Shown here: positions 1 to 64,000 of the stretch, one piece after another
Position numbering within the stretch: position 1 is the stretch's first letter
How the letters are laid out: the number at the start of each line of letters is the position of its first letter
DNA from: Candidatus Vecturithrix granuli
GTDB lineage: Bacteria; Moduliflexota; Moduliflexia; Moduliflexales; Moduliflexaceae
Direction of reading: 5' to 3'
Length of the DNA: 64,000 nt
Assembly (NCBI GenBank): GCA_000739535.1
Contig: DF820470.1
Coordinates: forward strand, 14,582 to 78,581
The notes under the pieces: generated by a model
What the model was told of the DNA's origin: nothing
Databases searched by the model: none
The model's input: only the letters and a program-made list of their open reading frames with translations
Position numbers and translations under genes: made by a program

Positions 1-71
<71 letters not shown>

Positions 72-151
72 TTCTGCCAGCCCTCTCCCCCGGTCTCCCA
101 GGAAAAAGAGCCTCTCTCTCGGGCCGCTCTTCCCGCACTGCTTGTTCGCTA

Positions 152-169
152 CTCTCAAAGAACTCAACT
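152..169 (-). promoter_or_regulatory. boxA-like antitermination site in the rRNA leader
   Basis: On the minus strand, about 90 nt before the 16S start, the leader reads GTTGAGTTCTTTGAGAGT. This contains a TTCTTTGA core resembling the NusB/NusE boxA element usual in rRNA leaders. Position and sequence fit; there is no direct proof of function. Confidence 0.45.
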
Positions 170-242
170 TCACTTTATTTAAATACACTCTTTATCTTTT
201 TTTCTTTATCGTGATCAACCTACTTATTGATCTCACTTTTTT

Positions 243-1344
243 TGTCAAGCTTTTTTTACTATAAGTTATTATTTTTTAATAACTTGCCTTCAATATATAG
301 AGTTTTAGCAATATTTTAAATTTGAAAATATAATTGTATTTTCAATTCATTATCACATGATCATTCTACTCTATTTCAAAGAACCTTCTTTTTTTGCATG
401 CCCTTCTATGATTTTGGGCATCCTTAATTCACATATATCTCTCCGGTCAATTTATCCGCAAATCGTGTTCTCTTCTTGAGATATACCTGAATTTTGTCAA
501 GTGTTTTTTGAATGTTTCGTCACGCACATTTTCGGCGTGCGTATTGATCGCGCTCAAGATAGTATAACACTCAATAAACTCCAGTTAACTTATCTGTGAA
601 CCGCGCTCTCTTTTTGAAGTACACCTGATTTTTGTCAAGCGTTTTCTCAATATATCTTCAGATTTATTGAGAACCACAAAAAACATTCAAGTTGAATACA
701 GGAGACCCAAAAGTGTGTCGGAAGTGTATTCCGTTACAGGGTGATGAGGTCAAACAATTGAGGATAAGACAATTAGTTGATTATAACCGTTCTAATACCC
801 AATATAACCTGGCTACTCTCAAAAGCCTTTTCTGTATCCCGTATCTATAATGTCCACTCACATTTCGCTTCGCTTCCAAATTTTGCCCTCAGTCGCTTTT
901 TTGATTTGTGAGTCGAACACATCTCTTGACAAGAGCATGTTTTTTGTCAAGCTCTTTCTTATCTTTTTTCAATCTTCCTGCTCGTTCAGTCCACTTTCTT
1001 ACTCGCGTTCCGGCTAAATATTTTCGGTCGCTTTCCCTATGTGAACCGTATTCGCTTCTTGAAGCTCACTTGATTTTTGTCAAGTCTTTTCTGAACATTT
1101 CTACATTCAGCAGTTCGTATGACTCAAATTCCTACTCGCACTCCGATTTCATCATTCGGTCGCTTTCTCAGTGAGTCACATTTTCTTCTTGAAGTTCACT
1201 TGATTTTTGTCAAGTCTTTTCTGAACATTTCCACATTCAGCAGTTCGTATGACTCAAATTCCTACTCGCGCTCCGGTTTCATCATTCGGTCGCTTTCTCT
1301 ATGAGCCGTATTCGCTTCTTGGCGAGACGCTGTTTTTTGTCAAG
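243..1344 (-). promoter_or_regulatory. Array of seven TTGACA-type elements upstream of 16S rRNA
   Basis: Seven copies of TTGACAAAA occur on the minus strand, pointing toward 16S. Their hexamers lie at 243-248, 495-500, 633-638, 945-950, 1079-1084, 1209-1214 and 1339-1344. In most copies a purine-rich AAGAAG-like hexamer follows exactly 17 nt after TTGACA (AAGTAG, AAGAAG, AAAAAG and AAGAGA are seen). The spacing is that of a sigma-70 promoter, but the second hexamer is not TATAAT. The stretch from about 660 to 900 holds nothing I can name. I read the region as a multi-promoter rRNA control region; the odd -10 makes this an inference. Confidence 0.5.
1020..1344 (-). repeat. Tandem ~130-bp repeats carrying the distal TTGACA elements
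   Basis: The TTGACA motifs at 1079, 1209 and 1339 are spaced exactly 130 bp apart. The DNA between them is nearly identical (for example CATTCAGCAGTTCGTATGAC at ~1105 and ~1235, and TTCGGTCGCTTTC before each motif). The promoter-like unit was therefore multiplied by tandem duplication. Short open frames across this stretch are by-products of the repeat. Confidence 0.85.
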
Positions 1345-1590
1345 CACTTTTCTCAAATTTTCTTGGTACGGATACGCCAGGCTGCTCTTCATCTGGGGAT
1401 GGCCTGGAATTCGATGAATTGGTTGGGATGAGGTCAGAAAAAACCATCGGAAAAGTCGCCAGAAATTCCAGATATTCCGGAATTGTTTCCCCTGATGACC
1501 GAAGAAGTTCCATTTTCCTGCAAAAATTTCTTTACACCAACACTGTGATTTGTCAGGATATATTCCCATAAACATTATAAGGTAAGAAAT

Positions 1591-2285
1591 ATGACAAAAC
1601 ACGCCATTATTCAAAATGTACGCGAGAAAAAGTTATTTTTCATTGACACGGCAGGGGAAAAAACTTTCGACATCCGTTCATTATTCATGAATTGATTTAT
1701 CGCGGAGTTGTCGTGGAATCCCTTGCACCGCGTTTTATCGGAGAATTTCAGAAGGCGATTGATTACATCGGCGATTTGCACGAAGTTGAAAAACAATTCA
1801 ACGTGCATTGTCAAATTGCGAAAACTTACAGCAACTGTAAAGTGTCGGTACACTCCGGCAGCGATAAATTTTCAGACTATCCGGCCATCGGTAAATGAAC
1901 TGCAAGACGCTTGCACGTGAAAACCGTGGGAACCTCGTGATTAGAAGTGATGCGAGTGATCGCCATCAAAGAACCATCTCTGTATCGGGAAATTCATCAG
2001 ATTGCGCTCGATTCGTATCAGGAAACCCTGAAATTTTATCATATCACCGCCGATTTTTCTAAAATCGCCCCGCTGGATCAGACGACGGATCAGAAACTCC
2101 CCGAGTATCTGAATCAACCGGAGTTGCGCCAACTGAGCCATATTATTTACGGATTTGTGATGCAAAATCCTTCTCTGCGTCAAAAACTTTATGACGCCCT
2201 GTTTCTGCACGAGGATTTGCATTACAAACTCATTCGCGATTACATCAACAAGCATGTAAGATTGTTAGGCAGACCATCCAAATGA
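1591..2285 (+). pseudogene. Decayed tagaturonate epimerase family gene
   Basis: In one frame from about 1677 to 2285, the conceptual product has FIIHELIYRG, SLAPRFIGEFQKAIDYIGDL, KVSVHSGSDKF, a VKTVGTS segment and a C-terminal HITADFSKIAPLD stretch. These resemble the C-terminal half of UxaE-type tagaturonate epimerases, which are normally over 400 aa. The frame is broken by TGA at 1896-1898 and TGA at 1938-1940. The plausible ATG at 1591 lies in a different frame, so a frameshift is also present. The N-terminal part is missing. Family assignment is from memory of conserved motifs. The gene cannot make a full enzyme. The two in-frame stops are real pseudogene lesions as far as I can see, since genes nearby use TGA as a normal stop. 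Confidence 0.6.
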
Positions 2286-2345
2286 AAGAGGTAGGTGAGA
2301 GCAACTGGGTTTTTGACAATAACCTGGTTGCTGGCACGAAAAGTG

Positions 2346-2410
2346 ATGTACCACGAAACTCCAGTTTCGCGGCTGTCAACAATGCGCGAAACTGGAGTTT
2401 CGCGCTACAG
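2346..2410 (+). repeat. Double-palindrome dispersed repeat, copy 1
   Basis: Two near-perfect palindromes, ACGAAACTCCAGTTTCGCG and CGCGAAACTGGAGTTTCGCG, are separated by CTGTCAACAATG and flanked by TGTA/CTACA. The same unit recurs at 27,907-27,971 (inverted), 54,421-54,487 and 54,539-54,603. It resembles a REP/MITE-like element. It lies just before the flavodiiron gene and ends ~20 bp before that gene's start. Confidence 0.9.
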
Positions 2411-2429
2411 TTTCACAGGAGAACACATT

Positions 2430-3623
2430 ATGAATGCTGCTGTACCTATTAGCCAGGAGATTGCCTGGATCGGCGTGAATGATCGAGAAACCCATTTATT
2501 CGAAGCCTTATGGCCGCTTCCGGAGGGTATCTCGTATAACGCCTATATGATCTGCGATGAGAAGGTGGCGTTGATTGATACGGTTAAAATCAATTCAGCG
2601 TTGTCGTATCTGGAGAAAATCAGCGCGATGCTCCCGGCCGGAAAAAAAGTGGATTATCTGATTATCAATCACATGGAGCCAGATCATTCCGGGTCAATCA
2701 AAGTCTTGTTACAACAGTTCCCGGATTTGCAGATTGTGGGGAACAAGAAAACTATGGGGTTTCTTGAAGGGTTTTATGACATTACGGAAAACCTGCACGT
2801 CGTCAAAGACGGTGATGTGCTCGATTTAGGCAAACACAAACTCCGTTTTTACCTGACGCCGATGGTGCACTGGCCTGAAACGATGATGACCTATGACACC
2901 GTTGACAAGGTGCTATTTTCTGGCGACGCTTTTGGCGGTTTTGGCACGCTTGATGGCGGGATTTTCGATGATGAAGTCAATATCGCTTTTTATAAAGATG
3001 AAATCCGCCGGTATTTTTCCAATATTGTCGGGAAATTCGGGAAACCCGTGTTGAATGCGATTCAGAAATTGCAGAACCTGGACATCAGAGTTGTTGCGCC
3101 GACCCATGGGCCGATCTGGCGGCAGGATCCTGCTCACATTGTCGAAGATTATCGCCGCTGGAGCGCACATGAAACCGAAATCGGCGTGGTGATTGCGTAT
3201 GGTTCGATGTATGGCAACACGGAAAAAATGGCTGATACCATTGCTCGTGGCCTTGCAGAAGCCGGAATTGAAAACGTACGCGTCTTGAACGTTTCCAAAA
3301 CCCACGTTTCATACATTATCAATGACATCTGGCGCTTCAAAGGCCTGATTTTGGGAAGCTGTACCTATAACCTGGGACTTTTCCCCCCGATGGACAGCCT
3401 GATCCGCCACCTGGAAAATAAATTGCTCACCAATCGCGTATTGGGAATTTTTGGTTCCTATAGCTGGAGCGGCGGAGGCGTCAGCGCCTTAAAAGCCTTT
3501 GGAGAGCAGAGCAATTGGAAAGTGGTCGAGCCAGTTATTGAAGCGCAATACGCGCCTCACGCCGAAGAGATGGAACAATGCGCTGCCCTTGCTCGGAATA
3601 TGGCAAACGAGATCAACACGTAA
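2430..3623 (+). CDS. fprA: Flavodiiron protein (A-type flavoprotein, O2/NO reductase)
   Basis: This 397-aa protein has a metallo-beta-lactamase-like di-iron domain (residues ~1-250) with the hallmark NHMEPDHSG motif near residue 80 and further His ligands (MVHWPETM; SGDAFGGFG; THGPIW). A flavodoxin domain from ~residue 253 begins with the FMN loop YGSMYGNTEKMA. Family members reduce O2 to water and/or NO to N2O in the cytoplasm of anaerobes, using rubredoxin or similar donors. The ATG at 2430 is chosen because AGGAG lies 8-12 nt upstream. The open frame extends back to 2295, but that stretch translates the dispersed palindrome and is not conserved protein. The gene stands alone; a hairpin follows its stop. 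O2 versus NO preference cannot be read from sequence. Confidence 0.95.
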   Translation: MNAAVPISQEIAWIGVNDRETHLFEALWPLPEGISYNAYMICDEKVALIDTVKINSALSYLEKISAMLPAGKKVDYLIINHMEPDHSGSIKVLLQQFPDLQIVGNKKTMGFLEGFYDITENLHVVKDGDVLDLGKHKLRFYLTPMVHWPETMMTYDTVDKVLFSGDAFGGFGTLDGGIFDDEVNIAFYKDEIRRYFSNIVGKFGKPVLNAIQKLQNLDIRVVAPTHGPIWRQDPAHIVEDYRRWSAHETEIGVVIAYGSMYGNTEKMADTIARGLAEAGIENVRVLNVSKTHVSYIINDIWRFKGLILGSCTYNLGLFPPMDSLIRHLENKLLTNRVLGIFGSYSWSGGGVSALKAFGEQSNWKVVEPVIEAQYAPHAEEMEQCAALARNMANEINT

Positions 3624-3648
3624 AAATTTTTAGACATTTTTCAGCAAG

Positions 3649-3681
3649 AAAACCCGGGTTTCTTGAAGAAACCCGGGTTTT
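3649..3681. terminator. Bidirectional hairpin between fprA and leuA
   Basis: AAAACCCGGGTTTCTT (3649-3664) faces AAGAAACCCGGGTTTT (3666-3681) as a perfect inverted repeat with T-rich edges. It lies between the converging stops of fprA and leuA, so it can end transcription from either side. A looser relative lies behind leuB (12,756-12,786), so this may also be a dispersed repeat family. Confidence 0.75.
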
Positions 3682-3690
3682 AGCAAAATA

Positions 3691-5367
3691 TTACGCTTCG
3701 AGGCGATTCAGTGCGCTTAAAATGGCTTTAATTGAGGCGAGGTTGATATTCCGATCAACCCCAACTCCAAAGGCAGAACGACCGGAGCTTTTCCGAATAT
3801 TGATGTATGCGGCCGCGCGCGCATCGGAGCCATGATCAATATCATGTTCGCTATAGGACTCCAACGAAAAATGGACATTACTATACTGGTTAAATCCTTT
3901 GACAAACGCATCAATTGGGCCATTGCCTTTGCCTTCAAATTCGACGACATCGCCATTGATGCCGACCACAGCCTTGACAATCGTATCCGAAGCCCCCTCT
4001 TCACTGGCATTCATCTGGATATGGCACTCCCGTAAATGATAGGGATAGGTTCGATTCAAATATTCCTGTTCAAAGGCTTTCCAGATTTCATGCGGCGGCA
4101 GTTCATCGCCGGTCTGGTCTGTAATCTGCTGAATAATTCGTCCGAATTCCGGGTGCATGGCTTTGGGCAATTTGTATCCAAATTCTCGCTCCATAATATA
4201 GGCCACTCCGCCTTTCCCGGACTGGCTGTTAATGCGAATAATTGATTGATAGGTACGTCCCACGTCTTGTGGATCAATGGGCAGATACGGTACATCCCAA
4301 AAATTGTCTTCCCTGGTTTCCTGAGCTTTCATGCCTTTATTAATCGCATCCTGATGCGAGCCTGAAAATGCGGTATAGACAAGTTCCCCCACATAGGGAT
4401 GGCGTTGATGAACGTTCATGCGGGTACATGCTTCGTAAATATCGCGCACCCGGTTGATATTGCTGAAATCTAATTTCGGATCAACGCCCTGAGAAAACAG
4501 GTTCAAAGACATGGTAACAATATCCATATTACCGGTGCGTTCCCCATTGCCAAATAATGTACCTTCGACACGATCAGCGCCAGCCATCACAGCTAATTCC
4601 GCCGCAGCGACCGCAGTGCCACGATCATTATGGGTGTGCAGACTGATCAACACGCTTTCCCGGTTGCGGATATGGCGGCAAAACCATTCAATCTGGTCGG
4701 CGTGGAGATTGGCAGTGGACATTTCAACCGTAGCTGGCAGATTCAAAATCAGTTTGTTATCAGGGGTCGGTTCAAATACGTCCATCACCGCATGACACAC
4801 CTCCAGGGCGTAATCCAATTCTGTTCCGGTGAAACTTTCGGGAGAATATTCAAAGCGAATCCCCGGGTTCCCGTATTCTTCTTTCAAACTTTTCACCAGC
4901 TTAGCGCCTTCCACGGCAATCTGTTTGATTTGTTCCTGGTTCATATGAAACACGACATCCCGTTGTAATGTCGAGGTCGAGTTATAAAAATGCACAATGG
5001 CCTTGTGCACACCTTCCAGAGCGTCATAGGTTTTGCGGATAAGATGTTCGCGTGCCTGGGTTAACACCTGTACCGTGACATCTTCAGGAATTCGATTTTC
5101 TTCGATTAACACCCGGGCAAAATCGTACTCAACCTGGGCGGCCGAGGGGAAACCAATCTCGATCTCTTTGAACCCAACTTCAACCAGCAGGTCAAACATT
5201 TGCAGCTTTTCTTCCAGATTCATAGGAATGCGCAGAGCCTGGTTTCCATCGCGCAAATCCACGCTGCACCAGATTGGGGCTTTCGTGATCGTTTTAGAGG
5301 GCCACTGCCGGTCTGATAAATTGATTCCGGGAAATTGACGATAGCGATGAAAATTCATAGATTTCAT
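3691..5367 (-). CDS. leuA: 2-isopropylmalate synthase
   Basis: This 558-aa enzyme condenses acetyl-CoA with 2-oxoisovalerate, the first committed step of leucine synthesis. The catalytic TIM barrel shows the WCSVDLRDGNQAL start motif, SLHTHNDRGTAVAAAELA (metal-binding HxH) and GTLFGNGERTGNMD. The C-terminal part (~430-558) contains the regulatory LeuA dimer domain that mediates leucine feedback (VVGINGDVVEFEGKGNGP). Length and the PSKTITKAPIWCSVDLRD type match the longer actinobacterial-type LeuA. The start at 5367 is preceded by AGGAG; the open frame continues upstream to 5463 across a palindromic leader that is unlikely to be translated. It is the last gene of the branched-chain cluster on this strand. 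Confidence 0.96.
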   Translation of the reverse strand: MKSMNFHRYRQFPGINLSDRQWPSKTITKAPIWCSVDLRDGNQALRIPMNLEEKLQMFDLLVEVGFKEIEIGFPSAAQVEYDFARVLIEENRIPEDVTVQVLTQAREHLIRKTYDALEGVHKAIVHFYNSTSTLQRDVVFHMNQEQIKQIAVEGAKLVKSLKEEYGNPGIRFEYSPESFTGTELDYALEVCHAVMDVFEPTPDNKLILNLPATVEMSTANLHADQIEWFCRHIRNRESVLISLHTHNDRGTAVAAAELAVMAGADRVEGTLFGNGERTGNMDIVTMSLNLFSQGVDPKLDFSNINRVRDIYEACTRMNVHQRHPYVGELVYTAFSGSHQDAINKGMKAQETREDNFWDVPYLPIDPQDVGRTYQSIIRINSQSGKGGVAYIMEREFGYKLPKAMHPEFGRIIQQITDQTGDELPPHEIWKAFEQEYLNRTYPYHLRECHIQMNASEEGASDTIVKAVVGINGDVVEFEGKGNGPIDAFVKGFNQYSNVHFSLESYSEHDIDHGSDARAAAYINIRKSSGRSAFGVGVDRNINLASIKAILSALNRLEA

Positions 5368-5416
5368 AAGTGTTCTCCTTTTTGATGAGTATAAACGAAA
5401 TTTTGATCGGTTAAAC

Positions 5417-5467
5417 TGGAGTGTCAAAGCTCGACTTTGACAGGCAAAGACGAGCTTTGGCACTCCT
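5417..5467 (-). repeat. Imperfect palindrome in the leuA leader
   Basis: TGGAGTGTCAAAGCTCG (5417-5433) pairs with CGAGCTTTGGCACTCCT (5451-5467) with one mismatch and a wobble. An internal ACTTTGAC/GCAAAGAC arm lies between. It sits ~50 bp before the leuA start on the transcribed strand. It could be a dispersed hairpin or a leader structure; I see no leucine-rich leader peptide. The rest of 5468-5878 is AT-rich and holds further small hairpins (CTATAAAC/GTTTATAG near 5575-5597; CTCTCCCC/GGGGAGAG near 5602-5622) but no gene. Confidence 0.6.
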
Positions 5468-5878
5468 GGGATCTATTTGCCAAAATTCACTTTACAAAGT
5501 GCTGCACACAACGATGTAATAACGAGTATAAATGATGTACTTCAGAGAAGTTTATAAGGCTAAAACGTTAGGACCCTATAAACTCTCGTTTATAGGACTC
5601 CTCTCCCCGATTCGGGGAGAGGAGAAGAGGAAGAGCCAGACTCAGGAGAGCACACCGCAAGAGGGAACTGTGCGATAAATTAGAGAATATTGTTTGTTGC
5701 GGTGCAAATATCATAAATTGCTGCTTACCTTTAAAATTTTTTATTGTTTAGAGAAAGACAATAGAGCTAACTTTCTATCTCAGTCAGACGTACATTAGAA
5801 AACACTACTGAATCTGTCAAGAACAAAAATACATAAAAAGAGAAATTCTCAGTATCCCTATGGAAAATATTACCGCAT

Positions 5879-6532
5879 TCATGGAAACTTCGCAATAATG
5901 GTCTGACCACCCTTCACCTTATCGTTCATTTTGACAGCTAATTCGGTCTCCAATGGCAAAAACAGATCGACGCGAGACCCGAAGCGAATCAAACCTATCC
6001 GTTCTCCTCGCGTAAAGTGCGATCCGGGTTTGGCGTAACATACAATACGGCGGGCAATCAGCCCGGCAATCTGCTTCACTAAGATACGCACGGTTTTGCC
6101 CTGCCGCGTTTGCGACAGAATCACGGAATTTTGCTCGTTCAATAATGAAGCTTTGTGCTCAAAGGCGGCAAAAAATTTTCCCGGATTATAGATGACGTCA
6201 TCTACCGTCCCGACAATTGGGGCGCGATTCACATGAACATTGAAGACCGACATAAAAATACTGACCTGCCGGTATGTATCCGCTCCCAGGGCCGGATATT
6301 TCACCTCTTGAATCAAAATAATTTTGCCGTCGGCCGGAGAAACTATCGCGTTGTCATCTTGCGGGATCAATCGTTCAGGATCGCGGAAAAATCCGGCAAT
6401 GCAGCAGGTGCTAACTGCGCACAGCCAAAATATCCAGCCGAAACGGGTTTGGGGGAAAATCAAGCACAAAATAGTCAGTAGAAGCGGAATAAGCAGAAAT
6501 GGCAGCCCTTCTTTTGCTATAGGAAATCGCAT
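5879..6532 (-). CDS. psd: Phosphatidylserine decarboxylase proenzyme
   Basis: This 217-aa protein is the short, archaeal-type form of phosphatidylserine decarboxylase. It makes phosphatidylethanolamine at the inner membrane using a self-generated pyruvoyl group. The N-terminus has hydrophobic segments (LLIPLLLTILCLIF; IFWLCAVSTCCIAGFF), then FFRDPER and SPADGKI motifs, the SVFNVHVNRAP catalytic His region, and near residue ~184 the RFGSRVDLFLP self-cleavage site, where the Gly-Ser bond yields the pyruvoyl-bearing alpha chain. It lies after ilvC but is separated from it by a strong terminator, so it may have its own promoter. The partner gene pssA is not in the window. Confidence 0.93.
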   Translation of the reverse strand: MRFPIAKEGLPFLLIPLLLTILCLIFPQTRFGWIFWLCAVSTCCIAGFFRDPERLIPQDDNAIVSPADGKIILIQEVKYPALGADTYRQVSIFMSVFNVHVNRAPIVGTVDDVIYNPGKFFAAFEHKASLLNEQNSVILSQTRQGKTVRILVKQIAGLIARRIVCYAKPGSHFTRGERIGLIRFGSRVDLFLPLETELAVKMNDKVKGGQTIIAKFP

Positions 6533-6555
6533 AATAATCCTTTTATATACAGGAA

Positions 6556-6588
6556 AAAAACCGAGTTTTTCAAAAAAACTCGGTTTTT
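6556..6588 (-). terminator. Intrinsic terminator of the ilv operon
   Basis: AAAAACCGAGTTTTT (6556-6570) and AAAAACTCGGTTTTT (6574-6588) form a perfect 15-bp stem with a 3-nt loop. On the minus strand a T tract follows. It lies 39 bp after the ilvC stop, the right place to end the ilvBBNNC transcript. Confidence 0.85.
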
Positions 6589-6626
6589 CGGTATGACGTA
6601 TTTTTCTGAAATACTCCAGTTGAGGT

Positions 6627-7631
6627 TTATACCTCTTTGGCGTTAATCCATTTCATCATGCGGCGCAGTTGTTTGCCAACTTTTTCAATCAGATGTTGTT
6701 CGTCTTGTTTGGTGCGCATATTGAACACCGGACGGTTGGCTTTATTTTCCAGAATCCATTCTTTGGCAAATTCGCCGCGCTGAATTTCGCCCAGAATCTT
6801 TTTCATCTCTTTACGGGTTTCTTCCGTGATAATGCGGCGTCCGCGCGTCAAATCGCCGTATTGGGCCGTATCACTGACCGAGTAGCGCATCCAGCTAATG
6901 CCGCCTTCATAAAAGAGATCGACGATCAGTTTCATCTCGTGCATACATTCAAAGTAAGCGCTTTCCGGGGCATAACCGGCTTCCACCAAGGTATCAAAAC
7001 CGGCGCGGATCAATTCAGAAACGCCGCCGCACAACACGCATTGTTCCCCAAACAGATCGGTTTCCGTTTCTTCACGGAACGTGGTTTCCAATACTCCGGC
7101 GCGTGTGGCCCCAATGCCTTTAGCATACGCCAGGGCAATCGCTTTGGCGTTGCCGGTATAATCCTGTTCTATCGCCAATAATGAAGGCACGCCGCCGCCT
7201 TCAACGTACACCCGGCGCACCAGATGTCCCGGACCTTTCGGGGCAACCATGAACACATCCACATTGCTCGGTGGCTGAATCTGTCCAAAATGAATGTTAA
7301 AGCCGTGTGAAAAACAGAGCGCATTCCCTTCTTCCAAATATGGCTCAATCTCATTTTTATAGACATCAGCTTGTTTTTCATCAGGAATTAAAATTTGGAT
7401 AATATCAGCCTGTTTGGCGGCTTCAGGCACAGTCATGACTTGCAACCCTGCTTCTTCCGCTTCTTTCCAGCGTTTACTCCCTTTTCTCAGCCCCACAATC
7501 ACTTTCACGCCGCTATCTTTCAAATTTTGAGCCTGAGCGTGCCCCTGGCTGCCATAACCCATCACGGCAACCGTTTTACCCTGTAATGCATCCATACTCG
7601 CATCCTGATCGTAATACATCATTACTGCCAT
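6627..7631 (-). CDS. ilvC: Ketol-acid reductoisomerase (class I)
   Basis: This 334-aa protein converts 2-acetolactate to 2,3-dihydroxyisovalerate with NADPH and Mg2+, the second step of valine/isoleucine synthesis. The Rossmann part carries [17 protein letters not shown], followed by [17 protein letters not shown] (cofactor-specificity loop), [11 protein letters not shown] and [13 protein letters not shown] (metal ligands D and E). The C-terminal knotted helical domain has [21 protein letters not shown]. Length is that of class I enzymes. It is last in the run ilvB-ilvB-ilvN-ilvN-ilvC, 105 bp behind the second ilvN, from which it is separated by a repeat. Confidence 0.97.
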
Positions 7632-7656
7632 CTTTCCCTCCTTAGAGATTGTAAGG

Positions 7657-7735
7657 GACTAAAGTGGCTAAAGTTGAAGATTCCTCCTCAAACTTTAGTC
7701 ACTTGAAACTTTAGTCACTTTAGTCACTTTAATCA
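7657..7735. repeat. ACTTTAGTCA-type repeat between ilvN and ilvC
   Basis: Multiple copies of ACTTTAGTCACTT and the inverted AAGTGGCTAAAGTT flank a short centre (GAAGATTCCTCCTC). A clearly related block lies at 8786-8870 between the other ilvN and ilvB. The two blocks probably belong to one dispersed hairpin family inserted in the operon spacers. Confidence 0.8.
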
Positions 7736-7736
7736 T

Positions 7737-8219
7737 TTATGACTGTATTCCCCTTGATATAGCGACTTTTCCCGTTCGCGCAATCTCTTTCACCCCAAAG
7801 GGCGTTAACAGTTTGAGAATTGCGTCCACCTTCCCGCGATCGCCGGTAATTTCCACGACATAGTATTTCGGCGAAACATCAACGATTTTCCCGCGGAAAA
7901 TATTCACGATATTCAAAATTTCAGACCGCGTCGCTGGTTCAGCGTTGACTTTAATCAGCACAAGTTCACGTTCAAGGTAATGTCCCTGGGTCAAATCGCT
8001 GACTTTAATGACATCAATCAAACGACGCAATTGTTTGATGATCTGTTCCAGAACCGTATCATCCCCGGTCACCACAATCGTCATCCGCGAAACATCCGGA
8101 TCAACCGTTTCTCCCACCGATAAACTATCAATGTTATACCCTTTTGCGCTGAACAAACTGGCAACTCGCGCAAGCACCCCAAATTTATTTTCAACCAGCA
8201 CACTGATGGTATGTCTCAT
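7737..8219 (-). CDS. ilvN: Acetolactate synthase small (regulatory) subunit, copy 2
   Basis: This 160-aa protein has an N-terminal ACT domain ([32 protein letters not shown] written in short: [18 protein letters not shown], then [14 protein letters not shown]) and a C-terminal ALS_ss domain ([35 protein letters not shown]). Such subunits bind valine and tune the large subunit. It is the second of two adjacent small-subunit genes, 18 bp behind the first. It is closer to the usual ilvH/ilvN size and sequence. Confidence 0.95.
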
Positions 8220-8237
8220 GGTTCCTCCTTTCTCAGC

Positions 8238-8768
8238 TTAGTTAATCGGGGGAATTTGACTCCGATATTGCAGCGCGACGACTCCGGTTCTGGCAATTTC
8301 TTCAATGCCAAAGGCCGATAACAACTGAATAATCGAATTAATTTTCCGCGTATTCCCAGTGACCTCAAGCATAACCGCTTCTTCGGCCATATCCACGATT
8401 TTCGCATCAAACACATCAACCACCTCGATAATTCGAGAGCGATTGTGCTGATTCGCGCTTACGGTAATCAGCGCGAGTTCACGCGTGACCGATTCATTAT
8501 ATTTTAAACTGGTGACTTTGATCACATCAACAAGCTTCTGGCACTGTTTCAGCACTTGTTCAAGAATCCGATAGTCGCCAGTCACAACAATCGTAATTCG
8601 CGTAATGTCCGGTTTTTCCGTAATCCCGGCCGTAATGCTCTCAATGTTATATCCGCGACGGGTAAACAAACCGGCCACATGCGATAACACGCCGGGATGG
8701 TTTCTGACCAGAATGGATAAGGTATATTGTTTAATCCCAGGTTCCTGGACGAGTACTCCGTTTTGCAT
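8238..8768 (-). CDS. ilvN: Acetolactate synthase small (regulatory) subunit, copy 1
   Basis: This 176-aa paralogue of the neighbouring small subunit has an ACT domain (YTLSILVRNHPGVLSHVAGL, then TRRGYNIESITAG) and an ALS_ss domain (SRIIEVVDVFDAKIVDMAEE; VMLEVTGNTRKINSII). Differences from copy 2 include a short N-terminal extension (MQNGVLVQEPGIKQ). Two small and two large subunits side by side suggest two holoenzymes with different feedback behaviour, or mixed complexes. This is inference from gene order only. Confidence 0.94.
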   Translation of the reverse strand: MQNGVLVQEPGIKQYTLSILVRNHPGVLSHVAGLFTRRGYNIESITAGITEKPDITRITIVVTGDYRILEQVLKQCQKLVDVIKVTSLKYNESVTRELALITVSANQHNRSRIIEVVDVFDAKIVDMAEEAVMLEVTGNTRKINSIIQLLSAFGIEEIARTGVVALQYRSQIPPIN

Positions 8769-8785
8769 GGTATTTCTCCTTCATT

Positions 8786-8870
8786 GTCTAAAGTGGCGAA
8801 AATTTCAAGTGACTAAAGTTGAATATCCCTCGTCAAAGGTTAGTTACTTTAGTCACTTTAGTCACTTACA
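8786..8870. repeat. ACTTTAGTCA-type repeat between ilvB and ilvN
   Basis: It contains CTAAAGTGGCGAAAATTTC, AAGTGACTAAAGTTGAA and tandem ACTTTAGTCACTTTAGTCAC. It is the same family as 7657-7735 and overlaps the last few bases of the upstream ilvB gene. Confidence 0.8.
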
Positions 8871-10554
8871 AACTTGCGCTGATCGTATCATGCACCGTGC
8901 CTCCGGGCGGAATCATCGGCAAGACATTTTCTTCTTTTTCGGTATGACAATCAATAATCACGGGGCCGTCAATCGCCAGCGCCTTTTCAAGCGTGGGCCG
9001 TACTTCTTCGGGCCGGTCAATACGAAAGCCCTGGACGCCGTACCCCTTCGCCACCGTGACAAAATCCGGATTGCCATTTTCAAGATGAGTTTCAGAATAG
9101 CGCCGTTCAAAAAACAGTTCTTGCCACTGCCTGACCATGCCAAGAAAGCCGTTATTTAAAATGATGACTTTGACAGGCACATTATAATACGATGCAGTTG
9201 CAAGTTCCTGAATGTTCATCTGAAAACTCCCATCCCCGGTAATCGTGACCACTGTTCGATCTGGCCGTCCCAATTTGGCTCCGATGCCGGAAGGAAACCC
9301 AAAACCCATGGTGCCCAAGCCGCCGGAACTGACAAAACTTCTGGGATGGTGGAATTCGTAAAACAGCGCAGTCCACATCTGATGCTGCCCCACACCAGTG
9401 GTAATAATAGCTTCGCCTTTGGTCAAATCAGACACCTGTTCAATCACATATTGGGGTTTAATTGAAGTCTCAGAGTGCTTATACATCAGCGGATAGCGCA
9501 CTTTCCATTCCTGAATTTGCTGCAACCAGGGTTCGTGCGAACACACCTCGATCTGCTCGAGTTTGTTGAGTAACGAGCTGAGAACCCCTTTTAAATCTCC
9601 CACGATCGAAAGATGGGTGGCGATGACTTTCCGAATTTCAGCCGGATCAATATCAATGTGAACAATAGTGGCATTTTTGGCAAATTCCGAAACTTTGCCT
9701 GTGACGCGATCGTCAAAACGCGCGCCGGCTGCAATGAGCAAATCCGCACGATGAATGGCTTCATTGGCGTAACGTGTCCCGTGCATGCCCGGCATACCAA
9801 GTGCGAGCGGATCGTTATCAGGAAAAACCCCACAGGCGGTCAAGGTATGCGTGACAGGAATCGAGGTTTTTCGAGCAAATTGCGCGATTTGTTCACTAGC
9901 GCCGGAAATAACCGCCCCGCCGCCGATATAGAGGACAGGCCGCTGCGCCTGACACAACAAGTGAACCAGGTGTTCTAGTTCCGCATCATAGCTATAGCGC
10001 GGTTCAGGCGTATATTTCAATAAGGGGATCTCCGTTTCAGGAAGATATTCCACGACCTTTAACTGCACATCTTTAGGAATATCAATCAACACCGGGCCAG
10101 GGCGTCCGATGGTAGCAATATAAAACGCTTCTGCGATGGTTTCGACCAGTTTTGACGCATCTTTGACCAGATAATTATATTTGGTGACTGGAATCGTGAT
10201 GCCATAAATATCCGCTTCCTGAAACGCATCGGTGCCAATTGCGCCGGTTGGCACCTGGCCGGTAATTGCGACAATAGGCACGGAATCCATGTGCGCAGTG
10301 GCCAGGCCGGTCACTAAATTCGTCGCCCCCGGACCTGAGGTAGCAAAGATCACACCCGGTTTCCCGGTGACTCTGGCATAGCCATCGGCCGCATGGCAGG
10401 CCCCTTGTTCATGACGGGGGAGAATATGTTTGATCCCCGAGCTATAGAGCGCATCATAAATCGGCATGATTTGCCCGCCGGGATAACCAAAGATGATATC
10501 AACTCCCTGAAGCTTTAATGATTCGATGACGATTTCTGCACCAGTTTTTTTCAT
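8866..10554 (-). CDS. ilvB: Acetolactate synthase large subunit, copy 2
   Basis: This 562-aa thiamine-diphosphate enzyme joins two pyruvates (or pyruvate and 2-oxobutyrate) into acetohydroxy acids. Visible motifs are the catalytic Glu in LPRHEQGACHAADGYAR, the FAD-site region [16 protein letters not shown], and the ThDP motif GDGSFQMNIQELATAS...NNGFLGMVRQWQE. It starts 12 bp after the upstream paralogue, indicating co-transcription. The two large subunits are full length and keep all catalytic motifs, so neither looks degenerate. Confidence 0.96.
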   Translation of the reverse strand: MKKTGAEIVIESLKLQGVDIIFGYPGGQIMPIYDALYSSGIKHILPRHEQGACHAADGYARVTGKPGVIFATSGPGATNLVTGLATAHMDSVPIVAITGQVPTGAIGTDAFQEADIYGITIPVTKYNYLVKDASKLVETIAEAFYIATIGRPGPVLIDIPKDVQLKVVEYLPETEIPLLKYTPEPRYSYDAELEHLVHLLCQAQRPVLYIGGGAVISGASEQIAQFARKTSIPVTHTLTACGVFPDNDPLALGMPGMHGTRYANEAIHRADLLIAAGARFDDRVTGKVSEFAKNATIVHIDIDPAEIRKVIATHLSIVGDLKGVLSSLLNKLEQIEVCSHEPWLQQIQEWKVRYPLMYKHSETSIKPQYVIEQVSDLTKGEAIITTGVGQHQMWTALFYEFHHPRSFVSSGGLGTMGFGFPSGIGAKLGRPDRTVVTITGDGSFQMNIQELATASYYNVPVKVIILNNGFLGMVRQWQELFFERRYSETHLENGNPDFVTVAKGYGVQGFRIDRPEEVRPTLEKALAIDGPVIIDCHTEKEENVLPMIPPGGTVHDTISASL

Positions 10555-10566
10555 AGTTCGCTCTCC

Positions 10567-12255
10567 TTACGATTCGATCAACATATCCGCAATTCCAGCG
10601 CCTGCAGGCACCATTGGAAACACTTTTTCCTCTTCGTTCACAATCACATCAATAATCACCGGATGGGGAATGGCAAAGGCTTCTTCCAATTTCGGACGCA
10701 GATCCGCAGGCCGTTCAATCCGAATGCCGGTTGTGCCGTAGGCTTCGGCTAATTTGACAAAGTCCGGAAAATATTTACCCGAGGCATGACGCAAACAGGT
10801 ATGGCATAAGCGTTTTTCAAAAAAGAGATCTTGCCATTGGCGCAGCATGCCCAGAAAACCATTGTTCAAAATCACCACTTTGACCGGGAAGTTACCGCAA
10901 ACCGCAGTTGCCAGTTCCTGGACCACCATTTGAAAACTCCCATCGCCGGCAATATCAATCACCAATTTATCCGGGCATCCGGCCTGTGCCCCGATTGCCG
11001 CCGGAAATCCAAATCCCATCACCCCCAGTCCGCCTGAAGAGATGAAACTTCTGGGATGATAATACGTGCCAAACAAGGCGGCCCACATTTGATGTTGCCC
11101 GACTTCAGTAGTCACAATGGCTTCGCCTTTTGTAATAGCGCAAATTTCCTGAATCACTTGCTGCGGTTTAATCTGCGTCTCAGATTTTTGATAGGTCAGG
11201 GGTTTGTCACGTTTCCAGGTCGTAAGTTGAGTCAACCATTCATCGTGCTCTGCCCGCGTCACAATTTTATTTAATTCGTGTAACACATTTTTCACATCGC
11301 CCACAATCGGAATATCAACCTGAATCGTTTTACTGATTGATGAAGGATCAATATCAATATGGATAATGGTGGCATTGGGGGCGAAGGTTTCCAGATTGCC
11401 TGTGACGCGATCGTCAAAACGCGCGCCGATTGCAATGAGCAAATCGCAATGCGTGACCGCCAGATTGGCATATTGCGTGCCGTGCATCCCTAACATTCCG
11501 AGGAAGAGCGGATCATTGCCCGGAAAAGCCCCTAACCCCATGAGAGTTGATGTAATCGGAATCTGCGTAATGTTGACCAGTTCACGCAATTCTTTCGACG
11601 CGCCGGAGGTGATCACGCCGCCGCCGGAATAAATCACCGGTCGTTTAGCCTGCGCGATTGCCTCGGCGGCTTTGCGGATTTGCTTGATATTCCCGTAATA
11701 GTTCGGATTATATCCGCGCAGTTTAACCTCTTCCGGATACACAAATTCGGTTTCGGCCATCAAAATATCCTTCGGCATATCCACCAGTACCGGGCCGGGG
11801 CGGCCGGTTGCGGCAATGTGAAAAGCCGAGCGAATAATAAAGGCAAATTTATCAACATCCTGCACTAAATAGTTATGTTTGGTCACGGATCGCGTAATAC
11901 CGACAATATCGGCTTCCTGAAAGGCATCATTGCCGATCATCAAACGCGGCACCTGGCCGGTGAACGCCACCACCGGAATCGAATCCATATAGGCGTCGGT
12001 AATGCCGGTCACCAGATTGGTCCCCCCGGGGCCTGACGTTGCCAGACACACGCCAACTTTGCCTGTGGCGCGGGCATACCCGACAGCCGCATGAATCGCC
12101 CCTTGTTCATGGCGCGTTAATACATAATTGATCCCGAATTCATCTAGCTGATCGTGCACTGCGAGAATGACAGCTCCAGGATACCCAAAAATATATTCCA
12201 CCTCCTGTCGTTTCAGGCATTCCAGCAATACACGCGCCCCTGTCATTTTTGTCAT
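10567..12255 (-). CDS. ilvB: Acetolactate synthase large subunit, copy 1
   Basis: This 562-aa paralogue of the next gene has the same ThDP-enzyme layout: catalytic Glu in [40 protein letters not shown], and [18 protein letters not shown] with [13 protein letters not shown]. It differs by a short insertion ([13 protein letters not shown]) before the C-terminal segment. It is the first gene of the ilv run and has a long hairpin in its leader. Two intact large subunits in tandem is unusual; either could be the biosynthetic or the valine-resistant form. Confidence 0.96.
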
Positions 12256-12292
12256 CGTGTTTCAACCCCTTTGTTAGAGTAGATAAAAAATA

Positions 12293-12358
12293 AACCCTGA
12301 CATCATCCCCAAAGCATACAGCTTCACTCCGTATTCTGACGGGAGTCATGTCAGGGTT
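12293..12358 (-). promoter_or_regulatory. Long-arm inverted repeat in the ilvB leader
   Basis: AACCCTGACAT (12293-12303) is perfectly complementary to ATGTCAGGGTT (12348-12358), with a 44-nt loop. It lies in the transcribed leader 38-103 bp before ilvB. It could be a terminator for the upstream DUF465 gene, an attenuator for the ilv genes, or a dispersed repeat. There is no run of Ile/Val/Leu codons nearby to support classical attenuation. Confidence 0.5.
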
Positions 12359-12393
12359 CTCTTTTCGTGACCTCACGAAAAAGGAAGGCGATC

Positions 12394-12633
12394 TTATCCC
12401 TCCTTATGAGTAGATTGATAGTCCCGAACCATCTCCGCCATCTTATCTTTCAGTCGTAGTTTATCTTTTTTAATTTTCTTTTCCAGCACTTCTTCTTCCG
12501 GCGTCAAAAATCGCCGTTCTTCCAACTCCACGACCTGTTCATCCAGTTCTCGGTGTTTGCGATAAATTCGTGCGAATTCTTCATTTTCATTTTTCAAAAT
12601 CTCTTTCGCTTCTTCAAACGTTAAAGATGGCAT
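12394..12633 (-). CDS. DUF465 (YdcH-like) small coiled-coil protein
   Basis: This 79-aa, strongly charged helical protein fits DUF465 with the pattern HRELDEQVVELEERRF, then EEEVLEKKIKKDKLRLKDKM. Its function is not known; members are small cytoplasmic coiled coils. The ATG at 12633 is preceded by AAGGAGG, so it is preferred over the upstream frame start at 12681. A TTGACAAAAAC element like those before 16S rRNA lies ~95 bp upstream (12,727-12,732). It sits between leuB and ilvB and may share their transcript. Confidence 0.85.
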   Translation of the reverse strand: MPSLTFEEAKEILKNENEEFARIYRKHRELDEQVVELEERRFLTPEEEVLEKKIKKDKLRLKDKMAEMVRDYQSTHKEG

Positions 12634-12755
12634 GAACATCCTCCTTGTTAAGCTATCAAACCAATAACAAGTTTTTCTCACAGTAAAACAACTGGTTCGC
12701 TTCTTTTACTCAAGTCCTTCTGTTTTTGTCAAGCTTAAATTTTGTCGATCTCAGA

Positions 12756-12786
12756 AAAACACGGTTTCTTAGAGAAACCAGGTTTT
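12756..12786 (-). terminator. Hairpin behind leuB
   Basis: AAAACACGGTTTCTT and AGAGAAACCAGGTTTT form an imperfect hairpin just after the leuB stop. The form resembles the AAACCCGGGTTTCTT hairpin at 3649-3681, so it is either a terminator or a member of the same dispersed repeat family. Confidence 0.55.
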
Positions 12787-12793
12787 GACAGGA

Positions 12794-13852
12794 TTACACC
12801 AACGAAGCTACCAGATCACCGACCTCAGCCGTGCCCATGCCCATCTGTCCGGCCGCCAGGCTGACAATTTTCCCTGATTCCAGGGCGGTGTGTACCGCCA
12901 TATCAATCGCCCGGGCGACGCGCTCTTCTCCCAGGGTTTCCATCATCATACCCCCGGAACAAATCGCCGCCAGCGGATTAATCATATTTTTGCCCGTATA
13001 TTTCGGGGCCGACCCGCCAATCGGTTCAAACATTGACACCCCTTCAGGGTTGATGTTGCCGCCGGCCGCAATGCCCATGCCGCCCTGGATCATCGCGCCG
13101 AGATCCGTGATGATGTCGCCAAACATATTCTCGGTTACGATCACGTCAAACCACTCCGGATTCTTGATCATCCACATGGTCACCGCATCCACATTGGCGT
13201 AATCGTGTTTGATGTTCGGATACTCTTTCCCCACTTCCTCATGCACGCGCATCCACAAATCGCCGCACTCAGTCAACACATTTGTTTTGTGCGCCAGGGT
13301 GAGAGTGTTGCGTTTATTACGCTTTTGGGTGTATTGATAGGCATAACGCTCGCAGCGTTCGACCATTTTGCGCGTATAAAGCATGACCTGCGTGGTCACT
13401 TCATCCGGCGTGCCTTTAGCCACAGTTCCGCCAATCCCCGTGTAAATACTGCCCGTATTTTCCCGAATAATCACAAAATCAATCTCCTGCGGGCCTTTAT
13501 CTTTAATTGGCGTATAAACGTTCGGATAGAGCTTGACCGGACGCAGGTTGATATATTGATCCAGTTCGAACCGGATGGTTAACAGAATCGCCTTTTCCAG
13601 AATCCCCGGTTTCACGTCAGGGTGTCCGATCGCCCCCAAAAAAATGGCGTCGAACTTCCGCAATTCCTCAAGCGCCGAGGCCGGGAGCAACTCACCGGTT
13701 TTCAAATAGCGTGCGCCGCCAAAGTCATAATGGATATATTCCAGTTTTACTCCATACTTCTGACAGGCCGCATCCAGCACTTTTATTCCTTCCCGAATCA
13801 CCTCCGGGCCAGTGCCATCCCCCGGAATCACCGCAATCTTATAACTCTTCAT
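12794..13852 (-). CDS. leuB: 3-isopropylmalate dehydrogenase
   Basis: This 352-aa beta-decarboxylating dehydrogenase oxidises 3-isopropylmalate with NAD+, the third leucine step. Motifs are IAVIPGDGTGPEV at the N-terminus, the substrate Arg region INLRPVKLYP, IIRENTGSIYTGIGG, the metal-binding TENMFGDIITDLGAMIQGGMG and the NAD-site FEPIGGSAPKYTGKN. Related enzymes act on tartrate or malate, but the leuA/ilv surroundings favour LeuB. leuC and leuD are not in the window. It is the first gene of the minus-strand cluster here. Confidence 0.9.
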   Translation of the reverse strand: MKSYKIAVIPGDGTGPEVIREGIKVLDAACQKYGVKLEYIHYDFGGARYLKTGELLPASALEELRKFDAIFLGAIGHPDVKPGILEKAILLTIRFELDQYINLRPVKLYPNVYTPIKDKGPQEIDFVIIRENTGSIYTGIGGTVAKGTPDEVTTQVMLYTRKMVERCERYAYQYTQKRNKRNTLTLAHKTNVLTECGDLWMRVHEEVGKEYPNIKHDYANVDAVTMWMIKNPEWFDVIVTENMFGDIITDLGAMIQGGMGIAAGGNINPEGVSMFEPIGGSAPKYTGKNMINPLAAICSGGMMMETLGEERVARAIDMAVHTALESGKIVSLAAGQMGMGTAEVGDLVASLV

Positions 13853-14274
13853 CTATAACCTCCTTTGAAACTACAGGGATTTTGTGTAGGGAGGATTGAA
13901 TTTCACTGCTCCTCGAATCCATCCTTCCTACATGAAATCCATGTAGTTTTATTATATCAAGCGAACAGACACTCATGCCAACTCCTTTTAAAAAGAGAGT
14001 TTGTGAAACGGCCATTCGAAGCTTGTCAAGCATTATTTTGATTTTCGCAACGAAAGGCTTGACGAAAACAAAAAACAAGCGTACATATAGCAATCCTACA
14101 TGATTCGTGTCTCGACTTCGCTCGACAACCGCCCGGTCACTGAGCGAAGTCGAAGTGACATGTGACAAATGATTTAGGATTGCTATAATTTAAAAGGATT
14201 GATTTGAAGAAACGCGAACAACAGCTTTATTCCCAACCGATGCCCTTTGTACTCTGGTTGAATGAAAGGTTCTT
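13853..14274. other. Intergenic region with palindromic repeats
   Basis: The divergent spacer between leuB and csx20 holds no gene. A hairpin-like GTAGGGAGGATTGA / ATCCATCCTTCCTAC pair lies at about 13,887-13,931. A TTGACA on the minus strand near 14,028-14,033, ~175 bp before leuB, could be part of the leuB promoter. The 14,086-14,187 inverted-repeat element is listed separately. Confidence 0.6.
14086..14187. repeat. MITE-like element with TATAGCAATCCTA ends
   Basis: TATAGCAATCCTA (14086-14098) and its exact reverse complement TAGGATTGCTATA (14175-14187) bound a 102-bp unit. Its centre contains a second palindrome (CGACTTCGCTCGAC / CTGAGCGAAGTCG). A similar GAGCGAAGTCG/CGACTTCGCTC pair recurs near 14,855-14,905. 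Confidence 0.85.
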
Positions 14275-14667
14275 ATGCCCGCACCACGATTGTTTTTACT
14301 GTTTTCCCACGCCTTAACAGGCGAACAGGAACGTGACGCCCGCACCTCATTAGGGGTCGAGGAAATTCTGGCTTTGCCAGAAAATTTGCAGCAGCGATGG
14401 TCCAACGTCCCGCCGAACCTGGCAACCCTCGATGAGCATCTTCAACCGGTGCTCGACTGGCTGGGCGACCAGGCCCGCCCCGGTGATTATGTGTTGATTC
14501 AGGGCGATTTCGGCGCAGTTTATCGCGCCGTGCGCTTTGCTCTGGAACACGGACTGACGCCGCTCTACGCCACCACCGCGCGTCGCGTCAAAGAAACGCG
14601 CCTGCCCGACGGCCGCGTCGAATCCAATCGCGTATTCCAGCACGTCCGTTACCGGCGGTATGAATAG
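14275..14667 (+). CDS. csx20: CRISPR-associated protein Csx20
   Basis: This 130-aa protein shows the Csx20 pattern: LFSHALTGEQERDARTSLGV, EEILALPENLQQRWSNVPP, and GDYVLIQGDFGAVYRAVRFA followed by GLTPLYATTARR. Csx20 accompanies type III systems and is grouped with small Rossmann-like proteins proposed or shown to degrade cyclic oligoadenylate (ring nucleases). Here it would damp the Cas10 signal that activates the CARF nuclease next door. It lies 571 bp upstream of that gene on the same strand, separated by repeat-rich DNA. Family call is from motif memory; the biochemical role is inferred. Confidence 0.8.
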   Translation: MPAPRLFLLFSHALTGEQERDARTSLGVEEILALPENLQQRWSNVPPNLATLDEHLQPVLDWLGDQARPGDYVLIQGDFGAVYRAVRFALEHGLTPLYATTARRVKETRLPDGRVESNRVFQHVRYRRYE

Positions 14668-15238
14668 ATACAAGTTCGTAGTTCTCGCTTCAGCGAGTTC
14701 TTCCACGCCCTGCAAGGGCCTCATAAATCAGCCCAGGGTCAGCGGCAGCGCCACCCTGGGAAAAGAAGACGATCCCTATCCCTTTTCCCTGAAAGGGATA
14801 CAGAATACTGGACTTCCTGAATGATGGCAGCGATTAAATGATAAGTAATGTGTTCCCTGAGCGAAGTCGAAGGGAAGAGTGAGCGGCTCGTTTCGACTTC
14901 GCTCAACGAGCGGACATCGCTTACTATTTAACCACTACCTGGCCGGTCTCCACTAAAAGAACATCTCCTTGCTCTCATCAACCTTCCCCAATAGCGAAAT
15001 AAAAACTTGACCAAAATCGAAAAATACAGCACACTACACCCACTCAAACGAACCGTGGCAACGCACCCGAACCCGGTCCGCCCCAGCGAAACCCCGACGC
15101 CGACACGCCGCCCGTATGCCGAATCTCGACCGACAACAGAAAAAAGTGGAAAAATTTTGAATCGGACCTGGAAAAATTTTCACCACAAGCATCTTATGAG
15201 AAGAGACATCAAAAACAGAACGAATTCAGGAGGGACGC
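14668..15238. other. Repeat-rich spacer between csx20 and the CARF nuclease
   Basis: I see no convincing gene. It contains several hairpins: CTCGCTTCAGCGAG near 14,692, CCCAGGGT/ACCCTGGG near 14,739-14,760, CCCTTTTCCCTGAAAGGG near 14,778, and a GAGCGAAGTCG/CGACTTCGCTC pair near 14,857-14,904. The latter is bounded by TTAAATGATAAGTAATGTG and CGCTTACTATTTAACCACTA, which resemble the ends of the element at 27,624-27,808. A good AGGAGG lies before the next start. Confidence 0.65.
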
Positions 15239-16528
15239 ATGAGTCAATACACGTTTGAACATCTGATATTGTTAATCGGCACCAATCCGCTGCCGAATTT
15301 TGTGGTAGCGGAGTATTTTCTTAAGCAGGATGTTCCTGTCAAAAAAATCTGGTTGATTCATTCGGAAGAAAATGCCCTACAAGCTGGTACGGATGCACAA
15401 GCTCTCAATCTTGAAAAACTCATGCGCAACCGATGGGAGCGAGAAAAACAACATGCCACATTACAGTTTCCGTTAAAAAAAATTCCACTATCTGATGTGA
15501 GTAACGCCAGACGAATTCGCTCTGACCTCGAAAAAATGTGGGACAAATTAGGCGATGCGTCATCTATTCACTTGAATTATACCGGCGGCACAAAATCCAT
15601 GAGCACACATGTGTATGCGGCATTAAAAGAAGTAGATGCTTATAAACAAAGAACGTCATTTTCTTACCTTGACGCCAGAAATTTTCGACTTGTAGATGAT
15701 GACCATGGAGTACTTGAACATGATTTGCGTAATAATGTTCAACTTTCTTTTGAGGAATTGATTGGCTTACATGGATTTGAGAGAAAAAATGAAAAATCTT
15801 CTTCAGAATTTCATGAAGCATTAGCAGTCTTTCAGGCATTAATTGAAAACAACCAATTAGAACAATTTTTCCAGAATAATGGATATGACCGAAAGCTCCT
15901 TACAAATCAAAAAGGAGAGTTAGCTGATAAAATAGAGCAACTGAATAAAAAGAAATTCGAGCAATATACCCCCAATGATACATTTATGTCTGTGATTGCT
16001 CAGATGCCTGAAGAAATGCGCCTTTTTACCACTGAAAGAGTATTGAATGAGACGCTTTCTAAGAAAAAATTTCAAAAAGCGTTGAAATTTTTTGATGGAG
16101 AGTGGCTTGAAGAGTTGGTGATGAAAGCACTTATGCCTTTTGGCGATGATAAGCGCATTACAATTCAACATAATTGGGAAATTCAAAAGCCAGAGTGGAA
16201 AAACCTTGCAAAAGAAGGATTTTTCGAATTAGATGTTGTTATGATATGTGGTTATCAACTCATCGGAATATCTTGCACAACGGATAACACTAAACCAATT
16301 TGTAAAAGTAAAGGGTTTGAAATAATCCATCGCACAAAACAAATTGGAGGAGAAGAAGCAAAATCAATCCTGATTACGCGTTTGGAGAATAATGTCAGAG
16401 AAACGTTACAGCAAGAATTAATTCGAGATACTGGAGGAAGCAAAGCAAATATTCTGGTATTAGGAGCAAGTGATTTAAGACAGGAAAAGCTTTTTACAAA
16501 CATTCAAAGGTTCATGGAAAAGTCATGA
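15239..16528 (+). CDS. CARF-domain nuclease (Card1/Can2-like, DUF1887)
   Basis: This 429-aa protein has an N-terminal CARF Rossmann domain (LILLIGTNPLPNFVVAEYFL; LNYTGGTKSMSTHVYAAL near residue 113, the typical ligand-loop motif) and a C-terminal restriction-endonuclease-like domain (FFELDVVMICGYQLIGISCT near residue 327). Relatives bind cyclic tetra-adenylate made by Cas10 and cut DNA and/or RNA. The Glu and Asp of the nuclease core are present, but the lysine expected in an E/S-x-K motif is replaced (ISCTT). Lysines follow a few residues later (TKPICKSKGFE), so the active site may be rearranged. A strong AGGAGG precedes the ATG. Its stop overlaps the first possible start of cas10, so the two are co-transcribed. 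Confidence 0.85.
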   Translation: MSQYTFEHLILLIGTNPLPNFVVAEYFLKQDVPVKKIWLIHSEENALQAGTDAQALNLEKLMRNRWEREKQHATLQFPLKKIPLSDVSNARRIRSDLEKMWDKLGDASSIHLNYTGGTKSMSTHVYAALKEVDAYKQRTSFSYLDARNFRLVDDDHGVLEHDLRNNVQLSFEELIGLHGFERKNEKSSSEFHEALAVFQALIENNQLEQFFQNNGYDRKLLTNQKGELADKIEQLNKKKFEQYTPNDTFMSVIAQMPEEMRLFTTERVLNETLSKKKFQKALKFFDGEWLEELVMKALMPFGDDKRITIQHNWEIQKPEWKNLAKEGFFELDVVMICGYQLIGISCTTDNTKPICKSKGFEIIHRTKQIGGEEAKSILITRLENNVRETLQQELIRDTGGSKANILVLGASDLRQEKLFTNIQRFMEKS

Positions 16529-16542
16529 AAGGAGTTGGCCAG

Positions 16543-18111
16543 ATGAATACATGCACTGCGGTTCTACTTGATACGGTTTCGATTCAGGACTACATCTTTC
16601 AAAGCAACCAATTGAAAGAGAATATCGGAGCCTCATATTTGGTGGATGATATTTATAAATCTAATCTCAAAAAAGTAGTGAAAGGCGTTTTTGGAAAGGA
16701 ACAGGATTTAGAAAAATGGCGGAACGAACGTGATATAATTCGAATTTCTACTGAGCCCTTTGAGGTTGGATTTATTGGCGGCGGCAATGCGTTGCTGTTT
16801 TTTCAAGAGAAAAACAAGGCTGTCGAATTTATTCAAAAGTGGACAGCGGATTTACTTGTGCAAGCGCCTGGTATAACGACCGCTGTGGCTTGTGATGAAA
16901 GCTTTGACCTTGATGATTTTTACAGGAGTAAAAAGCAACTTTTCAACAAGTTACGCAAGAATAAAGGCATTTATATTCCTGACACGCTTATCCCTTCGCA
17001 TGGCATGACGGCCGAATGCAGGCATAGCGGCCTTTCAGCGAATGTTGACATTCGTACCCCTGACGGAAAAATTGAATATGTTTCAGCCTCAACTTATGCG
17101 AAAATAGAAGCCACTGACAAAGCACAAAAAGAGATCAGAAAAAAATATTCCGATATTTTGAGAACTGATTTCAATTTTACCGCCGACATTGGCCAATTAG
17201 GTCAAAAAGGCGGTGAAGACAGTCATATTGCGATTGTGCATATTGATGGAAATGACATGGGAGATCGTTTTGCTGAAACAAAGACGCTCTCGGAAATCAG
17301 AAGGCTTTCAGTGAAGGTTGAAGAAGCAACGGAAACCGCGTTCAGGCATGTTATCACGCATATTATCGAACATTTTTCGGAATTTAAACATGAATTCGAG
17401 ATTTCTAAAGACGGCGACAAAGATATCCTCCCAATCCGTTCAATTGTTTTAGGCGGCGATGACGTGACGTTTGTGTGCGATGGTCGGCTTGGTCTTTATT
17501 TTGCGAAGATTTTTATCGAAGCGTTTCAAAATCAAGAAGTGAACGGAAAGAAAGATTTGACCGCCTGCGCGGGGATCGCTATTATCAAGACCAAATATCC
17601 GTTTTCCAGAGGGTACGGACTGGCAGAAGCATTATGCAAGAATGCGAAAGATGTCAGAAAAGCGAAAGGAGATCAGAGGTCATCATATCTTGATTTTCAC
17701 CTCTCACGCGGAGGATTTACAGGCAGCCCTTCAGAAATTCGTCAAAAACATTTTCAGGCGGAACAGGGAAATTTGATCTATCGCCCCTATAAACTTGCGC
17801 CCAAAGAAACACAAGATGAGTATAGTTTTGAGTTACTGCTTCAAAAAGCGACTGAACTTCAGTCTCCGCGTTTCCCCAGAAATAAGCTGTATGAACTTCG
17901 TGAAGCGTTAACCCTTTCCAAAGAGGCAACAGATCGTTTTGTGCGGGAACTGGATTTTCGAGGCCATAAACTGCCTGAAATTCCAGCGCGAAATTACCAT
18001 AAGACGCCTTTTGAAAACAGTAAAACCCCATATTTTGACATGATCGAATTGCTGGAATTGTATCCTCAATTTGCGTTACCAAAACCGGAGGTACATGATG
18101 ACAAATTATAA
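16543..18111 (+). CDS. cas10: Cas10 (type III-D signalling subunit, no HD domain)
   Basis: This 522-aa protein begins directly with the Cas10/Cmr2 motif SIQDYIFQSNQLKENIGASY. It lacks any N-terminal HD nuclease domain, so DNA cleavage by Cas10 is not expected. The first palm motif HIDGNDMGD is near residue 232 and the catalytic LGGDDVTFV near 304, so cyclic-oligoadenylate synthesis looks intact. The C-terminal helical part (~380-522) is typical. The ATG at 16543 has GGAG 8 nt upstream and is preferred over the overlapping ATG at 16525. It pairs functionally with the CARF nuclease and Csx20. Confidence 0.93.
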   Translation: MNTCTAVLLDTVSIQDYIFQSNQLKENIGASYLVDDIYKSNLKKVVKGVFGKEQDLEKWRNERDIIRISTEPFEVGFIGGGNALLFFQEKNKAVEFIQKWTADLLVQAPGITTAVACDESFDLDDFYRSKKQLFNKLRKNKGIYIPDTLIPSHGMTAECRHSGLSANVDIRTPDGKIEYVSASTYAKIEATDKAQKEIRKKYSDILRTDFNFTADIGQLGQKGGEDSHIAIVHIDGNDMGDRFAETKTLSEIRRLSVKVEEATETAFRHVITHIIEHFSEFKHEFEISKDGDKDILPIRSIVLGGDDVTFVCDGRLGLYFAKIFIEAFQNQEVNGKKDLTACAGIAIIKTKYPFSRGYGLAEALCKNAKDVRKAKGDQRSSYLDFHLSRGGFTGSPSEIRQKHFQAEQGNLIYRPYKLAPKETQDEYSFELLLQKATELQSPRFPRNKLYELREALTLSKEATDRFVRELDFRGHKLPEIPARNYHKTPFENSKTPYFDMIELLELYPQFALPKPEVHDDKL

Positions 18112-18766
18112 ACTGAAATTAGAACTCTGCTCGCCAACGCTGGTTGGATCAGGCGAAGGCTTTGGCGCATTAATTGACACCGATGTGGTGTTCGATGACG
18201 TGGGAATTCCATATATCCCGGCGAAAAGGATCAAAGGGTGTTTGCGAGATGCTGCTCTGGACGCCCAAGACATGTTGGAGCTGACAAAGACAATGGTTTG
18301 CCTTGAAATTGATAGAACTTTTGGCATTCCAGGCGATATGACTGCGGCTCCGGTGTACTTTTCAAACCTGACTATTCCGGAATATTGCCCTACCTATGAA
18401 TGGTTGAAATACCTCTTGAAATCCAAAAAGTATCCAACAATTCTTTCACCATCCCAGATTGTCAAAACCTTTACCGAACTCCGCCAGCAAACGAAGATTA
18501 ACGAGGATGGCACTGCGGAAGACGGGTCGCTGCGGACAAGTCGAATCATCAAAACAGGTTACTGTTTTTATGGAGAGATTGCCGTAAATCATGAAGACGC
18601 GGATCAGCGAATTCGACAGACCTTATTGTTGGCTTGTTTGAATTTCCGAGCATTTGGCACGAAACGAACTCGCGGATTTGGCGAAGTGCGTTGTCTTTTG
18701 CTGGATGATCAAGGCAATGACATCGTATTTCCTCAGACATTGGAGGCTCTTTTATGCACGCCATAA
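18098..18766 (+). CDS. cas7: Cas7-like RAMP backbone subunit (Csm3-type)
   Basis: This 222-aa RAMP protein has the N-terminal strand LKLELCSPTLVGSGEGFGA, the conserved PYIPAKRIKGCLRDAA and a C-terminal glycine-rich loop GTKRTRGFGEVRC. It would coat crRNA and may cut target RNA. Start: tandem ATGs at 18095 and 18098 follow CCGGAGG; 18098 has better spacing. It overlaps cas10 by 14 bp and csx10 by 13 bp. In the III-Dv system of Synechocystis the equivalent Cas7 is fused to Cas5-Cas11; here it is a separate gene. Confidence 0.9.
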   Translation: MTNYKLKLELCSPTLVGSGEGFGALIDTDVVFDDVGIPYIPAKRIKGCLRDAALDAQDMLELTKTMVCLEIDRTFGIPGDMTAAPVYFSNLTIPEYCPTYEWLKYLLKSKKYPTILSPSQIVKTFTELRQQTKINEDGTAEDGSLRTSRIIKTGYCFYGEIAVNHEDADQRIRQTLLLACLNFRAFGTKRTRGFGEVRCLLLDDQGNDIVFPQTLEALLCTP

Positions 18767-20310
18767 CCTATACAATCACAACGCTTGCGCCAGTTGTTAT
18801 TGCCGCGCGATACGGCGACATGAACCTTATCAATACCGAACAGTATCTTCCCGGAACTTCAGTTCTTGGCCTGCTCGCTCATCGCGTACTCACCTGTAAA
18901 CGCCTTTCCTCTGCCCAGGCCCTGACCGATGAACACTTTTATCGCTGGTTCCTGCGCGGCGATTTGAAAATCGAGAATGCGTATATCGTTTCTTCTGAGG
19001 AACATGAAAATAGGCGCATTCATTTTCCCACGCCGATTTCAATTCACCACGAAAAACATTATGACAAGAGAATTCATGATCTGCTCTATGTAGATGATGA
19101 CTTTCGGGAACAAACTAAACATCTTGGTAAATTTTGCAGCATCGAACGCTCTGAGATTTATACAAAACAGGTGGAAACCGAATTGAATTTTCATCACGCC
19201 AGAGACCGCGAAAAAGGCAGACCCCGGGAAGGCATGATTTTTACTTACGAAGCGATTGCGAAAGATCAGACATTCCAGGGTGAAATTAGAGGTAAGTTTG
19301 AGGATTTGAACGCATTTATTGAAGTATGTAAATCCGATAAATTCGAATGGATCGCCTATATCGGCAGATCGAAAAATGCTCAATATGGACAGGTCAAAAT
19401 TGAACTTTCAGAGCAAGTCATAAAGCCTGAAGTAACAATTCAGATTCAGCCACAAATTTCGCTGACCTTGCTCTCTGATGCGATAGTGTATAATGATTGG
19501 GGTTTTCCAACCACAGATCCCGATCTATTACTGCAACAATATCTCCCCGGAGCCAAAACAATCAAAGCGGTGATTAAAATCAACTCCGTCGAAAATTTCA
19601 TCAGTGTGTGGCGGCTGAAAAAGCCTTCGGAAACTTGCTTTGCTGCCGGATCAACTTTTCTGCTCGACATTAACGCCTGTGATGTCGAACAACTATCGGA
19701 GTTGGAACAGACTGGAATCGGCGAACGCACCCATGAAGGCTTTGGGCAATGCAAGTTTGGCTGGCAGGTTGAAGAAAATCCGGTAGTTTATTCATGCGAT
19801 GAATCAACCGAAAATGAAGAGAGCAGCTGTAATTTGCCTGAGCCACAATTCCCCATGCCCCCAAAAGTTATAGAGATATTAAAAATGGTTGCGCAAGACA
19901 CGTTCAAAAAACAAGCAGAATGGATGGCGTTACGGGAATTAGACGGGTTTAAGAGACGTTTCCCCTCGAGCGCCACATTTATCAGCAGACTTCAGGCGAT
20001 TGCGAAAAATAGTCGTTCTCAGACAGAGTTGGCAAAGACCCTCTCTGAATTGGTAAAAAGAAAACCGGCGCGTGATAAACTGGAAGCCTGTCATAACGGT
20101 GAAAAGACCTTATTTGAATTCCTGAGCGAACACCCCAATCAGATTAAAACAATCCTCCGGCAGTCAGATAACCACAAACTCAGAATGCTGTGTCATGATA
20201 TAGGATACGATGCCGAAGCTGACCAGGCTCTTGAAACCACGCTTTTTCACCTCTATTTTGACACATTCTTTGCAATGATGCGAAAACAGGTGGCGAAAGG
20301 AGGGAAGTAA
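18754..20310 (+). CDS. csx10: Csx10 (Cas5-like) with Cas11-like helical C-terminus
   Basis: This 518-aa protein has a first RAMP-like fold (ITYTITTLAPVVIAARYGD; LPGTSVLGLLAHRVL; first glycine loop GRSKNAQYGQV near residue 203), a second RAMP-like part ending in GERTHEGFGQCKFGW near 322, then an acidic linker. From ~365 to the end it is alpha-helical, with no RAMP motif (KVIEILKMVAQDTFKKQ ... FHLYFDTFFAMMRKQVAKGG). Csx10 is the III-D Cas5-type subunit that caps the crRNA 5' tag. The helical tail is a good candidate for a fused Cas11 small subunit, because no separate cas11 gene is present. The start has GGAGG 9 nt upstream. Confidence 0.87.
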   Translation: MHAITYTITTLAPVVIAARYGDMNLINTEQYLPGTSVLGLLAHRVLTCKRLSSAQALTDEHFYRWFLRGDLKIENAYIVSSEEHENRRIHFPTPISIHHEKHYDKRIHDLLYVDDDFREQTKHLGKFCSIERSEIYTKQVETELNFHHARDREKGRPREGMIFTYEAIAKDQTFQGEIRGKFEDLNAFIEVCKSDKFEWIAYIGRSKNAQYGQVKIELSEQVIKPEVTIQIQPQISLTLLSDAIVYNDWGFPTTDPDLLLQQYLPGAKTIKAVIKINSVENFISVWRLKKPSETCFAAGSTFLLDINACDVEQLSELEQTGIGERTHEGFGQCKFGWQVEENPVVYSCDESTENEESSCNLPEPQFPMPPKVIEILKMVAQDTFKKQAEWMALRELDGFKRRFPSSATFISRLQAIAKNSRSQTELAKTLSELVKRKPARDKLEACHNGEKTLFEFLSEHPNQIKTILRQSDNHKLRMLCHDIGYDAEADQALETTLFHLYFDTFFAMMRKQVAKGGK

Positions 20311-20312
20311 CC

Positions 20313-21716
20313 ATGCAAAATAAACCGATAATCGGCAAAATCATTGTACAGGGCGAAGTTGAATGTCTTTCACCGTTACACATCGGCAACGGCAAAGATG
20401 AGCGCAGCGATCTGGATGTATTGCTTGATGCTCAAGGAAATCTCTTTATTCCGGCGACCTCCCTGGTTGGCGTACTGCGTCATGCGACGAAAAATATCGC
20501 GCCTCAAGAGGACTGGAAAACGTTCTGGGGATATACGTCTGAAAAACAGGATGAACAAGAACCTGGGCAGCAAAGTTCGATGCGCTGTTCTGACTTGATC
20601 TGCCAATCGCAAACGCTAAAACCCGTTATTCGGGACGGCATCGAAATTGACAATATTACAGGCATTGTCAAAAAACAGCGTAAATATGATTATGAACTGG
20701 TCGAACGCGGTACGCGCTTTAAGCTGAACATGGAATTCAGTTACAAAGAGGCAGATAAGGAATTTGTCAGGAGAATGGCTGCGACTATCTATACCCTGCT
20801 GAACGATAAACAGATCAGACTCGGAGCCAAAACCAACAGCGGATTTGGGGAAGTCTTCTTGCTTGAAAATACGGCGAAAATTTATGAATTTGAATTTTCA
20901 CCAGCCACAAAAAATGATGTGCTGTATTGGTTGACTCGCAATTTTTCTGCCAAGCAGCCGATTGCAGTTGATACGCTGGGAACGCCGTTTAAAATCAATA
21001 CCAATCTTTTCAGCATTAACGCCTCGTTTTGGCTCAAAAACTCGTTGATCGTGCGCTCCTATTCCGCGGATCCCGACGCCCCGGACGCCACACACATCAT
21101 GTCAGGCAAAAATTGGATACTGCCGGGCACCTCGCTGAAAGGCGCGATTCGCGCCAGGGCGGAACGCATTGCCAATACGATTTTTGACGTCTCAAAAACA
21201 GAAAGTAAGGCAAAGGCCGATGGGATTATGAGGGAACTTTTCGGTTACGTGGAGGAGGATCAAAACAAAGATAATAAGAAAAAGGCCAGAATCCGAGTCA
21301 AGGAAGCCGTTTTACCCCAATTCGTCTCTGAAATGCAGACCCGCATCAAAGTTGACCGTTTTACCGGCGGAACAATCGAATCGGCGTTATTCGAGACCAT
21401 GCCCCTGTTCGGAGGAAAACTGGACAAAATTATCAACCTGCAAATCCAGGTGCGCGACTGTCAAGAGCACGAAGCCGGTTTGCTGCTGCTCGTGTTAAAA
21501 GACTTGTGGACCGGCGACCTTGCCGTCGGCGGCGAAAAGAATGTCGGGCGCGGCGTGTTTCAAGGGATTCAGGCGATTATCGAATGGAATGGCAAAAAAA
21601 TTTGCCTTGAAGAGGATTTTGGGAAAATGACGACCCAACAAAAAGAAACCTTACAAGGATATGTCAATGCCTTGAATTCATATCTCCAGCCACCACAGGA
21701 GGAAGCTCATGCGTGA
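20313..21716 (+). CDS. Double Cas7 RAMP protein (Cas7-2x)
   Basis: This 467-aa protein contains two complete Cas7/Csm3-like units. Unit 1 (~1-190) has VECLSPLHIGNGKDERSDLD, FIPATSLVGVLRHAT and the glycine loop LGAKTNSGFGEVF near 170. Unit 2 (~225-467) has ILPGTSLKGAIRARAERIAN, KVDRFTGGTIESALFE and the loop VGGEKNVGRGVFQG near 406. Each unit would cover six crRNA nucleotides and may carry one target-RNA cleavage site. Fused Cas7-2x is characteristic of the III-D2/III-Dv group. It starts 2 bp after csx10 with AGGAGGG before the ATG, and overlaps csx19 by 8 bp. Confidence 0.9.
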   Translation: MQNKPIIGKIIVQGEVECLSPLHIGNGKDERSDLDVLLDAQGNLFIPATSLVGVLRHATKNIAPQEDWKTFWGYTSEKQDEQEPGQQSSMRCSDLICQSQTLKPVIRDGIEIDNITGIVKKQRKYDYELVERGTRFKLNMEFSYKEADKEFVRRMAATIYTLLNDKQIRLGAKTNSGFGEVFLLENTAKIYEFEFSPATKNDVLYWLTRNFSAKQPIAVDTLGTPFKINTNLFSINASFWLKNSLIVRSYSADPDAPDATHIMSGKNWILPGTSLKGAIRARAERIANTIFDVSKTESKAKADGIMRELFGYVEEDQNKDNKKKARIRVKEAVLPQFVSEMQTRIKVDRFTGGTIESALFETMPLFGGKLDKIINLQIQVRDCQEHEAGLLLLVLKDLWTGDLAVGGEKNVGRGVFQGIQAIIEWNGKKICLEEDFGKMTTQQKETLQGYVNALNSYLQPPQEEAHA

Positions 21717-22326
21717 AAAGATCTCAGCCAACGGATTAACATTATACTGTTTACTATCGCAGGCAAAATCGCTCAACGAAAGAAACCTTGCGGATTTGCC
21801 CTCCGCCGATGCGCTAATTACTGTGATTGATGAACACCTTAAAAAAGATGCATTCTTCGTGGCTTACATGGATTATCGCGTCATCATCGGCAGATATACC
21901 AACAAGATGTTTGAGTTTTATCCGCTCACAAACGGAGAACAGATTACGCCGAAATACCTGCAAAAGCTGCGTATCTTCAACCAGAATGAAGAACTCCTAT
22001 TCTGGCGTTCCGGGCAAATGCTCAAAGGCCGGCATCGCAAAGACGGCGAAGGAGAAGAAATGCAGGTGATCGAAGCGCATCAGGTGCTCTTTGGCACGAA
22101 AAAAGGCAAACACAGCAACGAAACGTTTACCGAAATAACAGAAGATCGGGGTACATCGCTGATTTTACCGTTTACAGGTTTTGCACTGAATGACGCAACC
22201 CAACGGATTTTTCTCAAGACGCACAATTACATTGGCTACAATGCCGTTCATCAAGCGACGTATGTGGATTGCCGGTTTGTCGGATTTGCTGAGAAACAGG
22301 GAGATCATCACCAGAATTTGCTGTAA
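21709..22326 (+). CDS. csx19: CRISPR-associated protein Csx19
   Basis: This 205-aa protein matches Csx19 (type III-D signature): FFVAYMDYRVIIGRYTNK, LQKLRIFNQNEELLFWRSG, HQVLFGTKK, EDRGTSLILPF and near the end YVDCRFVGF. In III-Dv complexes Csx19 is a structural subunit sitting near Cas10 and the crRNA tag. An AGGAGG precedes the start. It ends 230 bp before the last cas7 gene, the gap being filled with a repeat block that interrupts what would otherwise be a continuous run of overlapping genes. Confidence 0.85.
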   Translation: MREKISANGLTLYCLLSQAKSLNERNLADLPSADALITVIDEHLKKDAFFVAYMDYRVIIGRYTNKMFEFYPLTNGEQITPKYLQKLRIFNQNEELLFWRSGQMLKGRHRKDGEGEEMQVIEAHQVLFGTKKGKHSNETFTEITEDRGTSLILPFTGFALNDATQRIFLKTHNYIGYNAVHQATYVDCRFVGFAEKQGDHHQNLL

Positions 22327-22332
22327 AGGAGA

Positions 22333-22553
22333 CAACAACGGATGACAACAGCGGATGGAAGGAATCAACGGATGAAGACAGACAACAGCGGATGGAAGGA
22401 ATCAACGGATTGGGACAGCAGATGACAACAGCGGATGGAAGGAATCAACGGATTGGGACAGCAGATGACAACAACGGATTTAAGGAAGCAACGGATCAAA
22501 AATCCGAAGATTCCTTAAATCCGTTGTTGTCATCTGCTGTTGTCATCCCCAAA
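22333..22553. repeat. ACAACAGCGGAT-type repeat block with 28-bp perfect hairpin
   Basis: Several copies of ACAACAGCGGATGGAAGGAA and TCAACGGATTGGGACAGCAG occur in tandem. They are followed by a perfect inverted repeat whose 28-nt arms lie at 22460-22487 and 22511-22538 (AGCAGATGACAACAACGGAT... against its complement) with a 23-nt loop. The same family flanks the GxxExxY gene (24,597-24,776; 25,588-25,860; 26,636-26,697). It ends a few bases before the next cas7 start, so that gene has no clear ribosome-binding site. Confidence 0.9.
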
Positions 22554-22555
22554 AT

Positions 22556-24595
22556 ATGGAAAAAGCTAAACTCATCATCAAAACAACTAAAAAAGGGAAA
22601 CATATCGCGGAACTGCTCTTTCTCGATACCAATAAAACCATGCCGTTTCCGCAATTTACCCCGCAAAATGCTTCTATGAACGGACAGGAAGTTGAGGTTC
22701 AACGGGAACAGGGGAAGATTTCAAAGGTTCAAACTGAAGGGAAGGTGATTTATGCAATGACAGTTTCGCCTCCGTCTCCATCTCGCAGGCCTCCCAGCGA
22801 TGACCGCCGACCTTCCTTTTCGGCTCCGCGCCGGACAGATGCACCGCGAACATCACGCTATCAGACTGCCAGGCCGGGCCAGCAGATCAGCAACGTCCGT
22901 TCTCCTGCCCACGCGCCCTATAATTTCATTCCGCTCAATGAAAAAATCATTGCAGCCGAAAAAATTCCAGGACAGGATTTTCCTTTGAATGTGTATCATC
23001 AAACCCGGCATACGGGATGGATTGACCTTGAGATTGAGACTCAAACCCCATTGTATATCCGCGACGCCTTAACGATGGAAGAGAGCAATTCCGACAGGGT
23101 GAATCCCGATTTCTTTTCGCCTAACGGTCAGCCGCAAATTCCAGGCAGTTCGCTGCGCGGCATGGTTCGCATGCTGGTAGAAATCGTCAGTTTCGGCAAA
23201 TTCGGCGCAGCGGATCGAGAGAAACGCTTCTATTTCCGAGGATTGGCAGATAAGAGCAATCTGCGCCAGGACTATCAGGAACGCATGAGTTCTTTCGACC
23301 GCAAAAGCCGCCGGGCCATTTACAAAATGTCCGCCGGAGTCCTTCGCAAAAAGGGACGATTTGATTATGAAATCGTACCGTCAGAGAAATTCTGGCAAAT
23401 CGCCAAGCCAAAAGCGCAAGGCATTGTCAAACAACTCAAGGATCAACGCTACGGAGAATTTAAGTTCTATGAAACCGGCGAGGGCTATTTAGTGGTCTCA
23501 GGCAACATGCAAAACAAGAAAAAAGACTGGATGATTGCGTTCCCATCGTCTGGCGCCAAAGCGTTTCCGATCCACGAAGATGATATAAAAGACTACAAAG
23601 ATGACGCCACGCGCGCGGATACGGTTCCGAATCTGGTCGAACTTGCCAATCGGAAACAATACAGCAAAGGCGTGCCCTGCTTTTACGTCAAATGGCAGGA
23701 TCGTTTCGGCCGCTCGCGCGTATCCTTCGGCCATACGGCCATGTTCCGTTTAGCGTATGAGAGAACGGTTGGCGAGCATCTTCCGGATGCGCATAACGAT
23801 GATGCCGCAATAGATATTGCCGAAGCGATATTCGGCAATGAGAAGACCTTTGCCGGACGCGTCTTCTTCGAGGACGCCAGACTGAATTTCGAGCAAACAG
23901 ACGTGCTGATGGGAGAAGCAACCCCCAAAATCCTCTCGTCTCCGAAACCCACAACGTTTCAGCACTATCTGACGCAACACCGCGATGACATCCGCCAATT
24001 GAGCCATTATAACACCAACGCCCTGATCCGAGGCAACAAACTCTACTGGCACAAATCCGGCGATAACTGGCAGGAGACTGACGAGGCCGCTATCACGCAA
24101 CACCAAACTCAATATACCAAAATTAATCCGGTCAAGCCACAGACCAAATTTACCGGACGCATCCGCTTCGAAAATCTTTCCGATGTTGAACTTGGTGCGT
24201 TGCTGTTCAGCCTCGATCTTCCGGAAGGCTGTTGTCATAAACTTGGTATGGGCAAACCGTTGGGTTTAGGCTCGGTCAAAATCATCCCTAAACTCTTTCT
24301 TTCAGATCGCAAACAGCGCTATTCCGATTTCCTGGCGGAATTCGACCTTCAGGAATCTCAACAACAGATTCCCAAATTCAAACAAAAATTCGAACTCCAC
24401 ATTTGCGAAGCGTTAAGAGAACAGAACGTTCATACCTTGTGGGATGTGAAACGGCTCAAAGAACTCAGAACCATGCTTGATTTTGAGAAAGGCGTCGAAC
24501 TTGAGAAGCAGGAGAAAATTCGATATATGCAGATCACTCCTCAAAATGAGTTCAAAGATCGTCCGGTGCTGCCGATGCCGACAATAATGGTTTAG
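22556..24595 (+). CDS. Long Cas7-like RAMP protein (Cas7 with insertion)
   Basis: This 679-aa protein has an N-terminal small beta domain (~1-70: AKLIIKTTKKGKHIAELLFL; SMNGQEVEVQREQGKISKV), a disordered Pro/Arg linker (~75-115), then a RAMP domain with GWIDLEIETQTPLYIRDALT, QIPGSSLRGMVRMLVEIVSF and a distal glycine loop LGMGKPLGLGSVKI near 562. A long insert lies between. This architecture matches the Cas7-insertion subunit of III-Dv. With csx10 and Cas7-2x it gives four Cas7 units in total. The start is uncertain because the repeat block abuts it; ATG 22556 is the first in frame. Confidence 0.86.
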   Translation: MEKAKLIIKTTKKGKHIAELLFLDTNKTMPFPQFTPQNASMNGQEVEVQREQGKISKVQTEGKVIYAMTVSPPSPSRRPPSDDRRPSFSAPRRTDAPRTSRYQTARPGQQISNVRSPAHAPYNFIPLNEKIIAAEKIPGQDFPLNVYHQTRHTGWIDLEIETQTPLYIRDALTMEESNSDRVNPDFFSPNGQPQIPGSSLRGMVRMLVEIVSFGKFGAADREKRFYFRGLADKSNLRQDYQERMSSFDRKSRRAIYKMSAGVLRKKGRFDYEIVPSEKFWQIAKPKAQGIVKQLKDQRYGEFKFYETGEGYLVVSGNMQNKKKDWMIAFPSSGAKAFPIHEDDIKDYKDDATRADTVPNLVELANRKQYSKGVPCFYVKWQDRFGRSRVSFGHTAMFRLAYERTVGEHLPDAHNDDAAIDIAEAIFGNEKTFAGRVFFEDARLNFEQTDVLMGEATPKILSSPKPTTFQHYLTQHRDDIRQLSHYNTNALIRGNKLYWHKSGDNWQETDEAAITQHQTQYTKINPVKPQTKFTGRIRFENLSDVELGALLFSLDLPEGCCHKLGMGKPLGLGSVKIIPKLFLSDRKQRYSDFLAEFDLQESQQQIPKFKQKFELHICEALREQNVHTLWDVKRLKELRTMLDFEKGVELEKQEKIRYMQITPQNEFKDRPVLPMPTIMV

Positions 24596-24596
24596 A

Positions 24597-24776
24597 GGAA
24601 GAAACGGACAACAACGGATGGGGGGAATGAACGGATGGAGAGAGACAACAGCGGATGAGAGAAATCACCGGATGGAGAGAGACAACAGCGGATTAAGGGA
24701 ATAAACTGATGAAAAAGGACGACACCGGATAAGATAATCCGCAGATTCCCAGAATCCGCTGTTGTCCTTCTTCCTA
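24597..24776. repeat. GACAACAGCGGAT hairpin repeat upstream of GxxExxY
   Basis: Repeated GACAACAGCGGAT units alternate with GGGAATGAACGGATG and AATCACCGGATG. They end in AATCCGCAGATTCCCAGAAT and CCGCTGTTGTC, which pair back on the GACAACAGCGGATTAAGGGAA part. This is the upstream flank of the GxxExxY gene and belongs to the same family as 22,333-22,553. Confidence 0.88.
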
Positions 24777-25579
24777 TGCTTATGACGCAACTGCTTCACG
24801 CTGATCTGACATACCGGATACGTGGGCTGTTATTCAAGGTACATAACGAGTTAGGTCCGTTATTGCAAGAAAGGCTTTATCGTGACGCAATCGGAATCGG
24901 ATTAAAGCAAGCTGGATTGTCGTATGAACTGGAAAAAGGATTTGAAGTCTTGTACGAAGGCGCACGCGTCGGATTGTATTATATTGATGTGTGGATAGAA
25001 CACGGGAAAGTGTTGCTGGAACTGAAAGTGGCTCAGGCCATAGATGACATCCATAAAGCCCAGGCGATTTCATACTTGAAAGTCACTGATGCGGATATGG
25101 CGATGGTCGCCAATTTCGGTGCAGCATCGTTGGCCGTCGAACGACTGCCGAACTTTCTGAGAAAGCGGCAGCCGGCTGAATTTCAGTGGCAGCCCCAAAA
25201 AGAGCGAACAGAATTGATCTATCCGGAATTAACCGATACAATCCAACGGGCGTGTTATCGCGTGCATTTTGTCCTGGGGCCGGGTTTTCTGCACCAAATA
25301 TACCGCCGGGCGATGATGATTGAATTGGAGCGCAGTCGCGTGAGTTTTGAATATCTCAAACAACTGCCGATAGCCTATCAGGGAAATTTGCTTGGCTATC
25401 AGGAGGTTCGTCTGATTTTCATTGAGGGCAAAATTCTCCTGGCCACGTTCGCGTATCAAGATATTTCAGAAGCGATGCTCAAGCAATTCAAAGGTTATTT
25501 GCGTCAAATGCAGGTACAACTCGGTTTTATGGCAAATTTTCACGGCAAGCAACTTACGATGACGGCTGTTCGAGCATAG
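24776..25579 (+). CDS. GxxExxY protein, tandem double-domain form
   Basis: This 267-aa protein carries two GxxExxY domains. The first has VHNELGPLLQERLYRDAIGI and a well-kept nuclease-like core (YYIDVWIEHGKVLLELKVAQ). The second, from ~residue 140, has VLGPGFLHQIYRRAMMIELE, but its core is degenerate (QEVRLIFIEGKILLATFAYQ, lacking D and E-x-K). Glu in the signature is replaced by Gln in the first copy (LLQERLY) and His in the second (GFLHQIY). The family has a PD-(D/E)xK fold and unknown function, often embedded in repeat clusters, as here. It is not a known cas gene and probably entered with its repeats. Confidence 0.85.
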   Translation: MLMTQLLHADLTYRIRGLLFKVHNELGPLLQERLYRDAIGIGLKQAGLSYELEKGFEVLYEGARVGLYYIDVWIEHGKVLLELKVAQAIDDIHKAQAISYLKVTDADMAMVANFGAASLAVERLPNFLRKRQPAEFQWQPQKERTELIYPELTDTIQRACYRVHFVLGPGFLHQIYRRAMMIELERSRVSFEYLKQLPIAYQGNLLGYQEVRLIFIEGKILLATFAYQDISEAMLKQFKGYLRQMQVQLGFMANFHGKQLTMTAVRA

Positions 25580-25587
25580 AGAGCATA

Positions 25588-25860
25588 CAAAGAGACAACA
25601 GCGGATGAGAGGAATGAACGGATGAAGAAAGGCAACAACGGATTACGGGAATAAACTGAGGAAGACGGACACACCAGATAAAATCATCCGAGGATTCCCA
25701 AAATCCGCTGTTGTCTCCTGGAATGAGCAACAACAGCGGATAAGAGGAATGAACGGATGAAGAAAGACAACAGCGGATTACGGGAATAAACTGAGGAAGA
25801 CGGACACACCGGATGAAATCATCCGAGGATTCATAGAATCCGCTGTTGTCTCCTGAACGG
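25588..25860. repeat. Two tandem GACAACAGCGGAT hairpin repeats downstream of GxxExxY
   Basis: Two copies, about 145 bp each, run from GACAACAGCGGATGAGAGGA through GGAATAAACTGAGGAAGACG and CACCGGATGAAATCATCCGA to AATCCGCTGTTGTCTCCTG. Each folds on itself because ends are complementary. The copies differ at few positions. Confidence 0.9.
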
Positions 25861-25869
25861 AGCAAGGCA

Positions 25870-26004
25870 ATGTTCGATAAACAACTGTTCGAAGAATTAT
25901 CGAAAAAATCTGAAAGTAAAACCCTTGATTTTAAAGCAATACAATATGATTTCTCTAATAAGACTGCCGATTTTATTAAGGACGCAGAAAAAACCTGCGT
26001 ATAA
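25870..26004 (+). pseudogene. N-terminal fragment resembling an AlbA_2/Schlafen-type protein
   Basis: A 44-codon frame reads MFDKQLFEELSKKSESKTLD then FKAIQYDFSNKTADFIKDAE. Such openings (ES-KTLDFK) are typical of AlbA_2 ATP-binding proteins that are usually over 300 aa. The frame stops at TAA 26002-26004 and is followed by unrelated sequence in another frame. I read it as a remnant; a real micro-protein cannot be excluded. Confidence 0.45.
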
Positions 26005-26018
26005 AAAGGAACAAATCA

Positions 26019-26609
26019 AATGGGTCTGGCTTTAGTCAGGAAGAGATCGACACGATTCTGAAATATGCAGAAACCATAACGAATCTTCAGATTTCCTTTG
26101 TGTGTTATAGCCCGGATGAGCAGCGAATCCTTTTTATTAGACAGGAAACAGGCGCGGAAGAGAGCGAGAGAGGGGGGACGAATATCATTGAAGAATGGCA
26201 GCGAGACCCCTGGACCTATCTGCGCGAGTACAAAAGTACGTATCCCCAAATTTCCTCTGTGCGCTATAGTTCGGACGGCGCAAAGATTCTGGCGGCCAGC
26301 CAAAATCACATCCTGGAATGGAATACCGCAGCGCATGATGCGCCTCCCAGAGTATACCAAGGTTTTCCGCCATTTGCTCAGGTTACATCCATAGATTACA
26401 GCGCAGATGGCACACGCATTCTTGCCGGGGGCACAGATAACACGATGCGTGAGTGGGATGCAAACATTGAGGAATATCAAAACACCATCGAAGACATCTT
26501 TGGTCTTTTTATTCAAGGCGTGAATTTTTCCAATATTCAATTTGACCCGGAAATCAGTGATGAGGAGAAAAAGCTATTGAGACGATTTGGGGTACGAAAT
26601 CTAAAATAA
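26019..26609 (+). pseudogene. WD40-repeat protein fragment
   Basis: An open frame encodes FSQEEIDTILKYAETITNLQ, then WD40-like blades: ISFVCYSPDEQRILFI, ISSVRYSSDGAKILAA with HILEWNTAA, and VTSIDYSADGTRILAGGTDN with TMREWDA. Only about three blades remain and there is no good ATG at the front (GTG 26100 is the first clear start candidate). The C-terminus (EEKKLLRRFGVRNLK) looks natural. It is likely the 3' end of a larger WD40 gene. Confidence 0.6.
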
Positions 26610-26635
26610 TGGGAAAAAACAATGCAAACACAACA

Positions 26636-26697
26636 CCGGATTGGAAGAAACGCAGGCTGAAATTATCCGAGGATTCCCAGAATCCGCTGTTGTCCCT
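26636..26697. repeat. Partial GGAT...ATCCGCTGTTGTC repeat
   Basis: This is a lone, shortened member of the GxxExxY-associated family: CACCGGATTGG, then TTATCCGAGGATTCCCAGAA and TCCGCTGTTGTCCC. The 5' half is missing. Confidence 0.8.
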
Positions 26698-26757
26698 CTT
26701 TCTCCGAAGATCGCGGGACTCCACGGTGGTCATCTCAAAAGGGGTGTGCCCTGCCTC

Positions 26758-26871
26758 CTGGCGATCAATCGCCAGTCTCAAAGCGAAAGGACGCTGAAGC
26801 GCCCTGCGAACTTGATCAGCGGGCTTGAGCCTGCTTCAGCTTTGAGACCGGCCATTTATGGCTGGGCGAAC
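26758..26871 (+). repeat. 114-nt coding palindrome, copy A (at broken cas1 edge)
   Basis: It begins CTGGCGATCAATCGCCAGTC and ends GCCATTTATGGCTGGGCGAA C. Internal arms pair (CAAAGCGAAAGGACGCTGAA against TTCAGC...TTTGAG). It is the same length (114 nt) as copy B at 52,886-52,999, with about ten visible base differences. In the cas1 frame it reads GDQSPVSKRKDAEAPCELDQ, then RA, a TGA stop, then ACFSFETGHLWLGE. Copy B has the same frame but TCA at the stop position. Confidence 0.92.
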
Positions 26872-27533
26872 TTGTCCGCAAAGCCCGCAAGAAAGAGCAG
26901 CCGACACTGAAAAAGGCGATTGACCGCATCAAAGCGGCCGAACGCAGCGCCAAAGCGGCGACCACGCTCGATACGGTGCGCGGTCATGAAGGCGAAGGCT
27001 TGGCTGCCTATTTTTCCGTGTTGAACGAACTCCTGACATCCTCCGGAAAAACACAGGATGGCTTTACCTTTGAAAAACGGGTGCGCCGTCCGCCTAAAGA
27101 CCCGATTAACGCCCTGCTCAGTTTCGGTTATACCTTGCTGACTAACGACCTGATGACGGCTGTCAATATTGTCGGGTTCGATCCCTACATCGGCTATCTG
27201 CACGCGGAAAAATACGGACGCCCTGCGTTAGCTCTGGATTTGATGGAAGAATTCCGGCCCCTGATTGTTGACGCCATGGTGCTGGCCTGCGTGAATAAGA
27301 GAATCCTGACCAGGGCACACTTCATCGCCACCGAAGCCGAAACGTACCGGCTGACCGACGATGGCCGGCGTATTTTTCTGGAACAATATGAAGTGCGCCG
27401 CAAAACCGAATTTACCCATGCCCATCTGAATTGTAAAATCACGTATCAGCGCGCCTTCGAGGAACAGGCGCGCGTGTTAGGAAGAGTGCTGCAAGGCGAA
27501 TTGCCTGAATATTTGCCGGTTTTGATGAAGTAG
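26872..27533 (+). pseudogene. cas1: Cas1, N-terminally truncated
   Basis: The frame continuing from the palindrome encodes the C-terminal helical domain of Cas1. It has TLDTVRGHEGEGLAAYFSVL (metal-binding Glu), PINALLSFGYTLLTNDLMTA, GFDPYIGYLHAEKYGRPALA (His) and LDLMEEFRPLIVDAM (acidic ligand). All three integrase ligands are present, but the N-terminal beta-domain (roughly the first 120 residues of a ~330-aa protein) is absent and is replaced by the dispersed element with an in-frame TGA. The first internal start is GTG/ATG near 26976, which would give 185 aa. This cannot build the normal Cas1 dimer, so I call it inactive. A reverse-transcriptase fusion upstream cannot be excluded as its original form. 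Confidence 0.88.
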
Positions 27534-27623
27534 CAGTTGAGTGTTTGAGTGTTTGAGTGTTTCAGACGCCAGCTATCAAGCCTTTTCCCACGACAATAAC
27601 GAATTAAAGAAAGTAACGAATAA

Positions 27624-27808
27624 GGGTAGTGGTTAAGTGGTAAGTGATGGGGGCGGAACATTGTCCAGGAGACAGGAGTGCGATGAGGTTATCGCCTCAG
27701 GGCAATGCCCTGACAGGCGCGGCATCGGAGATGCCGATACGACGACCGCGTCGCACTCCTGATCGCACCGTTGTCAAGGAGACATCACTTACCATTTAAC
27801 CACTACCC
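27624..27808. repeat. MITE-like element with 26-bp terminal inverted repeats
   Basis: GGGTAGTGGTTAAGTGGTAA GTGATG at the left and CATCACTTACCATTTAACCA CTACCC at the right are complementary at 25 of 26 positions. They enclose ~130 bp with more palindromes (CAGGGCAATGCCCTG; GGCATCGGAGATGCC; GTGCGA/TCGCAC arms). The flanks carry GTGTTTGAGTGTTTCAG (27,549-27,566) and CTGAAACACTGAAACAC (27,864-27,880), a second, outer inverted pair. It lies between cas1 and cas2 remnants. Confidence 0.85.
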
Positions 27809-27881
27809 GAATAAGAACAGGAAGATCACATTAATGTGTTGTTTCCTTCAATACAGCCAAACACTGAAACACTGAAACACT

Positions 27882-28274
27882 ATGTACATCGTCATCTCCT
27901 TTGAAAATGTAGCGCGAAACTCTAGTTTCGCGCATTGTTGACAGCCGCGAAACTGGAGTTTCGCGCTACATCTCATTTTCATGATGACGGGTGAGCCGGA
28001 GGCTCATGATAGCTCCTATGATATTAAGAACGACCAGCGCCGCACCAAAATTCACGATTTGCTCAAGAATTACGGTGAACGCATTCAATACAGCGTGTTC
28101 GAATGCGAGCTGAACCGTAAAGAGTACCAGCAATTGCGCGACGCCTTAGACCCATTGATTGATGTGGAAGAGACCGACAGCGTCCGCTTTTATCGTTTGT
28201 GCCGGGAATGCCGGAGCAAGCTCGAACACGTGGGCGGACGCAGCGCCAGAGACAACACGGCGATTATCATTTAA
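27882..28274 (+). pseudogene. cas2: Cas2 interrupted by a palindromic insertion
   Basis: ATG at 27882 begins MYIVIS, the first strand of Cas2. The frame resumes at 28,014 with SYDIKNDQRRTKIHDLLKNY, then GERIQYSVFECELNRKEYQQ and SVRFYRLCRECRSKLEHVGG, a complete Cas2 body including the catalytic Asp region. Between them lie 117 bp (39 codons) with an in-frame TGA after SFAHC. CTCCT flanks the insert on both sides (27,896-27,900 and 28,013-28,017), suggesting a 5-bp target duplication. Re-initiation at ATG 27981 would replace the first beta strand with foreign sequence, so function is doubtful. Confidence 0.88.
27901..28017. mobile_element. Composite palindromic element inserted in cas2 (copy 2)
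   Basis: It contains the double palindrome (27,907-27,971: GCGCGAAACTCTAGTTTCGC and CCGCGAAACTGGAGTTTCGC) in the opposite orientation to the other copies. It continues with TCATTTTCATGATGACGGGT and GAGCCGGAGGCTCATGATAG. The latter part is the reverse complement of sequence that precedes copy 4 at 54,503-54,538, so the moving unit is the double palindrome plus this third hairpin. Flanking CTCCT repeats support recent insertion. Confidence 0.8.
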
Positions 28275-28957
28275 GGAACGACAAAGCAGCATTAGACATG
28301 ATCGAAAATAGAACACTAATGGAACTGATTGAACTGATCTCCACTGATTTATCGAGAAGCGTGACGTGTGCTCCATGCTGTTCTTATGAGCATGAACCGT
28401 GCCCTGAATTCATCGTCATATCAGCGAGCATCAGCCCAGGCAGTTCCATCAGCCTTCTATTTCCGATCACCTCTATTGAATCCCGGCAAGATTTTCCGGG
28501 AACGATCAAAAAAAATCCAAAAACACAAGATGAGCAAAGATTTTCTTGACAAAATATCATTGTTGAGCGATATAAAATACACAGTGTAACGATGAAAAAC
28601 GGTGAGATTGTGAAAAAGTTACACGAAGCTGTGAATACAGGGTATTCGAGGTTGTATCCTTGTATGCGAAATCTCTAAACCCTGGAAACAGTATGAGTTA
28701 CAAGATTTTTCCGACAGGTGGGGGGTCTTCTAATTCACTTTTTCACAATGTGCCTCTAACTGTTTATTTTATAAGCACTTACGATGAATTTCATAAAAAG
28801 AGGTTGTCGGAAACCTGTAACCTTTGCAATCATAACAAGTTAGGTGATTTTCAATGACACGAAAAATGAAAAAACGACAGAATTTTTGCTCCAAAATCGG
28901 CACCTGTCGGAAATGGGGGTCTAAGTTATTGAATTTAGATGGGTTGCAGAGGGGTGA
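28275..28957 (+). promoter_or_regulatory. CRISPR leader region
   Basis: This 683-bp, AT-rich stretch lies between cas2 and the first repeat and has no convincing gene. It holds a perfect 13-bp inverted pair, TTTCCGACAGGTG (28,708-28,720) and CACCTGTCGGAAA (28,901-28,913), plus near-repeats of GGGGGTCTTCTAA and GGGGGTCTAAGTT beside each arm. The last 45 bp before the first repeat are the expected site for integration signals. Leader assignment rests on position, strand of the cas genes and repeat orientation. Confidence 0.7.
28546..28576 (+). promoter_or_regulatory. Candidate CRISPR array promoter
   Basis: TTGACA (28546-28551) and TATAAA (28571-28576) are separated by 19 bp, or 17-18 bp if the second hexamer is read as GATATA/ATATAA. 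It points into the array and lies ~380 bp before the first repeat. A plausible sigma-70 promoter for the pre-crRNA, based on sequence only. Confidence 0.5.
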
Positions 28958-31900
28958 GTAGAAACGCGGAATAATCCCTGGAAGGGTTTGAAACTCTCTT
29001 TTTTTCATTGGCTGGCCTCCGCGGGGGTGAGTAGAAACGCGGAATAATCCCTGGAAGGGTTTGAAACCTCTAAGATGTCGGCAATCGCGGCCTGGATGCG
29101 ATCCGTAGAAACGCGGAATAATCCCTGGAAGGGTTTGAAACGATCCCGGCAGGACCCATTGGAAACTCGTGTCGTTCGTAGAAACGCGGAATAATCCCTG
29201 GAAGGGTTTGAAACAATACCACCTCACTGGCATCGTACAGGATCATCAGTTGTAGAAACGCGGAATAATCCCTGGAAGGGTTTGAAACAAAAGGGTCGAC
29301 CGCATAAACCAGGAACAGTCCAATCGGTAGAAACGCGGAATAATCCCTGGAAGGGTTTGAAACGCTTGGTTTCCATTCCAGAATGACACACGCTCCGCCA
29401 AGTAGAAACGCGGAATAATCCCTGGAAGGGTTTGAAACTCACGGCTTCGTTCCCGACGAGGTCAAAGTTGCACCCCGTAGAAACGCGGAATAATCCCTGG
29501 AAGGGTTTGAAACACGTAGAAGAGAGAAGGCGACAACAACAAGTCGTGGTTGTGTAGAAACGCGGAATAATCCCTGGAAGGGTTTGAAACGGAGAAACGA
29601 AAAAGGAAGGGCCAAAAAGAGAAGAAGTAGAAACGCGGAATAATCCCTGGAAGGGTTTGAAACTGTACGTCGCGCTGAACGGATGGTGGTTCGTGCAATA
29701 CGTAGAAACGCGGAATAATCCCTGGAAGGGTTTGAAACCGGGTCGCTGTAAAGTTGTGCAAACTTTTTCGTTTCGTAGAAACGCGGAATAATCCCTGGAA
29801 GGGTTTGAAACGTCCACGCCATCATCGTGATTCCAGGGATTTTTGCTGCGTAGAAACGCGGAATAATCCCTGGAAGGGTTTGAAACTTTACAAGGAACCT
29901 GATTGAGACGTCCGAGGCCAAAAAGTAGAAACGCGGAATAATCCCTGGAAGGGTTTGAAACTACTTCGTTCCCGCCTTCATCTGCCGTGCAGAGTCAGGT
30001 AGAAACGCGGAATAATCCCTGGAAGGGTTTGAAACTTTATACTGATTTTCAGCAGGCTTCCATAATGCTTCGAGTAGAAACGCGGAATAATCCCTGGAAG
30101 GGTTTGAAACCTTCTACATCAGTGAAAGATTCTTCCCCTGTCTCAAGGTAGAAACGCGGAATAATCCCTGGAAGGGTTTGAAACGGGTTAAATTGTAGTC
30201 GTCACGAATAAGCATACCGCGTAGAAACGCGGAATAATCCCTGGAAGGGTTTGAAACGAGTCAAGTGGATTAACCACCGTAACATCCTAAAAGAAGTAGA
30301 AACGCGGAATAATCCCTGGAAGGGTTTGAAACAACTAAATTGGTATAGGAGAGAGTAGAGGAACATGTGTAGAAACGCGGAATAATCCCTGGAAGGGTTT
30401 GAAACAATATAAAAATAACACACCTCATACTCTTCCTATACCGTAGAAACGCGGAATAATCCCTGGAAGGGTTTGAAACTACTCTTCCTATACCTTTGAA
30501 AAAAGGACCCTGCAGCGTAGAAACGCGGAATAATCCCTGGAAGGGTTTGAAACGACGCGGGGTATCATCGATATACCCGCATCTGGAAATAGTAGAAACG
30601 CGGAATAATCCCTGGAAGGGTTTGAAACGACAGATTCCGTTTATCGAAGCCGCCCTTTCTCGCCCCGTAGAAACGCGGAATAATCCCTGGAAGGGTTTGA
30701 AACAATTACGTTTGCTGATATGAATGATAGAACTTCTTACGTAGAAACGCGGAATAATCCCTGGAAGGGTTTGAAACAATAATCCGTAACGGGGCAGGTG
30801 CAAAATAAAAGCGAAGTAGAAACGCGGAATAATCCCTGGAAGGGTTTGAAACGCAACACAGCAATCTGTGTTGGATATGTTGATATACTGTAGAAACGCG
30901 GAATAATCCCTGGAAGGGTTTGAAACCATAGTGTTTTTCCTCCTGGAAAATGTTGGTGTTATGTGTAGAAACGCGGAATAATCCCTGGAAGGGTTTGAAA
31001 CTACATCTTTCTTATCTCTCTCTTAAACGCTAAGTCAGGTAGAAACGCGGAATAATCCCTGGAAGGGTTTGAAACATTTGTCGTCAGGTAGCACATAGAC
31101 GTCTACGGTTAATGTAGAAACGCGGAATAATCCCTGGAAGGGTTTGAAACTTACCCCTTGAGGATCGCCTTCTGGTGGATTCTTCCACCGTAGAAACGCG
31201 GAATAATCCCTGGAAGGGTTTGAAACACGAGTAAGCTGATTTACAGGGTTTTAATGAGGAGTGGTAGAAACGCGGAATAATCCCTGGAAGGGTTTGAAAC
31301 GCAATGTCGCCCTTCTCGGCCACGGTCAATTCGAAGTGTAGAAACGCGGAATAATCCCTGGAAGGGTTTGAAACTGACGGGACCTTTTCGAAGGTGCCCC
31401 GTTTCCCGAAAAGTAGAAACGCGGAATAATCCCTGGAAGGGTTTGAAACTGCCAGCCTAGCAGCGTAATAAATCAGCAATTTCATCGTAGAAACGCGGAA
31501 TAATCCCTGGAAGGGTTTGAAACATGAAGGTATGATTGATATCACCTGTACACTCACCGCAGAGTAGAAACGCGGAATAATCCCTGGAAGGGTTTGAAAC
31601 TGAACATCTTTCAGCATCATTTCAATTTCACGTTTTTGTAGAAACGCGGAATAATCCCTGGAAGGGTTTGAAACAATCTGAACTTTCAGAAGGTTCATGG
31701 CAGAGCTGGGGTCGTAGAAACGCGGAATAATCCCTGGAAGGGTTTGAAACGCGATGTCAATAAGCTCGGATGCAAAAGCTCCTGTCTGGGTAGAAACGCG
31801 GAATAATCCCTGGAAGGGTTTGAAACTGTATGTGAATACTGTCAGGGTGGAGGACAATTCAATCAGTAGAAACGCGGAATAATCCCTGGAAGGGTTTGAA

Positions 31901-34900
31901 ACCAAAGCACTAATGCGATGCCAGCGACAATCCCAGCTATGTAGAAACGCGGAATAATCCCTGGAAGGGTTTGAAACAGTCAGAGATAGTGCGAATAACT
32001 TCTTTACAGTGCCGAGTAGAAACGCGGAATAATCCCTGGAAGGGTTTGAAACTCGAGTCCGCACGACGGATACCGTAGATTAGATATTCGTAGAAACGCG
32101 GAATAATCCCTGGAAGGGTTTGAAACAGGCTCTTATTGTACTCCACGCTCCCATGATAGGAGCAAGTAGAAACGCGGAATAATCCCTGGAAGGGTTTGAA
32201 ACGGTCTCTAGCGTGGCAGGCGGTTGAGCGGCCACGGTTTGTAGAAACGCGGAATAATCCCTGGAAGGGTTTGAAACATATATGATGTGTTAGTTTCTGG
32301 GTTTTATCGTTAACGTAGAAACGCGGAATAATCCCTGGAAGGGTTTGAAACCGACTGGTCAATCAACGTCATTCAAAAGAAACCATGGGAGTAGAAACGC
32401 GGAATAATCCCTGGAAGGGTTTGAAACATATGTAGCATAGATGGGTTTTTTCTCCGTTATTGGCGTAGAAACGCGGAATAATCCCTGGAAGGGTTTGAAA
32501 CAAGAGGTTATCGTGAAAATTGCGATTTGGATTACCCAGGTAGAAACGCGGAATAATCCCTGGAAGGGTTTGAAACTTTTATGTGATATGTGCAGCCCAA
32601 CGCATGAAGCATCCGTAGAAACGCGGAATAATCCCTGGAAGGGTTTGAAACCCATTGCTGACGAAGCGACGAATGCGGTGATATGTGCAGTAGAAACGCG
32701 GAATAATCCCTGGAAGGGTTTGAAACCATATACTCTCCTCTGTGAAATTTTTCACAATCGTTTAGTAGAAACGCGGAATAATCCCTGGAAGGGTTTGAAA
32801 CAACTTTCAAGCAGGCTTGATACGCCTCATCGCACGTTTGTAGAAACGCGGAATAATCCCTGGAAGGGTTTGAAACGAAAATCTCATGCAAAAAGAAAAG
32901 TTTTTGCATTCTTCGTAGAAACGCGGAATAATCCCTGGAAGGGTTTGAAACGTAGATCGCCATTTTTGCCATAGCGTCTCCAGTTGGCAGTAGAAACGCG
33001 GAATAATCCCTGGAAGGGTTTGAAACGTGGATTTTGAAGATTATGAAATTCCTGTGAAATCAGGTAGAAACGCGGAATAATCCCTGGAAGGGTTTGAAAC
33101 TTTTCATAGTTGTTCTCCTTGTTGTGTTTGTGATATTGTAGAAACGCGGAATAATCCCTGGAAGGGTTTGAAACGGACATTGTAAACTCTGCCACCTGGA
33201 ACCTGTTTAAATGTAGAAACGCGGAATAATCCCTGGAAGGGTTTGAAACAAAAGGGTTTGGGATCATCAATCGTTACCCAATAAAGTAGAAACGCGGAAT
33301 AATCCCTGGAAGGGTTTGAAACAGGTCCGCGCCTGATAACAACGCGCGAATGCGAATGGCGTAGAAACGCGGAATAATCCCTGGAAGGGTTTGAAACTAT
33401 CCTGAGATTATCACCATCCTGGAATGACCTAGTGGGTAGAAACGCGGAATAATCCCTGGAAGGGTTTGAAACTTCAATCACGTGGAAGTAATCAGCTAAA
33501 GCTATAGGATGTAGAAACGCGGAATAATCCCTGGAAGGGTTTGAAACGTCCTGATTGTATACTCATGTTCTTTTTCATTTAGGGGGTAGAAACGCGGAAT
33601 AATCCCTGGAAGGGTTTGAAACTATCAATTCTTTTCTCACGAAAGGAGGTGAGAAAAAGTAGAAACGCGGAATAATCCCTGGAAGGGTTTGAAACTAAGC
33701 CTCACATGGTTTTTTTGGAGAGCCTGGCTATGAGTAGAAACGCGGAATAATCCCTGGAAGGGTTTGAAACAGCGGAGTACATTGCGCGTTACCCAAAATA
33801 CCGGTCAGTAGAAACGCGGAATAATCCCTGGAAGGGTTTGAAACTCGCCGGTAAGAGTTTTTCCGGTCAGACCGATAAAAAGTAGAAACGCGGAATAATC
33901 CCTGGAAGGGTTTGAAACTTTCCATCGCCGAGCCCAGCGTCATAGCCAGGCTCTCGTAGAAACGCGGAATAATCCCTGGAAGGGTTTGAAACAATCAACG
34001 GTGAAGTCCAGCTTTTGGCCCACGGGCAGTAGAAACGCGGAATAATCCCTGGAAGGGTTTGAAACTGTAATCTCCGTCAGACAAACAATCTTTGAAGCCG
34101 CCGGTAGAAACGCGGAATAATCCCTGGAAGGGTTTGAAACGCTCCATGTGTGAACATTTCCCATCTTTCGGGGAATCCGTAGAAACGCGGAATAATCCCT
34201 GGAAGGGTTTGAAACGAATCACGTAAGCACCGATTGAATCCAAGTCAACTTTGTAGAAACGCGGAATAATCCCTGGAAGGGTTTGAAACGGCGTCGCGAT
34301 CGCGAACAAAAACACTCATAAGATAGGTAGAAACGCGGAATAATCCCTGGAAGGGTTTGAAACCTGAATCTCGTCCGGAGAGGAGCAAGTATCTCCGGGA
34401 GGTAGAAACGCGGAATAATCCCTGGAAGGGTTTGAAACATGTCCTTCTTCTGTTTTGTGCAAGTGTCAACTAAACCGTAGAAACGCGGAATAATCCCTGG
34501 AAGGGTTTGAAACGCAAAGCTGCGGGCGTTAATGCGCTGCTGGAGAATCTTGTAGAAACGCGGAATAATCCCTGGAAGGGTTTGAAACCGTTGGTGTTGG
34601 CGTCGGTGTCGCCGCAGGCGGCTGACTGTAGAAACGCGGAATAATCCCTGGAAGGGTTTGAAACGATAATCATCTGCTGGATGGAATTCAAACACCGGAA
34701 TGGTAGAAACGCGGAATAATCCCTGGAAGGGTTTGAAACCCTATCAGAATCCTTTTTAAGAATCGTGTTAACATGATGTAGAAACGCGGAATAATCCCTG
34801 GAAGGGTTTGAAACGACATTTCCTTCCACTGCCTCGATGACCCATTGTCTCGTAGAAACGCGGAATAATCCCTGGAAGGGTTTGAAACAGGACGATCTTC

Positions 34901-37900
34901 AGCTTCAACTACATAAATGGTACGGGTAGAAACGCGGAATAATCCCTGGAAGGGTTTGAAACGTGTTTCCAGGGCATCCTGTCAAAACTACTGCAGCCAC
35001 GTAGAAACGCGGAATAATCCCTGGAAGGGTTTGAAACGTGGTATTCCACGTTGTGTTATAATCAACGACCACGGTAGAAACGCGGAATAATCCCTGGAAG
35101 GGTTTGAAACTTGTGAAAAGAGCTAGCGGTGCTAGCTCTTGATATGAGTAGAAACGCGGAATAATCCCTGGAAGGGTTTGAAACTTATCCTCGTGTTTCT
35201 CGTTTCTGATTCCAAGAAAAATGTAGAAACGCGGAATAATCCCTGGAAGGGTTTGAAACTCGACGACCTGAATGATCTGCCGGGCGGACGGAGCGCGTAG
35301 AAACGCGGAATAATCCCTGGAAGGGTTTGAAACCTACGAATCTTGCTGGATAATGCTGTCTCGCCCCTTGTAGAAACGCGGAATAATCCCTGGAAGGGTT
35401 TGAAACACTCATCAATGCACAATTCAATGTGAACCAACGGGTGTAGTAGAAACGCGGAATAATCCCTGGAAGGGTTTGAAACAGCGATTTCCATTCCGGC
35501 GACGGGAGGAACATCGTCACGTAGAAACGCGGAATAATCCCTGGAAGGGTTTGAAACAATAATATCTATGATGAAAAAAATCAAAAAATATCGCGTAGAA
35601 ACGCGGAATAATCCCTGGAAGGGTTTGAAACAGTTCCCGACAAACAATGCGAACCAGATTTCCTTTGAAGTAGAAACGCGGAATAATCCCTGGAAGGGTT
35701 TGAAACTTCTTCATAACAATTCTCCTACAAAAGGATAGATAGATGTAGAAACGCGGAATAATCCCTGGAAGGGTTTGAAACCGTTGGACATCGGTTCGCG
35801 CTCTCGCCGGCCGCTTGGGTAGAAACGCGGAATAATCCCTGGAAGGGTTTGAAACGAACCATACGTCATCCTCTACGGATTTGTCAACGTATGGTAGAAA
35901 CGCGGAATAATCCCTGGAAGGGTTTGAAACCTTCGTAGCTGCACCACTGCAAGCCATACGGTCCCCAGTAGAAACGCGGAATAATCCCTGGAAGGGTTTG
36001 AAACACTAATATCCCCCAAAGGAAGGGATACAGGACAGTTGCGTAGAAACGCGGAATAATCCCTGGAAGGGTTTGAAACTATTCAGTAAGTCAACAAACC
36101 GTTTATCCAGTGCGTCGTAGAAACGCGGAATAATCCCTGGAAGGGTTTGAAACTATTGGCAATTGCATACTTGTTAAAATCTTCCTGGGTCGTAGAAACG
36201 CGGAATAATCCCTGGAAGGGTTTGAAACCATTTGTATCAACTGCCGCACGATGCCGAGAAGCGTAGAAACGCGGAATAATCCCTGGAAGGGTTTGAAACA
36301 CCGATATATGGTCGTGTGTCTCGTGGTGCTGCTGGTCGTAGAAACGCGGAATAATCCCTGGAAGGGTTTGAAACACTCTTGACGCTGGCCTACGGCACAC
36401 GCGAAACGATGGTAGAAACGCGGAATAATCCCTGGAAGGGTTTGAAACTCTCCGACTCACAGCCTGGCGGAATTAGAAAACTATGTAGAAACGCGGAATA
36501 ATCCCTGGAAGGGTTTGAAACAGCGAACCAATAGGTTGGAATAATGGCACATACGACGTAGAAACGCGGAATAATCCCTGGAAGGGTTTGAAACCGCGTA
36601 CTCTGCCGGTCCCTCCTCACTATGTTTTAAGTAGAAACGCGGAATAATCCCTGGAAGGGTTTGAAACTAGCTTCAAAATCAAATCCTCAGGGCTTTCCCC
36701 TACTGGGTAGAAACGCGGAATAATCCCTGGAAGGGTTTGAAACCTATATCTTGCATGAACTTCCATTTTAGCCTCCTGTAGGTAGAAACGCGGAATAATC
36801 CCTGGAAGGGTTTGAAACTATTGTTATCATATACCCTCCGGATCTGCTTCTAAACTGTAGAAACGCGGAATAATCCCTGGAAGGGTTTGAAACATTTCTA
36901 CTTCAGAATTTGAGGACATACTCTTTAACTTTGTAGAAACGCGGAATAATCCCTGGAAGGGTTTGAAACTTCTTCAACGCTCTCCTGGCTGACCAGCTCT
37001 AAGAAGTAGAAACGCGGAATAATCCCTGGAAGGGTTTGAAACCAAATTGGTTCAACCGTCCCAGGCGGTAATGCGGCCTGTAGAAACGCGGAATAATCCC
37101 TGGAAGGGTTTGAAACTATCAGCTTCCGCATACGCGCCATCTGGTTGGGTTTTTGTAGAAACGCGGAATAATCCCTGGAAGGGTTTGAAACTTATCCCGT
37201 CTATACTGTCGGGAGGGTTGATTTCTCGTAGAAACGCGGAATAATCCCTGGAAGGGTTTGAAACTGGCACAAACTCCGTTGAAAAATTTCTTGCACGACG
37301 TAGAAACGCGGAATAATCCCTGGAAGGGTTTGAAACTTTAATGTATGTACGCGATATTGTCCGTTCAGATATTGTAGAAACGCGGAATAATCCCTGGAAG
37401 GGTTTGAAACGATGATAGATAATAACCCAAGCGTCTTGGTCGTCCAAAGTAGAAACGCGGAATAATCCCTGGAAGGGTTTGAAACGGATACCCAACAATG
37501 CCGACAAGATAGGGGCGGTAACGTAGAAACGCGGAATAATCCCTGGAAGGGTTTGAAACACATTGTAAGCAGAAACCCCATGAAATTCCCTCGTTTGTAG
37601 AAACGCGGAATAATCCCTGGAAGGGTTTGAAACACAACTCAACAGAAGACACACCATCGCACACAGCCGAGTAGAAACGCGGAATAATCCCTGGAAGGGT
37701 TTGAAACGATTACATAGGTTGCGGCTTCGTCAATGGTTTCATCGGTAGAAACGCGGAATAATCCCTGGAAGGGTTTGAAACGTTTTCTGTTCTTCGCTTC
37801 GGCGTGCGCCCGTCGTGGCGTAGAAACGCGGAATAATCCCTGGAAGGGTTTGAAACAACGGCAGCTATGTGCCAACACGCCTGACCGGGTCGTAGAAACG

Positions 37901-40900
37901 CGGAATAATCCCTGGAAGGGTTTGAAACTCTGGAAAATTCGCTCGTCATCGCGCAGGGGTCGCTGGTAGAAACGCGGAATAATCCCTGGAAGGGTTTGAA
38001 ACTACGCCACGAATTTTTGTTTGTAGCGACGAAAGGGTAGAAACGCGGAATAATCCCTGGAAGGGTTTGAAACGACAATAAGCACAAAATGAAGTTTTCA
38101 GCGGTGCGCAAGGTAGAAACGCGGAATAATCCCTGGAAGGGTTTGAAACGAGTCAATGGGGCGCAACCAGTGCCACAACTCCACTCGTAGAAACGCGGAA
38201 TAATCCCTGGAAGGGTTTGAAACTTAGCCAATATGACCAGTCTCAAGATGTGCGGCGGCGGTAGAAACGCGGAATAATCCCTGGAAGGGTTTGAAACACT
38301 GTCCATAGGTGCGTTTCGTCTGTCGTGCGCGCGTAGAAACGCGGAATAATCCCTGGAAGGGTTTGAAACCCGGCCTGGTTACTTGCCTCCAAGCAGGAGT
38401 TTTTGTAGAAACGCGGAATAATCCCTGGAAGGGTTTGAAACTGTATAACCAGCCTGATGAAACTGGAAACCATACAATCGTAGAAACGCGGAATAATCCC
38501 TGGAAGGGTTTGAAACGAATTTATGATGGTGGTTAGGAGGATATTATGGATTGTAGAAACGCGGAATAATCCCTGGAAGGGTTTGAAACGATCCTGTGTC
38601 GCCATATCATGCTCTATCCCTAAAAGTAGAAACGCGGAATAATCCCTGGAAGGGTTTGAAACGGCTTCAACCATTTTGGCATATCCCTGACACACCGCCG
38701 TAGAAACGCGGAATAATCCCTGGAAGGGTTTGAAACTGTTCCTGCTGAACCACCGCCAAAGTCGAAGGAAAAGGTGTAGAAACGCGGAATAATCCCTGGA
38801 AGGGTTTGAAACTACCCATATTTCAATCTGATCATACGGAATCACAATCCGTAGAAACGCGGAATAATCCCTGGAAGGGTTTGAAACCCACACGCGCTTC
38901 GATAAGTTCACTATACTACTTGTGGTAGAAACGCGGAATAATCCCTGGAAGGGTTTGAAACACGTTGCTATTTTTTCTTGATCTGTCATCTTCTCCCCTG
39001 TAGAAACGCGGAATAATCCCTGGAAGGGTTTGAAACTCATATTAGGGAGTTGAATTGATTGAGAAATGTATTTTGTAGAAACGCGGAATAATCCCTGGAA
39101 GGGTTTGAAACAACCCTGTTGAACATACGCTTTCCAAGCTGAATATTTTGTAGAAACGCGGAATAATCCCTGGAAGGGTTTGAAACGAAAAAGAGGGTGA
39201 AACTAACGGCGAGTATATACCATGTAGAAACGCGGAATAATCCCTGGAAGGGTTTGAAACACTTTTGGGGATAGGAGTCCATCGCAGATCGTCGAGTAGA
39301 AACGCGGAATAATCCCTGGAAGGGTTTGAAACTCAAGAAGAGCTTGAATTGATGCTGCAGTCAATTCCATGTAGAAACGCGGAATAATCCCTGGAAGGGT
39401 TTGAAACATGATTACCCTTGTCGAAACGATTATCAGTTCGGCGTAGTAGAAACGCGGAATAATCCCTGGAAGGGTTTGAAACGCTTGTTCCGATTTGCCT
39501 GGCAGCATGGCCTGTCTCACGTAGAAACGCGGAATAATCCCTGGAAGGGTTTGAAACCAGGAAACCATTGCCACCCCCGCTGCTCGCACACAGGTAGAAA
39601 CGCGGAATAATCCCTGGAAGGGTTTGAAACGTACTGCCCGTATAGTCGCTGTCCACGAGCACGATTTGTAGAAACGCGGAATAATCCCTGGAAGGGTTTG
39701 AAACCTGGTGGGTCTGGTTGACTGCTCGGCCGCATTTGACGTAGAAACGCGGAATAATCCCTGGAAGGGTTTGAAACCCTAACAGTGACAAGGGAACAAT
39801 CATATTTCTGAGTTCGTAGAAACGCGGAATAATCCCTGGAAGGGTTTGAAACAAGGGGAAAATATGAAATATGAACGAATTTTCATTCTGTAGAAACGCG
39901 GAATAATCCCTGGAAGGGTTTGAAACAAGCAGATCATGCTCGCCTTTGTGGACGCGCATGGCGTAGAAACGCGGAATAATCCCTGGAAGGGTTTGAAACA
40001 GTATCATTAGTCAGCGATGACACTCCCAATATTGCTGGTAGAAACGCGGAATAATCCCTGGAAGGGTTTGAAACCGCACGGGACTGCAAGTTGCCGTGCC
40101 GGAAGGCTATGAAGTAGAAACGCGGAATAATCCCTGGAAGGGTTTGAAACCAGCGACATCCCATCCTCCCGACGCGCCACCACCGTAGAAACGCGGAATA
40201 ATCCCTGGAAGGGTTTGAAACTTTTCGTAATTTTAATTGTCCGCCTTTTGCCCATTCCGTAGAAACGCGGAATAATCCCTGGAAGGGTTTGAAACCCGAT
40301 TTAACGCCGGAAGAAGTGCGACTCGCCCGCATGTAGAAACGCGGAATAATCCCTGGAAGGGTTTGAAACTGGAAGCCTGGACGCTCTGTCAGGTGGAAAC
40401 GAAATCGGTAGAAACGCGGAATAATCCCTGGAAGGGTTTGAAACGTACCTGTGGTTTTGAGATTGATGCAGACCATAACGGGTAGAAACGCGGAATAATC
40501 CCTGGAAGGGTTTGAAACGTGCGAGTGAATGCAATTTTAGGGAAGAAAGCGAAATGTAGAAACGCGGAATAATCCCTGGAAGGGTTTGAAACAGTTGTAG
40601 GGCGTGCCAATCACATCTCGAAAGAATGTAGAAACGCGGAATAATCCCTGGAAGGGTTTGAAACTTTGGAAGTGATGAGCGAGAAGGACTATCTGCGGTT
40701 TGTAGAAACGCGGAATAATCCCTGGAAGGGTTTGAAACGTTTCGTTTGTTTCTCCCAAAATAAGATGATCTAATCCGTAGAAACGCGGAATAATCCCTGG
40801 AAGGGTTTGAAACACTCCATGAGCGGATTCCATCTGAGATATCGCGAATAGTAGAAACGCGGAATAATCCCTGGAAGGGTTTGAAACCCTAAAGCATTAA

Positions 40901-43900
40901 CTCTATAACCATTTTCTGTCTTTCTGTAGAAACGCGGAATAATCCCTGGAAGGGTTTGAAACCGCCCGCGCCTGGGAATGACTGGTCATCGATGTTGAGT
41001 AGAAACGCGGAATAATCCCTGGAAGGGTTTGAAACAAACTCTTTCTCAATGCACAGAAATTGACGATTCAGTAGAAACGCGGAATAATCCCTGGAAGGGT
41101 TTGAAACGAAACGAAATCGCTGTGTGCGTCTCAGTATGCCACTGTGTAGAAACGCGGAATAATCCCTGGAAGGGTTTGAAACACCGCCTCGCATTCTTGC
41201 AGGGCGGCGAGAAATGCGTAGAAACGCGGAATAATCCCTGGAAGGGTTTGAAACCCGATGAACCCCCATCTGAAGAGACAACGCCATGCGAGTAGAAACG
41301 CGGAATAATCCCTGGAAGGGTTTGAAACTCTGTAATCGGCAGCGTCGCGGTAATCTCCTGGACAGTAGAAACGCGGAATAATCCCTGGAAGGGTTTGAAA
41401 CATTCGTCCCATCCAAACTATACGCTCCGCCAAGTTTCGTAGAAACGCGGAATAATCCCTGGAAGGGTTTGAAACATGTTGATGAATCACAGTGTATCCA
41501 CATATTCTGTGGTAGAAACGCGGAATAATCCCTGGAAGGGTTTGAAACAATGTCACCGCCCCGCCGAATCCCATCACGCGAATGTGTAGAAACGCGGAAT
41601 AATCCCTGGAAGGGTTTGAAACAAAAAATAAGTAGGCGCACAGTAAGCCTAAGCCGCCGTAGAAACGCGGAATAATCCCTGGAAGGGTTTGAAACACGAC
41701 CGCCATGATCTGCGATCCCCATCCAAGCATGACGTAGAAACGCGGAATAATCCCTGGAAGGGTTTGAAACGTCGTCCGCCCACGGGCACAAACAAGTCCG
41801 TTGTGTAGAAACGCGGAATAATCCCTGGAAGGGTTTGAAACTGACAAGCTTGTTCGTGGGGCGGGTATTTTCAACACGGTAGAAACGCGGAATAATCCCT
41901 GGAAGGGTTTGAAACTGGCAAACTCCGGGTGTTTCGCTTTATAGCCGGTATAGTAGAAACGCGGAATAATCCCTGGAAGGGTTTGAAACACTAAAAAACA
42001 AATGGGGATAATCAGGCACCGATAGTAGAAACGCGGAATAATCCCTGGAAGGGTTTGAAACACGAATTATGTTCGAAGGCAGTCCAGCCGAAATTCACGT
42101 AGAAACGCGGAATAATCCCTGGAAGGGTTTGAAACAGCAGATTATGTGAATATCCCAGAGTTCCCGTCTTTGGTAGAAACGCGGAATAATCCCTGGAAGG
42201 GTTTGAAACCGCATGGCTCAAGCCAAGTGATCCGTCCGGGAATTGTAGAAACGCGGAATAATCCCTGGAAGGGTTTGAAACCATCCAGATCGTCGCCAAA
42301 CGTTTTACTGACGGGAAGTAGAAACGCGGAATAATCCCTGGAAGGGTTTGAAACCACAGCATAGACAAGGGAAAAGCCGAAATTGCGGCGCGTAGAAACG
42401 CGGAATAATCCCTGGAAGGGTTTGAAACACATAATGAGAATAGGCATCCATGATGCAGATCGAGTAGAAACGCGGAATAATCCCTGGAAGGGTTTGAAAC
42501 GAGAATCTGCTCACCCGTACCGCCGACGCGCCTGTCTGTAGAAACGCGGAATAATCCCTGGAAGGGTTTGAAACCTGTGCCAATGGTCGCGGCGGCGGCA
42601 AAGGCAGTCAGGTAGAAACGCGGAATAATCCCTGGAAGGGTTTGAAACAAGATCAATTCCCAATCCGCGTCTGTGCGATCCAGGTAGAAACGCGGAATAA
42701 TCCCTGGAAGGGTTTGAAACACATCTACGGCGACAGGAGACGTAGGCGTTCCGGCACGGTAGAAACGCGGAATAATCCCTGGAAGGGTTTGAAACTAAAC
42801 ACGGGATAGAACGAAAACCATTCTGCATGTAAGGTAGAAACGCGGAATAATCCCTGGAAGGGTTTGAAACCATTAACGTTGCACACATTAGAACAGTGGG
42901 CAACGGGTAGAAACGCGGAATAATCCCTGGAAGGGTTTGAAACAATCCTGTTTTCCTTCCTCGGTAAGTTCCCACTTACCGTAGAAACGCGGAATAATCC
43001 CTGGAAGGGTTTGAAACCTTGAAAGACGTTTGGCTGGACACCAGACGTCTTGAGCCGTAGAAACGCGGAATAATCCCTGGAAGGGTTTGAAACAAAAACG
43101 AAAGTCCTAGAACTCCCGTCAGTAAACTGTTGTAGAAACGCGGAATAATCCCTGGAAGGGTTTGAAACTTGATTTTCCAGGACTGCATTGACGACTTTTT
43201 GAATCGTAGAAACGCGGAATAATCCCTGGAAGGGTTTGAAACCATTTCATTTTTTCCTCCAAAAAAATTTTATATTTAAAGTAGAAACGCGGAATAATCC
43301 CTGGAAGGGTTTGAAACTATCCCGCAGATATGCTATACTGCGGTTTCTGGATACGTAGAAACGCGGAATAATCCCTGGAAGGGTTTGAAACTATTGGTAA
43401 CTGCAAAAGCCGGAAATCCCGCTTGCCTGGGTAGAAACGCGGAATAATCCCTGGAAGGGTTTGAAACAATTCGCCGCATAACGTTTTGACACCGACTTCG
43501 CACCGTAGAAACGCGGAATAATCCCTGGAAGGGTTTGAAACCTTCTCAATGGCCGTCGCAGCCGGTATTGACCAGTGTTGTAGAAACGCGGAATAATCCC
43601 TGGAAGGGTTTGAAACAATGTATCGGCGACATTAGCGCTGTTATGTACTGTTACGTAGAAACGCGGAATAATCCCTGGAAGGGTTTGAAACTGGCAGGGT
43701 ACTTGCACATAAATAATCTGCGGCTGTGGTAGAAACGCGGAATAATCCCTGGAAGGGTTTGAAACGACTTTTTATTGCCGTCAACGTAGATCTGTTGGTC
43801 TGGTAGAAACGCGGAATAATCCCTGGAAGGGTTTGAAACACCAGATCGGCAGTTTGTAGGCCCATACAGGGATTTCGTAGAAACGCGGAATAATCCCTGG

Positions 43901-46305
43901 AAGGGTTTGAAACCTTTCCGTGCCCTCCATCTCAGCGGTTTTTACAACGTTCGTAGAAACGCGGAATAATCCCTGGAAGGGTTTGAAACCGGGATGTTAC
44001 CGGTACTCGTACAGTCCTCGCTGTTTGCGTAGAAACGCGGAATAATCCCTGGAAGGGTTTGAAACACTTAGCTCTGACGGGGTCCACTGTGACGAATGGG
44101 CAAGTAGAAACGCGGAATAATCCCTGGAAGGGTTTGAAACACGGTCATCCTCGTTTCCTACACCTTTTTGGGGATTCAGTAGAAACGCGGAATAATCCCT
44201 GGAAGGGTTTGAAACTTCTGTCATCGTTTGCCCATTGTTTCCCTTTTTCTCTTGTAGAAACGCGGAATAATCCCTGGAAGGGTTTGAAACGCTAGAGCTC
44301 TCGTCCAGGTAAAACCAGGGTAGAGATGTAGAAACGCGGAATAATCCCTGGAAGGGTTTGAAACAAAAACAACCACTTCCAACGAAAGGAGTACCAGTAA
44401 GTGTAGAAACGCGGAATAATCCCTGGAAGGGTTTGAAACTTGAAACACGAATCATGTTTCCTTCAATTTTCGCCTCCGTAGAAACGCGGAATAATCCCTG
44501 GAAGGGTTTGAAACTTCGCTTCTTCCGGTAGAATTGTCTGGATTATCAAATTGTAGAAACGCGGAATAATCCCTGGAAGGGTTTGAAACGTGTCAATACC
44601 TCGAATACGAACTTAATTTGCTTTTTGTAGAAACGCGGAATAATCCCTGGAAGGGTTTGAAACGCAAGTTGATCTGGCTATAAAAATTAGGGTCAGATTT
44701 CTGTAGAAACGCGGAATAATCCCTGGAAGGGTTTGAAACGCCGCTATTACTGTAATGAACCGGTGACCCGCTTTAGCGGTAGAAACGCGGAATAATCCCT
44801 GGAAGGGTTTGAAACAGTAGGGTTATGGCATTTCAATAGCAATGCCACGGACAGTAGAAACGCGGAATAATCCCTGGAAGGGTTTGAAACGATTAATTGT
44901 AACCACGATAAAATTTCCCAGGTGAGTAGAAACGCGGAATAATCCCTGGAAGGGTTTGAAACGAGAATCTCAACAGACCGAAGTTCCGCATCGAATCCCG
45001 TAGAAACGCGGAATAATCCCTGGAAGGGTTTGAAACCGAATCCAACGGGAACGTCCAGCCGTCCAATTTCCGCCGTAGAAACGCGGAATAATCCCTGGAA
45101 GGGTTTGAAACTTCCTACTCATCAGTAGGTGACGTTCAGGTCTCGAAGTAGAAACGCGGAATAATCCCTGGAAGGGTTTGAAACCCCTTCTCCATGTGTG
45201 CGGAGAGGATTCCGATTTCTTGTAGAAACGCGGAATAATCCCTGGAAGGGTTTGAAACCTCTACGATCTCCCTGTTTTCAATCCGCCTAATCATCCGTAG
45301 AAACGCGGAATAATCCCTGGAAGGGTTTGAAACCGGACGCCCTCAAGACGAAGTCCCACCTCACTTAGAGTAGAAACGCGGAATAATCCCTGGAAGGGTT
45401 TGAAACTCGATAGATTTTCTTGAATGCGAGTGAGCAATGCCGAGTAGAAACGCGGAATAATCCCTGGAAGGGTTTGAAACTATCTGAGGAGGCGATCAGC
45501 ATGAAACCGAAGCTTATCAGTAGAAACGCGGAATAATCCCTGGAAGGGTTTGAAACGTATCATCCGGCGCCGGTGCAGGCGCCTGAGCGGGAAGGTAGAA
45601 ACGCGGAATAATCCCTGGAAGGGTTTGAAACGATATCCTAACGCGTCCAGGCTGGAATTGTTTCGCGCCGTAGAAACGCGGAATAATCCCTGGAAGGGTT
45701 TGAAACGTATATTTCCGTTATATATACCTATCCCTACAGTCAAGTAGAAACGCGGAATAATCCCTGGAAGGGTTTGAAACATTCTACATTCCGGTATTTC
45801 GGAATGTAGAATTAAATCGTAGAAACGCGGAATAATCCCTGGAAGGGTTTGAAACGAAATTGCTCGGCATTCGGACGTTTAGCCCAACTCTCGGTAGAAA
45901 CGCGGAATAATCCCTGGAAGGGTTTGAAACATTCAGTAGATCAATAGCTTTACTCTCTAGGGCTGTTGGTAGAAACGCGGAATAATCCCTGGAAGGGTTT
46001 GAAACAAACGTATTTTATCCCCGAAAATTTTAATCTGGGGAGGGTAGAAACGCGGAATAATCCCTGGAAGGGTTTGAAACATCTATACCGCTTTCCCAAA
46101 ATGAACTTTAATCCGGCGTAGAAACGCGGAATAATCCCTGGAAGGGTTTGAAACAAGACAGATAGCATCGAACAACCCCGTCAGCAGGCGTGTAGAAACG
46201 CGGAATAATCCCTGGAAGGGTTTGAAACGTCTGCATAGACTTGCCAGAATGTACCCGTTTTAAAGTACGTAGAAACGCGGAATAATCCCTGGAAGGGTTT
46301 GAAAC
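28958..46305 (+). CRISPR. CRISPR array, 234 repeats / 233 spacers
   Basis: The 37-nt repeat starts GTAGAAACGCGGAATAATCC and ends CTGGAAGGGTTTGAAAC. Walking every repeat start by hand gives 234 copies spaced 71-77 bp (spacers 34-40 nt, mean about 37). No degenerate repeat was noticed, including the first and last. CCCT-GGA-AGGG can form a short hairpin, and the 3' end TTTGAAAC resembles the usual 8-nt crRNA 5' tag, so transcription should run left to right, away from the cas genes. The array is longer than the whole cas locus. All open frames inside it are repeat artefacts. The count may be off by one or two. Confidence 0.98.
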
Positions 46306-46488
46306 CAAGGGCTGGCACATTGTGGTGATGATCGGGGCAGGATGACCTGAGACGCTGTGGTGTGAGGAAATTCGTCCGAACGTTGAACTGACTCCGCTTT
46401 TGAGCCTGCTCATTCATCTCATGATTTTGATTGCCCGGAAGAATATTCAAGCGGCCAAACTTCAGGCCGATTTGACTATCAATGTTGC
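46306..46488. other. Spacer between the array end and the chemoreceptor gene
   Basis: No recognisable gene or trailer motif. A plus-strand frame at ~46,361-46,491 reads EEIRPNVELTPLLSLLIHLM, then ILIARKNIQAAKLQADLTIN; it has a stop just before it and no start, so it may be a short remnant of an unknown gene. Confidence 0.4.
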
Positions 46489-47823
46489 CTAAAATTGGAG
46501 GGATTCGACCAAATCTTCGGCGCGTTTCAGCACATCTTTGGTGACGATATTCATTTGCTCTGTGCCCTGCTGCTGAAGTAAAGCAATATTATGTGTGGCT
46601 TCAGCGACTTCTGCAATCGCTTTAATGGCCCCTTGCATGGCGGTAAGCGTGGCTTGAATGGTTTTGGAGTCATCGGCGCTTTGCTGCGCGAGTTTGCGCA
46701 CGGCTTCGGCCACCACGGCAAATCCTTTGCCGGCTTCTCCGACTCGCACGGCTTCAATGGTCGCGTTAAAGGCCAGGAGTTTGGTTTGGCGCGTCACATT
46801 ATTGATTGACGCAATAATATCATCAATATTGGAGAGATGATTCAGGAGTTCATTCCCGCGACGGCTTAGATTTTCACTCTGCTCGGTTAGGGTTTGCACG
46901 CTTTTTGTCACTTCGGCAATCGAGAAAGACATTTGCGTCATGGATGAGGATAAATCTTGAGCAATATGTGAATAGAATTCTCGACGTTTCAGGAGATCCT
47001 GATAATTTTCTCCAAGCTCCTGATTCAACTGGTGCAGTTCCTCTTGCATTTTGACATTCGCGATCGCCAACGATGCTTGATACGCAAACAATTTGAGCAG
47101 TTCCAATTGCTGTGAGGTGATGGCAGGGTTCTCTGCGCGATTGATAAGCGTTAACACACCCAGCACTTGTTCATTTACCGTTAAGGGCAGAACGACGGCT
47201 GAAGTTGTGTGCAGAGGGAAAATCAGATTATACGGCAAAAGATCGTATTCCGGCGCGCCGGTCTCAAAATTTTCCAGATACTGTATCTGATGTTCTTGAA
47301 AAGCTTTTGCCAGAATGCCCCCATCAGGGGTCGCCGGAACTTTAAGGTCCTCCAATACCAAAGGTTCATTGGCGCGAGCTTCGCGGCACTCTAAGCAATC
47401 ATTCGCGCTATTATACAAAAAAATCAACGTTCGATCACATTCCTGCATATAATGAATTGCTTCAGTAATTTGAATCAGAATCTGCTGTAAGGTGTTGGCT
47501 TCTTGAAGATTGACGTTGAGTTGTTGGAGTTTTGTTAATTCTTGTTGAAGTTCTTCGACGTTGTATTGATACTGTTTTTCGCGATCTTCAAATTTTTTGA
47601 ACGATCCTTGAATCCTGGCTTCTACTGTTTGTAAGTTTTCAATCAACGTATTAAAATATTTATCCAGGATATAGCCGATCATCGGAAAAACCGCAACTAA
47701 AAGCACGACCAGTTTCAAAGCGTGCTGAGGCCACAGCAGGAGCGCCAGAGCCAGGAGTACGCTTGCGGCGCTAAATGCCAGGCGATATAAACGGCCAGGT
47801 TTGAGTTTGTTAAATTGTATCAC
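46489..47823 (-). CDS. Methyl-accepting chemotaxis-type protein with GAF domain
   Basis: This 444-aa protein has two N-terminal membrane segments close together ([37 protein letters not shown]) with no periplasmic domain. A coiled coil (~65-110), a GAF sensor domain (~110-265, [40 protein letters not shown]) and a cytoplasmic MCP signalling tip follow ([38 protein letters not shown]). It would sense an internal signal and control a CheA-type kinase, none of which is in the window. It overlaps the S4 gene by 4 bp and is translationally coupled to it. Confidence 0.92.
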
Positions 47824-48113
47824 AAAAGGTCATCCTCTTTTTCCCGTCTCTCCTCTAACATCGTGTAGAGGGTTGCAGCATCATGTTTTGAAACGGCGCG
47901 TTCGGGCACTTGTTCGACGCGGACTTTTAGCGTGCGCTGAGGCAGTTTGATAAAAATGGTGTCCCCTGCTTCGATGATTTTTCCGGCTTTGGCGACCTGG
48001 TCATTGACGTACACCAGTTTTTTGTCGCACATTTCTTTTGCTAACGGACGCCGTTTCACCAGACGCGAGACTTTCAGAAAGTAATCTAATCGCACAAGAC
48101 AATAAGCTAACAT
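47820..48113 (-). CDS. S4-domain RNA-binding protein (RqcP/Hsp15-like)
   Basis: This 97-aa protein contains an S4 domain: [60 protein letters not shown]. Relatives bind stalled 50S subunits with peptidyl-tRNA (RqcP, Hsp15). The open frame begins at 48152, but a perfect inverted repeat (GTGCGCCATG at 48,115-48,124 and CATGGCGCAC at 48,141-48,150) covers that part. I therefore place the start at ATG 48113 or GTG 48095; neither has a clear ribosome-binding site. It follows a parvulin gene by ~50 bp. Confidence 0.85.
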
Positions 48114-48164
48114 CGTGCGCCATGGGTTATTCATTATCCGCATGGCGCACAATGTGTTACAAGA

Positions 48165-49118
48165 TCATAAATTGTTTTCGATATACGCCGTCTCTTTTAA
48201 TTTTGTAATCCATTTCTGATACAGTGCATTCGATTTTTGCTCAAATAATTTGCGGCGAATCAGGGTTTTCGCTTTTTCAAACGTCGCCTGTTGCCCGCCG
48301 GTTTTCTCTTCCACAAAAATAATATGGAACCCCAGATCAGAACGGACAGGATCGCTAATTTCTCCGCCTTCCATTGTAAAGGCGATATCAAACGGCGGCG
48401 CTAACTCCCCTTCTTTGAAGGTGCCAAGTTCTCCCCCGTTTTGAGCAGAGGGATGTTCGGAATATTGCTTTGCCATTTCGGCAAAATCCGCGCCGGCGCG
48501 TAATTGCTGCACAAGGTTATTGGCCAGTTTTTGCGCGGCTTCCACGTCACCCGTACCGGCGTTTTCTTTGAGTGGCAGAAGAATATGCCGGATATGCACC
48601 GTTGGCGCGGCCTGGTCAAATTCACCCTGATGGGTCTGATAATACAGTTCGACCTCTTCTTCGGAAATATCAACTTGTGAGCGCACTTCCCGATTCACTA
48701 ACTTCGCCAATTTGATCTGTTCCCGAATATCTTCTAAAAACTCCTCCCAGGTGTTGCCTTCCTGAAGGATTGCTTGTTTGAGTTGTTCATCGGAAAGCAG
48801 ATTATTACGTTGTTTGATGTCATATAAAGCGGCATTCAATTCCTCGTCATTTACCAGAATATCAGCTTCTTCAGCTTTTTGCCGGATGAGTTCATTTTCG
48901 ATTAACATGTCCAGCACGTTCTTGCGTCTTTCCTGGGTTTGCTCGGTTGTCCCGGCCTGAGCGGCAAATTGTCGCTCCGCGTCTTGTAATTGAGATTCCG
49001 TGATGACCTTACGATTTACGACCGCCACAATGCGGTCAACCAATTCCCCTGAAGCTATCGAAGCAAAACTTCCCAGGATTCCAATAGATACCAGAGAGGT
49101 AACGATTTTTTTCATCAT
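48165..49118 (-). CDS. SurA-like periplasmic peptidyl-prolyl isomerase
   Basis: This 317-aa exported protein has a signal peptide (MMKKIVTSLVSIGILGSFAS IASG), a SurA-N chaperone region (VDRIVAVVNRKVITESQLQD; VLDMLIENELIRQKAEEADI) and one parvulin domain (VHIRHILLPLKENAG; FAEMAKQYSEHPSAQNGGEL; PPFDIAFTMEGGEISDPVRS; LGFHIIFVEEK). It helps outer-membrane proteins fold in the periplasm. The start at 49118 gives a proper signal peptide; the frame extends 12 codons further up without a ribosome-binding site. It has one parvulin domain, against two in enterobacterial SurA. Confidence 0.92.
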   Translation of the reverse strand: MMKKIVTSLVSIGILGSFASIASGELVDRIVAVVNRKVITESQLQDAERQFAAQAGTTEQTQERRKNVLDMLIENELIRQKAEEADILVNDEELNAALYDIKQRNNLLSDEQLKQAILQEGNTWEEFLEDIREQIKLAKLVNREVRSQVDISEEEVELYYQTHQGEFDQAAPTVHIRHILLPLKENAGTGDVEAAQKLANNLVQQLRAGADFAEMAKQYSEHPSAQNGGELGTFKEGELAPPFDIAFTMEGGEISDPVRSDLGFHIIFVEEKTGGQQATFEKAKTLIRRKLFEQKSNALYQKWITKLKETAYIENNL

Positions 49119-49334
49119 AACTATGTTCAAAAACACATGCAAAAGGGAAAGCAAGCAATTGACTATTAAGTATTTTCAATATTCAATAGACATTATCGCA
49201 AATACACACGTCATCGGATCAATTCCCTTCCCAGGATGGGAATTCAGACGATTTCGTCGCATAAAAATTTTATTCGCGATAATTTCTAATATTCAATTGC
49301 TTGTTTTCCTCTCCCCATGCGTTCTCTTTTCCCT

Positions 49335-50414
49335 TTAGTTGACTTCTTTAATGACCTGATGGTTTAGTACAATTTTGGCATTATTCTGAAGATCAAGCAG
49401 CCAGAGATCGATAGCCATCATGCGCTTCTGCTGTTTGATCACGCCGGCAATCTGATCTTTAACTTCATTAAAGGCTATTCGTTCGGCTTCTCGTTCACCG
49501 GTGAGCTTAAAAATCTGATACCCATACGGCGTTTGCACAATGTTGCTGACTTCCCCGGTTTTTAGAGAAAAAATGACTTCATCAAATTCCGGCGGCATAA
49601 CGCCCCTGGCAAAAAACCCTAAATCCCCGCCATTTTGAGCATCCTCGCTTTCAGAATATTTTTGAGCGATCTGAGCAAAATCAGCGCCCTGTTGAATTTC
49701 CTGCAAAGCTTTTTCAGCAATGCTCTTGTCATACACTAAAATCTGACTGGCTCGGGCCTGCGCTGGATGATCGTATTTTTCCTGATTCCGTTCATAGTAT
49801 TGCTGCACTTCTTCCGGAGTGACAGCAATCATCGAAGCCATTTCAACATCAAACACTTTTTCTCGTAAAAGCGTCTCTTGTTGGGCTTTCAGCCAGAATT
49901 CATAAGATTTCCCCTGTTCCTCTACGATCGCCTGAATATCTGATCCGTTATATTCTTCTTGCACCTGTCGAATAACCTGCTGCAATTCGTCGTCGGTGAC
50001 AGTGATCTTCAATTCCCTGGCTTTCTGGGCAATTAAGGCATTTTCGATCAATTCCGTCAGCGCGGTTTCTCGCAAACGATTTAACGTATACTGATCCAGG
50101 TCAGAGGAATTATCCATTTCCTGGATCACAACATGCAGCCGTTCCGCCAAAGCCTGAGCAGGAATGGTTCTTCCATTGACAGTTGCAGCTACATCCGTCG
50201 GCAGCGAGGTTTGAGCAGGTGTGGCAGTTTCTTGCGACTCGAGTAGCTCGTCCAATTCTTCTCGCACGTCAGTCTCATTGTCCTGGGATCCACATCCTCC
50301 CAGAACAGCAATTCCAAAAAAGATCAGCAGGCTGAGGGCGATCACTCCATATTTCCACAATACGGCACGCAGGCGTACATACCATACAACGAAAAACTTG
50401 TCCAATCCCTGCAT
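49335..50414 (-). CDS. PrsA/SurA-like parvulin lipoprotein
   Basis: This 359-aa lipoprotein has a membrane segment (VIALSLLIFFGIAVLGGCGS) ending in the lipobox LGGC, an acidic linker, a SurA-N-type region (VAATVNGRTIPAQALAERLH; ALTELIENALIAQKARELKI) and a parvulin domain (ARASQILVYDKSIAEKAL; FAQIAQKYSESEDAQNGGDL; PYGYQIFKLTGER). It is a membrane-anchored foldase/chaperone. Good GGAGGG precedes the ATG. It lies ~220 bp upstream of the SurA-like gene, so the two form a small secretion-quality cluster. Confidence 0.92.
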   Translation of the reverse strand: MQGLDKFFVVWYVRLRAVLWKYGVIALSLLIFFGIAVLGGCGSQDNETDVREELDELLESQETATPAQTSLPTDVAATVNGRTIPAQALAERLHVVIQEMDNSSDLDQYTLNRLRETALTELIENALIAQKARELKITVTDDELQQVIRQVQEEYNGSDIQAIVEEQGKSYEFWLKAQQETLLREKVFDVEMASMIAVTPEEVQQYYERNQEKYDHPAQARASQILVYDKSIAEKALQEIQQGADFAQIAQKYSESEDAQNGGDLGFFARGVMPPEFDEVIFSLKTGEVSNIVQTPYGYQIFKLTGEREAERIAFNEVKDQIAGVIKQQKRMMAIDLWLLDLQNNAKIVLNHQVIKEVN

Positions 50415-50691
50415 ACGTGCCCTCCTTTTGTTGACTGATTGAATATAGAAAATTCGGCGTATTGAATTGAAGGCAGCTTTCTCAGAGAATTCTTCATAGT
50501 CAAGGCAAAAGTATGCAAATACACAAAGATTTTTGATTTTTTTATTGTCTTGTTTTCTATACCATGATTAGGTGAGCGTTTGACTACGGGTTCATAGTGC
50601 TCTGGGACAGAAGTTTTTACTAATAGACCTTGTCGGGCCTTGTCGGACAAGTCTTGAGTTATCCGGCAAAGTCACCAGGGAGGAACGCTCA

Positions 50692-53600
50692 ATGCCTACG
50701 GTAACGGTGCTGTACGGAACAGCCTATGATGGGAAAAACCGGGAACTTTTCACCAAATGTCTGGAAAAAATCCGATGCCATGAAGGGGACGCCTGCCTGT
50801 ATTTGGTGCGGACCGATGTGCGCGTCCGTCAGTTGCGAGATTTCACGCTGCAACACCTGCCTGGATGGTTTCACTTTCCGATTTACACTTTTCCTGACTT
50901 CATTAAAATTCTTTATCAACGTTCATCTCACTCGCAACGCATTCTGACTGAGTTGGAGCAAAAAATCCTACTGGAAAGGCTACTGATCTATCGGGAAGAG
51001 CAACTCGGGGATCAATTTTATTTTCGGCAATTTCACGAACATCCCGGGATTGTCGGAAAATTGCAAGATTTTCTGAATGGGATTCGCCGCGTTGGCCTGG
51101 CTTCGCCGCAAGATTTGGAAACGGCTCTGAAACGGATTACAACGCAAGAGCGGGGATTTTTTACTGAATTGATTGAGCTATTGACGCGCTACTGTGCAGA
51201 ATTAGCTCAAAATGCGTTAAGCGATGAATCCGGGATTTTTCTTGAAATGGCGCGGCGCGCGGTTGCAGGCGAGTTAAACCTTCACCCTCTGATCAGGTCT
51301 CCGGAATTGCTGGTTCTGGAAGGATATTATGAGCTGACCATGCCGGAGCAGCAGATTTTGACAGCGTTGTGTGCGCAGTTTGAACAAACGTTTCTGACCC
51401 TGGACCTTCCAATGAACCCTTATAATATGCCGGAAGACCCCGCACTTCCCCGGGCGTTCCATCTCATGCGTGAATTTGTGCAGTTTCTCAAACAATCCGG
51501 TTTCTCGGTGCGCGAATATGCTGCTCCTCTTGAACAAAGCTCTGAACAGGTTTACATTGAGAGATCTGCCAGATTCGTTCATTTTTTCTCTTTACCGCCC
51601 GAGAAAATCTCTGTTCCATCGCAGCACATTTCCGTGCAGTCTTATCAAACCAGAAAACATGAGGTGCTTGAGATTGCCAGAGAGATCAAAAGGCTGCGCC
51701 AGTCTGGGGAAGTCTGCGAATTTCGTGAGATTGGTGTGGCGTTTCCTCTTATCGAAACATATATGCAACTCATCCGTGAAATCTTTCCACTCTTTGATAT
51801 TTCCTTTACCATGTTTCAGGGCTATTCGCTGGCATCCGCGCCTCTTGTGGTGACAGTGTTTAACCTGTTCAATATTGTTCTGGAAGACTATAGCCGCGCA
51901 GCGATTGCTCGATTCTTTGCTTCGCCCCTTGTTGCCTTTAAACCGATACATGCGAATGCGACTTCCGGCGCAGATTTGCCGGCGCTTGCGTTACATGCCG
52001 AGACCTATCCGCAGCTCGATTCGCTCGCCCTTCAGTTAGGCATTCTCAACGAAAAAGCGGAATGGGAGCAAAAATTGAGAGCATATCAAACAACGCTTGA
52101 AGCATCCGGAGCAAACCAGCCATTGCCGCCGGTTTGTTCTCTGCTTCCGGCAACCTTTGATTTTTTGGAATTTTTAGCGCAATTTGAGCAAAATGATCCG
52201 GCAGGACCCGATAGATGGTTCACTTTGCTTGAACAGAGCATCAATCGTTTTCAGATGCTCTCAGCGTTTTTGAAGGAAGAACAGCAAGCGATCCGCGAAC
52301 GTGATTCAGCCGCATTACGCGCTTTTCTCAAGCTTCTCCAGACATTACGTCAGCAATATGCTTCCTCCTCTCTGCATTGGACATTTAGAAAGTTTGTCGA
52401 AACCTTGCGTCTCGCGGTTCAGGGAGAAAGCTATTATCTGCCGGAAATCCTGGAAGACTCCGTTTTTGTGATGGGACGCCTCGATACGCGTCAGGTAGAA
52501 TTCCGCTACCTGTTTTTTGGCGGATTGGTGGAAAAAGATTTTCCCGGTCAGGGAGAACCCAATATCTTCCTGTCAGATCAGGAAACTGAAGTCCTCGGCT
52601 TAGCTACCTATAAAAAAGCCTTTGAGGAAGCGGCCTATCTCTTTTATTTAAATGTGATGAACCCTGCTGAACACTTGTATCTTTCCTATCCGCTTCAGGA
52701 AAACGACAAAGATCTGTTACGTTCAATGTATATCGAACAGATAGAAAAAACCCTGGCTGTTCAATCGCAAGCAGTGATTGAAGAAAATCCGCTGCAACAG
52801 TTGCAGCGTCTTTACACCTCAAGCGAGGTTTTACAATGGATCGGAGCGCAGCTTTTTCAGCAACACGGACATTTGAACGAGTTCTCTGGCGATCAATCGC
52901 CAGTCTCAAAGCGAAAGAACGCTGAAGCGTCCTCCGGAATTCAACAGCGGGCTTCAGCCTGCTTCAGCGTTGAGACCGGCCATTTATGGCTGGGCGAACG
53001 AGGCGTCAGCACCCAATACCTCCCCTTGTCCGACCAAATCCAGGGAGATGCTTCAATGGTATCGAACATAACCCACGCGCTCAGATTTCTGCGACAGACG
53101 CAAGGTGAGGACTATGTGCAGCATTTCCTTTCTGGCTTACGAGCGCAAGCTCTGCGCATAAGCGATGACCTGACCGAATTTGACGGAATGCTGCGCTCAG
53201 ATTACATGAAGCAGCAACTGCGCTTCTGGTATAAACGCTATGTCTATGCGGTTTCTGAATTTGATCTCTATTTTCACTGCCCGATGAAATATTTTTTCCA
53301 GCGACTGTTGTGCCTGATTCCGCCGCCGCAGATCGTGCGCGAACTGTTCGCTTCTGATGTCGGCTTGTTACTGCACAGAATTGTCGCGCGCTTTTATGCC
53401 GGTATGGCCAATGAATCTGCAGGAAAAGCTGATCTTGCCTTTCTTCAGCGGAAAGCCGATAAAACCAAATGGATAGACGAGGCGCAAGCGCGGATGGCTG
53501 AGATCGCCAGAGAAGAGCTTGCTGCATACGAGTTTTCCGGAACCTTCTGGGAATCTTTTACCCATGTTTTACTCGCAGGCCTCTCTTCCGATTCAAATCA

Positions 53601-54351
53601 GCAAGGAATCCTGGCAAAATTTATTCAATTGGAAGCGCAAGATCCCGACAAAGCTACTCCTTGTTACCTGGAAGCCCATTTTGGGATGTCCGCTGTTGCC
53701 AATCCGACACAAAATGCTGTCGAGGCTTCCGAGTTTTGCGGATATACGCTTTCTGATGCGCCGTTCTCTCTGAAAGCACAAAATCGTGATGGTCATGAGC
53801 ACACAATTCGAGTCAGAGGGAAAATTGACCGGATCGATGTGGCGTTTCCGTCGTCTGCCAACCAGGCAGGGCAAGCGAACGTCGTAATTTACGACTATAA
53901 AACTGGCAGCCTGCCTTCGGGGCAAAAACTGAAAGAAGGACGATTTCTGCAACTGCCCATCTACATTCTGGCGGCACAGGAATTGTTGGGCGAAGCCTAT
54001 AACGTTATTGCCGGCGGCTATTATCAGCTTCAATCTCCCCAGGAGATCGGCAAAAAACATCTGCTGGGCAGTAAAGAGTATGCAGATCAACAGTATTTTA
54101 AAGAGATGAGAACCGTCTTTTCAACGACCGAAGAATACCTGGCCTGGTTAACCCTGTCAGCCCGCCGGGCGATTTGCATAGACCAGGATCTGCGCCAGGG
54201 ATATTTTCACCCGACGACATTCGGAGAAACTGAAGCTGGCTGCCGCTATTGCGATTATCAACAAATTTGTCGTGTGGATCATCAGCGCATGAGTAAATTT
54301 CAGGCCTCAGAACCTGACATGACATACGAAAATCTTGACACAATCCCATAA
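50692..54351 (+). CDS. AddB-like exonuclease subunit with Fe-S nuclease domain
   Basis: This 1219-aa protein resembles AddB/RexB. The N-terminal helicase-like region has a degenerate Walker A (YGTAYDGKNRE instead of GxxGxGKT), so ATP hydrolysis is doubtful. The C-terminal RecB-type nuclease has GKIDRIDVAF (~1045) and VVIYDYKTGSLPSGQ (~1066), and four cysteines able to hold a 4Fe-4S cluster: HCPMKYFF near 861, then GCRYCDYQQICR near 1183-1192. Such proteins process double-strand DNA ends with AddA. addA is not adjacent. Residues ~733-770 are encoded by a 114-nt dispersed palindrome (copy B) inserted in frame. The start follows GGGAGGAACGCTC. Confidence 0.85.
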   Translation: MPTVTVLYGTAYDGKNRELFTKCLEKIRCHEGDACLYLVRTDVRVRQLRDFTLQHLPGWFHFPIYTFPDFIKILYQRSSHSQRILTELEQKILLERLLIYREEQLGDQFYFRQFHEHPGIVGKLQDFLNGIRRVGLASPQDLETALKRITTQERGFFTELIELLTRYCAELAQNALSDESGIFLEMARRAVAGELNLHPLIRSPELLVLEGYYELTMPEQQILTALCAQFEQTFLTLDLPMNPYNMPEDPALPRAFHLMREFVQFLKQSGFSVREYAAPLEQSSEQVYIERSARFVHFFSLPPEKISVPSQHISVQSYQTRKHEVLEIAREIKRLRQSGEVCEFREIGVAFPLIETYMQLIREIFPLFDISFTMFQGYSLASAPLVVTVFNLFNIVLEDYSRAAIARFFASPLVAFKPIHANATSGADLPALALHAETYPQLDSLALQLGILNEKAEWEQKLRAYQTTLEASGANQPLPPVCSLLPATFDFLEFLAQFEQNDPAGPDRWFTLLEQSINRFQMLSAFLKEEQQAIRERDSAALRAFLKLLQTLRQQYASSSLHWTFRKFVETLRLAVQGESYYLPEILEDSVFVMGRLDTRQVEFRYLFFGGLVEKDFPGQGEPNIFLSDQETEVLGLATYKKAFEEAAYLFYLNVMNPAEHLYLSYPLQENDKDLLRSMYIEQIEKTLAVQSQAVIEENPLQQLQRLYTSSEVLQWIGAQLFQQHGHLNEFSGDQSPVSKRKNAEASSGIQQRASACFSVETGHLWLGERGVSTQYLPLSDQIQGDASMVSNITHALRFLRQTQGEDYVQHFLSGLRAQALRISDDLTEFDGMLRSDYMKQQLRFWYKRYVYAVSEFDLYFHCPMKYFFQRLLCLIPPPQIVRELFASDVGLLLHRIVARFYAGMANESAGKADLAFLQRKADKTKWIDEAQARMAEIAREELAAYEFSGTFWESFTHVLLAGLSSDSNQQGILAKFIQLEAQDPDKATPCYLEAHFGMSAVANPTQNAVEASEFCGYTLSDAPFSLKAQNRDGHEHTIRVRGKIDRIDVAFPSSANQAGQANVVIYDYKTGSLPSGQKLKEGRFLQLPIYILAAQELLGEAYNVIAGGYYQLQSPQEIGKKHLLGSKEYADQQYFKEMRTVFSTTEEYLAWLTLSARRAICIDQDLRQGYFHPTTFGETEAGCRYCDYQQICRVDHQRMSKFQASEPDMTYENLDTIP
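52886..52999 (+). repeat. 114-nt coding palindrome, copy B (inside addB-like gene)
   Basis: It begins CTGGCGATCAATCGCCAGTC and ends ATTTATGGCTGGGCGAAC, like copy A at 26,758-26,871. It is read in frame as GDQSPVSKRKNAEASSGIQQ, then RASACFSVETGHLWLGE. The host protein continues normally on both sides (QHGHLNEFS before; RGVSTQYLPLS after). This is the pattern of a protein-tolerated insertion, like the palindromic coding elements of Rickettsia. Confidence 0.92.
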
Positions 54352-54420
54352 GTAATCATAAGGTGTAATGGTCAATCGGTTTTTGTTTACACCAATGAAA
54401 CTCGTATTTTCAAAAGATTC

Positions 54421-54603
54421 ATGTACCGCGAAACTCCAGTTTCGCGGCAGTAGCAATGGTGCGCGAAACTGGAATTTTGTGCTACATTTCCATAGGAGTT
54501 GTCATGAGCGTAGGCTCACCCGACGCAATGAAAATCAGATGTACCGCGAAACTCCAGTTTCGCGGCTGTCAACGATGCGCGAAACTGGAGTTTCGCGCTA
54601 CAT
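54421..54603 (+). repeat. Two double-palindrome repeats (copies 3 and 4) with linker hairpin
   Basis: Copy 3 (54,421-54,487, slightly decayed: GGAATTTTGTGCTACAT) and copy 4 (54,539-54,603) are in the same orientation. The linker between them (CATGAGCGTAGGCTCACCCG, then ACGCAATGAAAATCAG) is the counterpart of the third hairpin found in the cas2 insertion. Together they fill the gap between the addB-like gene and the aldo/keto reductase. Confidence 0.9.
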
Positions 54604-54622
54604 TTTCAAAGGAGGAGAATTG

Positions 54623-55771
54623 ATGTTATATCGAACGATGCCGAAGATCAAAGAGCAACTTTCCATTCTCGGCATGGGGTGTATGCGCCTGCCCCAGAAC
54701 GACCCGCAGGACCCGAAAACTATTGATGAAGCCCGGGCCATCGAAATCGTGCGACATGCGATTGACCGGGGCGTGAATTATGTGGATACGGCTTATCCCT
54801 ATCATAGCGGCGAAAGCGAGCCGTTTCTCAAACGAGCTTTGGGCAATGGCTATCGTCAAAAGGTGCAGCTTGCCACAAAACTGCCAAGCTGGCTGATTCA
54901 GACGGATGAAGATCCGGATCGTTATTTACATGAGCAACTGGAACGTTTAGGCACGGACACGATTGATTTCTATTTATTGCACGGACTCAAACGGGATCGT
55001 TGGGAAACGCTCAAGCGCGTGCGATACGAACGATTTTTAGAACGAGCGATTCGGAACGGTAAAATCCGCTATGCCGGATTTTCCTTTCATGGAGATCGCA
55101 GCATTTTTAAAGAGATTATTGATGAATATGATTGGACCTTTTGTCAAATTCAATACAATTATCTTGATGAACATTTTCAGGCCGGGAAAGAAGGACTGGA
55201 ATATGCGTTTCAGAAGGGGATCGGCGTCATTATTATGGAACCGTTGCGCGGCGGCAAAATTGCCGGACAGGCCCCCGAAGCGATCATGTCCATCTGGAAT
55301 CAATCGCCTCAAAGGCGAACTCCGGCGGAATGGGGACTGCGCTGGGTCTGGAACCATCCTGAAGTCTCGGTCGTGTTAAGCGGCATGTCTACACTGGATC
55401 AACTCAAAGAAAATCTTCGAACCGCGGAGCAAGGCGAACCTCACTCGCTTACAGAAGAAGAATCGCGCCTGGTTGAGCGGGTAAAAGCCGAATACAAACG
55501 GCGCATCAAAGTGAATTGCACCAATTGCGGCTATTGCTTGCCCTGCCCGAACAATGTCAATATTCCCGACTGTTTCAGCCGTTATAATGGCGCGTTCCTG
55601 TTCGATAATGTGGAAGAAGCCAAAAAGAATTATCTTCTGTTTGTACCCGAGGCGCAGCGGGCATCGCAGTGCATTGCCTGCGGCGAGTGTGAAGGTAAAT
55701 GTCCACAGCAGCTTCCTATCAGAGACTTGTTGCGCGATGTCGCGCAACTCTTTGAAACGTCAGCCGTTTAG
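54623..55771 (+). CDS. Aldo/keto reductase with C-terminal 4Fe-4S domain
   Basis: This 382-aa protein has an AKR barrel with catalytic residues in NYVDTAYPYHSGESE (Asp, Tyr), LATKLPSW (Lys) and IDFYLLHGL (His), and an NADPH-site region VVLSGMSTLDQLKENL. A C-terminal ferredoxin-like extension has CTNCGYCLPCP and CIACGECEGKCPQ, enough for two 4Fe-4S clusters. Substrate unknown; such proteins are thought to couple carbonyl reduction to iron-sulphur electron transfer in anaerobes. ATG 54623 follows GGAGGAGAATTG; the longer open frame from 54368 translates the palindromic repeats and is rejected. Confidence 0.93.
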   Translation: MLYRTMPKIKEQLSILGMGCMRLPQNDPQDPKTIDEARAIEIVRHAIDRGVNYVDTAYPYHSGESEPFLKRALGNGYRQKVQLATKLPSWLIQTDEDPDRYLHEQLERLGTDTIDFYLLHGLKRDRWETLKRVRYERFLERAIRNGKIRYAGFSFHGDRSIFKEIIDEYDWTFCQIQYNYLDEHFQAGKEGLEYAFQKGIGVIIMEPLRGGKIAGQAPEAIMSIWNQSPQRRTPAEWGLRWVWNHPEVSVVLSGMSTLDQLKENLRTAEQGEPHSLTEEESRLVERVKAEYKRRIKVNCTNCGYCLPCPNNVNIPDCFSRYNGAFLFDNVEEAKKNYLLFVPEAQRASQCIACGECEGKCPQQLPIRDLLRDVAQLFETSAV

Positions 55772-55779
55772 GAGTCGTT

Positions 55780-57420
55780 ATGCAAACAACCCGGCATGAG
55801 TTTTTCCGCAATATGACGCTTGCCCTGTCGCATCAGCAAGATGGGAACAGGATGCTCGCTCTGGCTTATTGGGAGAATGTGCTGCGTTTCTTGCCCGAAC
55901 CGATTCAAATTCATAATGAAATTCTGGAAGAGTGCCATCGCCTGGTGAACCGAGAAATTTCCGATGGGCCTTCTCACCTGGAGCAAATGCAAGAGAAGCT
56001 TGAAACCCTCACACATCTCTATCGTCAGGAGCTTTCCGAAGAAGATGAATTTATTGCCCAACAAATCTATAAAGCTCTCTATCAGCAGTGTGGAGGGCAT
56101 TTCATTCTCGCGCTGGCCTATTGGAAAAATGTCCGGATTTTGCTCTCTCCTGATGCGCTCGTCATTACTCTCGCAGTCCAGGATTTGTGCTGGAATGCGC
56201 GCCAATTGCTGCAATCTGGTTGTATACAGGAATGTCTTGATCTCTATCGCCAGATTCTGCGAACCTTTCCGGAATTTCTCGAAGGATACATAAATCTGAG
56301 TCTGATTCTTTACCAACACCACCAGTCCCCGGTGGTCAGGCCGCTTCTTGACCAGATCCCTGAGCGTTACAAAGAAGACTTTCTTGTCAAACAGTATCGC
56401 GAACTATATCAGACGCTTGAAGAGATCTCAACTCAATTTGAACATGTTCCCTATGCGGCAATTGAGCACCTTGTCAGCGATTTGCGGATCGAGAATACTT
56501 TTTATCCCTCGATTGATGACGACTATTTTGAAAATTTCATCATGGAGCTGGTCGAACGCGAAAAACGCTTTTTTGAAAGACGGCGCAAAGCGCGGGAACA
56601 AAAAGCGATGGCGAAAACCAGCCAGCAGCTTGCTAAAGAAGGAATTGCCCTGGGACAGCGGGTCACAATGGCAAAACACGCCGCGAGTGAAGACATTCAT
56701 ATCTTTTTATACGATAATCATATTCGGATTGCAGAAGTGCTGTTGAATAATCCAAATATGACGGCTGATGATGTCCTGGTCATGGCGCAAACCACACATG
56801 TTTCGGAAATTTTGACCCATCTGAAAAATCATCATAAATGGGGCGCGCTGCACAACATTCGTTTCACCATTTTGCTCAATCCCCAAACCCTACCTGAAGA
56901 TGCCATTCAGTTGCTTGCAGCATTCAATCTCAGTGATCTTGCCAAAGTGTTCCATAAAAAAACTCTCTCGCCTGAAGTGCGCATACGGGCGAAAGACAGA
57001 ATTCAACAGATTTTCCAAAATCTTTCCCAATATGAAAAATTCGCAGTCATCGAAGCGTCTGCCGGAGAAATTCTGAAATTACTTGACCGGGTGCAATTTG
57101 ATCTGTCCTCGTTTTTACTCAATCTTCTTGGGAAATTTCACGATCAACCGGATATTGTGGTGAACATCTGTCGGTGGAAACTTGCCCCGGCCAATATTCT
57201 TGCTGTGATCGGAAGAAATGAGCAACTTACCCACAATTTGAGAATCGTTTTTGCGCTGCTCTCAAATCCTAAAACCCCTGCGGAAACAGTGATATCATTA
57301 TTACAAACGACATTACAAACGACTGCCAAAAGGGATTTACACTATCTCTTGTTGAATCAGCACCTTCCTGCTTCCGTCAAACAAGCAATTACTATGTTTT
57401 TTCCTCATCTTACCAAATAG
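55780..57420 (+). CDS. TPR/helical-repeat protein of unknown function
   Basis: This 546-aa, cytoplasmic, all-helical protein has no signal peptide. The N-terminal half has TPR-like helices (LALAYWENVLRFLPEPIQI; LALAYWKNVRILLSPDALVI; CLDLYRQILRTFPEFLEGYI). A charged segment (~265-300, EREKRFFERRRKAREQKAMA) is followed by HEAT-like repeats, including LLNNPNMTADDVLVMAQTTH and LSNPKTPAETVISLLQ, a pattern seen in proteins of the DUF2336/leucine-rich-repeat-variant kind. It starts 8 bp after the reductase and is probably in its operon. I do not recognise the specific family. Confidence 0.7.
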   Translation: MQTTRHEFFRNMTLALSHQQDGNRMLALAYWENVLRFLPEPIQIHNEILEECHRLVNREISDGPSHLEQMQEKLETLTHLYRQELSEEDEFIAQQIYKALYQQCGGHFILALAYWKNVRILLSPDALVITLAVQDLCWNARQLLQSGCIQECLDLYRQILRTFPEFLEGYINLSLILYQHHQSPVVRPLLDQIPERYKEDFLVKQYRELYQTLEEISTQFEHVPYAAIEHLVSDLRIENTFYPSIDDDYFENFIMELVEREKRFFERRRKAREQKAMAKTSQQLAKEGIALGQRVTMAKHAASEDIHIFLYDNHIRIAEVLLNNPNMTADDVLVMAQTTHVSEILTHLKNHHKWGALHNIRFTILLNPQTLPEDAIQLLAAFNLSDLAKVFHKKTLSPEVRIRAKDRIQQIFQNLSQYEKFAVIEASAGEILKLLDRVQFDLSSFLLNLLGKFHDQPDIVVNICRWKLAPANILAVIGRNEQLTHNLRIVFALLSNPKTPAETVISLLQTTLQTTAKRDLHYLLLNQHLPASVKQAITMFFPHLTK

Positions 57421-57515
57421 TTTTGCAGAGTTTTTTCTTCAACCTACCCCTGTCATTCTTGTCTAACAAACGTATAGAGAATTTTTTATAAAGAATATTC
57501 TTGAGTTGCACTCTT

Positions 57516-57545
57516 GACTTCCCATAGGTCAGAACGATATATAAG
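57516..57545 (+). promoter_or_regulatory. Candidate promoter of the small basic protein gene
   Basis: TTGACT (57516-57521) and TATAAG (57540-57545) are separated by 18 bp, ~80 bp before the ATG at 57623. This is the cleanest sigma-70-like pair among the protein genes here. Confidence 0.55.
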
Positions 57546-57622
57546 ATCATACAAAAAAACTTTCCCGATTCCTGAACTTTAAGCGAAAGTTTTTGTCTAT
57601 CAAAATTGAGAGGTGAACACGG

Positions 57623-57790
57623 ATGAAAAAAGCATTACTTAGACGAAAACGCAGAAAACCGAACAGGATGAAGAAAAAGGTTGTGACCATTCTGCCGTCT
57701 AAAAAAGAAAGTGAAAAACGAGGAAAATATACGCGCAGTAAAGTCAAAGAAGAACTTGTATCAATTATTCAAGAAGAAATAAGTGCATAA
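57623..57790 (+). CDS. Small basic protein, unknown function
   Basis: A 55-aa frame reads MKKALLRRKRRKPNRMKKKV, then VTILPSKKESEKRGKYTRSK, then VKEELVSIIQEEISA. GAGAGGTGAACACGG precedes the ATG, a promoter-like pair lies upstream, and a strong hairpin follows, so it looks like a real monocistronic gene. The N-terminus is rich in Lys/Arg and could bind nucleic acid; the C-terminus is an amphipathic helix. I recognise no family. Confidence 0.6.
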   Translation: MKKALLRRKRRKPNRMKKKVVTILPSKKESEKRGKYTRSKVKEELVSIIQEEISA

Positions 57791-57834
57791 CAGCATGTTT
57801 TCCTTTTTTATTTCCCATCCTGATTCTTTGCATG

Positions 57835-57870
57835 TGTGGGCTGCTTTGGAATGTTCCGAAACAGCCCACA
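57835..57870. terminator. Hairpin between converging genes
   Basis: TGTGGGCTG (57835-57843) and CAGCCCACA (57862-57870) form a 9-bp stem continued by TTTGGAA/TTCCGAAA. It lies between the small basic protein gene and siaC, which converge, so it probably stops both transcripts. There is no long T tract. Confidence 0.6.
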
Positions 57871-57925
57871 AACATCAACAGGTGAGGTGCGCCTGAATTC
57901 TGAAATGTTGGCACCGGCTAAAGAA

Positions 57926-58321
57926 CTATTCACTGTGCTTTTTCACAAAATGAAAGGTGATGGAAGGAAAATCTTCCTGAAATTCCTGGCCGAATTCCAG
58001 CATATCTTCATCCTCTTCTTCATAAATCCAATTCACTGTGCTCTGAATTCCCTTATTAAGAGTTTGCTCGTTTAAAAGATCAAACAAATCTAATAAAACT
58101 TTTGAAGAGCTGCTATTAAAATAGATGATTTCTATGTTGAGCAGAATATCCGCCTGGCTTTTTAGACGCGAAAAATAACCGTGTAACCAATCAAACATCG
58201 GCGCGTAAAATGCCATGGCATTTTCAGGATAAGAATAGCCTTTAATCTCAAGAATATTTTTCTCAACATCAAAAGCAATATGGGGGGTATATTCTGTTGC
58301 GTGAATTATAAGATTCTCCAT
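57926..58321 (-). CDS. siaC: SiaC-like regulatory phosphoprotein (DUF1987)
   Basis: This 131-aa protein fits the SiaC family. It has TPHIAFDVEKNILEIKGYSY and PENAMAFYAPMFDWLHGYF, then LLNIEIIYFNSSSSKVLLDL. In Pseudomonas, SiaC is phosphorylated at a Thr in this position by SiaB and dephosphorylated by SiaA, and the free form activates the diguanylate cyclase SiaD. Here residues 70-73 are serines, so phosphorylation would be on Ser. It is the last gene of the siaABC run, 12 bp after siaB. No siaD follows. Confidence 0.88.
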   Translation of the reverse strand: MENLIIHATEYTPHIAFDVEKNILEIKGYSYPENAMAFYAPMFDWLHGYFSRLKSQADILLNIEIIYFNSSSSKVLLDLFDLLNEQTLNKGIQSTVNWIYEEEDEDMLEFGQEFQEDFPSITFHFVKKHSE

Positions 58322-58333
58322 AGTCGCGTCCTT

Positions 58334-58894
58334 TTAAATAATCGTCTTCAATGAGAAGAAAGAGGTGTGTTCATCAATGGGTTTAAAATCAAATTCTATC
58401 GGCTGACTGGCTTTTTTCGCCATTTCCACAAACCCTAATCCGGCGCCTTTACTCTCGTTTTCAGGGCTTTTCCGCCGTTGTTCCTGATAATACTGCTTGA
58501 GTTCAGCTTTATTCATATTACGTAAATTTGTCAATTTTTTCTGAAGAATCGGAACTTTTCTGTTAGCAATCACATTCCCGCTCAACACAAAATAGTGTTC
58601 TTGATCATACCCTACTGCGATAATACCCTGGCGTAATACTGGTTCAGCGTGTTCATGTTCCACTTTTTGAGCGGTAAGGTTTTCATCTGAATAATGAAGA
58701 ATATTTTGCACTTTTTCCACAATCACGGAAAACACCCGCAGAATTGTGGTCCGACTGGCTTGTTCCAGCGACATTTTCTGTTCGAGAATTCCCATAATAT
58801 CTGCTAACAAATTTTGCGAAATCGGTCCCACATAGCAGAAAAAAATATGGGAGCGTTCTAGTTCATTTTTTAAGTCATATAAATACTGCAGCAT
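58334..58894 (-). CDS. siaB: SiaB-family protein kinase
   Basis: This 186-aa protein resembles SiaB (DUF6272): SHIFFCYVGPISQNLLADIM, TTILRVFSVIVEKVQNILHY, and near the end a glycine-rich ATP-lid-like NESKGAGLGFVEMAKKASQP followed by FDFKPIDEHTSFFSLKTII. The fold is GHKL/histidine-kinase-like, and it phosphorylates its SiaC partner. It overlaps siaA by 1 bp. Assignment is supported mainly by the siaA-siaB-siaC order. Confidence 0.85.
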   Translation of the reverse strand: MLQYLYDLKNELERSHIFFCYVGPISQNLLADIMGILEQKMSLEQASRTTILRVFSVIVEKVQNILHYSDENLTAQKVEHEHAEPVLRQGIIAVGYDQEHYFVLSGNVIANRKVPILQKKLTNLRNMNKAELKQYYQEQRRKSPENESKGAGLGFVEMAKKASQPIEFDFKPIDEHTSFFSLKTII

Positions 58895-60582
58895 CAGGCA
58901 TTCCTCATTCCAAATCCAACCACAGTCACATCATCCTGCGTTTCTCTGTCGCCTTTATATTCTTGAAAGGCTTGCAGGAAAAGAATCTGTTGTTGGTCAT
59001 ACGGTTTTTGATGGTATTCGCGCACAAGTTTTCTAAAACGTCCGGAACCAAGGCGGCGATTCATTTTTCCTCCTAACTGATCTATAAACCCATCAGTCGC
59101 CAGGTAAAAGGCCATGTCTGGCTCGATCTTGATAGCCTGTTCCGTAAACTGAAACTCTAAGCTGGAGCGTTTATACCCCAGGCTCTGGCGGTCGCCTTTA
59201 ATCAGCCGGACATCATCGTCCTGGGCAACAAACAGGGGCAATCGTGCGCTGGCAAAGCGTAGCACCCGATCCTTTGGGGTGATCACGCAAATCGCAGCAT
59301 CCAGACCATCATCGGAGAGGGCATAGTCGGTATCTTGCTGCAGAGAAGTTTTGACCAACCCATTGAGACGTTTCAAAATTTCTGCCGGTCGTTGATCTCC
59401 ATCCTCTTGCAGAATGCGTTTTAAGCCGGATGTGGCGATCATGGTCATAAACGCGCCGGGAACGCCGTGTCCGGTGCAATCCATGATGGCAATGATCACC
59501 CGATCAGCAAGACATTCGGTATAAAAAATATCGCCGCTCACCACATCGCGTGGCATCCATAAGAAAAAACTTTCAGGAAGATAGGTTTTGAGCTGCACCT
59601 GATTGGGAAGCAGGGAGTGTTGGATGACTTTGGCATACTGAAGGCTTTCCATAATTTTCTGGTTCGCCTTCTCGACATTGAGCAACGACGTATTCAGTTC
59701 CTGCGTGCGTTCTTGCACTTTTTGCTCTAACGTGCGGTTATACTCTTCTAATTTTTGATACGAGGCTTTTAATTCCTGGCTCATTTCAAGAAAACTTGTC
59801 GCCAGAACGCCCACTTCATCATGAGAGTGAATATGGAGGTTCATCGGGGCCGCAAAATTCCCTCTGGAAAGTTCTCTGGCTGCCTGAGTTAAAGAAACTA
59901 ATGGCCTGGAGAATCGGGTAGAGAGCAGAAACCCCACGGCAAACGCTACCGCCATAAACCCTGCTGAAGTCAGGATCGAATTGGAAATCATCCTGGTAAT
60001 TTCTTGCCGAATCTGCGTTTGCGAGAGGTTTATTTCGCGTTGCAGATGTTTCAACGTATAAACTAAACGTAAGACGCCCCAGGGCTGTGTACTGATTTGG
60101 ATCGGAACGATCATCTCGATCACCGAGTCTTCAGCTTCCTGATAATCAAGGACTGTCAGCCTGGTCTGACTTAGGGCCAGGCGATCACGCTCGGTGTCAA
60201 GTTGTGTTTGCACAAGTTCCGGATGTAAGGTATGAATATACACAACGCCCGAAGAGTCAACGAGCATCGCATATTTAATCTCTTCATTGCCATCCACTCG
60301 GAATTGGACAGTTTCCAGCATCCCTGAAAAGTTAAAAGCGGCAATCTGATTTTCTACTTGATGGGCCAGGTTCATGCTCACACTTTTACCGCGTTCGATC
60401 AGATTTTCGCGCATGAGCGCAATCCGCTTTTTGAGTTCCTCTTCCAGCACGCTTTTTTGTGAGGAAATCTGAATGAAGGTTAAGATCAGCACCAGACTTA
60501 CGATCATTATCGCCATCACAGCCATCAATTTCCATCTGATACTCCAACAGATCTGGATCAATTCTTTTTTTTCAGGCATCAT
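58894..60582 (-). CDS. siaA: SiaA-like membrane PP2C phosphatase with HAMP domain
   Basis: This 562-aa protein has one membrane segment at ~15-37 (LMAVMAIMIVSLVLILTFIQ), a periplasmic sensor (~38-205), a second membrane segment (~207-228) and a HAMP domain (RFSRPLVSLTQAARELSRGN). A coiled coil and a SpoIIE/PP2C phosphatase domain (~335-560) follow, with VVSGDIFYTECLADRVIIAI, MDCTGHGVPGAFMTMIATSG and a C-terminal TDGFIDQLGG and ETQDDVTVVGF. It would dephosphorylate SiaC in response to an outside signal. It follows the TonB-dependent receptor by 20 bp. Confidence 0.92.
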   Translation of the reverse strand: MMPEKKELIQICWSIRWKLMAVMAIMIVSLVLILTFIQISSQKSVLEEELKKRIALMRENLIERGKSVSMNLAHQVENQIAAFNFSGMLETVQFRVDGNEEIKYAMLVDSSGVVYIHTLHPELVQTQLDTERDRLALSQTRLTVLDYQEAEDSVIEMIVPIQISTQPWGVLRLVYTLKHLQREINLSQTQIRQEITRMISNSILTSAGFMAVAFAVGFLLSTRFSRPLVSLTQAARELSRGNFAAPMNLHIHSHDEVGVLATSFLEMSQELKASYQKLEEYNRTLEQKVQERTQELNTSLLNVEKANQKIMESLQYAKVIQHSLLPNQVQLKTYLPESFFLWMPRDVVSGDIFYTECLADRVIIAIMDCTGHGVPGAFMTMIATSGLKRILQEDGDQRPAEILKRLNGLVKTSLQQDTDYALSDDGLDAAICVITPKDRVLRFASARLPLFVAQDDDVRLIKGDRQSLGYKRSSLEFQFTEQAIKIEPDMAFYLATDGFIDQLGGKMNRRLGSGRFRKLVREYHQKPYDQQQILFLQAFQEYKGDRETQDDVTVVGFGMRNA

Positions 60583-60602
60583 TATGCTCTCAGTCCGGAA
60601 AA

Positions 60603-62741
60603 TTAAAACGTCGCCCGCATTTCAACCAGAAAGCTCCTACCAGGCATCGGGTAATCAACAGGCAAACTATCTTTCGCCGTCGGCACCGTATAATCTTTAT
60701 CAAAGACATTATACACTGACCCCCGTAGTTCAAGCCCTTCGAAGCGCGGCCAGAATTTTTTCGCAAGAATTGTTGTATTGACCACAGCAAACCCCGGATT
60801 GTCATCCTGGCGTATATCACCCTTTTCACGGGTAAATCCTTCCTCAAAGTGCAAATCCGCATAGAAATTCAGATATTTGGATATCCGAATATTGCTCAGC
60901 ACATTGCCTTTATGTTTGGGAATATCATAGAGTTGCCGATCGGTATCAAGGTTTTGGGAATCCTGATAAGTATAATTCATCGCCAGATACGTGCCTTTGC
61001 CAAAATCATATTTCCACTCGGCCTCAATGCCGCGGGCGCGGATTTCACTGCTGTTTTCAAAGATATCCTGCACATCATAGGTCACCAGATCAATGCTATC
61101 TTTAATCGAATTATAAAACCCGGTGATCCGGGCGCTCAACGCAGAGGTCAGGTTCGCACCGACGCTCAGCTCTACCGTATCCACCGTTTCCGGATCAAGA
61201 TCCGGATTCCCCACAAACGCCGGATTGTTGGTATTATACAGTTCATAAAAACTCGGCGCACGGAAGGCACGGCCATAGAGAAGCTTTAGATCATAGCCCT
61301 TGAGAAATTCCCAGACCAGCCCGGCGCGCGGATTAAAACTGCCGCCGAAATCGCTGTAATCATCATAGCGCGCTCCGACGGTCAAACGCAAATTCTCGCG
61401 CAAATCCCATAAATCTTCAAGAAAGGCGGCTTTAAACGTGCGGCTGACATTCTTGTTGTAGTTCTGAATGTGCGATACTTCGCTGATTTCCCAACGTGGA
61501 ATCACCACATCTTTGATTGGGGTGGCTAAATAATTCGAAAGCGCTTTGACGTCATACTGCTTCATCTCCTCATAAGTGACTCCGGCGACAATTGTATTGA
61601 CATCATTCATTTTATAAGTAGCCTGTACTTCCCCGCCGGTTCTGGTATTTTTATTGGAAGGCGCGCCAATCAGTCCATCGGGCCAGACCATCAGTCCATC
61701 CGGAGTGGGTAGAACGGTATTATCTGGATAGACCTGGTAATAATAATCCATGTACGTGTAATTACGATACACTCTGCCAAGCAGATCGACGCCCTTCCCG
61801 ATCGAGCGTTCATAACTCAGGCTGAGGGTATAATCGGTGGAAGGCGTTTCACTATCCTCATTCAGGACGGGAGAAATTCCGATGCTTGGTTTTCGATCCC
61901 GATCAGCATACTTCCCATCAAAACGGAATCCTTGATATTCCAGGGTCAGCGACAGATCATATTTTTCATCATCCCCTTCAGTATATCCGGGCGCAAGAGA
62001 GGCTTGAGACCCTATAAGTTGATCCAGAAGAGTCTGGCCGTCTTTTTCAATATAGCCCTCAAACCCATTAGTTTTATAGTAATTCACATTCATAGCAATC
62101 CCCACTTCGCCGAGGGTTTTACCGAACAAGAGATTGTATTGCTGCGTATCATAACTCCCGCCTCGCGCTGAAAATTGGACGCCTTCAATATCTTTGGCAT
62201 CTTTGGTGATCACATTCACAATAGCAGAAAACGCATTAGCGCCATATAAAGCGGAACCCGGGCCGCGAATCACTTCAATGCGTTGAATATTGTCAAGCAC
62301 TAACGGTTCATACGATGGGCCAACCCCGCCCCAATAATTTGTATTTAAAGAATGACCGTTATACAAAAACAAAATATGCTGAATGCCATCTTTCATAACG
62401 CCACGCGCATCAATATCATAACTGTTATGCCGGTCATCCCGGTAGCTTAACCCTGGGACCAGGCGCAGCACATCTTTGAATTCTCTGTCTCCCATTTGCT
62501 GAATATCTCTATCAGTGATGACCGTAATAGAGGCTGCGGATTTCTTAATATTTTCAAGCACCTTTGAGGCCGTAATCACATACGTTTCCGCTTGCAGCCA
62601 TTCCATCTCTTCATCAAGACTCGATTTCATATCCTCCGCTTCTGCAAAGGGATCATCCTGACAGATACCGCAAATAGGCGTAAAGGCAAGTATTCCAACC
62701 AGAAAAATCATCAAGAAAAGGCTTTTTTGTTTCATTATCAT
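60603..62741 (-). CDS. TonB-dependent outer-membrane receptor
   Basis: This 712-aa protein has a signal peptide (MKQKSLFLMIFLVGILAFTP), a plug domain (AETYVITASKVLENIKKSAA; GLSYRDDRHNSYDIDARGVM; IEVIRGPGSALYGANAFSAI VNVITK) and a 22-strand-type barrel ending in a terminal aromatic (FLVEMRATF). It takes up a siderophore, vitamin or other ligand with TonB energy; TonB itself is not here. The substrate is unknown. It sits between an ABC-type substrate-binding protein gene and siaA with gaps of 14 and 20 bp, so uptake and signalling are co-transcribed. Confidence 0.94.
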   Translation of the reverse strand: MIMKQKSLFLMIFLVGILAFTPICGICQDDPFAEAEDMKSSLDEEMEWLQAETYVITASKVLENIKKSAASITVITDRDIQQMGDREFKDVLRLVPGLSYRDDRHNSYDIDARGVMKDGIQHILFLYNGHSLNTNYWGGVGPSYEPLVLDNIQRIEVIRGPGSALYGANAFSAIVNVITKDAKDIEGVQFSARGGSYDTQQYNLLFGKTLGEVGIAMNVNYYKTNGFEGYIEKDGQTLLDQLIGSQASLAPGYTEGDDEKYDLSLTLEYQGFRFDGKYADRDRKPSIGISPVLNEDSETPSTDYTLSLSYERSIGKGVDLLGRVYRNYTYMDYYYQVYPDNTVLPTPDGLMVWPDGLIGAPSNKNTRTGGEVQATYKMNDVNTIVAGVTYEEMKQYDVKALSNYLATPIKDVVIPRWEISEVSHIQNYNKNVSRTFKAAFLEDLWDLRENLRLTVGARYDDYSDFGGSFNPRAGLVWEFLKGYDLKLLYGRAFRAPSFYELYNTNNPAFVGNPDLDPETVDTVELSVGANLTSALSARITGFYNSIKDSIDLVTYDVQDIFENSSEIRARGIEAEWKYDFGKGTYLAMNYTYQDSQNLDTDRQLYDIPKHKGNVLSNIRISKYLNFYADLHFEEGFTREKGDIRQDDNPGFAVVNTTILAKKFWPRFEGLELRGSVYNVFDKDYTVPTAKDSLPVDYPMPGRSFLVEMRATF

Positions 62742-62755
62742 TTCTCCTTCCTTAA

Positions 62756-63694
62756 TTATTCAAGAATATCATTGATTGAACCTAAAGCATCTTCGTTATA
62801 GGATAACCCATATTCTTTCACACGCTTCAGATTGAGTACAATATACGATCCTGCCGGAAATTGTACTTTTTCATCAAAGGTGGTTTCTGCCAGCACTTCC
62901 ATTGCGATCCCGGCAGCTTGCCGACCAATAGTCGGATCATCAACGGAAACTGTCAATACCGCGCCAAAAGACGCAAAGGTTTCATGGTACGAAAAGACCG
63001 GCTTGTTGGTGCGATGGCAGAGGTCCAGAATATCAAACAACTCCTGTTTCTCGGTCATCAGCGTCGGGTCTGAGATCAACCAGTACGCATCAACCTCCGG
63101 CAATAATTTCTTTAAATGCGAGTTCACGTGCTTCTTGTCAGTCACCTTGCTGCCGACCAATTCAATTCCCATCTCCTTTGCCTCTTTGCTGGCCTGCTTA
63201 AACCATTCCTGCGTATATTTTTTACTATACAGCACTCCGATTCTCTGCACCTCCGGAAAGACGTAGTGAAACAGCATGATTTCCATGCCAACAGGCAATT
63301 CGTTTGACACACCATACGTTTTCTCTGTCATGGGGAGACGAAGCCAATTGATAATTGAGGAAAACACAATTGGTGCGTTTTTCACATATTTATTTGCTAT
63401 CAGATAGGCTTTGATTCCAAGACAATAGACCAGATCAGGATCTTCATCGTATAAAAGTTCTTCTACTGCTGGCGCATCCCATTTTTTGTTTCCCAGATCG
63501 ATCGCTTTAACTGGAAAGGGGACAATTTTCTGAAACTCTTCTTGTGAAAGCTGGTATTTTGTAACCGCGGCATCGGAATTGAGCACCAGAATTTTGAATG
63601 TCTCTGCTGCGAAAAGCTGTGGAGAAAAGAGCAGAAGCCCACACACCACGCATAACCAGGCGCACGTTTCATTGAGAGTCTTTGGGTGTTTCAT
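62756..63694 (-). CDS. ABC transporter substrate-binding protein (PF04392 type)
   Basis: This 312-aa exported protein has a signal peptide (LNETCAWLCVVCGLLLFSPQ LFA). The two-lobed periplasmic-binding fold of the TrpX/ABC_sub_bind family is visible in KILVLNSDAAVTKYQLSQEE, PDLVYCLGIKAYLIANKYVK, APIVFSSIINWLRLPM, RIGVLYSKKYTQEWFKQASK and KPVFSYHETFASFGAVLTVS. In families like this it may serve a sensory role, feeding SiaA, rather than an ABC permease, as no permease is present. It begins 5 bp after the preceding gene. Confidence 0.88.
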   Translation of the reverse strand: MKHPKTLNETCAWLCVVCGLLLFSPQLFAAETFKILVLNSDAAVTKYQLSQEEFQKIVPFPVKAIDLGNKKWDAPAVEELLYDEDPDLVYCLGIKAYLIANKYVKNAPIVFSSIINWLRLPMTEKTYGVSNELPVGMEIMLFHYVFPEVQRIGVLYSKKYTQEWFKQASKEAKEMGIELVGSKVTDKKHVNSHLKKLLPEVDAYWLISDPTLMTEKQELFDILDLCHRTNKPVFSYHETFASFGAVLTVSVDDPTIGRQAAGIAMEVLAETTFDEKVQFPAGSYIVLNLKRVKEYGLSYNEDALGSINDILE

Positions 63695-63698
63695 ACGT

Positions 63699-64000
63699 TT
63701 ACTGCTCCAGTTTCGTAATATCTGAAGAATTCAATGGATGCCAATCATCTAATCCGAGCATCCGCATGTTCTTTTTTCCATTCGGCGTCGCTGGCATTTC
63801 CTGAAGAATTTTCACCAGGGAGTGAACGTCTTCATTGCTCTCTTCAGGTATCGCGACAATTAACAATAAGGCTTCGTCGCTTTCCGCCAGAACTTTCATT
63901 TGCTTGTATAACGCTGGATTCAGCATATTGAGCGTACTCAGCGAGTAATCTGTGGTAAGCGCCGCTTTGGCCATGCCAAAGCCTAATGACATCAGGGCAT
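63699..64000 (-). CDS. Partial gene at the window edge, unknown
   Basis: The C-terminal ~100 residues of a protein run off the right edge (ALMSLGFGMAKAALTTDYSL; LYKQMKVLAESDEALLLIVA; the end HPLNSSDITKLEQ). An ATG at 63992 is present, but the frame stays open to the edge, so the true start is probably outside. I do not recognise the family. It is the upstream member of the receptor-sia operon (5 bp to the next gene). Confidence 0.6.
   Translation of the reverse strand, partial: ALMSLGFGMAKAALTTDYSLSTLNMLNPALYKQMKVLAESDEALLLIVAIPEESNEDVHSLVKILQEMPATPNGKKNMRMLGLDDWHPLNSSDITKLEQ

Follow-up and report, generated by a model that had tools for sequence, protein, structure and literature searches.

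Elements of the IS200/IS605 type are inserted at a fixed short target without target duplication, carry subterminal hairpins, and have a cleavage motif carried by the left flank together with the right end. According to the available part of PMC8266576, target choice of this type follows a guide model, and related RAYT enzymes cut at CT or CA, chosen through a GTAG foot; changing this foot alters the RAYT cut sites. A link to Shine-Dalgarno (SD) sequences was not found in the available parts of three papers on REP, RAYT and Rickettsia palindromic elements (PMC3733652, PMC8266576 and PMC3116915), the terms "Shine" and "start codon" being absent from the part of PMC3733652 at hand. A description of SD-targeted REP or MITE elements was likewise not found in the literature searched, the scope of which lay mostly outside subscription papers.

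The interrupted cas2 gene

The stretch of DNA analysed here, referred to as the window, comprises 64,000 nt of contig DF820470.1 of Candidatus Vecturithrix granuli and contains a CRISPR locus with Cas10/Cmr-type genes, a Card1-like gene and an array of 234 repeats. Reading of the sequence upheld the original prediction that a discrete unit, composed of a double palindrome and a third hairpin, is inserted in the cas2 gene of this locus, with MYIVIS encoded on one side and SYDIKNDQ on the other (Table 1). The two copies of CTCCT that split the gene after MYIVIS are separated by 112 nt, and the 3' fragment, beginning TCCTATGATATTAAGAACGACCAG at 28014, has a reading frame open until the stop at 28272–28274. 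The Pfam Cas2 match is confined to the downstream half, starting at profile position 6, and the genome has two further Cas2 genes, both intact, that span the interruption point as MYLVISYDIKSD and MLTVISYDIKSD, so that the state before insertion is clear at the protein level. A stop codon within the insert ends the cas2 frame and the gene is therefore broken, unless an in-frame ATG within the insert (27981 or 27984) is used, in which case the product would be without the first strand of Cas2. This copy is read here as an unusual intragenic insertion.

Table 1. Coordinates of the interrupted cas2 gene, its inserted element and further copies in the window.
Feature	Position	Strand	Basis
Second copy (main core, no end module recognised), ends in TTTCACAGGAG at SD of gene starting 2430	2339..2421	+	
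Copy with different core and same ends, at SD of minus-strand gene 12794–13852	13860..13986	-	
5' part of interrupted cas2 (MYIVIS; ATGTACATCGTCATCTCC)	27882..27899	+	sequence; intact homologues
CTCCT, left end, read as target (native cas2 codons)	27896..27900	+	sequence, end comparison
Inserted element, 112 nt (117 nt including one CTCCT), sense = AGGAG strand	27901..28012	-	sequence, BLAST
Core palindrome 1, CGCGAAACT..AGTTTCGCG, GTAG before it	27913..27932	.	palindrome count
Core palindrome 2	27946..27965	.	palindrome count
End hairpin TGAGC-CGGAG-GCTCA, common to copies with unrelated cores	27992..28006	.	sequence
CTCCT, right end, read as element-borne	28013..28017	+	sequence, end comparison
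3' part of interrupted cas2	28014..28274	+	sequence, Pfam, intact homologues
Core copy ending TTTCCATAGGAG, next copy directly after (array)	54421..54498	+	
Complete copy (AGGAG to AGGAG), at SD of gene starting about 54623	54494..54614	+	

It should also be noted that the CRISPR array is very large (28943–46400, end approximate) and adjoins a Cmr-type set with broken adaptation genes. Damage is seen in cas1 as well (region 26626–27533), where the Cas1 model is matched over its C-terminal half alone (26976–27533), and this match is preceded by two other palindromic repeats (26626–26711 and 26758–26871), the second of which is 92% like 52886–52999. A different palindromic repeat, GTAGTGGTTAA...TTAACCACTAC, lies directly upstream of cas2 (27629–27809). 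Its relatives are nested in element cores at three loci (L065 ~3213, L082 ~3941 and L128 ~2357), with direct repeats of ~7–12 bp in what looks like true target duplication. Elsewhere, the SD of a second and intact cas2 (G000:C3, L200 ~1485) is immediately adjoined by a related core, the sequence reading TTTCCCAGGAG-ACAAGGCC-ATG.

Copies of the element in the genome

The core palindrome occurs eight times in the window against 0.06 occurrences expected, which excludes chance. A related copy had been noted near 54503–54603, and positions 27896–27997 were indeed found to be complementary to 54513–54614 at 92% over 102 nt, placing the two copies in inverted orientation. BLAST with the element against the genome (8.38 Mb, 21 contigs) listed 101 matches representing about 50 distinct places, because the palindrome also matched on the opposite strand. 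A genome pattern search detected 52 exact joins of the form TTTCANAGGAG-N4-6-ATGAGC and 60 end modules, with no match to the reversed pattern of either. Seventy-seven stretches around pattern matches were then taken together with an unbiased set of 20 stretches of 20 kb at prefixed positions, and a weight matrix from 63 end modules was run over the fetched stretches and the window, giving 153 modules. Complete copies were defined by a far end matched within 265 nt, which excluded 21 modules, and the recurrence of the unit was borne out by the 132 that remained, all with GGAG-type ends. The insert is thus one member of a large hairpin family of this bacterium that is apparently mobile, with roughly 250 far ends in the genome when extrapolated from 12 in the unbiased 400 kb.

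Read on the AGGAG strand, a copy is composed of GGAG-N5-ATGAGC-loop-GCTCACCCG-N5-ATGAA, followed by the core double palindrome, TTTCA-N-R and GGAG (70 copies under the strict pattern). Several mutually unrelated core families bear the same ends. Among the complete copies these were CGCGAAAC (74 copies), CGCGAAATTCC (6), a 145-nt type (13), a 105-nt type (12), a 112-nt type (10), a CCGGACA type (5) and an GTAGTAGCC type (2), with 10 others. An alternative end module, GGAG-TTATTCATTCG...CGAATGAAAA, is also present. The small hairpin is mostly maintained despite variation, the changes being largely one-sided and of the G-C to G-T type with few two-sided, and together with the combinations of ends and cores this indicates that ends and cores behave as modules. 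At one locus (L144 1552) a single core has end modules on both sides in inverted orientation.

A partner at least 95% identical over at least 95% of the length was found for 33 of the 132 copies, array neighbours included. Half-palindromes with no more than one mismatch numbered 393, and the palindromes, high in copy number, are present in inverted pairs. The foot of the palindrome is GTAG or GTAC in the main core and CTAC in some other cores.

Nature of the CTCCT repeat

The CTCCT on either side of the insert had been taken for a target duplication. This interpretation did not hold, as most copies have GGAG/CTCC at either end irrespective of where they are inserted. AGGAG (CTCCT on the other strand) was present at both ends in 79 of the 132 complete copies, and only GGAG is fixed at both. 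The fifth base does not correspond between the two ends of a copy: GGGAG was found at the gene-side end of 13 copies and at the far end of none of these (0/13), and the reverse combination, at the far end and not the gene side, was seen in five. Agreement of the flanking positions between the two ends was within about two standard deviations of that of shuffled pairs. Nor are the outer ends inverted repeats, the end hairpin and CTCC lying on one side and NTGAAA and the core on the other.

Two features of the MITE of a DDE transposon, namely a variable yet pairwise-identical target duplication and terminal inverted repeats at the outer ends, were both lacking, and the end sequences point instead to a short fixed motif as the insertion site, with no duplication. 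It had been asked whether the 5-bp repeat would be met again at the genomic copies. It does recur, but as its sequence is fixed, this recurrence is not proof of duplication. From this comparison the CTCCT repeat is better read as a fixed target or cleavage sequence, as in IS200/IS605-type elements. Fixed GGAG/CTCC ends are the trace of a site-specific element of the single-strand type; after random staggered cutting the repeats would be expected to vary.

Position at Shine-Dalgarno motifs

AGGAG is also a Shine-Dalgarno motif. Of the 132 gene-side ends, 57 were located at the SD of an ORF (4–11 nt before the start codon, with ORFs called by a simple rule), 41 abutted another copy, one lay at a gap and 33 were placed otherwise, a group that takes in the cas2 copy and about seven ends assessed by eye as lying next to further modules. 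Outside arrays, the majority of gene-side ends occupy an SD, and such copies have the motif again at their far side. The spacing between element end and start codon has its mode at 7–8 nt, the usual SD spacing. As a control, the non-coding AGGAG outside elements in the same sequences served as an SD in 176 of 565 cases. Against this the difference was significant both with all other ends counted (57 versus 33; Fisher test, p = 1.1e-8) and with the seven module-abutting ends left out (57 versus 26; p = 1e-10), in stretches that were largely picked for containing copies.

Under one rule, genes adjoined 11 of the 16 far ends in the unbiased stretches and the window, and in the unbiased 400 kb without the window eight such ends were at gene SDs, with 142 GGAG-led genes there by a slightly different counting rule. 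Thirteen of 14 main-core copies in the unbiased stretches and window abut GGAG and the remaining one abuts GGGGAAC, two of the 16 pattern matches having been dropped as non-elements (L135 3614 and L140 8398). In 51 copies outside arrays the outer flank is rich in T from −8 to −5, a bias not shared by 146 ordinary SDs, and A stands at −1 in 42 of 51 cases versus 85 of 146. This means either that the target extends beyond GGAG or that some of these flanks are old degraded copies.

Near-identical AAACCGGGTTTTT...AAAACCCGGTTT hairpins were also seen before SD genes at four loci (L132 12247, L136 4768, L141 761 and L143 16205). These are probably a terminator family, and the ATGAAAAT...TTTACATGG which follows two of them is perhaps a minimal relic of the element described here.

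Candidate enzyme

A Pfam Y1_Tnp search of the genome identified 12 loci, and element ends were found within 1.5 kb of none of them (0/12). An autonomous partner among the Y1 genes was accordingly rejected, none of the 12 bearing the ends. RAYT-type transposases, which had been suggested as worth seeking, are present in the genome. The protein encoded at C13:26145–26768 is RAYT-like, with 73.6 bits for the RAYT model of NCBIfam, and so falls short of the model's cut-off of 80, which two of the other four proteins scanned passed. Nine GTACCGCGAACC palindromes surround the gene at C13:26145, and these REPs are identical to half of the main core of the element at 27 of 30 positions. The GGAG end module is absent from the REPs beside this gene. 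A second RAYT-like gene (L040, G000:C18:825743) reached 94.5 bits, over the cut-off; the CGGAGTGCGAAAGCTCTGC palindromes around it represent a separate REP family.

Comparison with related genomes

This lineage is sparsely sampled, and the genomes compared included one of the same family (G001) and two of the same order (G002 and G003). Over 192 genomes, its own included, the join pattern gave 52 matches in its own genome and one in each of five others, with none in G001–G003, and main-core DNA was absent from G001–G004. Contig scans of other species showed no element loci among the matches listed, from which own-genome records were possibly omitted. Among the genomes sampled the pattern is restricted to this one. 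In samples of SD genes, repeated sequence was found upstream of 29 of 142 in its own genome (G000), 3 of 68 in G001 and 1 of 116 in G003; of the 14 listed among the 29, five represent the main core and the others are mostly terminator-like.

Two orthologous leaders were compared in G001. The dehydrogenase encoded at 12794–13852 of the window has an orthologue there with a protein 85% identical, and its leader keeps the promoter-like AATAATGCTTGACAAG, has no element and has its own GGAGGAG before the ATG, from which it follows that the window element lies between promoter and SD. A gene at locus L130, presumably ClpB-like as named from its first residues, has an orthologue in G001 (74% over 300 aa) with AAGGAGAT before the ATG and no element. 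Both G001 leaders are too diverged to serve as exact empty sites. A BLAST search with the joined flanks of 89 sites, covering the fetched stretches of its own genome, gave no clean empty site, the matches being dominated by neighbouring copies.

Proposed mechanism and alternative explanations

The insert is probably a mobile element of the REPIN kind, non-autonomous and targeted to GGAG/CTCC, that has accumulated at SDs; its movement and the responsible enzyme are inferred. The mobile unit would be a core double palindrome bounded by ATGAA...TTTCA with an end hairpin (TGAGC-loop-GCTCA), then CTCC. Entry is expected to take place at CTCC (GGAG on the opposite strand), and since the element's own end also has CTCC, CTCC(T) would appear on both sides with no true target duplication. 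Where GGAG is an SD, the element would come to lie directly upstream, with SD and start codon intact and the 5' leader longer. With the GGAG that it bears, its outer end would become a target in turn, and same-orientation arrays could grow. In cas2 the CTCC target would have been part of the coding sequence, and insertion there disrupted the gene. As in IS200/IS605 and RAYT systems, a single-strand HUH/tyrosine transposase may recognise the hairpins and cut at CT in CTCC; CTCC contains CT, and the analogy with RAYT cutting fits, though it falls short of proof. The RAYT-like gene at G000:C13:26145 is the best candidate. Several observations weigh against this reading, namely the 33 of 132 gene-side ends that are neither at an SD nor in an array recognised by the script, the cores without a GTAG foot on the presumed strand, the lack of element ends at the 12 Y1 loci, the score of the candidate protein below the cut-off, the neighbouring REPs devoid of the GGAG module, and the failure to find a nucleotide-level empty site in the genome.

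As to why SDs are favoured, there is close to an even chance that the enzyme needs CTCC alone and does not seek SDs; their enrichment would then reflect the loss of insertions at other places or the harm these do to genes, those before an SD being near harmless. The fixation of GGAG alone at both ends agrees with this, as do the copy within cas2 and others at non-SD places. Against it, SDs are about twofold enriched even among non-coding AGGAG, where little harm is expected (57/90 versus 176/565), and the outer flanks are T-rich, some of these maybe being degraded copies. The enrichment at non-coding GGAG sites leans towards some SD preference, although the stretches were for the most part picked for their copies and the ORF calls were simple. 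It is more tentatively suggested that the SD motif is itself the integration specificity. The transposase would then be drawn to ribosome-binding sites, recognised as GGAG with T-rich sequence on the 5' side, and insertion immediately before them would leave a functional SD, place a second SD-ATG at the outer end and allow the element to settle in leaders while the gene survives. If true, this would represent a safe-harbour strategy in which a translation signal takes the place of tRNA genes or terminators.

It is unlikely that the elements are cis-regulatory 5' leader modules under selection, such as a coupled mini-ORF (AGGAG-N5-ATGAGC) or an SD-exposing structure. Their position at SDs with the usual spacing would suit such a role, the outer end resembles an SD plus ATG, and frames from the outer ATG are open to the end in 39 of 119 cases against 17 expected by shuffling. 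However, the third codon is already a stop in 29 of the 119, and a second frame is open in almost as many cases (36), so that there is no coding signal; on these grounds the idea of a translated upstream ORF with coupling to the gene, for which two window copies had been striking examples, was dropped. Folding of 63 element-led and 86 other genes gave SD unpaired values of 0.46 versus 0.40 (p = 0.10), and altered SD exposure was set aside for want of a significant difference. Copies also break cas2 and occupy non-SD sites, and no Rfam family was above threshold at the element, all matches there being sub-threshold; one 16S fragment was recorded by Rfam in the window.

It is quite unlikely that, instead of transposing, the copies were passed from one existing leader to another by recombination or template switching. 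Cores and end modules do look interchangeable and arrays are common (41/132), but the exact GGAG boundaries amid unrelated flanks, the clean insertion in cas2 and the near-identical copies at separate sites all argue against it. Finally, the earlier reading, in which a DDE transposase with a 5-bp target duplication mobilises a classic MITE, is very improbable: the cas2 site by itself would fit, with its precise insertion and CTCCT on both sides, and the nested repeat family described above does have longer direct repeats (L065, L082, L128), but the repeat sequence is identical at most sites, gene-side GGGAG is never matched at the far end, flank agreement is about that of shuffled pairs and the outer ends are not inverted repeats of one another.

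For the REPIN-like element proposed here, the simplest view is that of a mobile element tolerated in leaders. Mobile elements often settle at harmless sites, and the harbour in this case seems to be the ribosome-binding site, where, as GGAG is common to target and element end, the translation start is formally intact after insertion while ~105–145 nt of hairpins are added to the leader. If confirmed, it would become testable how single-strand transposition is drawn to an SD and how such leaders alter expression.

Comparison with known systems

Rickettsia palindromic elements (RPE) are also palindromic and able to enter coding genes, but according to the available part of PMC3733652 they are in-frame inserts, whereas the cas2 insert stops the frame, and most other resolved copies here are upstream of genes. 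BIMEs, or mosaic REP arrays, share palindromes in modular head-to-tail arrays, while in the arrays found here GGAG forms the junctions and most arrays lead up to the SD of a gene. IS200/IS605 elements and their non-autonomous derivatives are similar in the fixed short target, the missing duplication, the subterminal hairpins and a cleavage motif at left flank and right end; they differ in that no transposase gene with the element's ends was found here (0/12 Y1 loci), and the CTCC target and guide pairing are putative. REPINs, or REP doublets with RAYT (TnpAREP), have two inverted REP-like palindromes (available part of PMC3116915) as does this element, with GTAG/GTAC feet in its main core. It is further alike in its hundreds of mostly extragenic copies, and its putative counterpart to a cognate RAYT is the RAYT-like gene, below the cut-off, amid REPs 27/30 identical to its half-core. 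The element is distinct from REPINs in its fixed GGAG/CTCC outer ends and extra end hairpin, and in having several unrelated cores with the same ends, seated at SDs.

What the first reader, a model, noticed from the sequence alone, without database searches (positions are those of the whole stretch)
28958..46305. Very large, uniform array: 234 repeats and 233 spacers
By hand count this is one of the larger arrays one meets in bacteria, 17.3 kb. I noticed no degenerate repeat anywhere, including the leader-distal end. Such uniformity suggests recent expansion, strong repeat homogenisation or selection, and is at odds with the broken local cas1/cas2.
Basis: seen in the sequence. Interest (0 to 1): 0.7.

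Follow-up and report, generated by a model that had tools for sequence, protein, structure and literature searches.

The report
Large ordinary CRISPR array, fed remotely
This is a real but ordinary bacterial immune-memory array of 234 identical repeats in Candidatus Vecturithrix granuli; its neighbouring memory-writing genes are broken, but a second intact locus with the same repeat and a very similar leader probably keeps writing to it, because the two arrays recorded the same invaders in the same order.

Summary
The count is right to the base: 234 exact copies of one 37-bp repeat and 233 different spacers of 34-40 bp at 28958-46305, with no mutated repeat. The interpretation needs correcting. 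The genome (matching Ca. Vecturithrix granuli UASB270 by exact size and N50, published with '5 CRISPR arrays, 550 repeats') carries the same repeat in a larger array on contig C3 (312 copies) beside a complete III-B system with intact Cas6, Cas4, Cas1 and Cas2, and a third array (I-D) of at least 389 perfect repeats. The window array, next to a III-D effector operon, is the smallest of the three. The broken local cas1/cas2 therefore pose no paradox: the C3 module very likely acts in trans. Support: conserved leader (91% over 250 bp), identical repeat, and five overlapping spacer pairs from shared invaders lying in the same order in both arrays (one-sided p = 1/120). Perfect uniformity is unremarkable: 11 of 28 related arrays are fully uniform and the median is 98.5% exact. 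Size is large but below the record (587 spacers). No target was found in phage or plasmid collections. A new member of a known kind; the parallel record in two arrays is the interesting part.

The parts
28958..46305 (+). CRISPR array: 234 identical 37-bp repeats, 233 distinct spacers
   Evidence: exact repeat scan
28707..28957 (+). leader, about 250 bp, 91% identical to the leader of the C3 array (96% in the last 50 bp); identity decays further upstream
   Evidence: a weak promoter-like site (TTCACA-17-TATTTT, 28742-28770) is present in both leaders
27882..28274 (+). damaged cas2: start codon region 27882-27899, then about 114 bp of insertion with a palindromic hairpin (arms 27907-27932 and 27946-27971), then the rest of the gene; an ATG at 27981 leaves an open frame lacking the first strand
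   Evidence: PF09827 positions 6-73
26829..27533 (+). cas1 remnant: C-terminal catalytic domain only, N-terminal domain missing
   Evidence: PF01867 positions 118-282 of 283; alignment with intact C3 and C4 Cas1
16525..18111 (+). Cas10 of a type III-D effector
   Evidence: Pfam PF22335, PADLOC Cas10d/Cas10
18071..18766 (+). Cas7-like RAMP (III-D)
18754..20310 (+). Csx10-like Cas5 of III-D
   Evidence: PADLOC Cas5_IIId
20313..21716 (+). double Cas7 (III-D)
   Evidence: PADLOC Cas7_IIId 1.8e-115
21709..22326 (+). Csx19 (III-D)
   Evidence: PADLOC Csx19 8.7e-38
22556..24595 (+). large Cas7 (III-D); the match begins at residue 109-112, so the true start is probably later than the ORF start
   Evidence: PADLOC Cas7_IIId 1.9e-168
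15239..16528 (+). CARF-PDDEXK nuclease (Card1/Can2-like), the likely cyclic-oligoadenylate-activated accessory
   Evidence: Pfam Card1 endonuclease and CARF; PADLOC CARF4-CARF_PDDEXK 3.6e-137
46306..46488 (.). leader-distal flank: begins straight after a perfect last repeat; carries a 48-codon orphan open frame; single copy in the genome

Best explanation
A genuine, large type III CRISPR array beside a III-D effector operon. Shown: array anatomy, leader conservation, damaged local cas1/cas2, no cas6 match among the neighbouring cas genes that were scanned, and a second locus (C3) with the identical repeat, a closely similar leader and intact Cas6, Cas4, Cas1 and Cas2. Inferred: the C3 Cas1-Cas2 complex recognises the shared leader and first repeat and inserts spacers into both arrays; the C3 Cas6 cuts the shared repeat in both transcripts; the crRNAs load into the III-D and III-B complexes. 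The repeats are uniform because each new repeat is copied from the leader-proximal one and the oldest copies are not old enough to have mutated.
For: Same exact repeat 546 times in the genome, all in C14 and C3. Leaders 91% identical over the last 250 bp, against 70% nucleotide identity of the matched cas1 segment. Intact Cas1, Cas2, Cas4 and Cas6 on C3. Five spacer pairs overlap only in part (16-31 nt) between the two arrays, so they are independent captures from the same invader sequences, and their order is identical: C14 15, 48, 49, 121, 188 against C3 7, 44, 47, 82, 85 (tau = 1, exact one-sided p = 1/120; at a looser cut, seven pairs, tau 0.81, p 0.011). Shuffled spacers give about 0-1 such pairs in the whole set, against 34 seen. 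The youngest pair (15/7) lies near both leaders, so both arrays were acquiring in the same recent period. C3 and C4 contigs have the genome's own composition (0.92-0.97, against 0.54 for an evident outlier contig). crRNA strands are biased antisense to coding sequence in both III-type arrays (139:94, p 0.004; 189:121, p 0.0001) and not clearly in the I-D array (208:179, p 0.16). A published survey finds that arrays with the same repeat acquire equally, whatever their distance from cas genes (PMC12814883).
Against: Only five C14-C3 pairs at the main threshold; C14-C4 and C3-C4 order is not significant alone, and with score-13 pairs included the combined test fails (p 0.24), although C14-C3 alone holds (p 0.025). 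The date of the cas1/cas2 damage is unknown, so older spacers may have been written by the then intact local proteins. The C4 Cas1-Cas2 was not excluded as the writer. No expression data. The antisense bias comes from a codon model trained on host genes (83% accurate on 37-mers). The genome is a short-read metagenome bin.
Confidence: 0.78

Rival explanations
1. Frozen archive: the array stopped growing when its own cas1 and cas2 broke and is now only a static memory still transcribed and used.
For: cas1 lacks the N-terminal domain and cas2 carries an insertion; no direct proof of growth after the damage.
Against: An intact module with identical repeat and conserved leader exists; spacer 15 shares an invader with C3 spacer 7, so recent entries look contemporaneous; the leader is still conserved.
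Confidence: 0.15
2. The truncated Cas1 and re-started Cas2 still work together and write to the array locally.
For: Both remnants keep open frames; the Cas1 remnant keeps the catalytic domain motifs.
Against: The N-terminal domain of Cas1 and the first strand of Cas2, both structural parts of the integrase (general knowledge), are missing; intact paralogues make this unnecessary.
Confidence: 0.05
3. The uniformity reflects recent block duplication of repeat-spacer units or an assembly artefact.
For: Short-read, mate-pair scaffolded metagenome assembly at 38-fold coverage (PMC4312070).
Against: All 233 spacers differ and no pair inside the array shares more than 16 nt; no N inside the array; the same uniformity occurs in arrays of isolates.
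Confidence: 0.02
4. Active homogenisation (recombination between repeats or between the C3 and C14 arrays) keeps all repeats identical.
For: The repeat is identical between loci although leaders differ by 9% and the matched cas1 segment by 30%.
Against: No spacer is shared as a whole between C3 and C14, as exchange would produce; simple copying plus selection on a repeat read by a shared Cas6 and Cas1 explains identity; uniform arrays are common.
Confidence: 0.08

Closest known systems
Arrays of the published Ca. Vecturithrix granuli UASB270 genome (PMC4312070)
   Different: No per-array description in the parts read; I count 935 repeats (exact or one mismatch) in three array loci (234 + 312 + 389), more than its total.
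Haliangium ochraceum DSM 14365 arrays (587, 189 and 36 spacers; PMC8047081, PMC7145573)
   Same: Very long arrays in a bacterium.
   Different: Its longest array is 2.5 times longer than this one; the three-array total here (930 sequenced spacers) exceeds its 812.
Cyanobacterial arrays with related Cas1 (about 50% identity), repeats ending GGGATTGAAAC (loci L020-L098)
   Same: 37-bp repeats, similar 3' half, often over 110 largely uniform units within 10 kb of cas1.
   Different: Different repeat sequences and phylum; intact adjacent cas1.
Arrays with identical repeats distant from cas genes (survey PMC12814883)
   Same: Same repeat, comparable lengths, acquisition in trans.
   Different: Here the order of shared invaders across two arrays is itself preserved and visible; I found no earlier statement of that for this genome.

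Membership tests
CRISPR array | regular direct repeats of 23-50 bp separated by unique spacers of similar length | tested here: met
CRISPR array | leader at the end where new units enter | tested here: met
   conserved leader upstream of first repeat at two loci
CRISPR array | adjacent or genome-encoded cas genes | tested here: met
   III-D locally, III-B and I-D elsewhere
CRISPR array | spacers match mobile elements | tested here: inconclusive
   no phage or plasmid match; four exact IMG/VR scans gave only chance-level 18-nt hits
CRISPR array | transcribed and processed to crRNA | not testable with these tools
   no RNA data
Type III-D CRISPR-Cas | Cas10, Csx10-type Cas5, fused or multiple Cas7, Csx19 | tested here: met
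Type III-D CRISPR-Cas | own intact cas1-cas2 (not a required feature of type III) | tested here: not met
   both damaged
Array served in trans by the C3 module | identical repeat and conserved leader at a locus with intact Cas1-Cas2 | tested here: met
Array served in trans by the C3 module | integration by C3 Cas1-Cas2 at this leader | not testable with these tools
   needs an assay; indirect support from collinear shared invaders

The most novel reading that the evidence does not exclude
Two giant arrays in one cell have been written in parallel by one adaptation complex through nearly their whole history, so that they form independent, alignable records of the same series of invaders; the genome carries at least 930 sequenced spacers, possibly among the largest memories known in a bacterium.
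Probability: 0.45. Interest if true: 0.5.

Novelty: new member of a known kind. Interest (0 to 1): 0.38.

Why it matters
The array itself is ordinary. What matters is that two arrays with the same repeat in one genome hold partly overlapping spacers from the same invaders in the same order. That gives a sequence-only test of whether a distant array without its own working cas1-cas2 keeps acquiring, and a way to date spacers in one array against another. It also shows that damaged local adaptation genes should not be read as a dead array before the whole genome is checked.

Tried and rejected
Record-size claim: rejected (587 spacers published). Assembly duplication: rejected, all spacers distinct. 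Truncation of the distal end by a repeated insertion element: the 185 bp after the last repeat are single copy in the genome and the 47-aa peptide there has no other match, so not shown. Spacer targets: none in phages or plasmids by megablast or blastn; IMG/VR exact scans of four doubly captured segments gave 0, 0, 0 and 2 hits, the two being 18-22 nt in unrelated proteins and expected about once by chance (my estimate). Self-targeting: best matches have scores of 15-18 in roughly 385 kb of the genome, chance level; the rest of the genome was not tested. Repeat in relatives: absent in 96 genomes, only 3 of them from the same order. Repeat hairpin: weak, not better than shuffles. Mis-binning of C3/C4: not supported by composition. 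One genome search used a needlessly extended pattern and added nothing.

Full report
Observation. The repeat GTAGAAACGCGGAATAATCCCTGGAAGGGTTTGAAAC occurs 234 times without a single mismatch between 28958 and 46305; the 233 spacers are all different and 34-40 bp long.

Whose genome. The window is G000:C14:14582-78581 of an 8,384,694-base genome. Size and N50 (597,372) are those printed for UASB270, Candidatus Vecturithrix granuli, phylum Moduliflexota/KSB3 (PMC4312070; lineage). That paper already lists five CRISPR arrays with 550 repeats for it, from a short-read assembly scaffolded with mate pairs at 38-fold coverage. So the array is in print in aggregate. My count of repeats is higher (below); I cannot say why.

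Not alone. A search of the whole genome finds 546 copies of the repeat with up to three mismatches, all in two arrays: 234 here and 312 on contig C3 (29053-52962), of which 311 are exact and only the last carries one change. One slot of the C3 array holds a 784-bp insertion containing Ns. A third array on C4 (12091-41595) has at least 389 perfect copies of a different repeat (GTGAAAACCCTAATAAAACCCTGGAAGGGATTAAAAC) plus a run of Ns. Sequenced spacers: 233 + 310 + 387 = 930. The largest single array in a database of complete genomes has 587 spacers (H. ochraceum; PMC7145573), with two further arrays of 189 and 36 (PMC8047081), 812 in all. C3 and C4 match the genome's tetranucleotide profile (0.92-0.97) and share interspersed 20-mers with other contigs, whereas contig C1 does not (0.54), so they are not obvious mis-binned contigs.

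The cas genes. Left of the array, 15239-24595, lies a type III-D effector operon (Cas10, Csx10-type Cas5, several Cas7, Csx19) with a CARF-PDDEXK accessory nuclease. I found no cas6 match among the cas genes scanned there. The local cas1 (26829-27533) keeps only the C-terminal domain; cas2 has an insertion of about 114 bp with a palindromic hairpin just after its start. C3 carries a complete III-B set (Cmr1-6), Cas6, Cas4, intact Cas1 and Cas2. C4 carries a I-D set with its own Cas6, Cas4, Cas1 and Cas2.

Why the broken local genes are no paradox. The window and C3 leaders are 91% identical over the last 250 bp and 96% over the last 50, while the matched cas1 segment is 70% identical in nucleotides. 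With the repeat identical, the C3 Cas1-Cas2 has the recognition signals to use both arrays. A survey of thousands of genomes reports that arrays sharing a repeat acquire equally whatever their distance from cas genes, and reviews acquisition in trans (PMC12814883).

Parallel record. All-against-all comparison of the 930 spacers gives 34 pairs at score 15 or more, against 0-1 in shuffled sets. Five link the window array to C3: 15/7, 48/44, 49/47, 121/82, 188/85. They overlap only in part or lie on opposite strands, so they are separate captures from the same invader sequence, not exchanged units. Their order is the same in both arrays (tau 1; one-sided exact p = 1/120; seven pairs at score 14, tau 0.81, p 0.011; nine at score 13, tau 0.61, p 0.025). 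Pairs within one array lie close together (median 8% of array length against 30% expected), as expected of captures from one infection. Links to C4 are too few to order. Combined over all array pairs the test is significant at scores 14-17 (p 0.003-0.03) and lost at 13 (p 0.24), where chance pairs are more frequent. I take this as moderate evidence that both arrays were written at the same times. It does not date the damage to the local cas1.

Strand of the crRNAs. With a codon model (83% correct on held-out 37-mers), spacers of the window array read antisense to coding sequence 139:94 (p 0.004) and those of C3 189:121 (p 0.0001); the I-D array is 208:179 (p 0.16). Ribosome-site plus ATG motifs agree for the window array (15 antisense, 3 sense) but only weakly for C3 (17 against 12). 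Type III interference needs crRNAs antisense to transcripts (stated in PMC5576922), so the bias fits use by type III complexes, through selection or acquisition.

Uniformity. In 28 arrays of 30 or more units near the most similar Cas1 genes, nearly all cyanobacterial, the median fraction of exact repeats is 98.5% and 11 are wholly uniform, including several arrays of more than 110 units within the fetched flank. Zero changes in 8,658 repeat bases bounds the mean age only to about 0.35-3.5 million generations at assumed rates of 1e-9 to 1e-10 per base. Neither homogenisation nor a burst is required. The perfect last repeat may mean the old end was lost, but the flank after it is single copy and shows no identifiable element.

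Targets. No match to 50,697 phage or 72,556 plasmid records (the last 1.35 kb was not run against plasmids in the sensitive mode). Four doubly captured segments were sought in IMG/VR; only an 18-mer hit, twice, about what chance predicts. The simplest reading is that the invaders of this reactor organism are not in these collections.

Verdict. Shown: anatomy, uniformity, damage, shared repeat and conserved leader, intact module elsewhere. Supported but not proven: writing in trans and in parallel. Inferred: processing by the C3 Cas6 and loading into III-D and III-B complexes.

Noticed in passing
G000:C4:12091-41595 (L015, L100, L101): Third array, type I-D, at least 389 repeats all exact, 387 sequenced spacers; larger than the window array. 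In same-strand overlapping pairs, 6 of 11 recoverable 5' flanks of C4 spacers end in GTN, as expected of a type I-D motif.
   Followed up: partly
G000:C3:29053-52962 (L012-L014): Second array with the same repeat, 312 copies; a 784-bp insertion with Ns sits in one spacer slot near the distal end.
   Followed up: partly
L012:17097-18554: Group II intron reverse transcriptase/maturase gene between cas2 and the leader of the C3 array.
   Followed up: no
C3 spacer 63 and C4 spacer 54; C4 spacers 30 and 344; C14 spacer 104 and C4 spacer 137: Spacers with the same start in different arrays, even with different repeats, suggesting a common selection of protospacer ends across the systems.
   Followed up: no
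window 27900-28013; also C3:56380-56440, window 2396 and 54589: Interspersed palindromic element (TGTAGCGCGAAACT...AGTTTCGCGCTACA) that interrupts cas2.
   Followed up: partly
window 20835, 22347-22430, 24647-24760, 25597-25840, 26682: Many copies of a short repeated element (core AACAGCGGAT) between and inside the III-D genes and the decayed stretch before cas1.
   Followed up: no
window 26016-26609: WD40-repeat gene fragment, apparently decayed, upstream of the cas1 remnant.
   Followed up: no
G000:C1 (L116): The sampled 20 kb of contig C1 has a clearly foreign tetranucleotide profile (0.54 against 0.95 or more) and shares no 20-mers with the rest: probable contaminant in the bin.
   Followed up: partly
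window 1-67, minus strand: 5' end of a 16S rRNA gene at the window edge.
   Followed up: no
PMC4312070 Table 1: The published total of 550 repeats for this genome is far below the 935 counted here; 546 alone belong to the shared repeat.
   Followed up: no

Follow-up and report, generated by a model that had tools for sequence, protein, structure and literature searches.

A dispersed palindromic repeat, apparently specific to the lineage of Candidatus Vecturithrix granuli, with one in-frame copy in an addB-like gene

The window analysed here, a stretch of 64,000 nucleotides from the draft genome of Candidatus Vecturithrix granuli (8.38 Mb in 21 contigs, 94% complete, 10.75% estimated contamination), carries two copies of a 114-nt element, 92% identical to each other and in the same orientation (Table 1). 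One is located within an uninterrupted addB-like gene and the other at the 5′ break of a truncated cas1 gene. With model R1, they score 135 and 138 bits, respectively, and each also gives a match of 88-90 bits on the other strand; no third significant copy is detected in the whole window. The element is strongly palindromic, with a fold z-score of -4.4 and no shuffled sequence folding equally well. A BLAST search of the whole genome with the addB copy returns at least 40 distinct places, including the cas1-side copy, and a covariance model built on 30 copies, followed by nhmmer over the fetched regions, finds at least 63 copies at the threshold of 35 bits. The element is thus a real dispersed palindromic family in this genome, as an earlier note on this DNA had supposed. 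An Rfam scan of the window gave only a partial bacterial 16S rRNA match at its edge (positions 1-67, minus strand) and no Rfam family for the element.

Table 1 Coordinates, in the window, of the two element copies, their parts and the genes that carry or adjoin them.
Feature	Position	Strand	Basis
Element copy at 5′ break of cas1 remnant	26758-26871; model R1 match 26752-26866	+	sequence search and model R1
5′-truncated cas1 remnant, PF01867 positions 118-282 of 283	26877-27533	+	ORF and profile match
addB-like gene, 1219 aa, uninterrupted; in-frame element at about aa 730-780	50692-54351	+	ORF and domain matches
Element copy in addB	52886-52999 (earlier note's coordinates); model R1 match 52880-52994	+	sequence search and model R1
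Hairpin H1, CTGGCGATCAATCGCCAG	52886-52903	+	fold and covariation
Closing stem, left strand, TCTCAAAGC	52904-52912	+	fold and covariation
Hairpin H2, GAACGCTGAAGCGTCC in addB copy; consensus GGACGCTGAAGCG[C/T]CC	52917-52932	+	covariation
Hairpin H3, GCGGGCTTCAGCCTGC	52947-52962	+	covariation
Closing stem, right strand, GCGTTGAGA in addB copy; consensus GCTTTGAGA	52967-52975	+	covariation
Hairpin H4, CCGGCCATTTATGGCTGG	52976-52993	+	covariation
Right arm of addB copy, 34/38 identical to long-form sequence	52993-53030	+	arm alignment
Right terminal inverted repeat of addB copy, CGGACAAGGGGAGGTAT, 2 mismatches to CTGACARGGGTAGGTAT	53016-53032 (G000:C14:67597-67613)	-	CTGACARGGGTAGGTAT scan

The core of the unit is about 109 nt long and is made up of four hairpins and a closing stem, in the order H1, TCTCAAAGC, H2, spacer, H3, GCTTTGAGA, H4, with H2 reading GGACGCTGAAGCGTCC and H4 reading CCGGCCATTGATGGCTGG. 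Since H4 approximates the inverse of H1, and H3 that of H2, the element is an inverted doublet: two inverted half-units of two small hairpins each. In an alignment of 51 copies, the count of two-sided compensatory cells over the five helices is 43, whereas shuffling gives 10.2 and sliding the helix partners out of register gives 4-13; the strongest compensatory variation is that of H4. Template-switch correction can also maintain the symmetry of palindromic DNA, so that covariation alone is no proof of a function as RNA. Half-unit (singlet) copies are present in the genome. One copy (C14:241374, L176) lacks H2 and H3, its H1-TCTCAAA being fused straight to TTTGAGA-H4; another (C5:33776-34010, L179) is split by an unrelated palindrome, cgtttcggaaataa...ttatttccgaaa, and is a nested insertion of one hairpin repeat inside another.

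The addB frame runs through the element without a stop (...GDQSPVSKRK...ETGHLWLGE...), so that about 50 element-derived codons are read in frame and the rest of the 1219-aa ORF is open. The protein matches PF12705 and PF21445, with an AddB N-terminal part and a PD-(D/E)XK nuclease; its nearest models are those of AddB, addB_Gpos TIGR02773 being matched with an E value of 1e-27, below the curated cut-off. The Pfam nuclease domain starts at aa 854, past the element-derived stretch. A genome of the same family, G001, encodes an AddB homologue with an open frame of 1207 aa, 45% identical on either side of a break at 722-800, and it lacks the element segment; this bears out the earlier proposal of an in-frame insertion into AddB. 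By comparison with this one close homologue, the stretch is a genuine insertion specific to the lineage. It sits in a poorly conserved linker before the nuclease domain and looks merely tolerated. No further AddB homologue was confirmed in a wider genome-contig collection, and a sequence search for a solved structure on which to place the insert gave none.

At the second site, the Cas1 homology starts at residue 17 of the ORF, at base 26877, which is the right edge of the element, and the stop-to-stop frame begins at 26829, inside the element. By the profile match, the element caps a cas1 remnant devoid of about the first 117 model positions. The remnant shares its frame with no more than the final ~14 codons of the element, and in the addB frame the copy reads LDQRA, a stop (TGA, within the element) and then ACFSFETGHLWLGE. 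Given that the two copies have the same orientation, this partial agreement of frame is a one-in-three coincidence. The earlier note had the same 114-nt element read in one orientation and one frame inside two genes: the two copies and their orientation stand, whereas the in-frame presence in two genes falls with the TGA and the truncation of cas1. Upstream of the remnant, a 679-aa ORF (window 22556-24595) has RAMP-superfamily matches (PF03787), which suggests a CRISPR-related locus. A different repeat, (c)aacagcggat...gaatccgctgttgtc, occurs in several copies between degraded genes (25590-25860 and 26650-26700), including directly upstream of the cas1-side element.

Genes were called by an in-house dicodon scorer in place of a standard gene finder; it was trained on 379 long ORFs, and its choice of start codons may move gene edges. 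By these calls, the addB copy is the only one of 63 inside an ORF. One copy lies near a contig end and has no flanking gene call on one side, and the other 61 lie between genes or overlap the edge of one, in co-directional (43), convergent (12) or divergent (6) settings. As a fraction of 0.776 of the sampled DNA is called coding, one internal copy in 63 has a binomial P of 2.6e-39. Random placement within the same gaps predicts 25.3 flank distances of at most 30 bp from a 3′ gene end, and 35 are observed (P 2e-4); the same test reveals no excess near 5′ gene ends. The orientation of the copies relative to the adjacent 3′ gene end shows no bias (19 same, 22 opposite); because the core is nearly palindromic, this argues only weakly against a strand-specific role as RNA. 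In one region (L112, C17:84677-98627), three copies occupy gaps between neighbouring genes in what looks like a sugar ABC-transporter operon (L112:4995-8951), with an IS200 just past it.

The flanks of several copies carry a left arm (CTGACAGGGGTAGGTATTTTACTCGTGCG...) and a right arm (GGCGGACGAGGCATCAGCACCAAATACCTACCCTTGTCAG), which extend the element to a long form of about 185 bp whose ends are inverted repeats of about 17 bp, CTGACARGGGTAGGTAT. A genome scan for CTGACARGGGTAGGTAT allowing up to two mismatches finds 29 sites, versus 1 for the reversed control. Both terminal repeats are present in six core copies and one arm in several others, while most copies have no terminal repeats at all. 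The addB copy is one of those with a single arm, the right one; its other flank gives no left-arm signal above that of shuffles (P 0.47). Direct near-repeats of 10-12 bp flank four of the six two-ended copies (TCCCGGCCTCTC/TCCCGGTCTCTC, CCTGGGAGGG twice, TCCTGAAAGG twice and TCCGCAAACGG/TCCGCAAGCGG), these flanks being themselves short repeated hairpins, for which one mismatched pairing of a left with a right flank scored 20 as well; a fifth copy has a weaker near-repeat (8/12). The same CTGACARGGGTAGGTAT ends also bound three unrelated interiors of 163-407 bp without the core (C7:5831-6237, C16:372875-373037 and C18:80944-81160), and they form a broader inverted-repeat family with varied contents. 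Several short copies have common edges of their own, GTCTC on the left and GGGAT on the right.

No copy was found in 39 relatives by DNA search, in three phylum mates with model R1, or in plasmids and phages by blastn. Pattern scans, which need near-exact halves, gave none in 84,980 GTDB species genomes or in viral contigs, the collections possibly omitting records very close to the source genome. As far as these searches reached, the family is apparently specific to the source lineage, which agrees with the earlier suggestion that it may be undescribed.

Like REPINs and BIMEs (PMC3116915), the element forms inverted hairpin doublets with a clover-like or single-hairpin fold, dispersed outside genes in many copies and accompanied by singlets; unlike them, its halves have two hairpins each, no RAYT gene is nearby and no GTAG/CGTC tag was seen. 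Of the features of REPs and REPINs, the element thus shows extragenic dispersal and the inverted doublet with singlets; an end tag and a linked RAYT were looked for and not seen. With untagged REP-like palindromes and intragenic REPs (PMC3733652), the element shares restriction to a species, proximity to 3′ gene ends and occasional entry into genes, repair genes included; it differs from those families by its new sequence, its larger unit and the subset with terminal inverted repeats. The long form resembles bacterial non-autonomous MITEs (PMC10969869) in having inverted repeats of about 17 bp, no transposase gene and near-duplications of 10-12 bp at some copies. Unlike MITEs, most copies are without such ends, the same ends bound unrelated interiors, and no partner transposon was found. 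In architecture the element matches a REP doublet, with a likeness to both REPINs and MITEs and membership demonstrated in neither.

The explanation that we propose, with a probability of about 0.85, places the element among the non-autonomous dispersed palindromic repeats of the REP-doublet/BIME/MITE kind. Its copies, two inverted half-units joined by the TCTCAAAGC/GCTTTGAGA stem, lie almost only between genes, often shortly past a stop codon. At least the long form with CTGACARGGGTAGGTAT ends most likely moved as a miniature transposon, through an enzyme presumably acting in trans. The addB copy is a long-form copy bearing the right arm, inserted in the linker that separates the nuclease domain from the helicase-like part. 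The gene is uninterrupted, the insert having an open frame and a net length that leaves the frame unchanged, and the protein presumably tolerates it. The cas1-side copy lies at the break of a gene that lost its 5′ part. Against the proposal, the searches for a mobilising enzyme found none, and a single transposition mechanism does not cover all copies, since the addB copy is without the left arm and most copies are without terminal repeats.

The earlier note had instead compared the element to the Rickettsia palindromic elements (RPEs), as a protein-coding palindromic family; such a family would be selected to stay open in one frame and would insert in genes. RPEs are often intragenic and in frame, where they encode a conserved peptide (PMC10969869, PMC3733652); the element resembles them as a palindrome of similar size found in frame in a gene, here once, at the clean addB insertion missing from the same-family homologue. 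Unlike in RPEs, however, all but one of the 63 copies lie outside gene interiors, and the family favours neither a frame nor a peptide: of 55 copies, 20, 1, 16, 5, 13 and 0 are open in the six frames, the addB frame being the one with 16. The cas1-side copy, for its part, contains a stop and sits at the edge of a truncated gene. Neither an appreciable in-frame intragenic share nor a consistently open frame is seen, and the mostly intergenic, random-frame distribution that the note itself had set against its reading is largely what the genome contains. As a description of the family, the RPE-like reading is already refuted, and we give it hardly any credence. About one in six frames is open per copy and one in three lengths keeps the frame, so about 1/18 of gene insertions are read through by chance, and to find one such case among some 60 retained copies is unremarkable. 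An improbable alternative is that the addB insert has acquired a function, or that repair genes are preferred sites. Many published intragenic REPs are in DNA synthesis or repair genes (recBCD, uvrA, DNA polymerase I and dnaE2), sometimes as the sole decorated gene of a species (PMC3733652), and addB, whose product is a nuclease subunit of recombination repair, is the only decorated gene found in this genome; against this, there is a single case here, and the insert is in a poorly conserved linker. A real bias, by which palindromic elements would preferentially enter end-processing and repair enzymes, or be tolerated in or modulate them, has likewise little probability.

Two other alternatives concern the mobilising enzyme. 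A REPIN proper, moved in trans by a RAYT (REP-associated tyrosine transposase), would fit the mainly extragenic inverted hairpin doublet and its singlet halves, and the genome encodes two RAYTs above the cut-off of the NCBIfam profile NF047646 and two weaker RAYT-like proteins. However, no element copy is found within 5 kb of these four genes, three of which are flanked by other palindrome families, such as hairpins after GGTAG or GGAG. Edges inspected by eye show no unpaired GTAG or CGTC tag at the core ends, the commonest forms being GTCTC on the left and GGGAT or GGGCG on the right. The best Y1 transposase match considered as a partner, 262 bp from a copy (C17:93627 to 93889), is an IS200 TnpA. 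We regard this alternative as rather unlikely. The window also contains palindromes of GTAG type, GTAGCGCGAAACTCCAGTTTCGCGC and its inverse (2348-2408, 27909-27969 and 54423-54601), with 11 matches at up to three mismatches where none is expected by chance; similar palindromes adjoin the RAYT-like gene at C13:26448 and may be its REPs. The other alternative, to which we give somewhat less than an even chance, is that of miniature inverted-repeat elements served by a DDE transposase generating duplications of 10-12 bp, with the short copies decayed or internally derived. The six two-ended copies, the near-repeats around four of them and, more weakly, a fifth, and the unrelated interiors within the same ends argue for it; the many copies without terminal repeats and the shared edges of several short copies argue against it. 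None of the ten DDE_Tnp_1 matches lies between a CTGACARGGGTAGGTAT pair, and the closest of them is some 3.6 kb away from one repeat. When an autonomous partner was sought by its terminal repeats and by DDE_Tnp_1 matches, no full-length element with the same ends was found, the core-free pairs examined measuring 163-407 bp.

REPs within DNA-repair genes have already been published (PMC3733652). Read as a non-autonomous palindromic repeat, the element adds an undescribed, apparently lineage-specific REP-like or MITE-like family with clear structural covariation, and gives one clean case of such a repeat in frame within an uninterrupted DNA-repair gene. The apparent second case, cas1, is a gene remnant, so that the pattern is not that of a coding-palindrome family. 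The AddB insert adds one data point to the question of why REPs within genes occur in repair genes.
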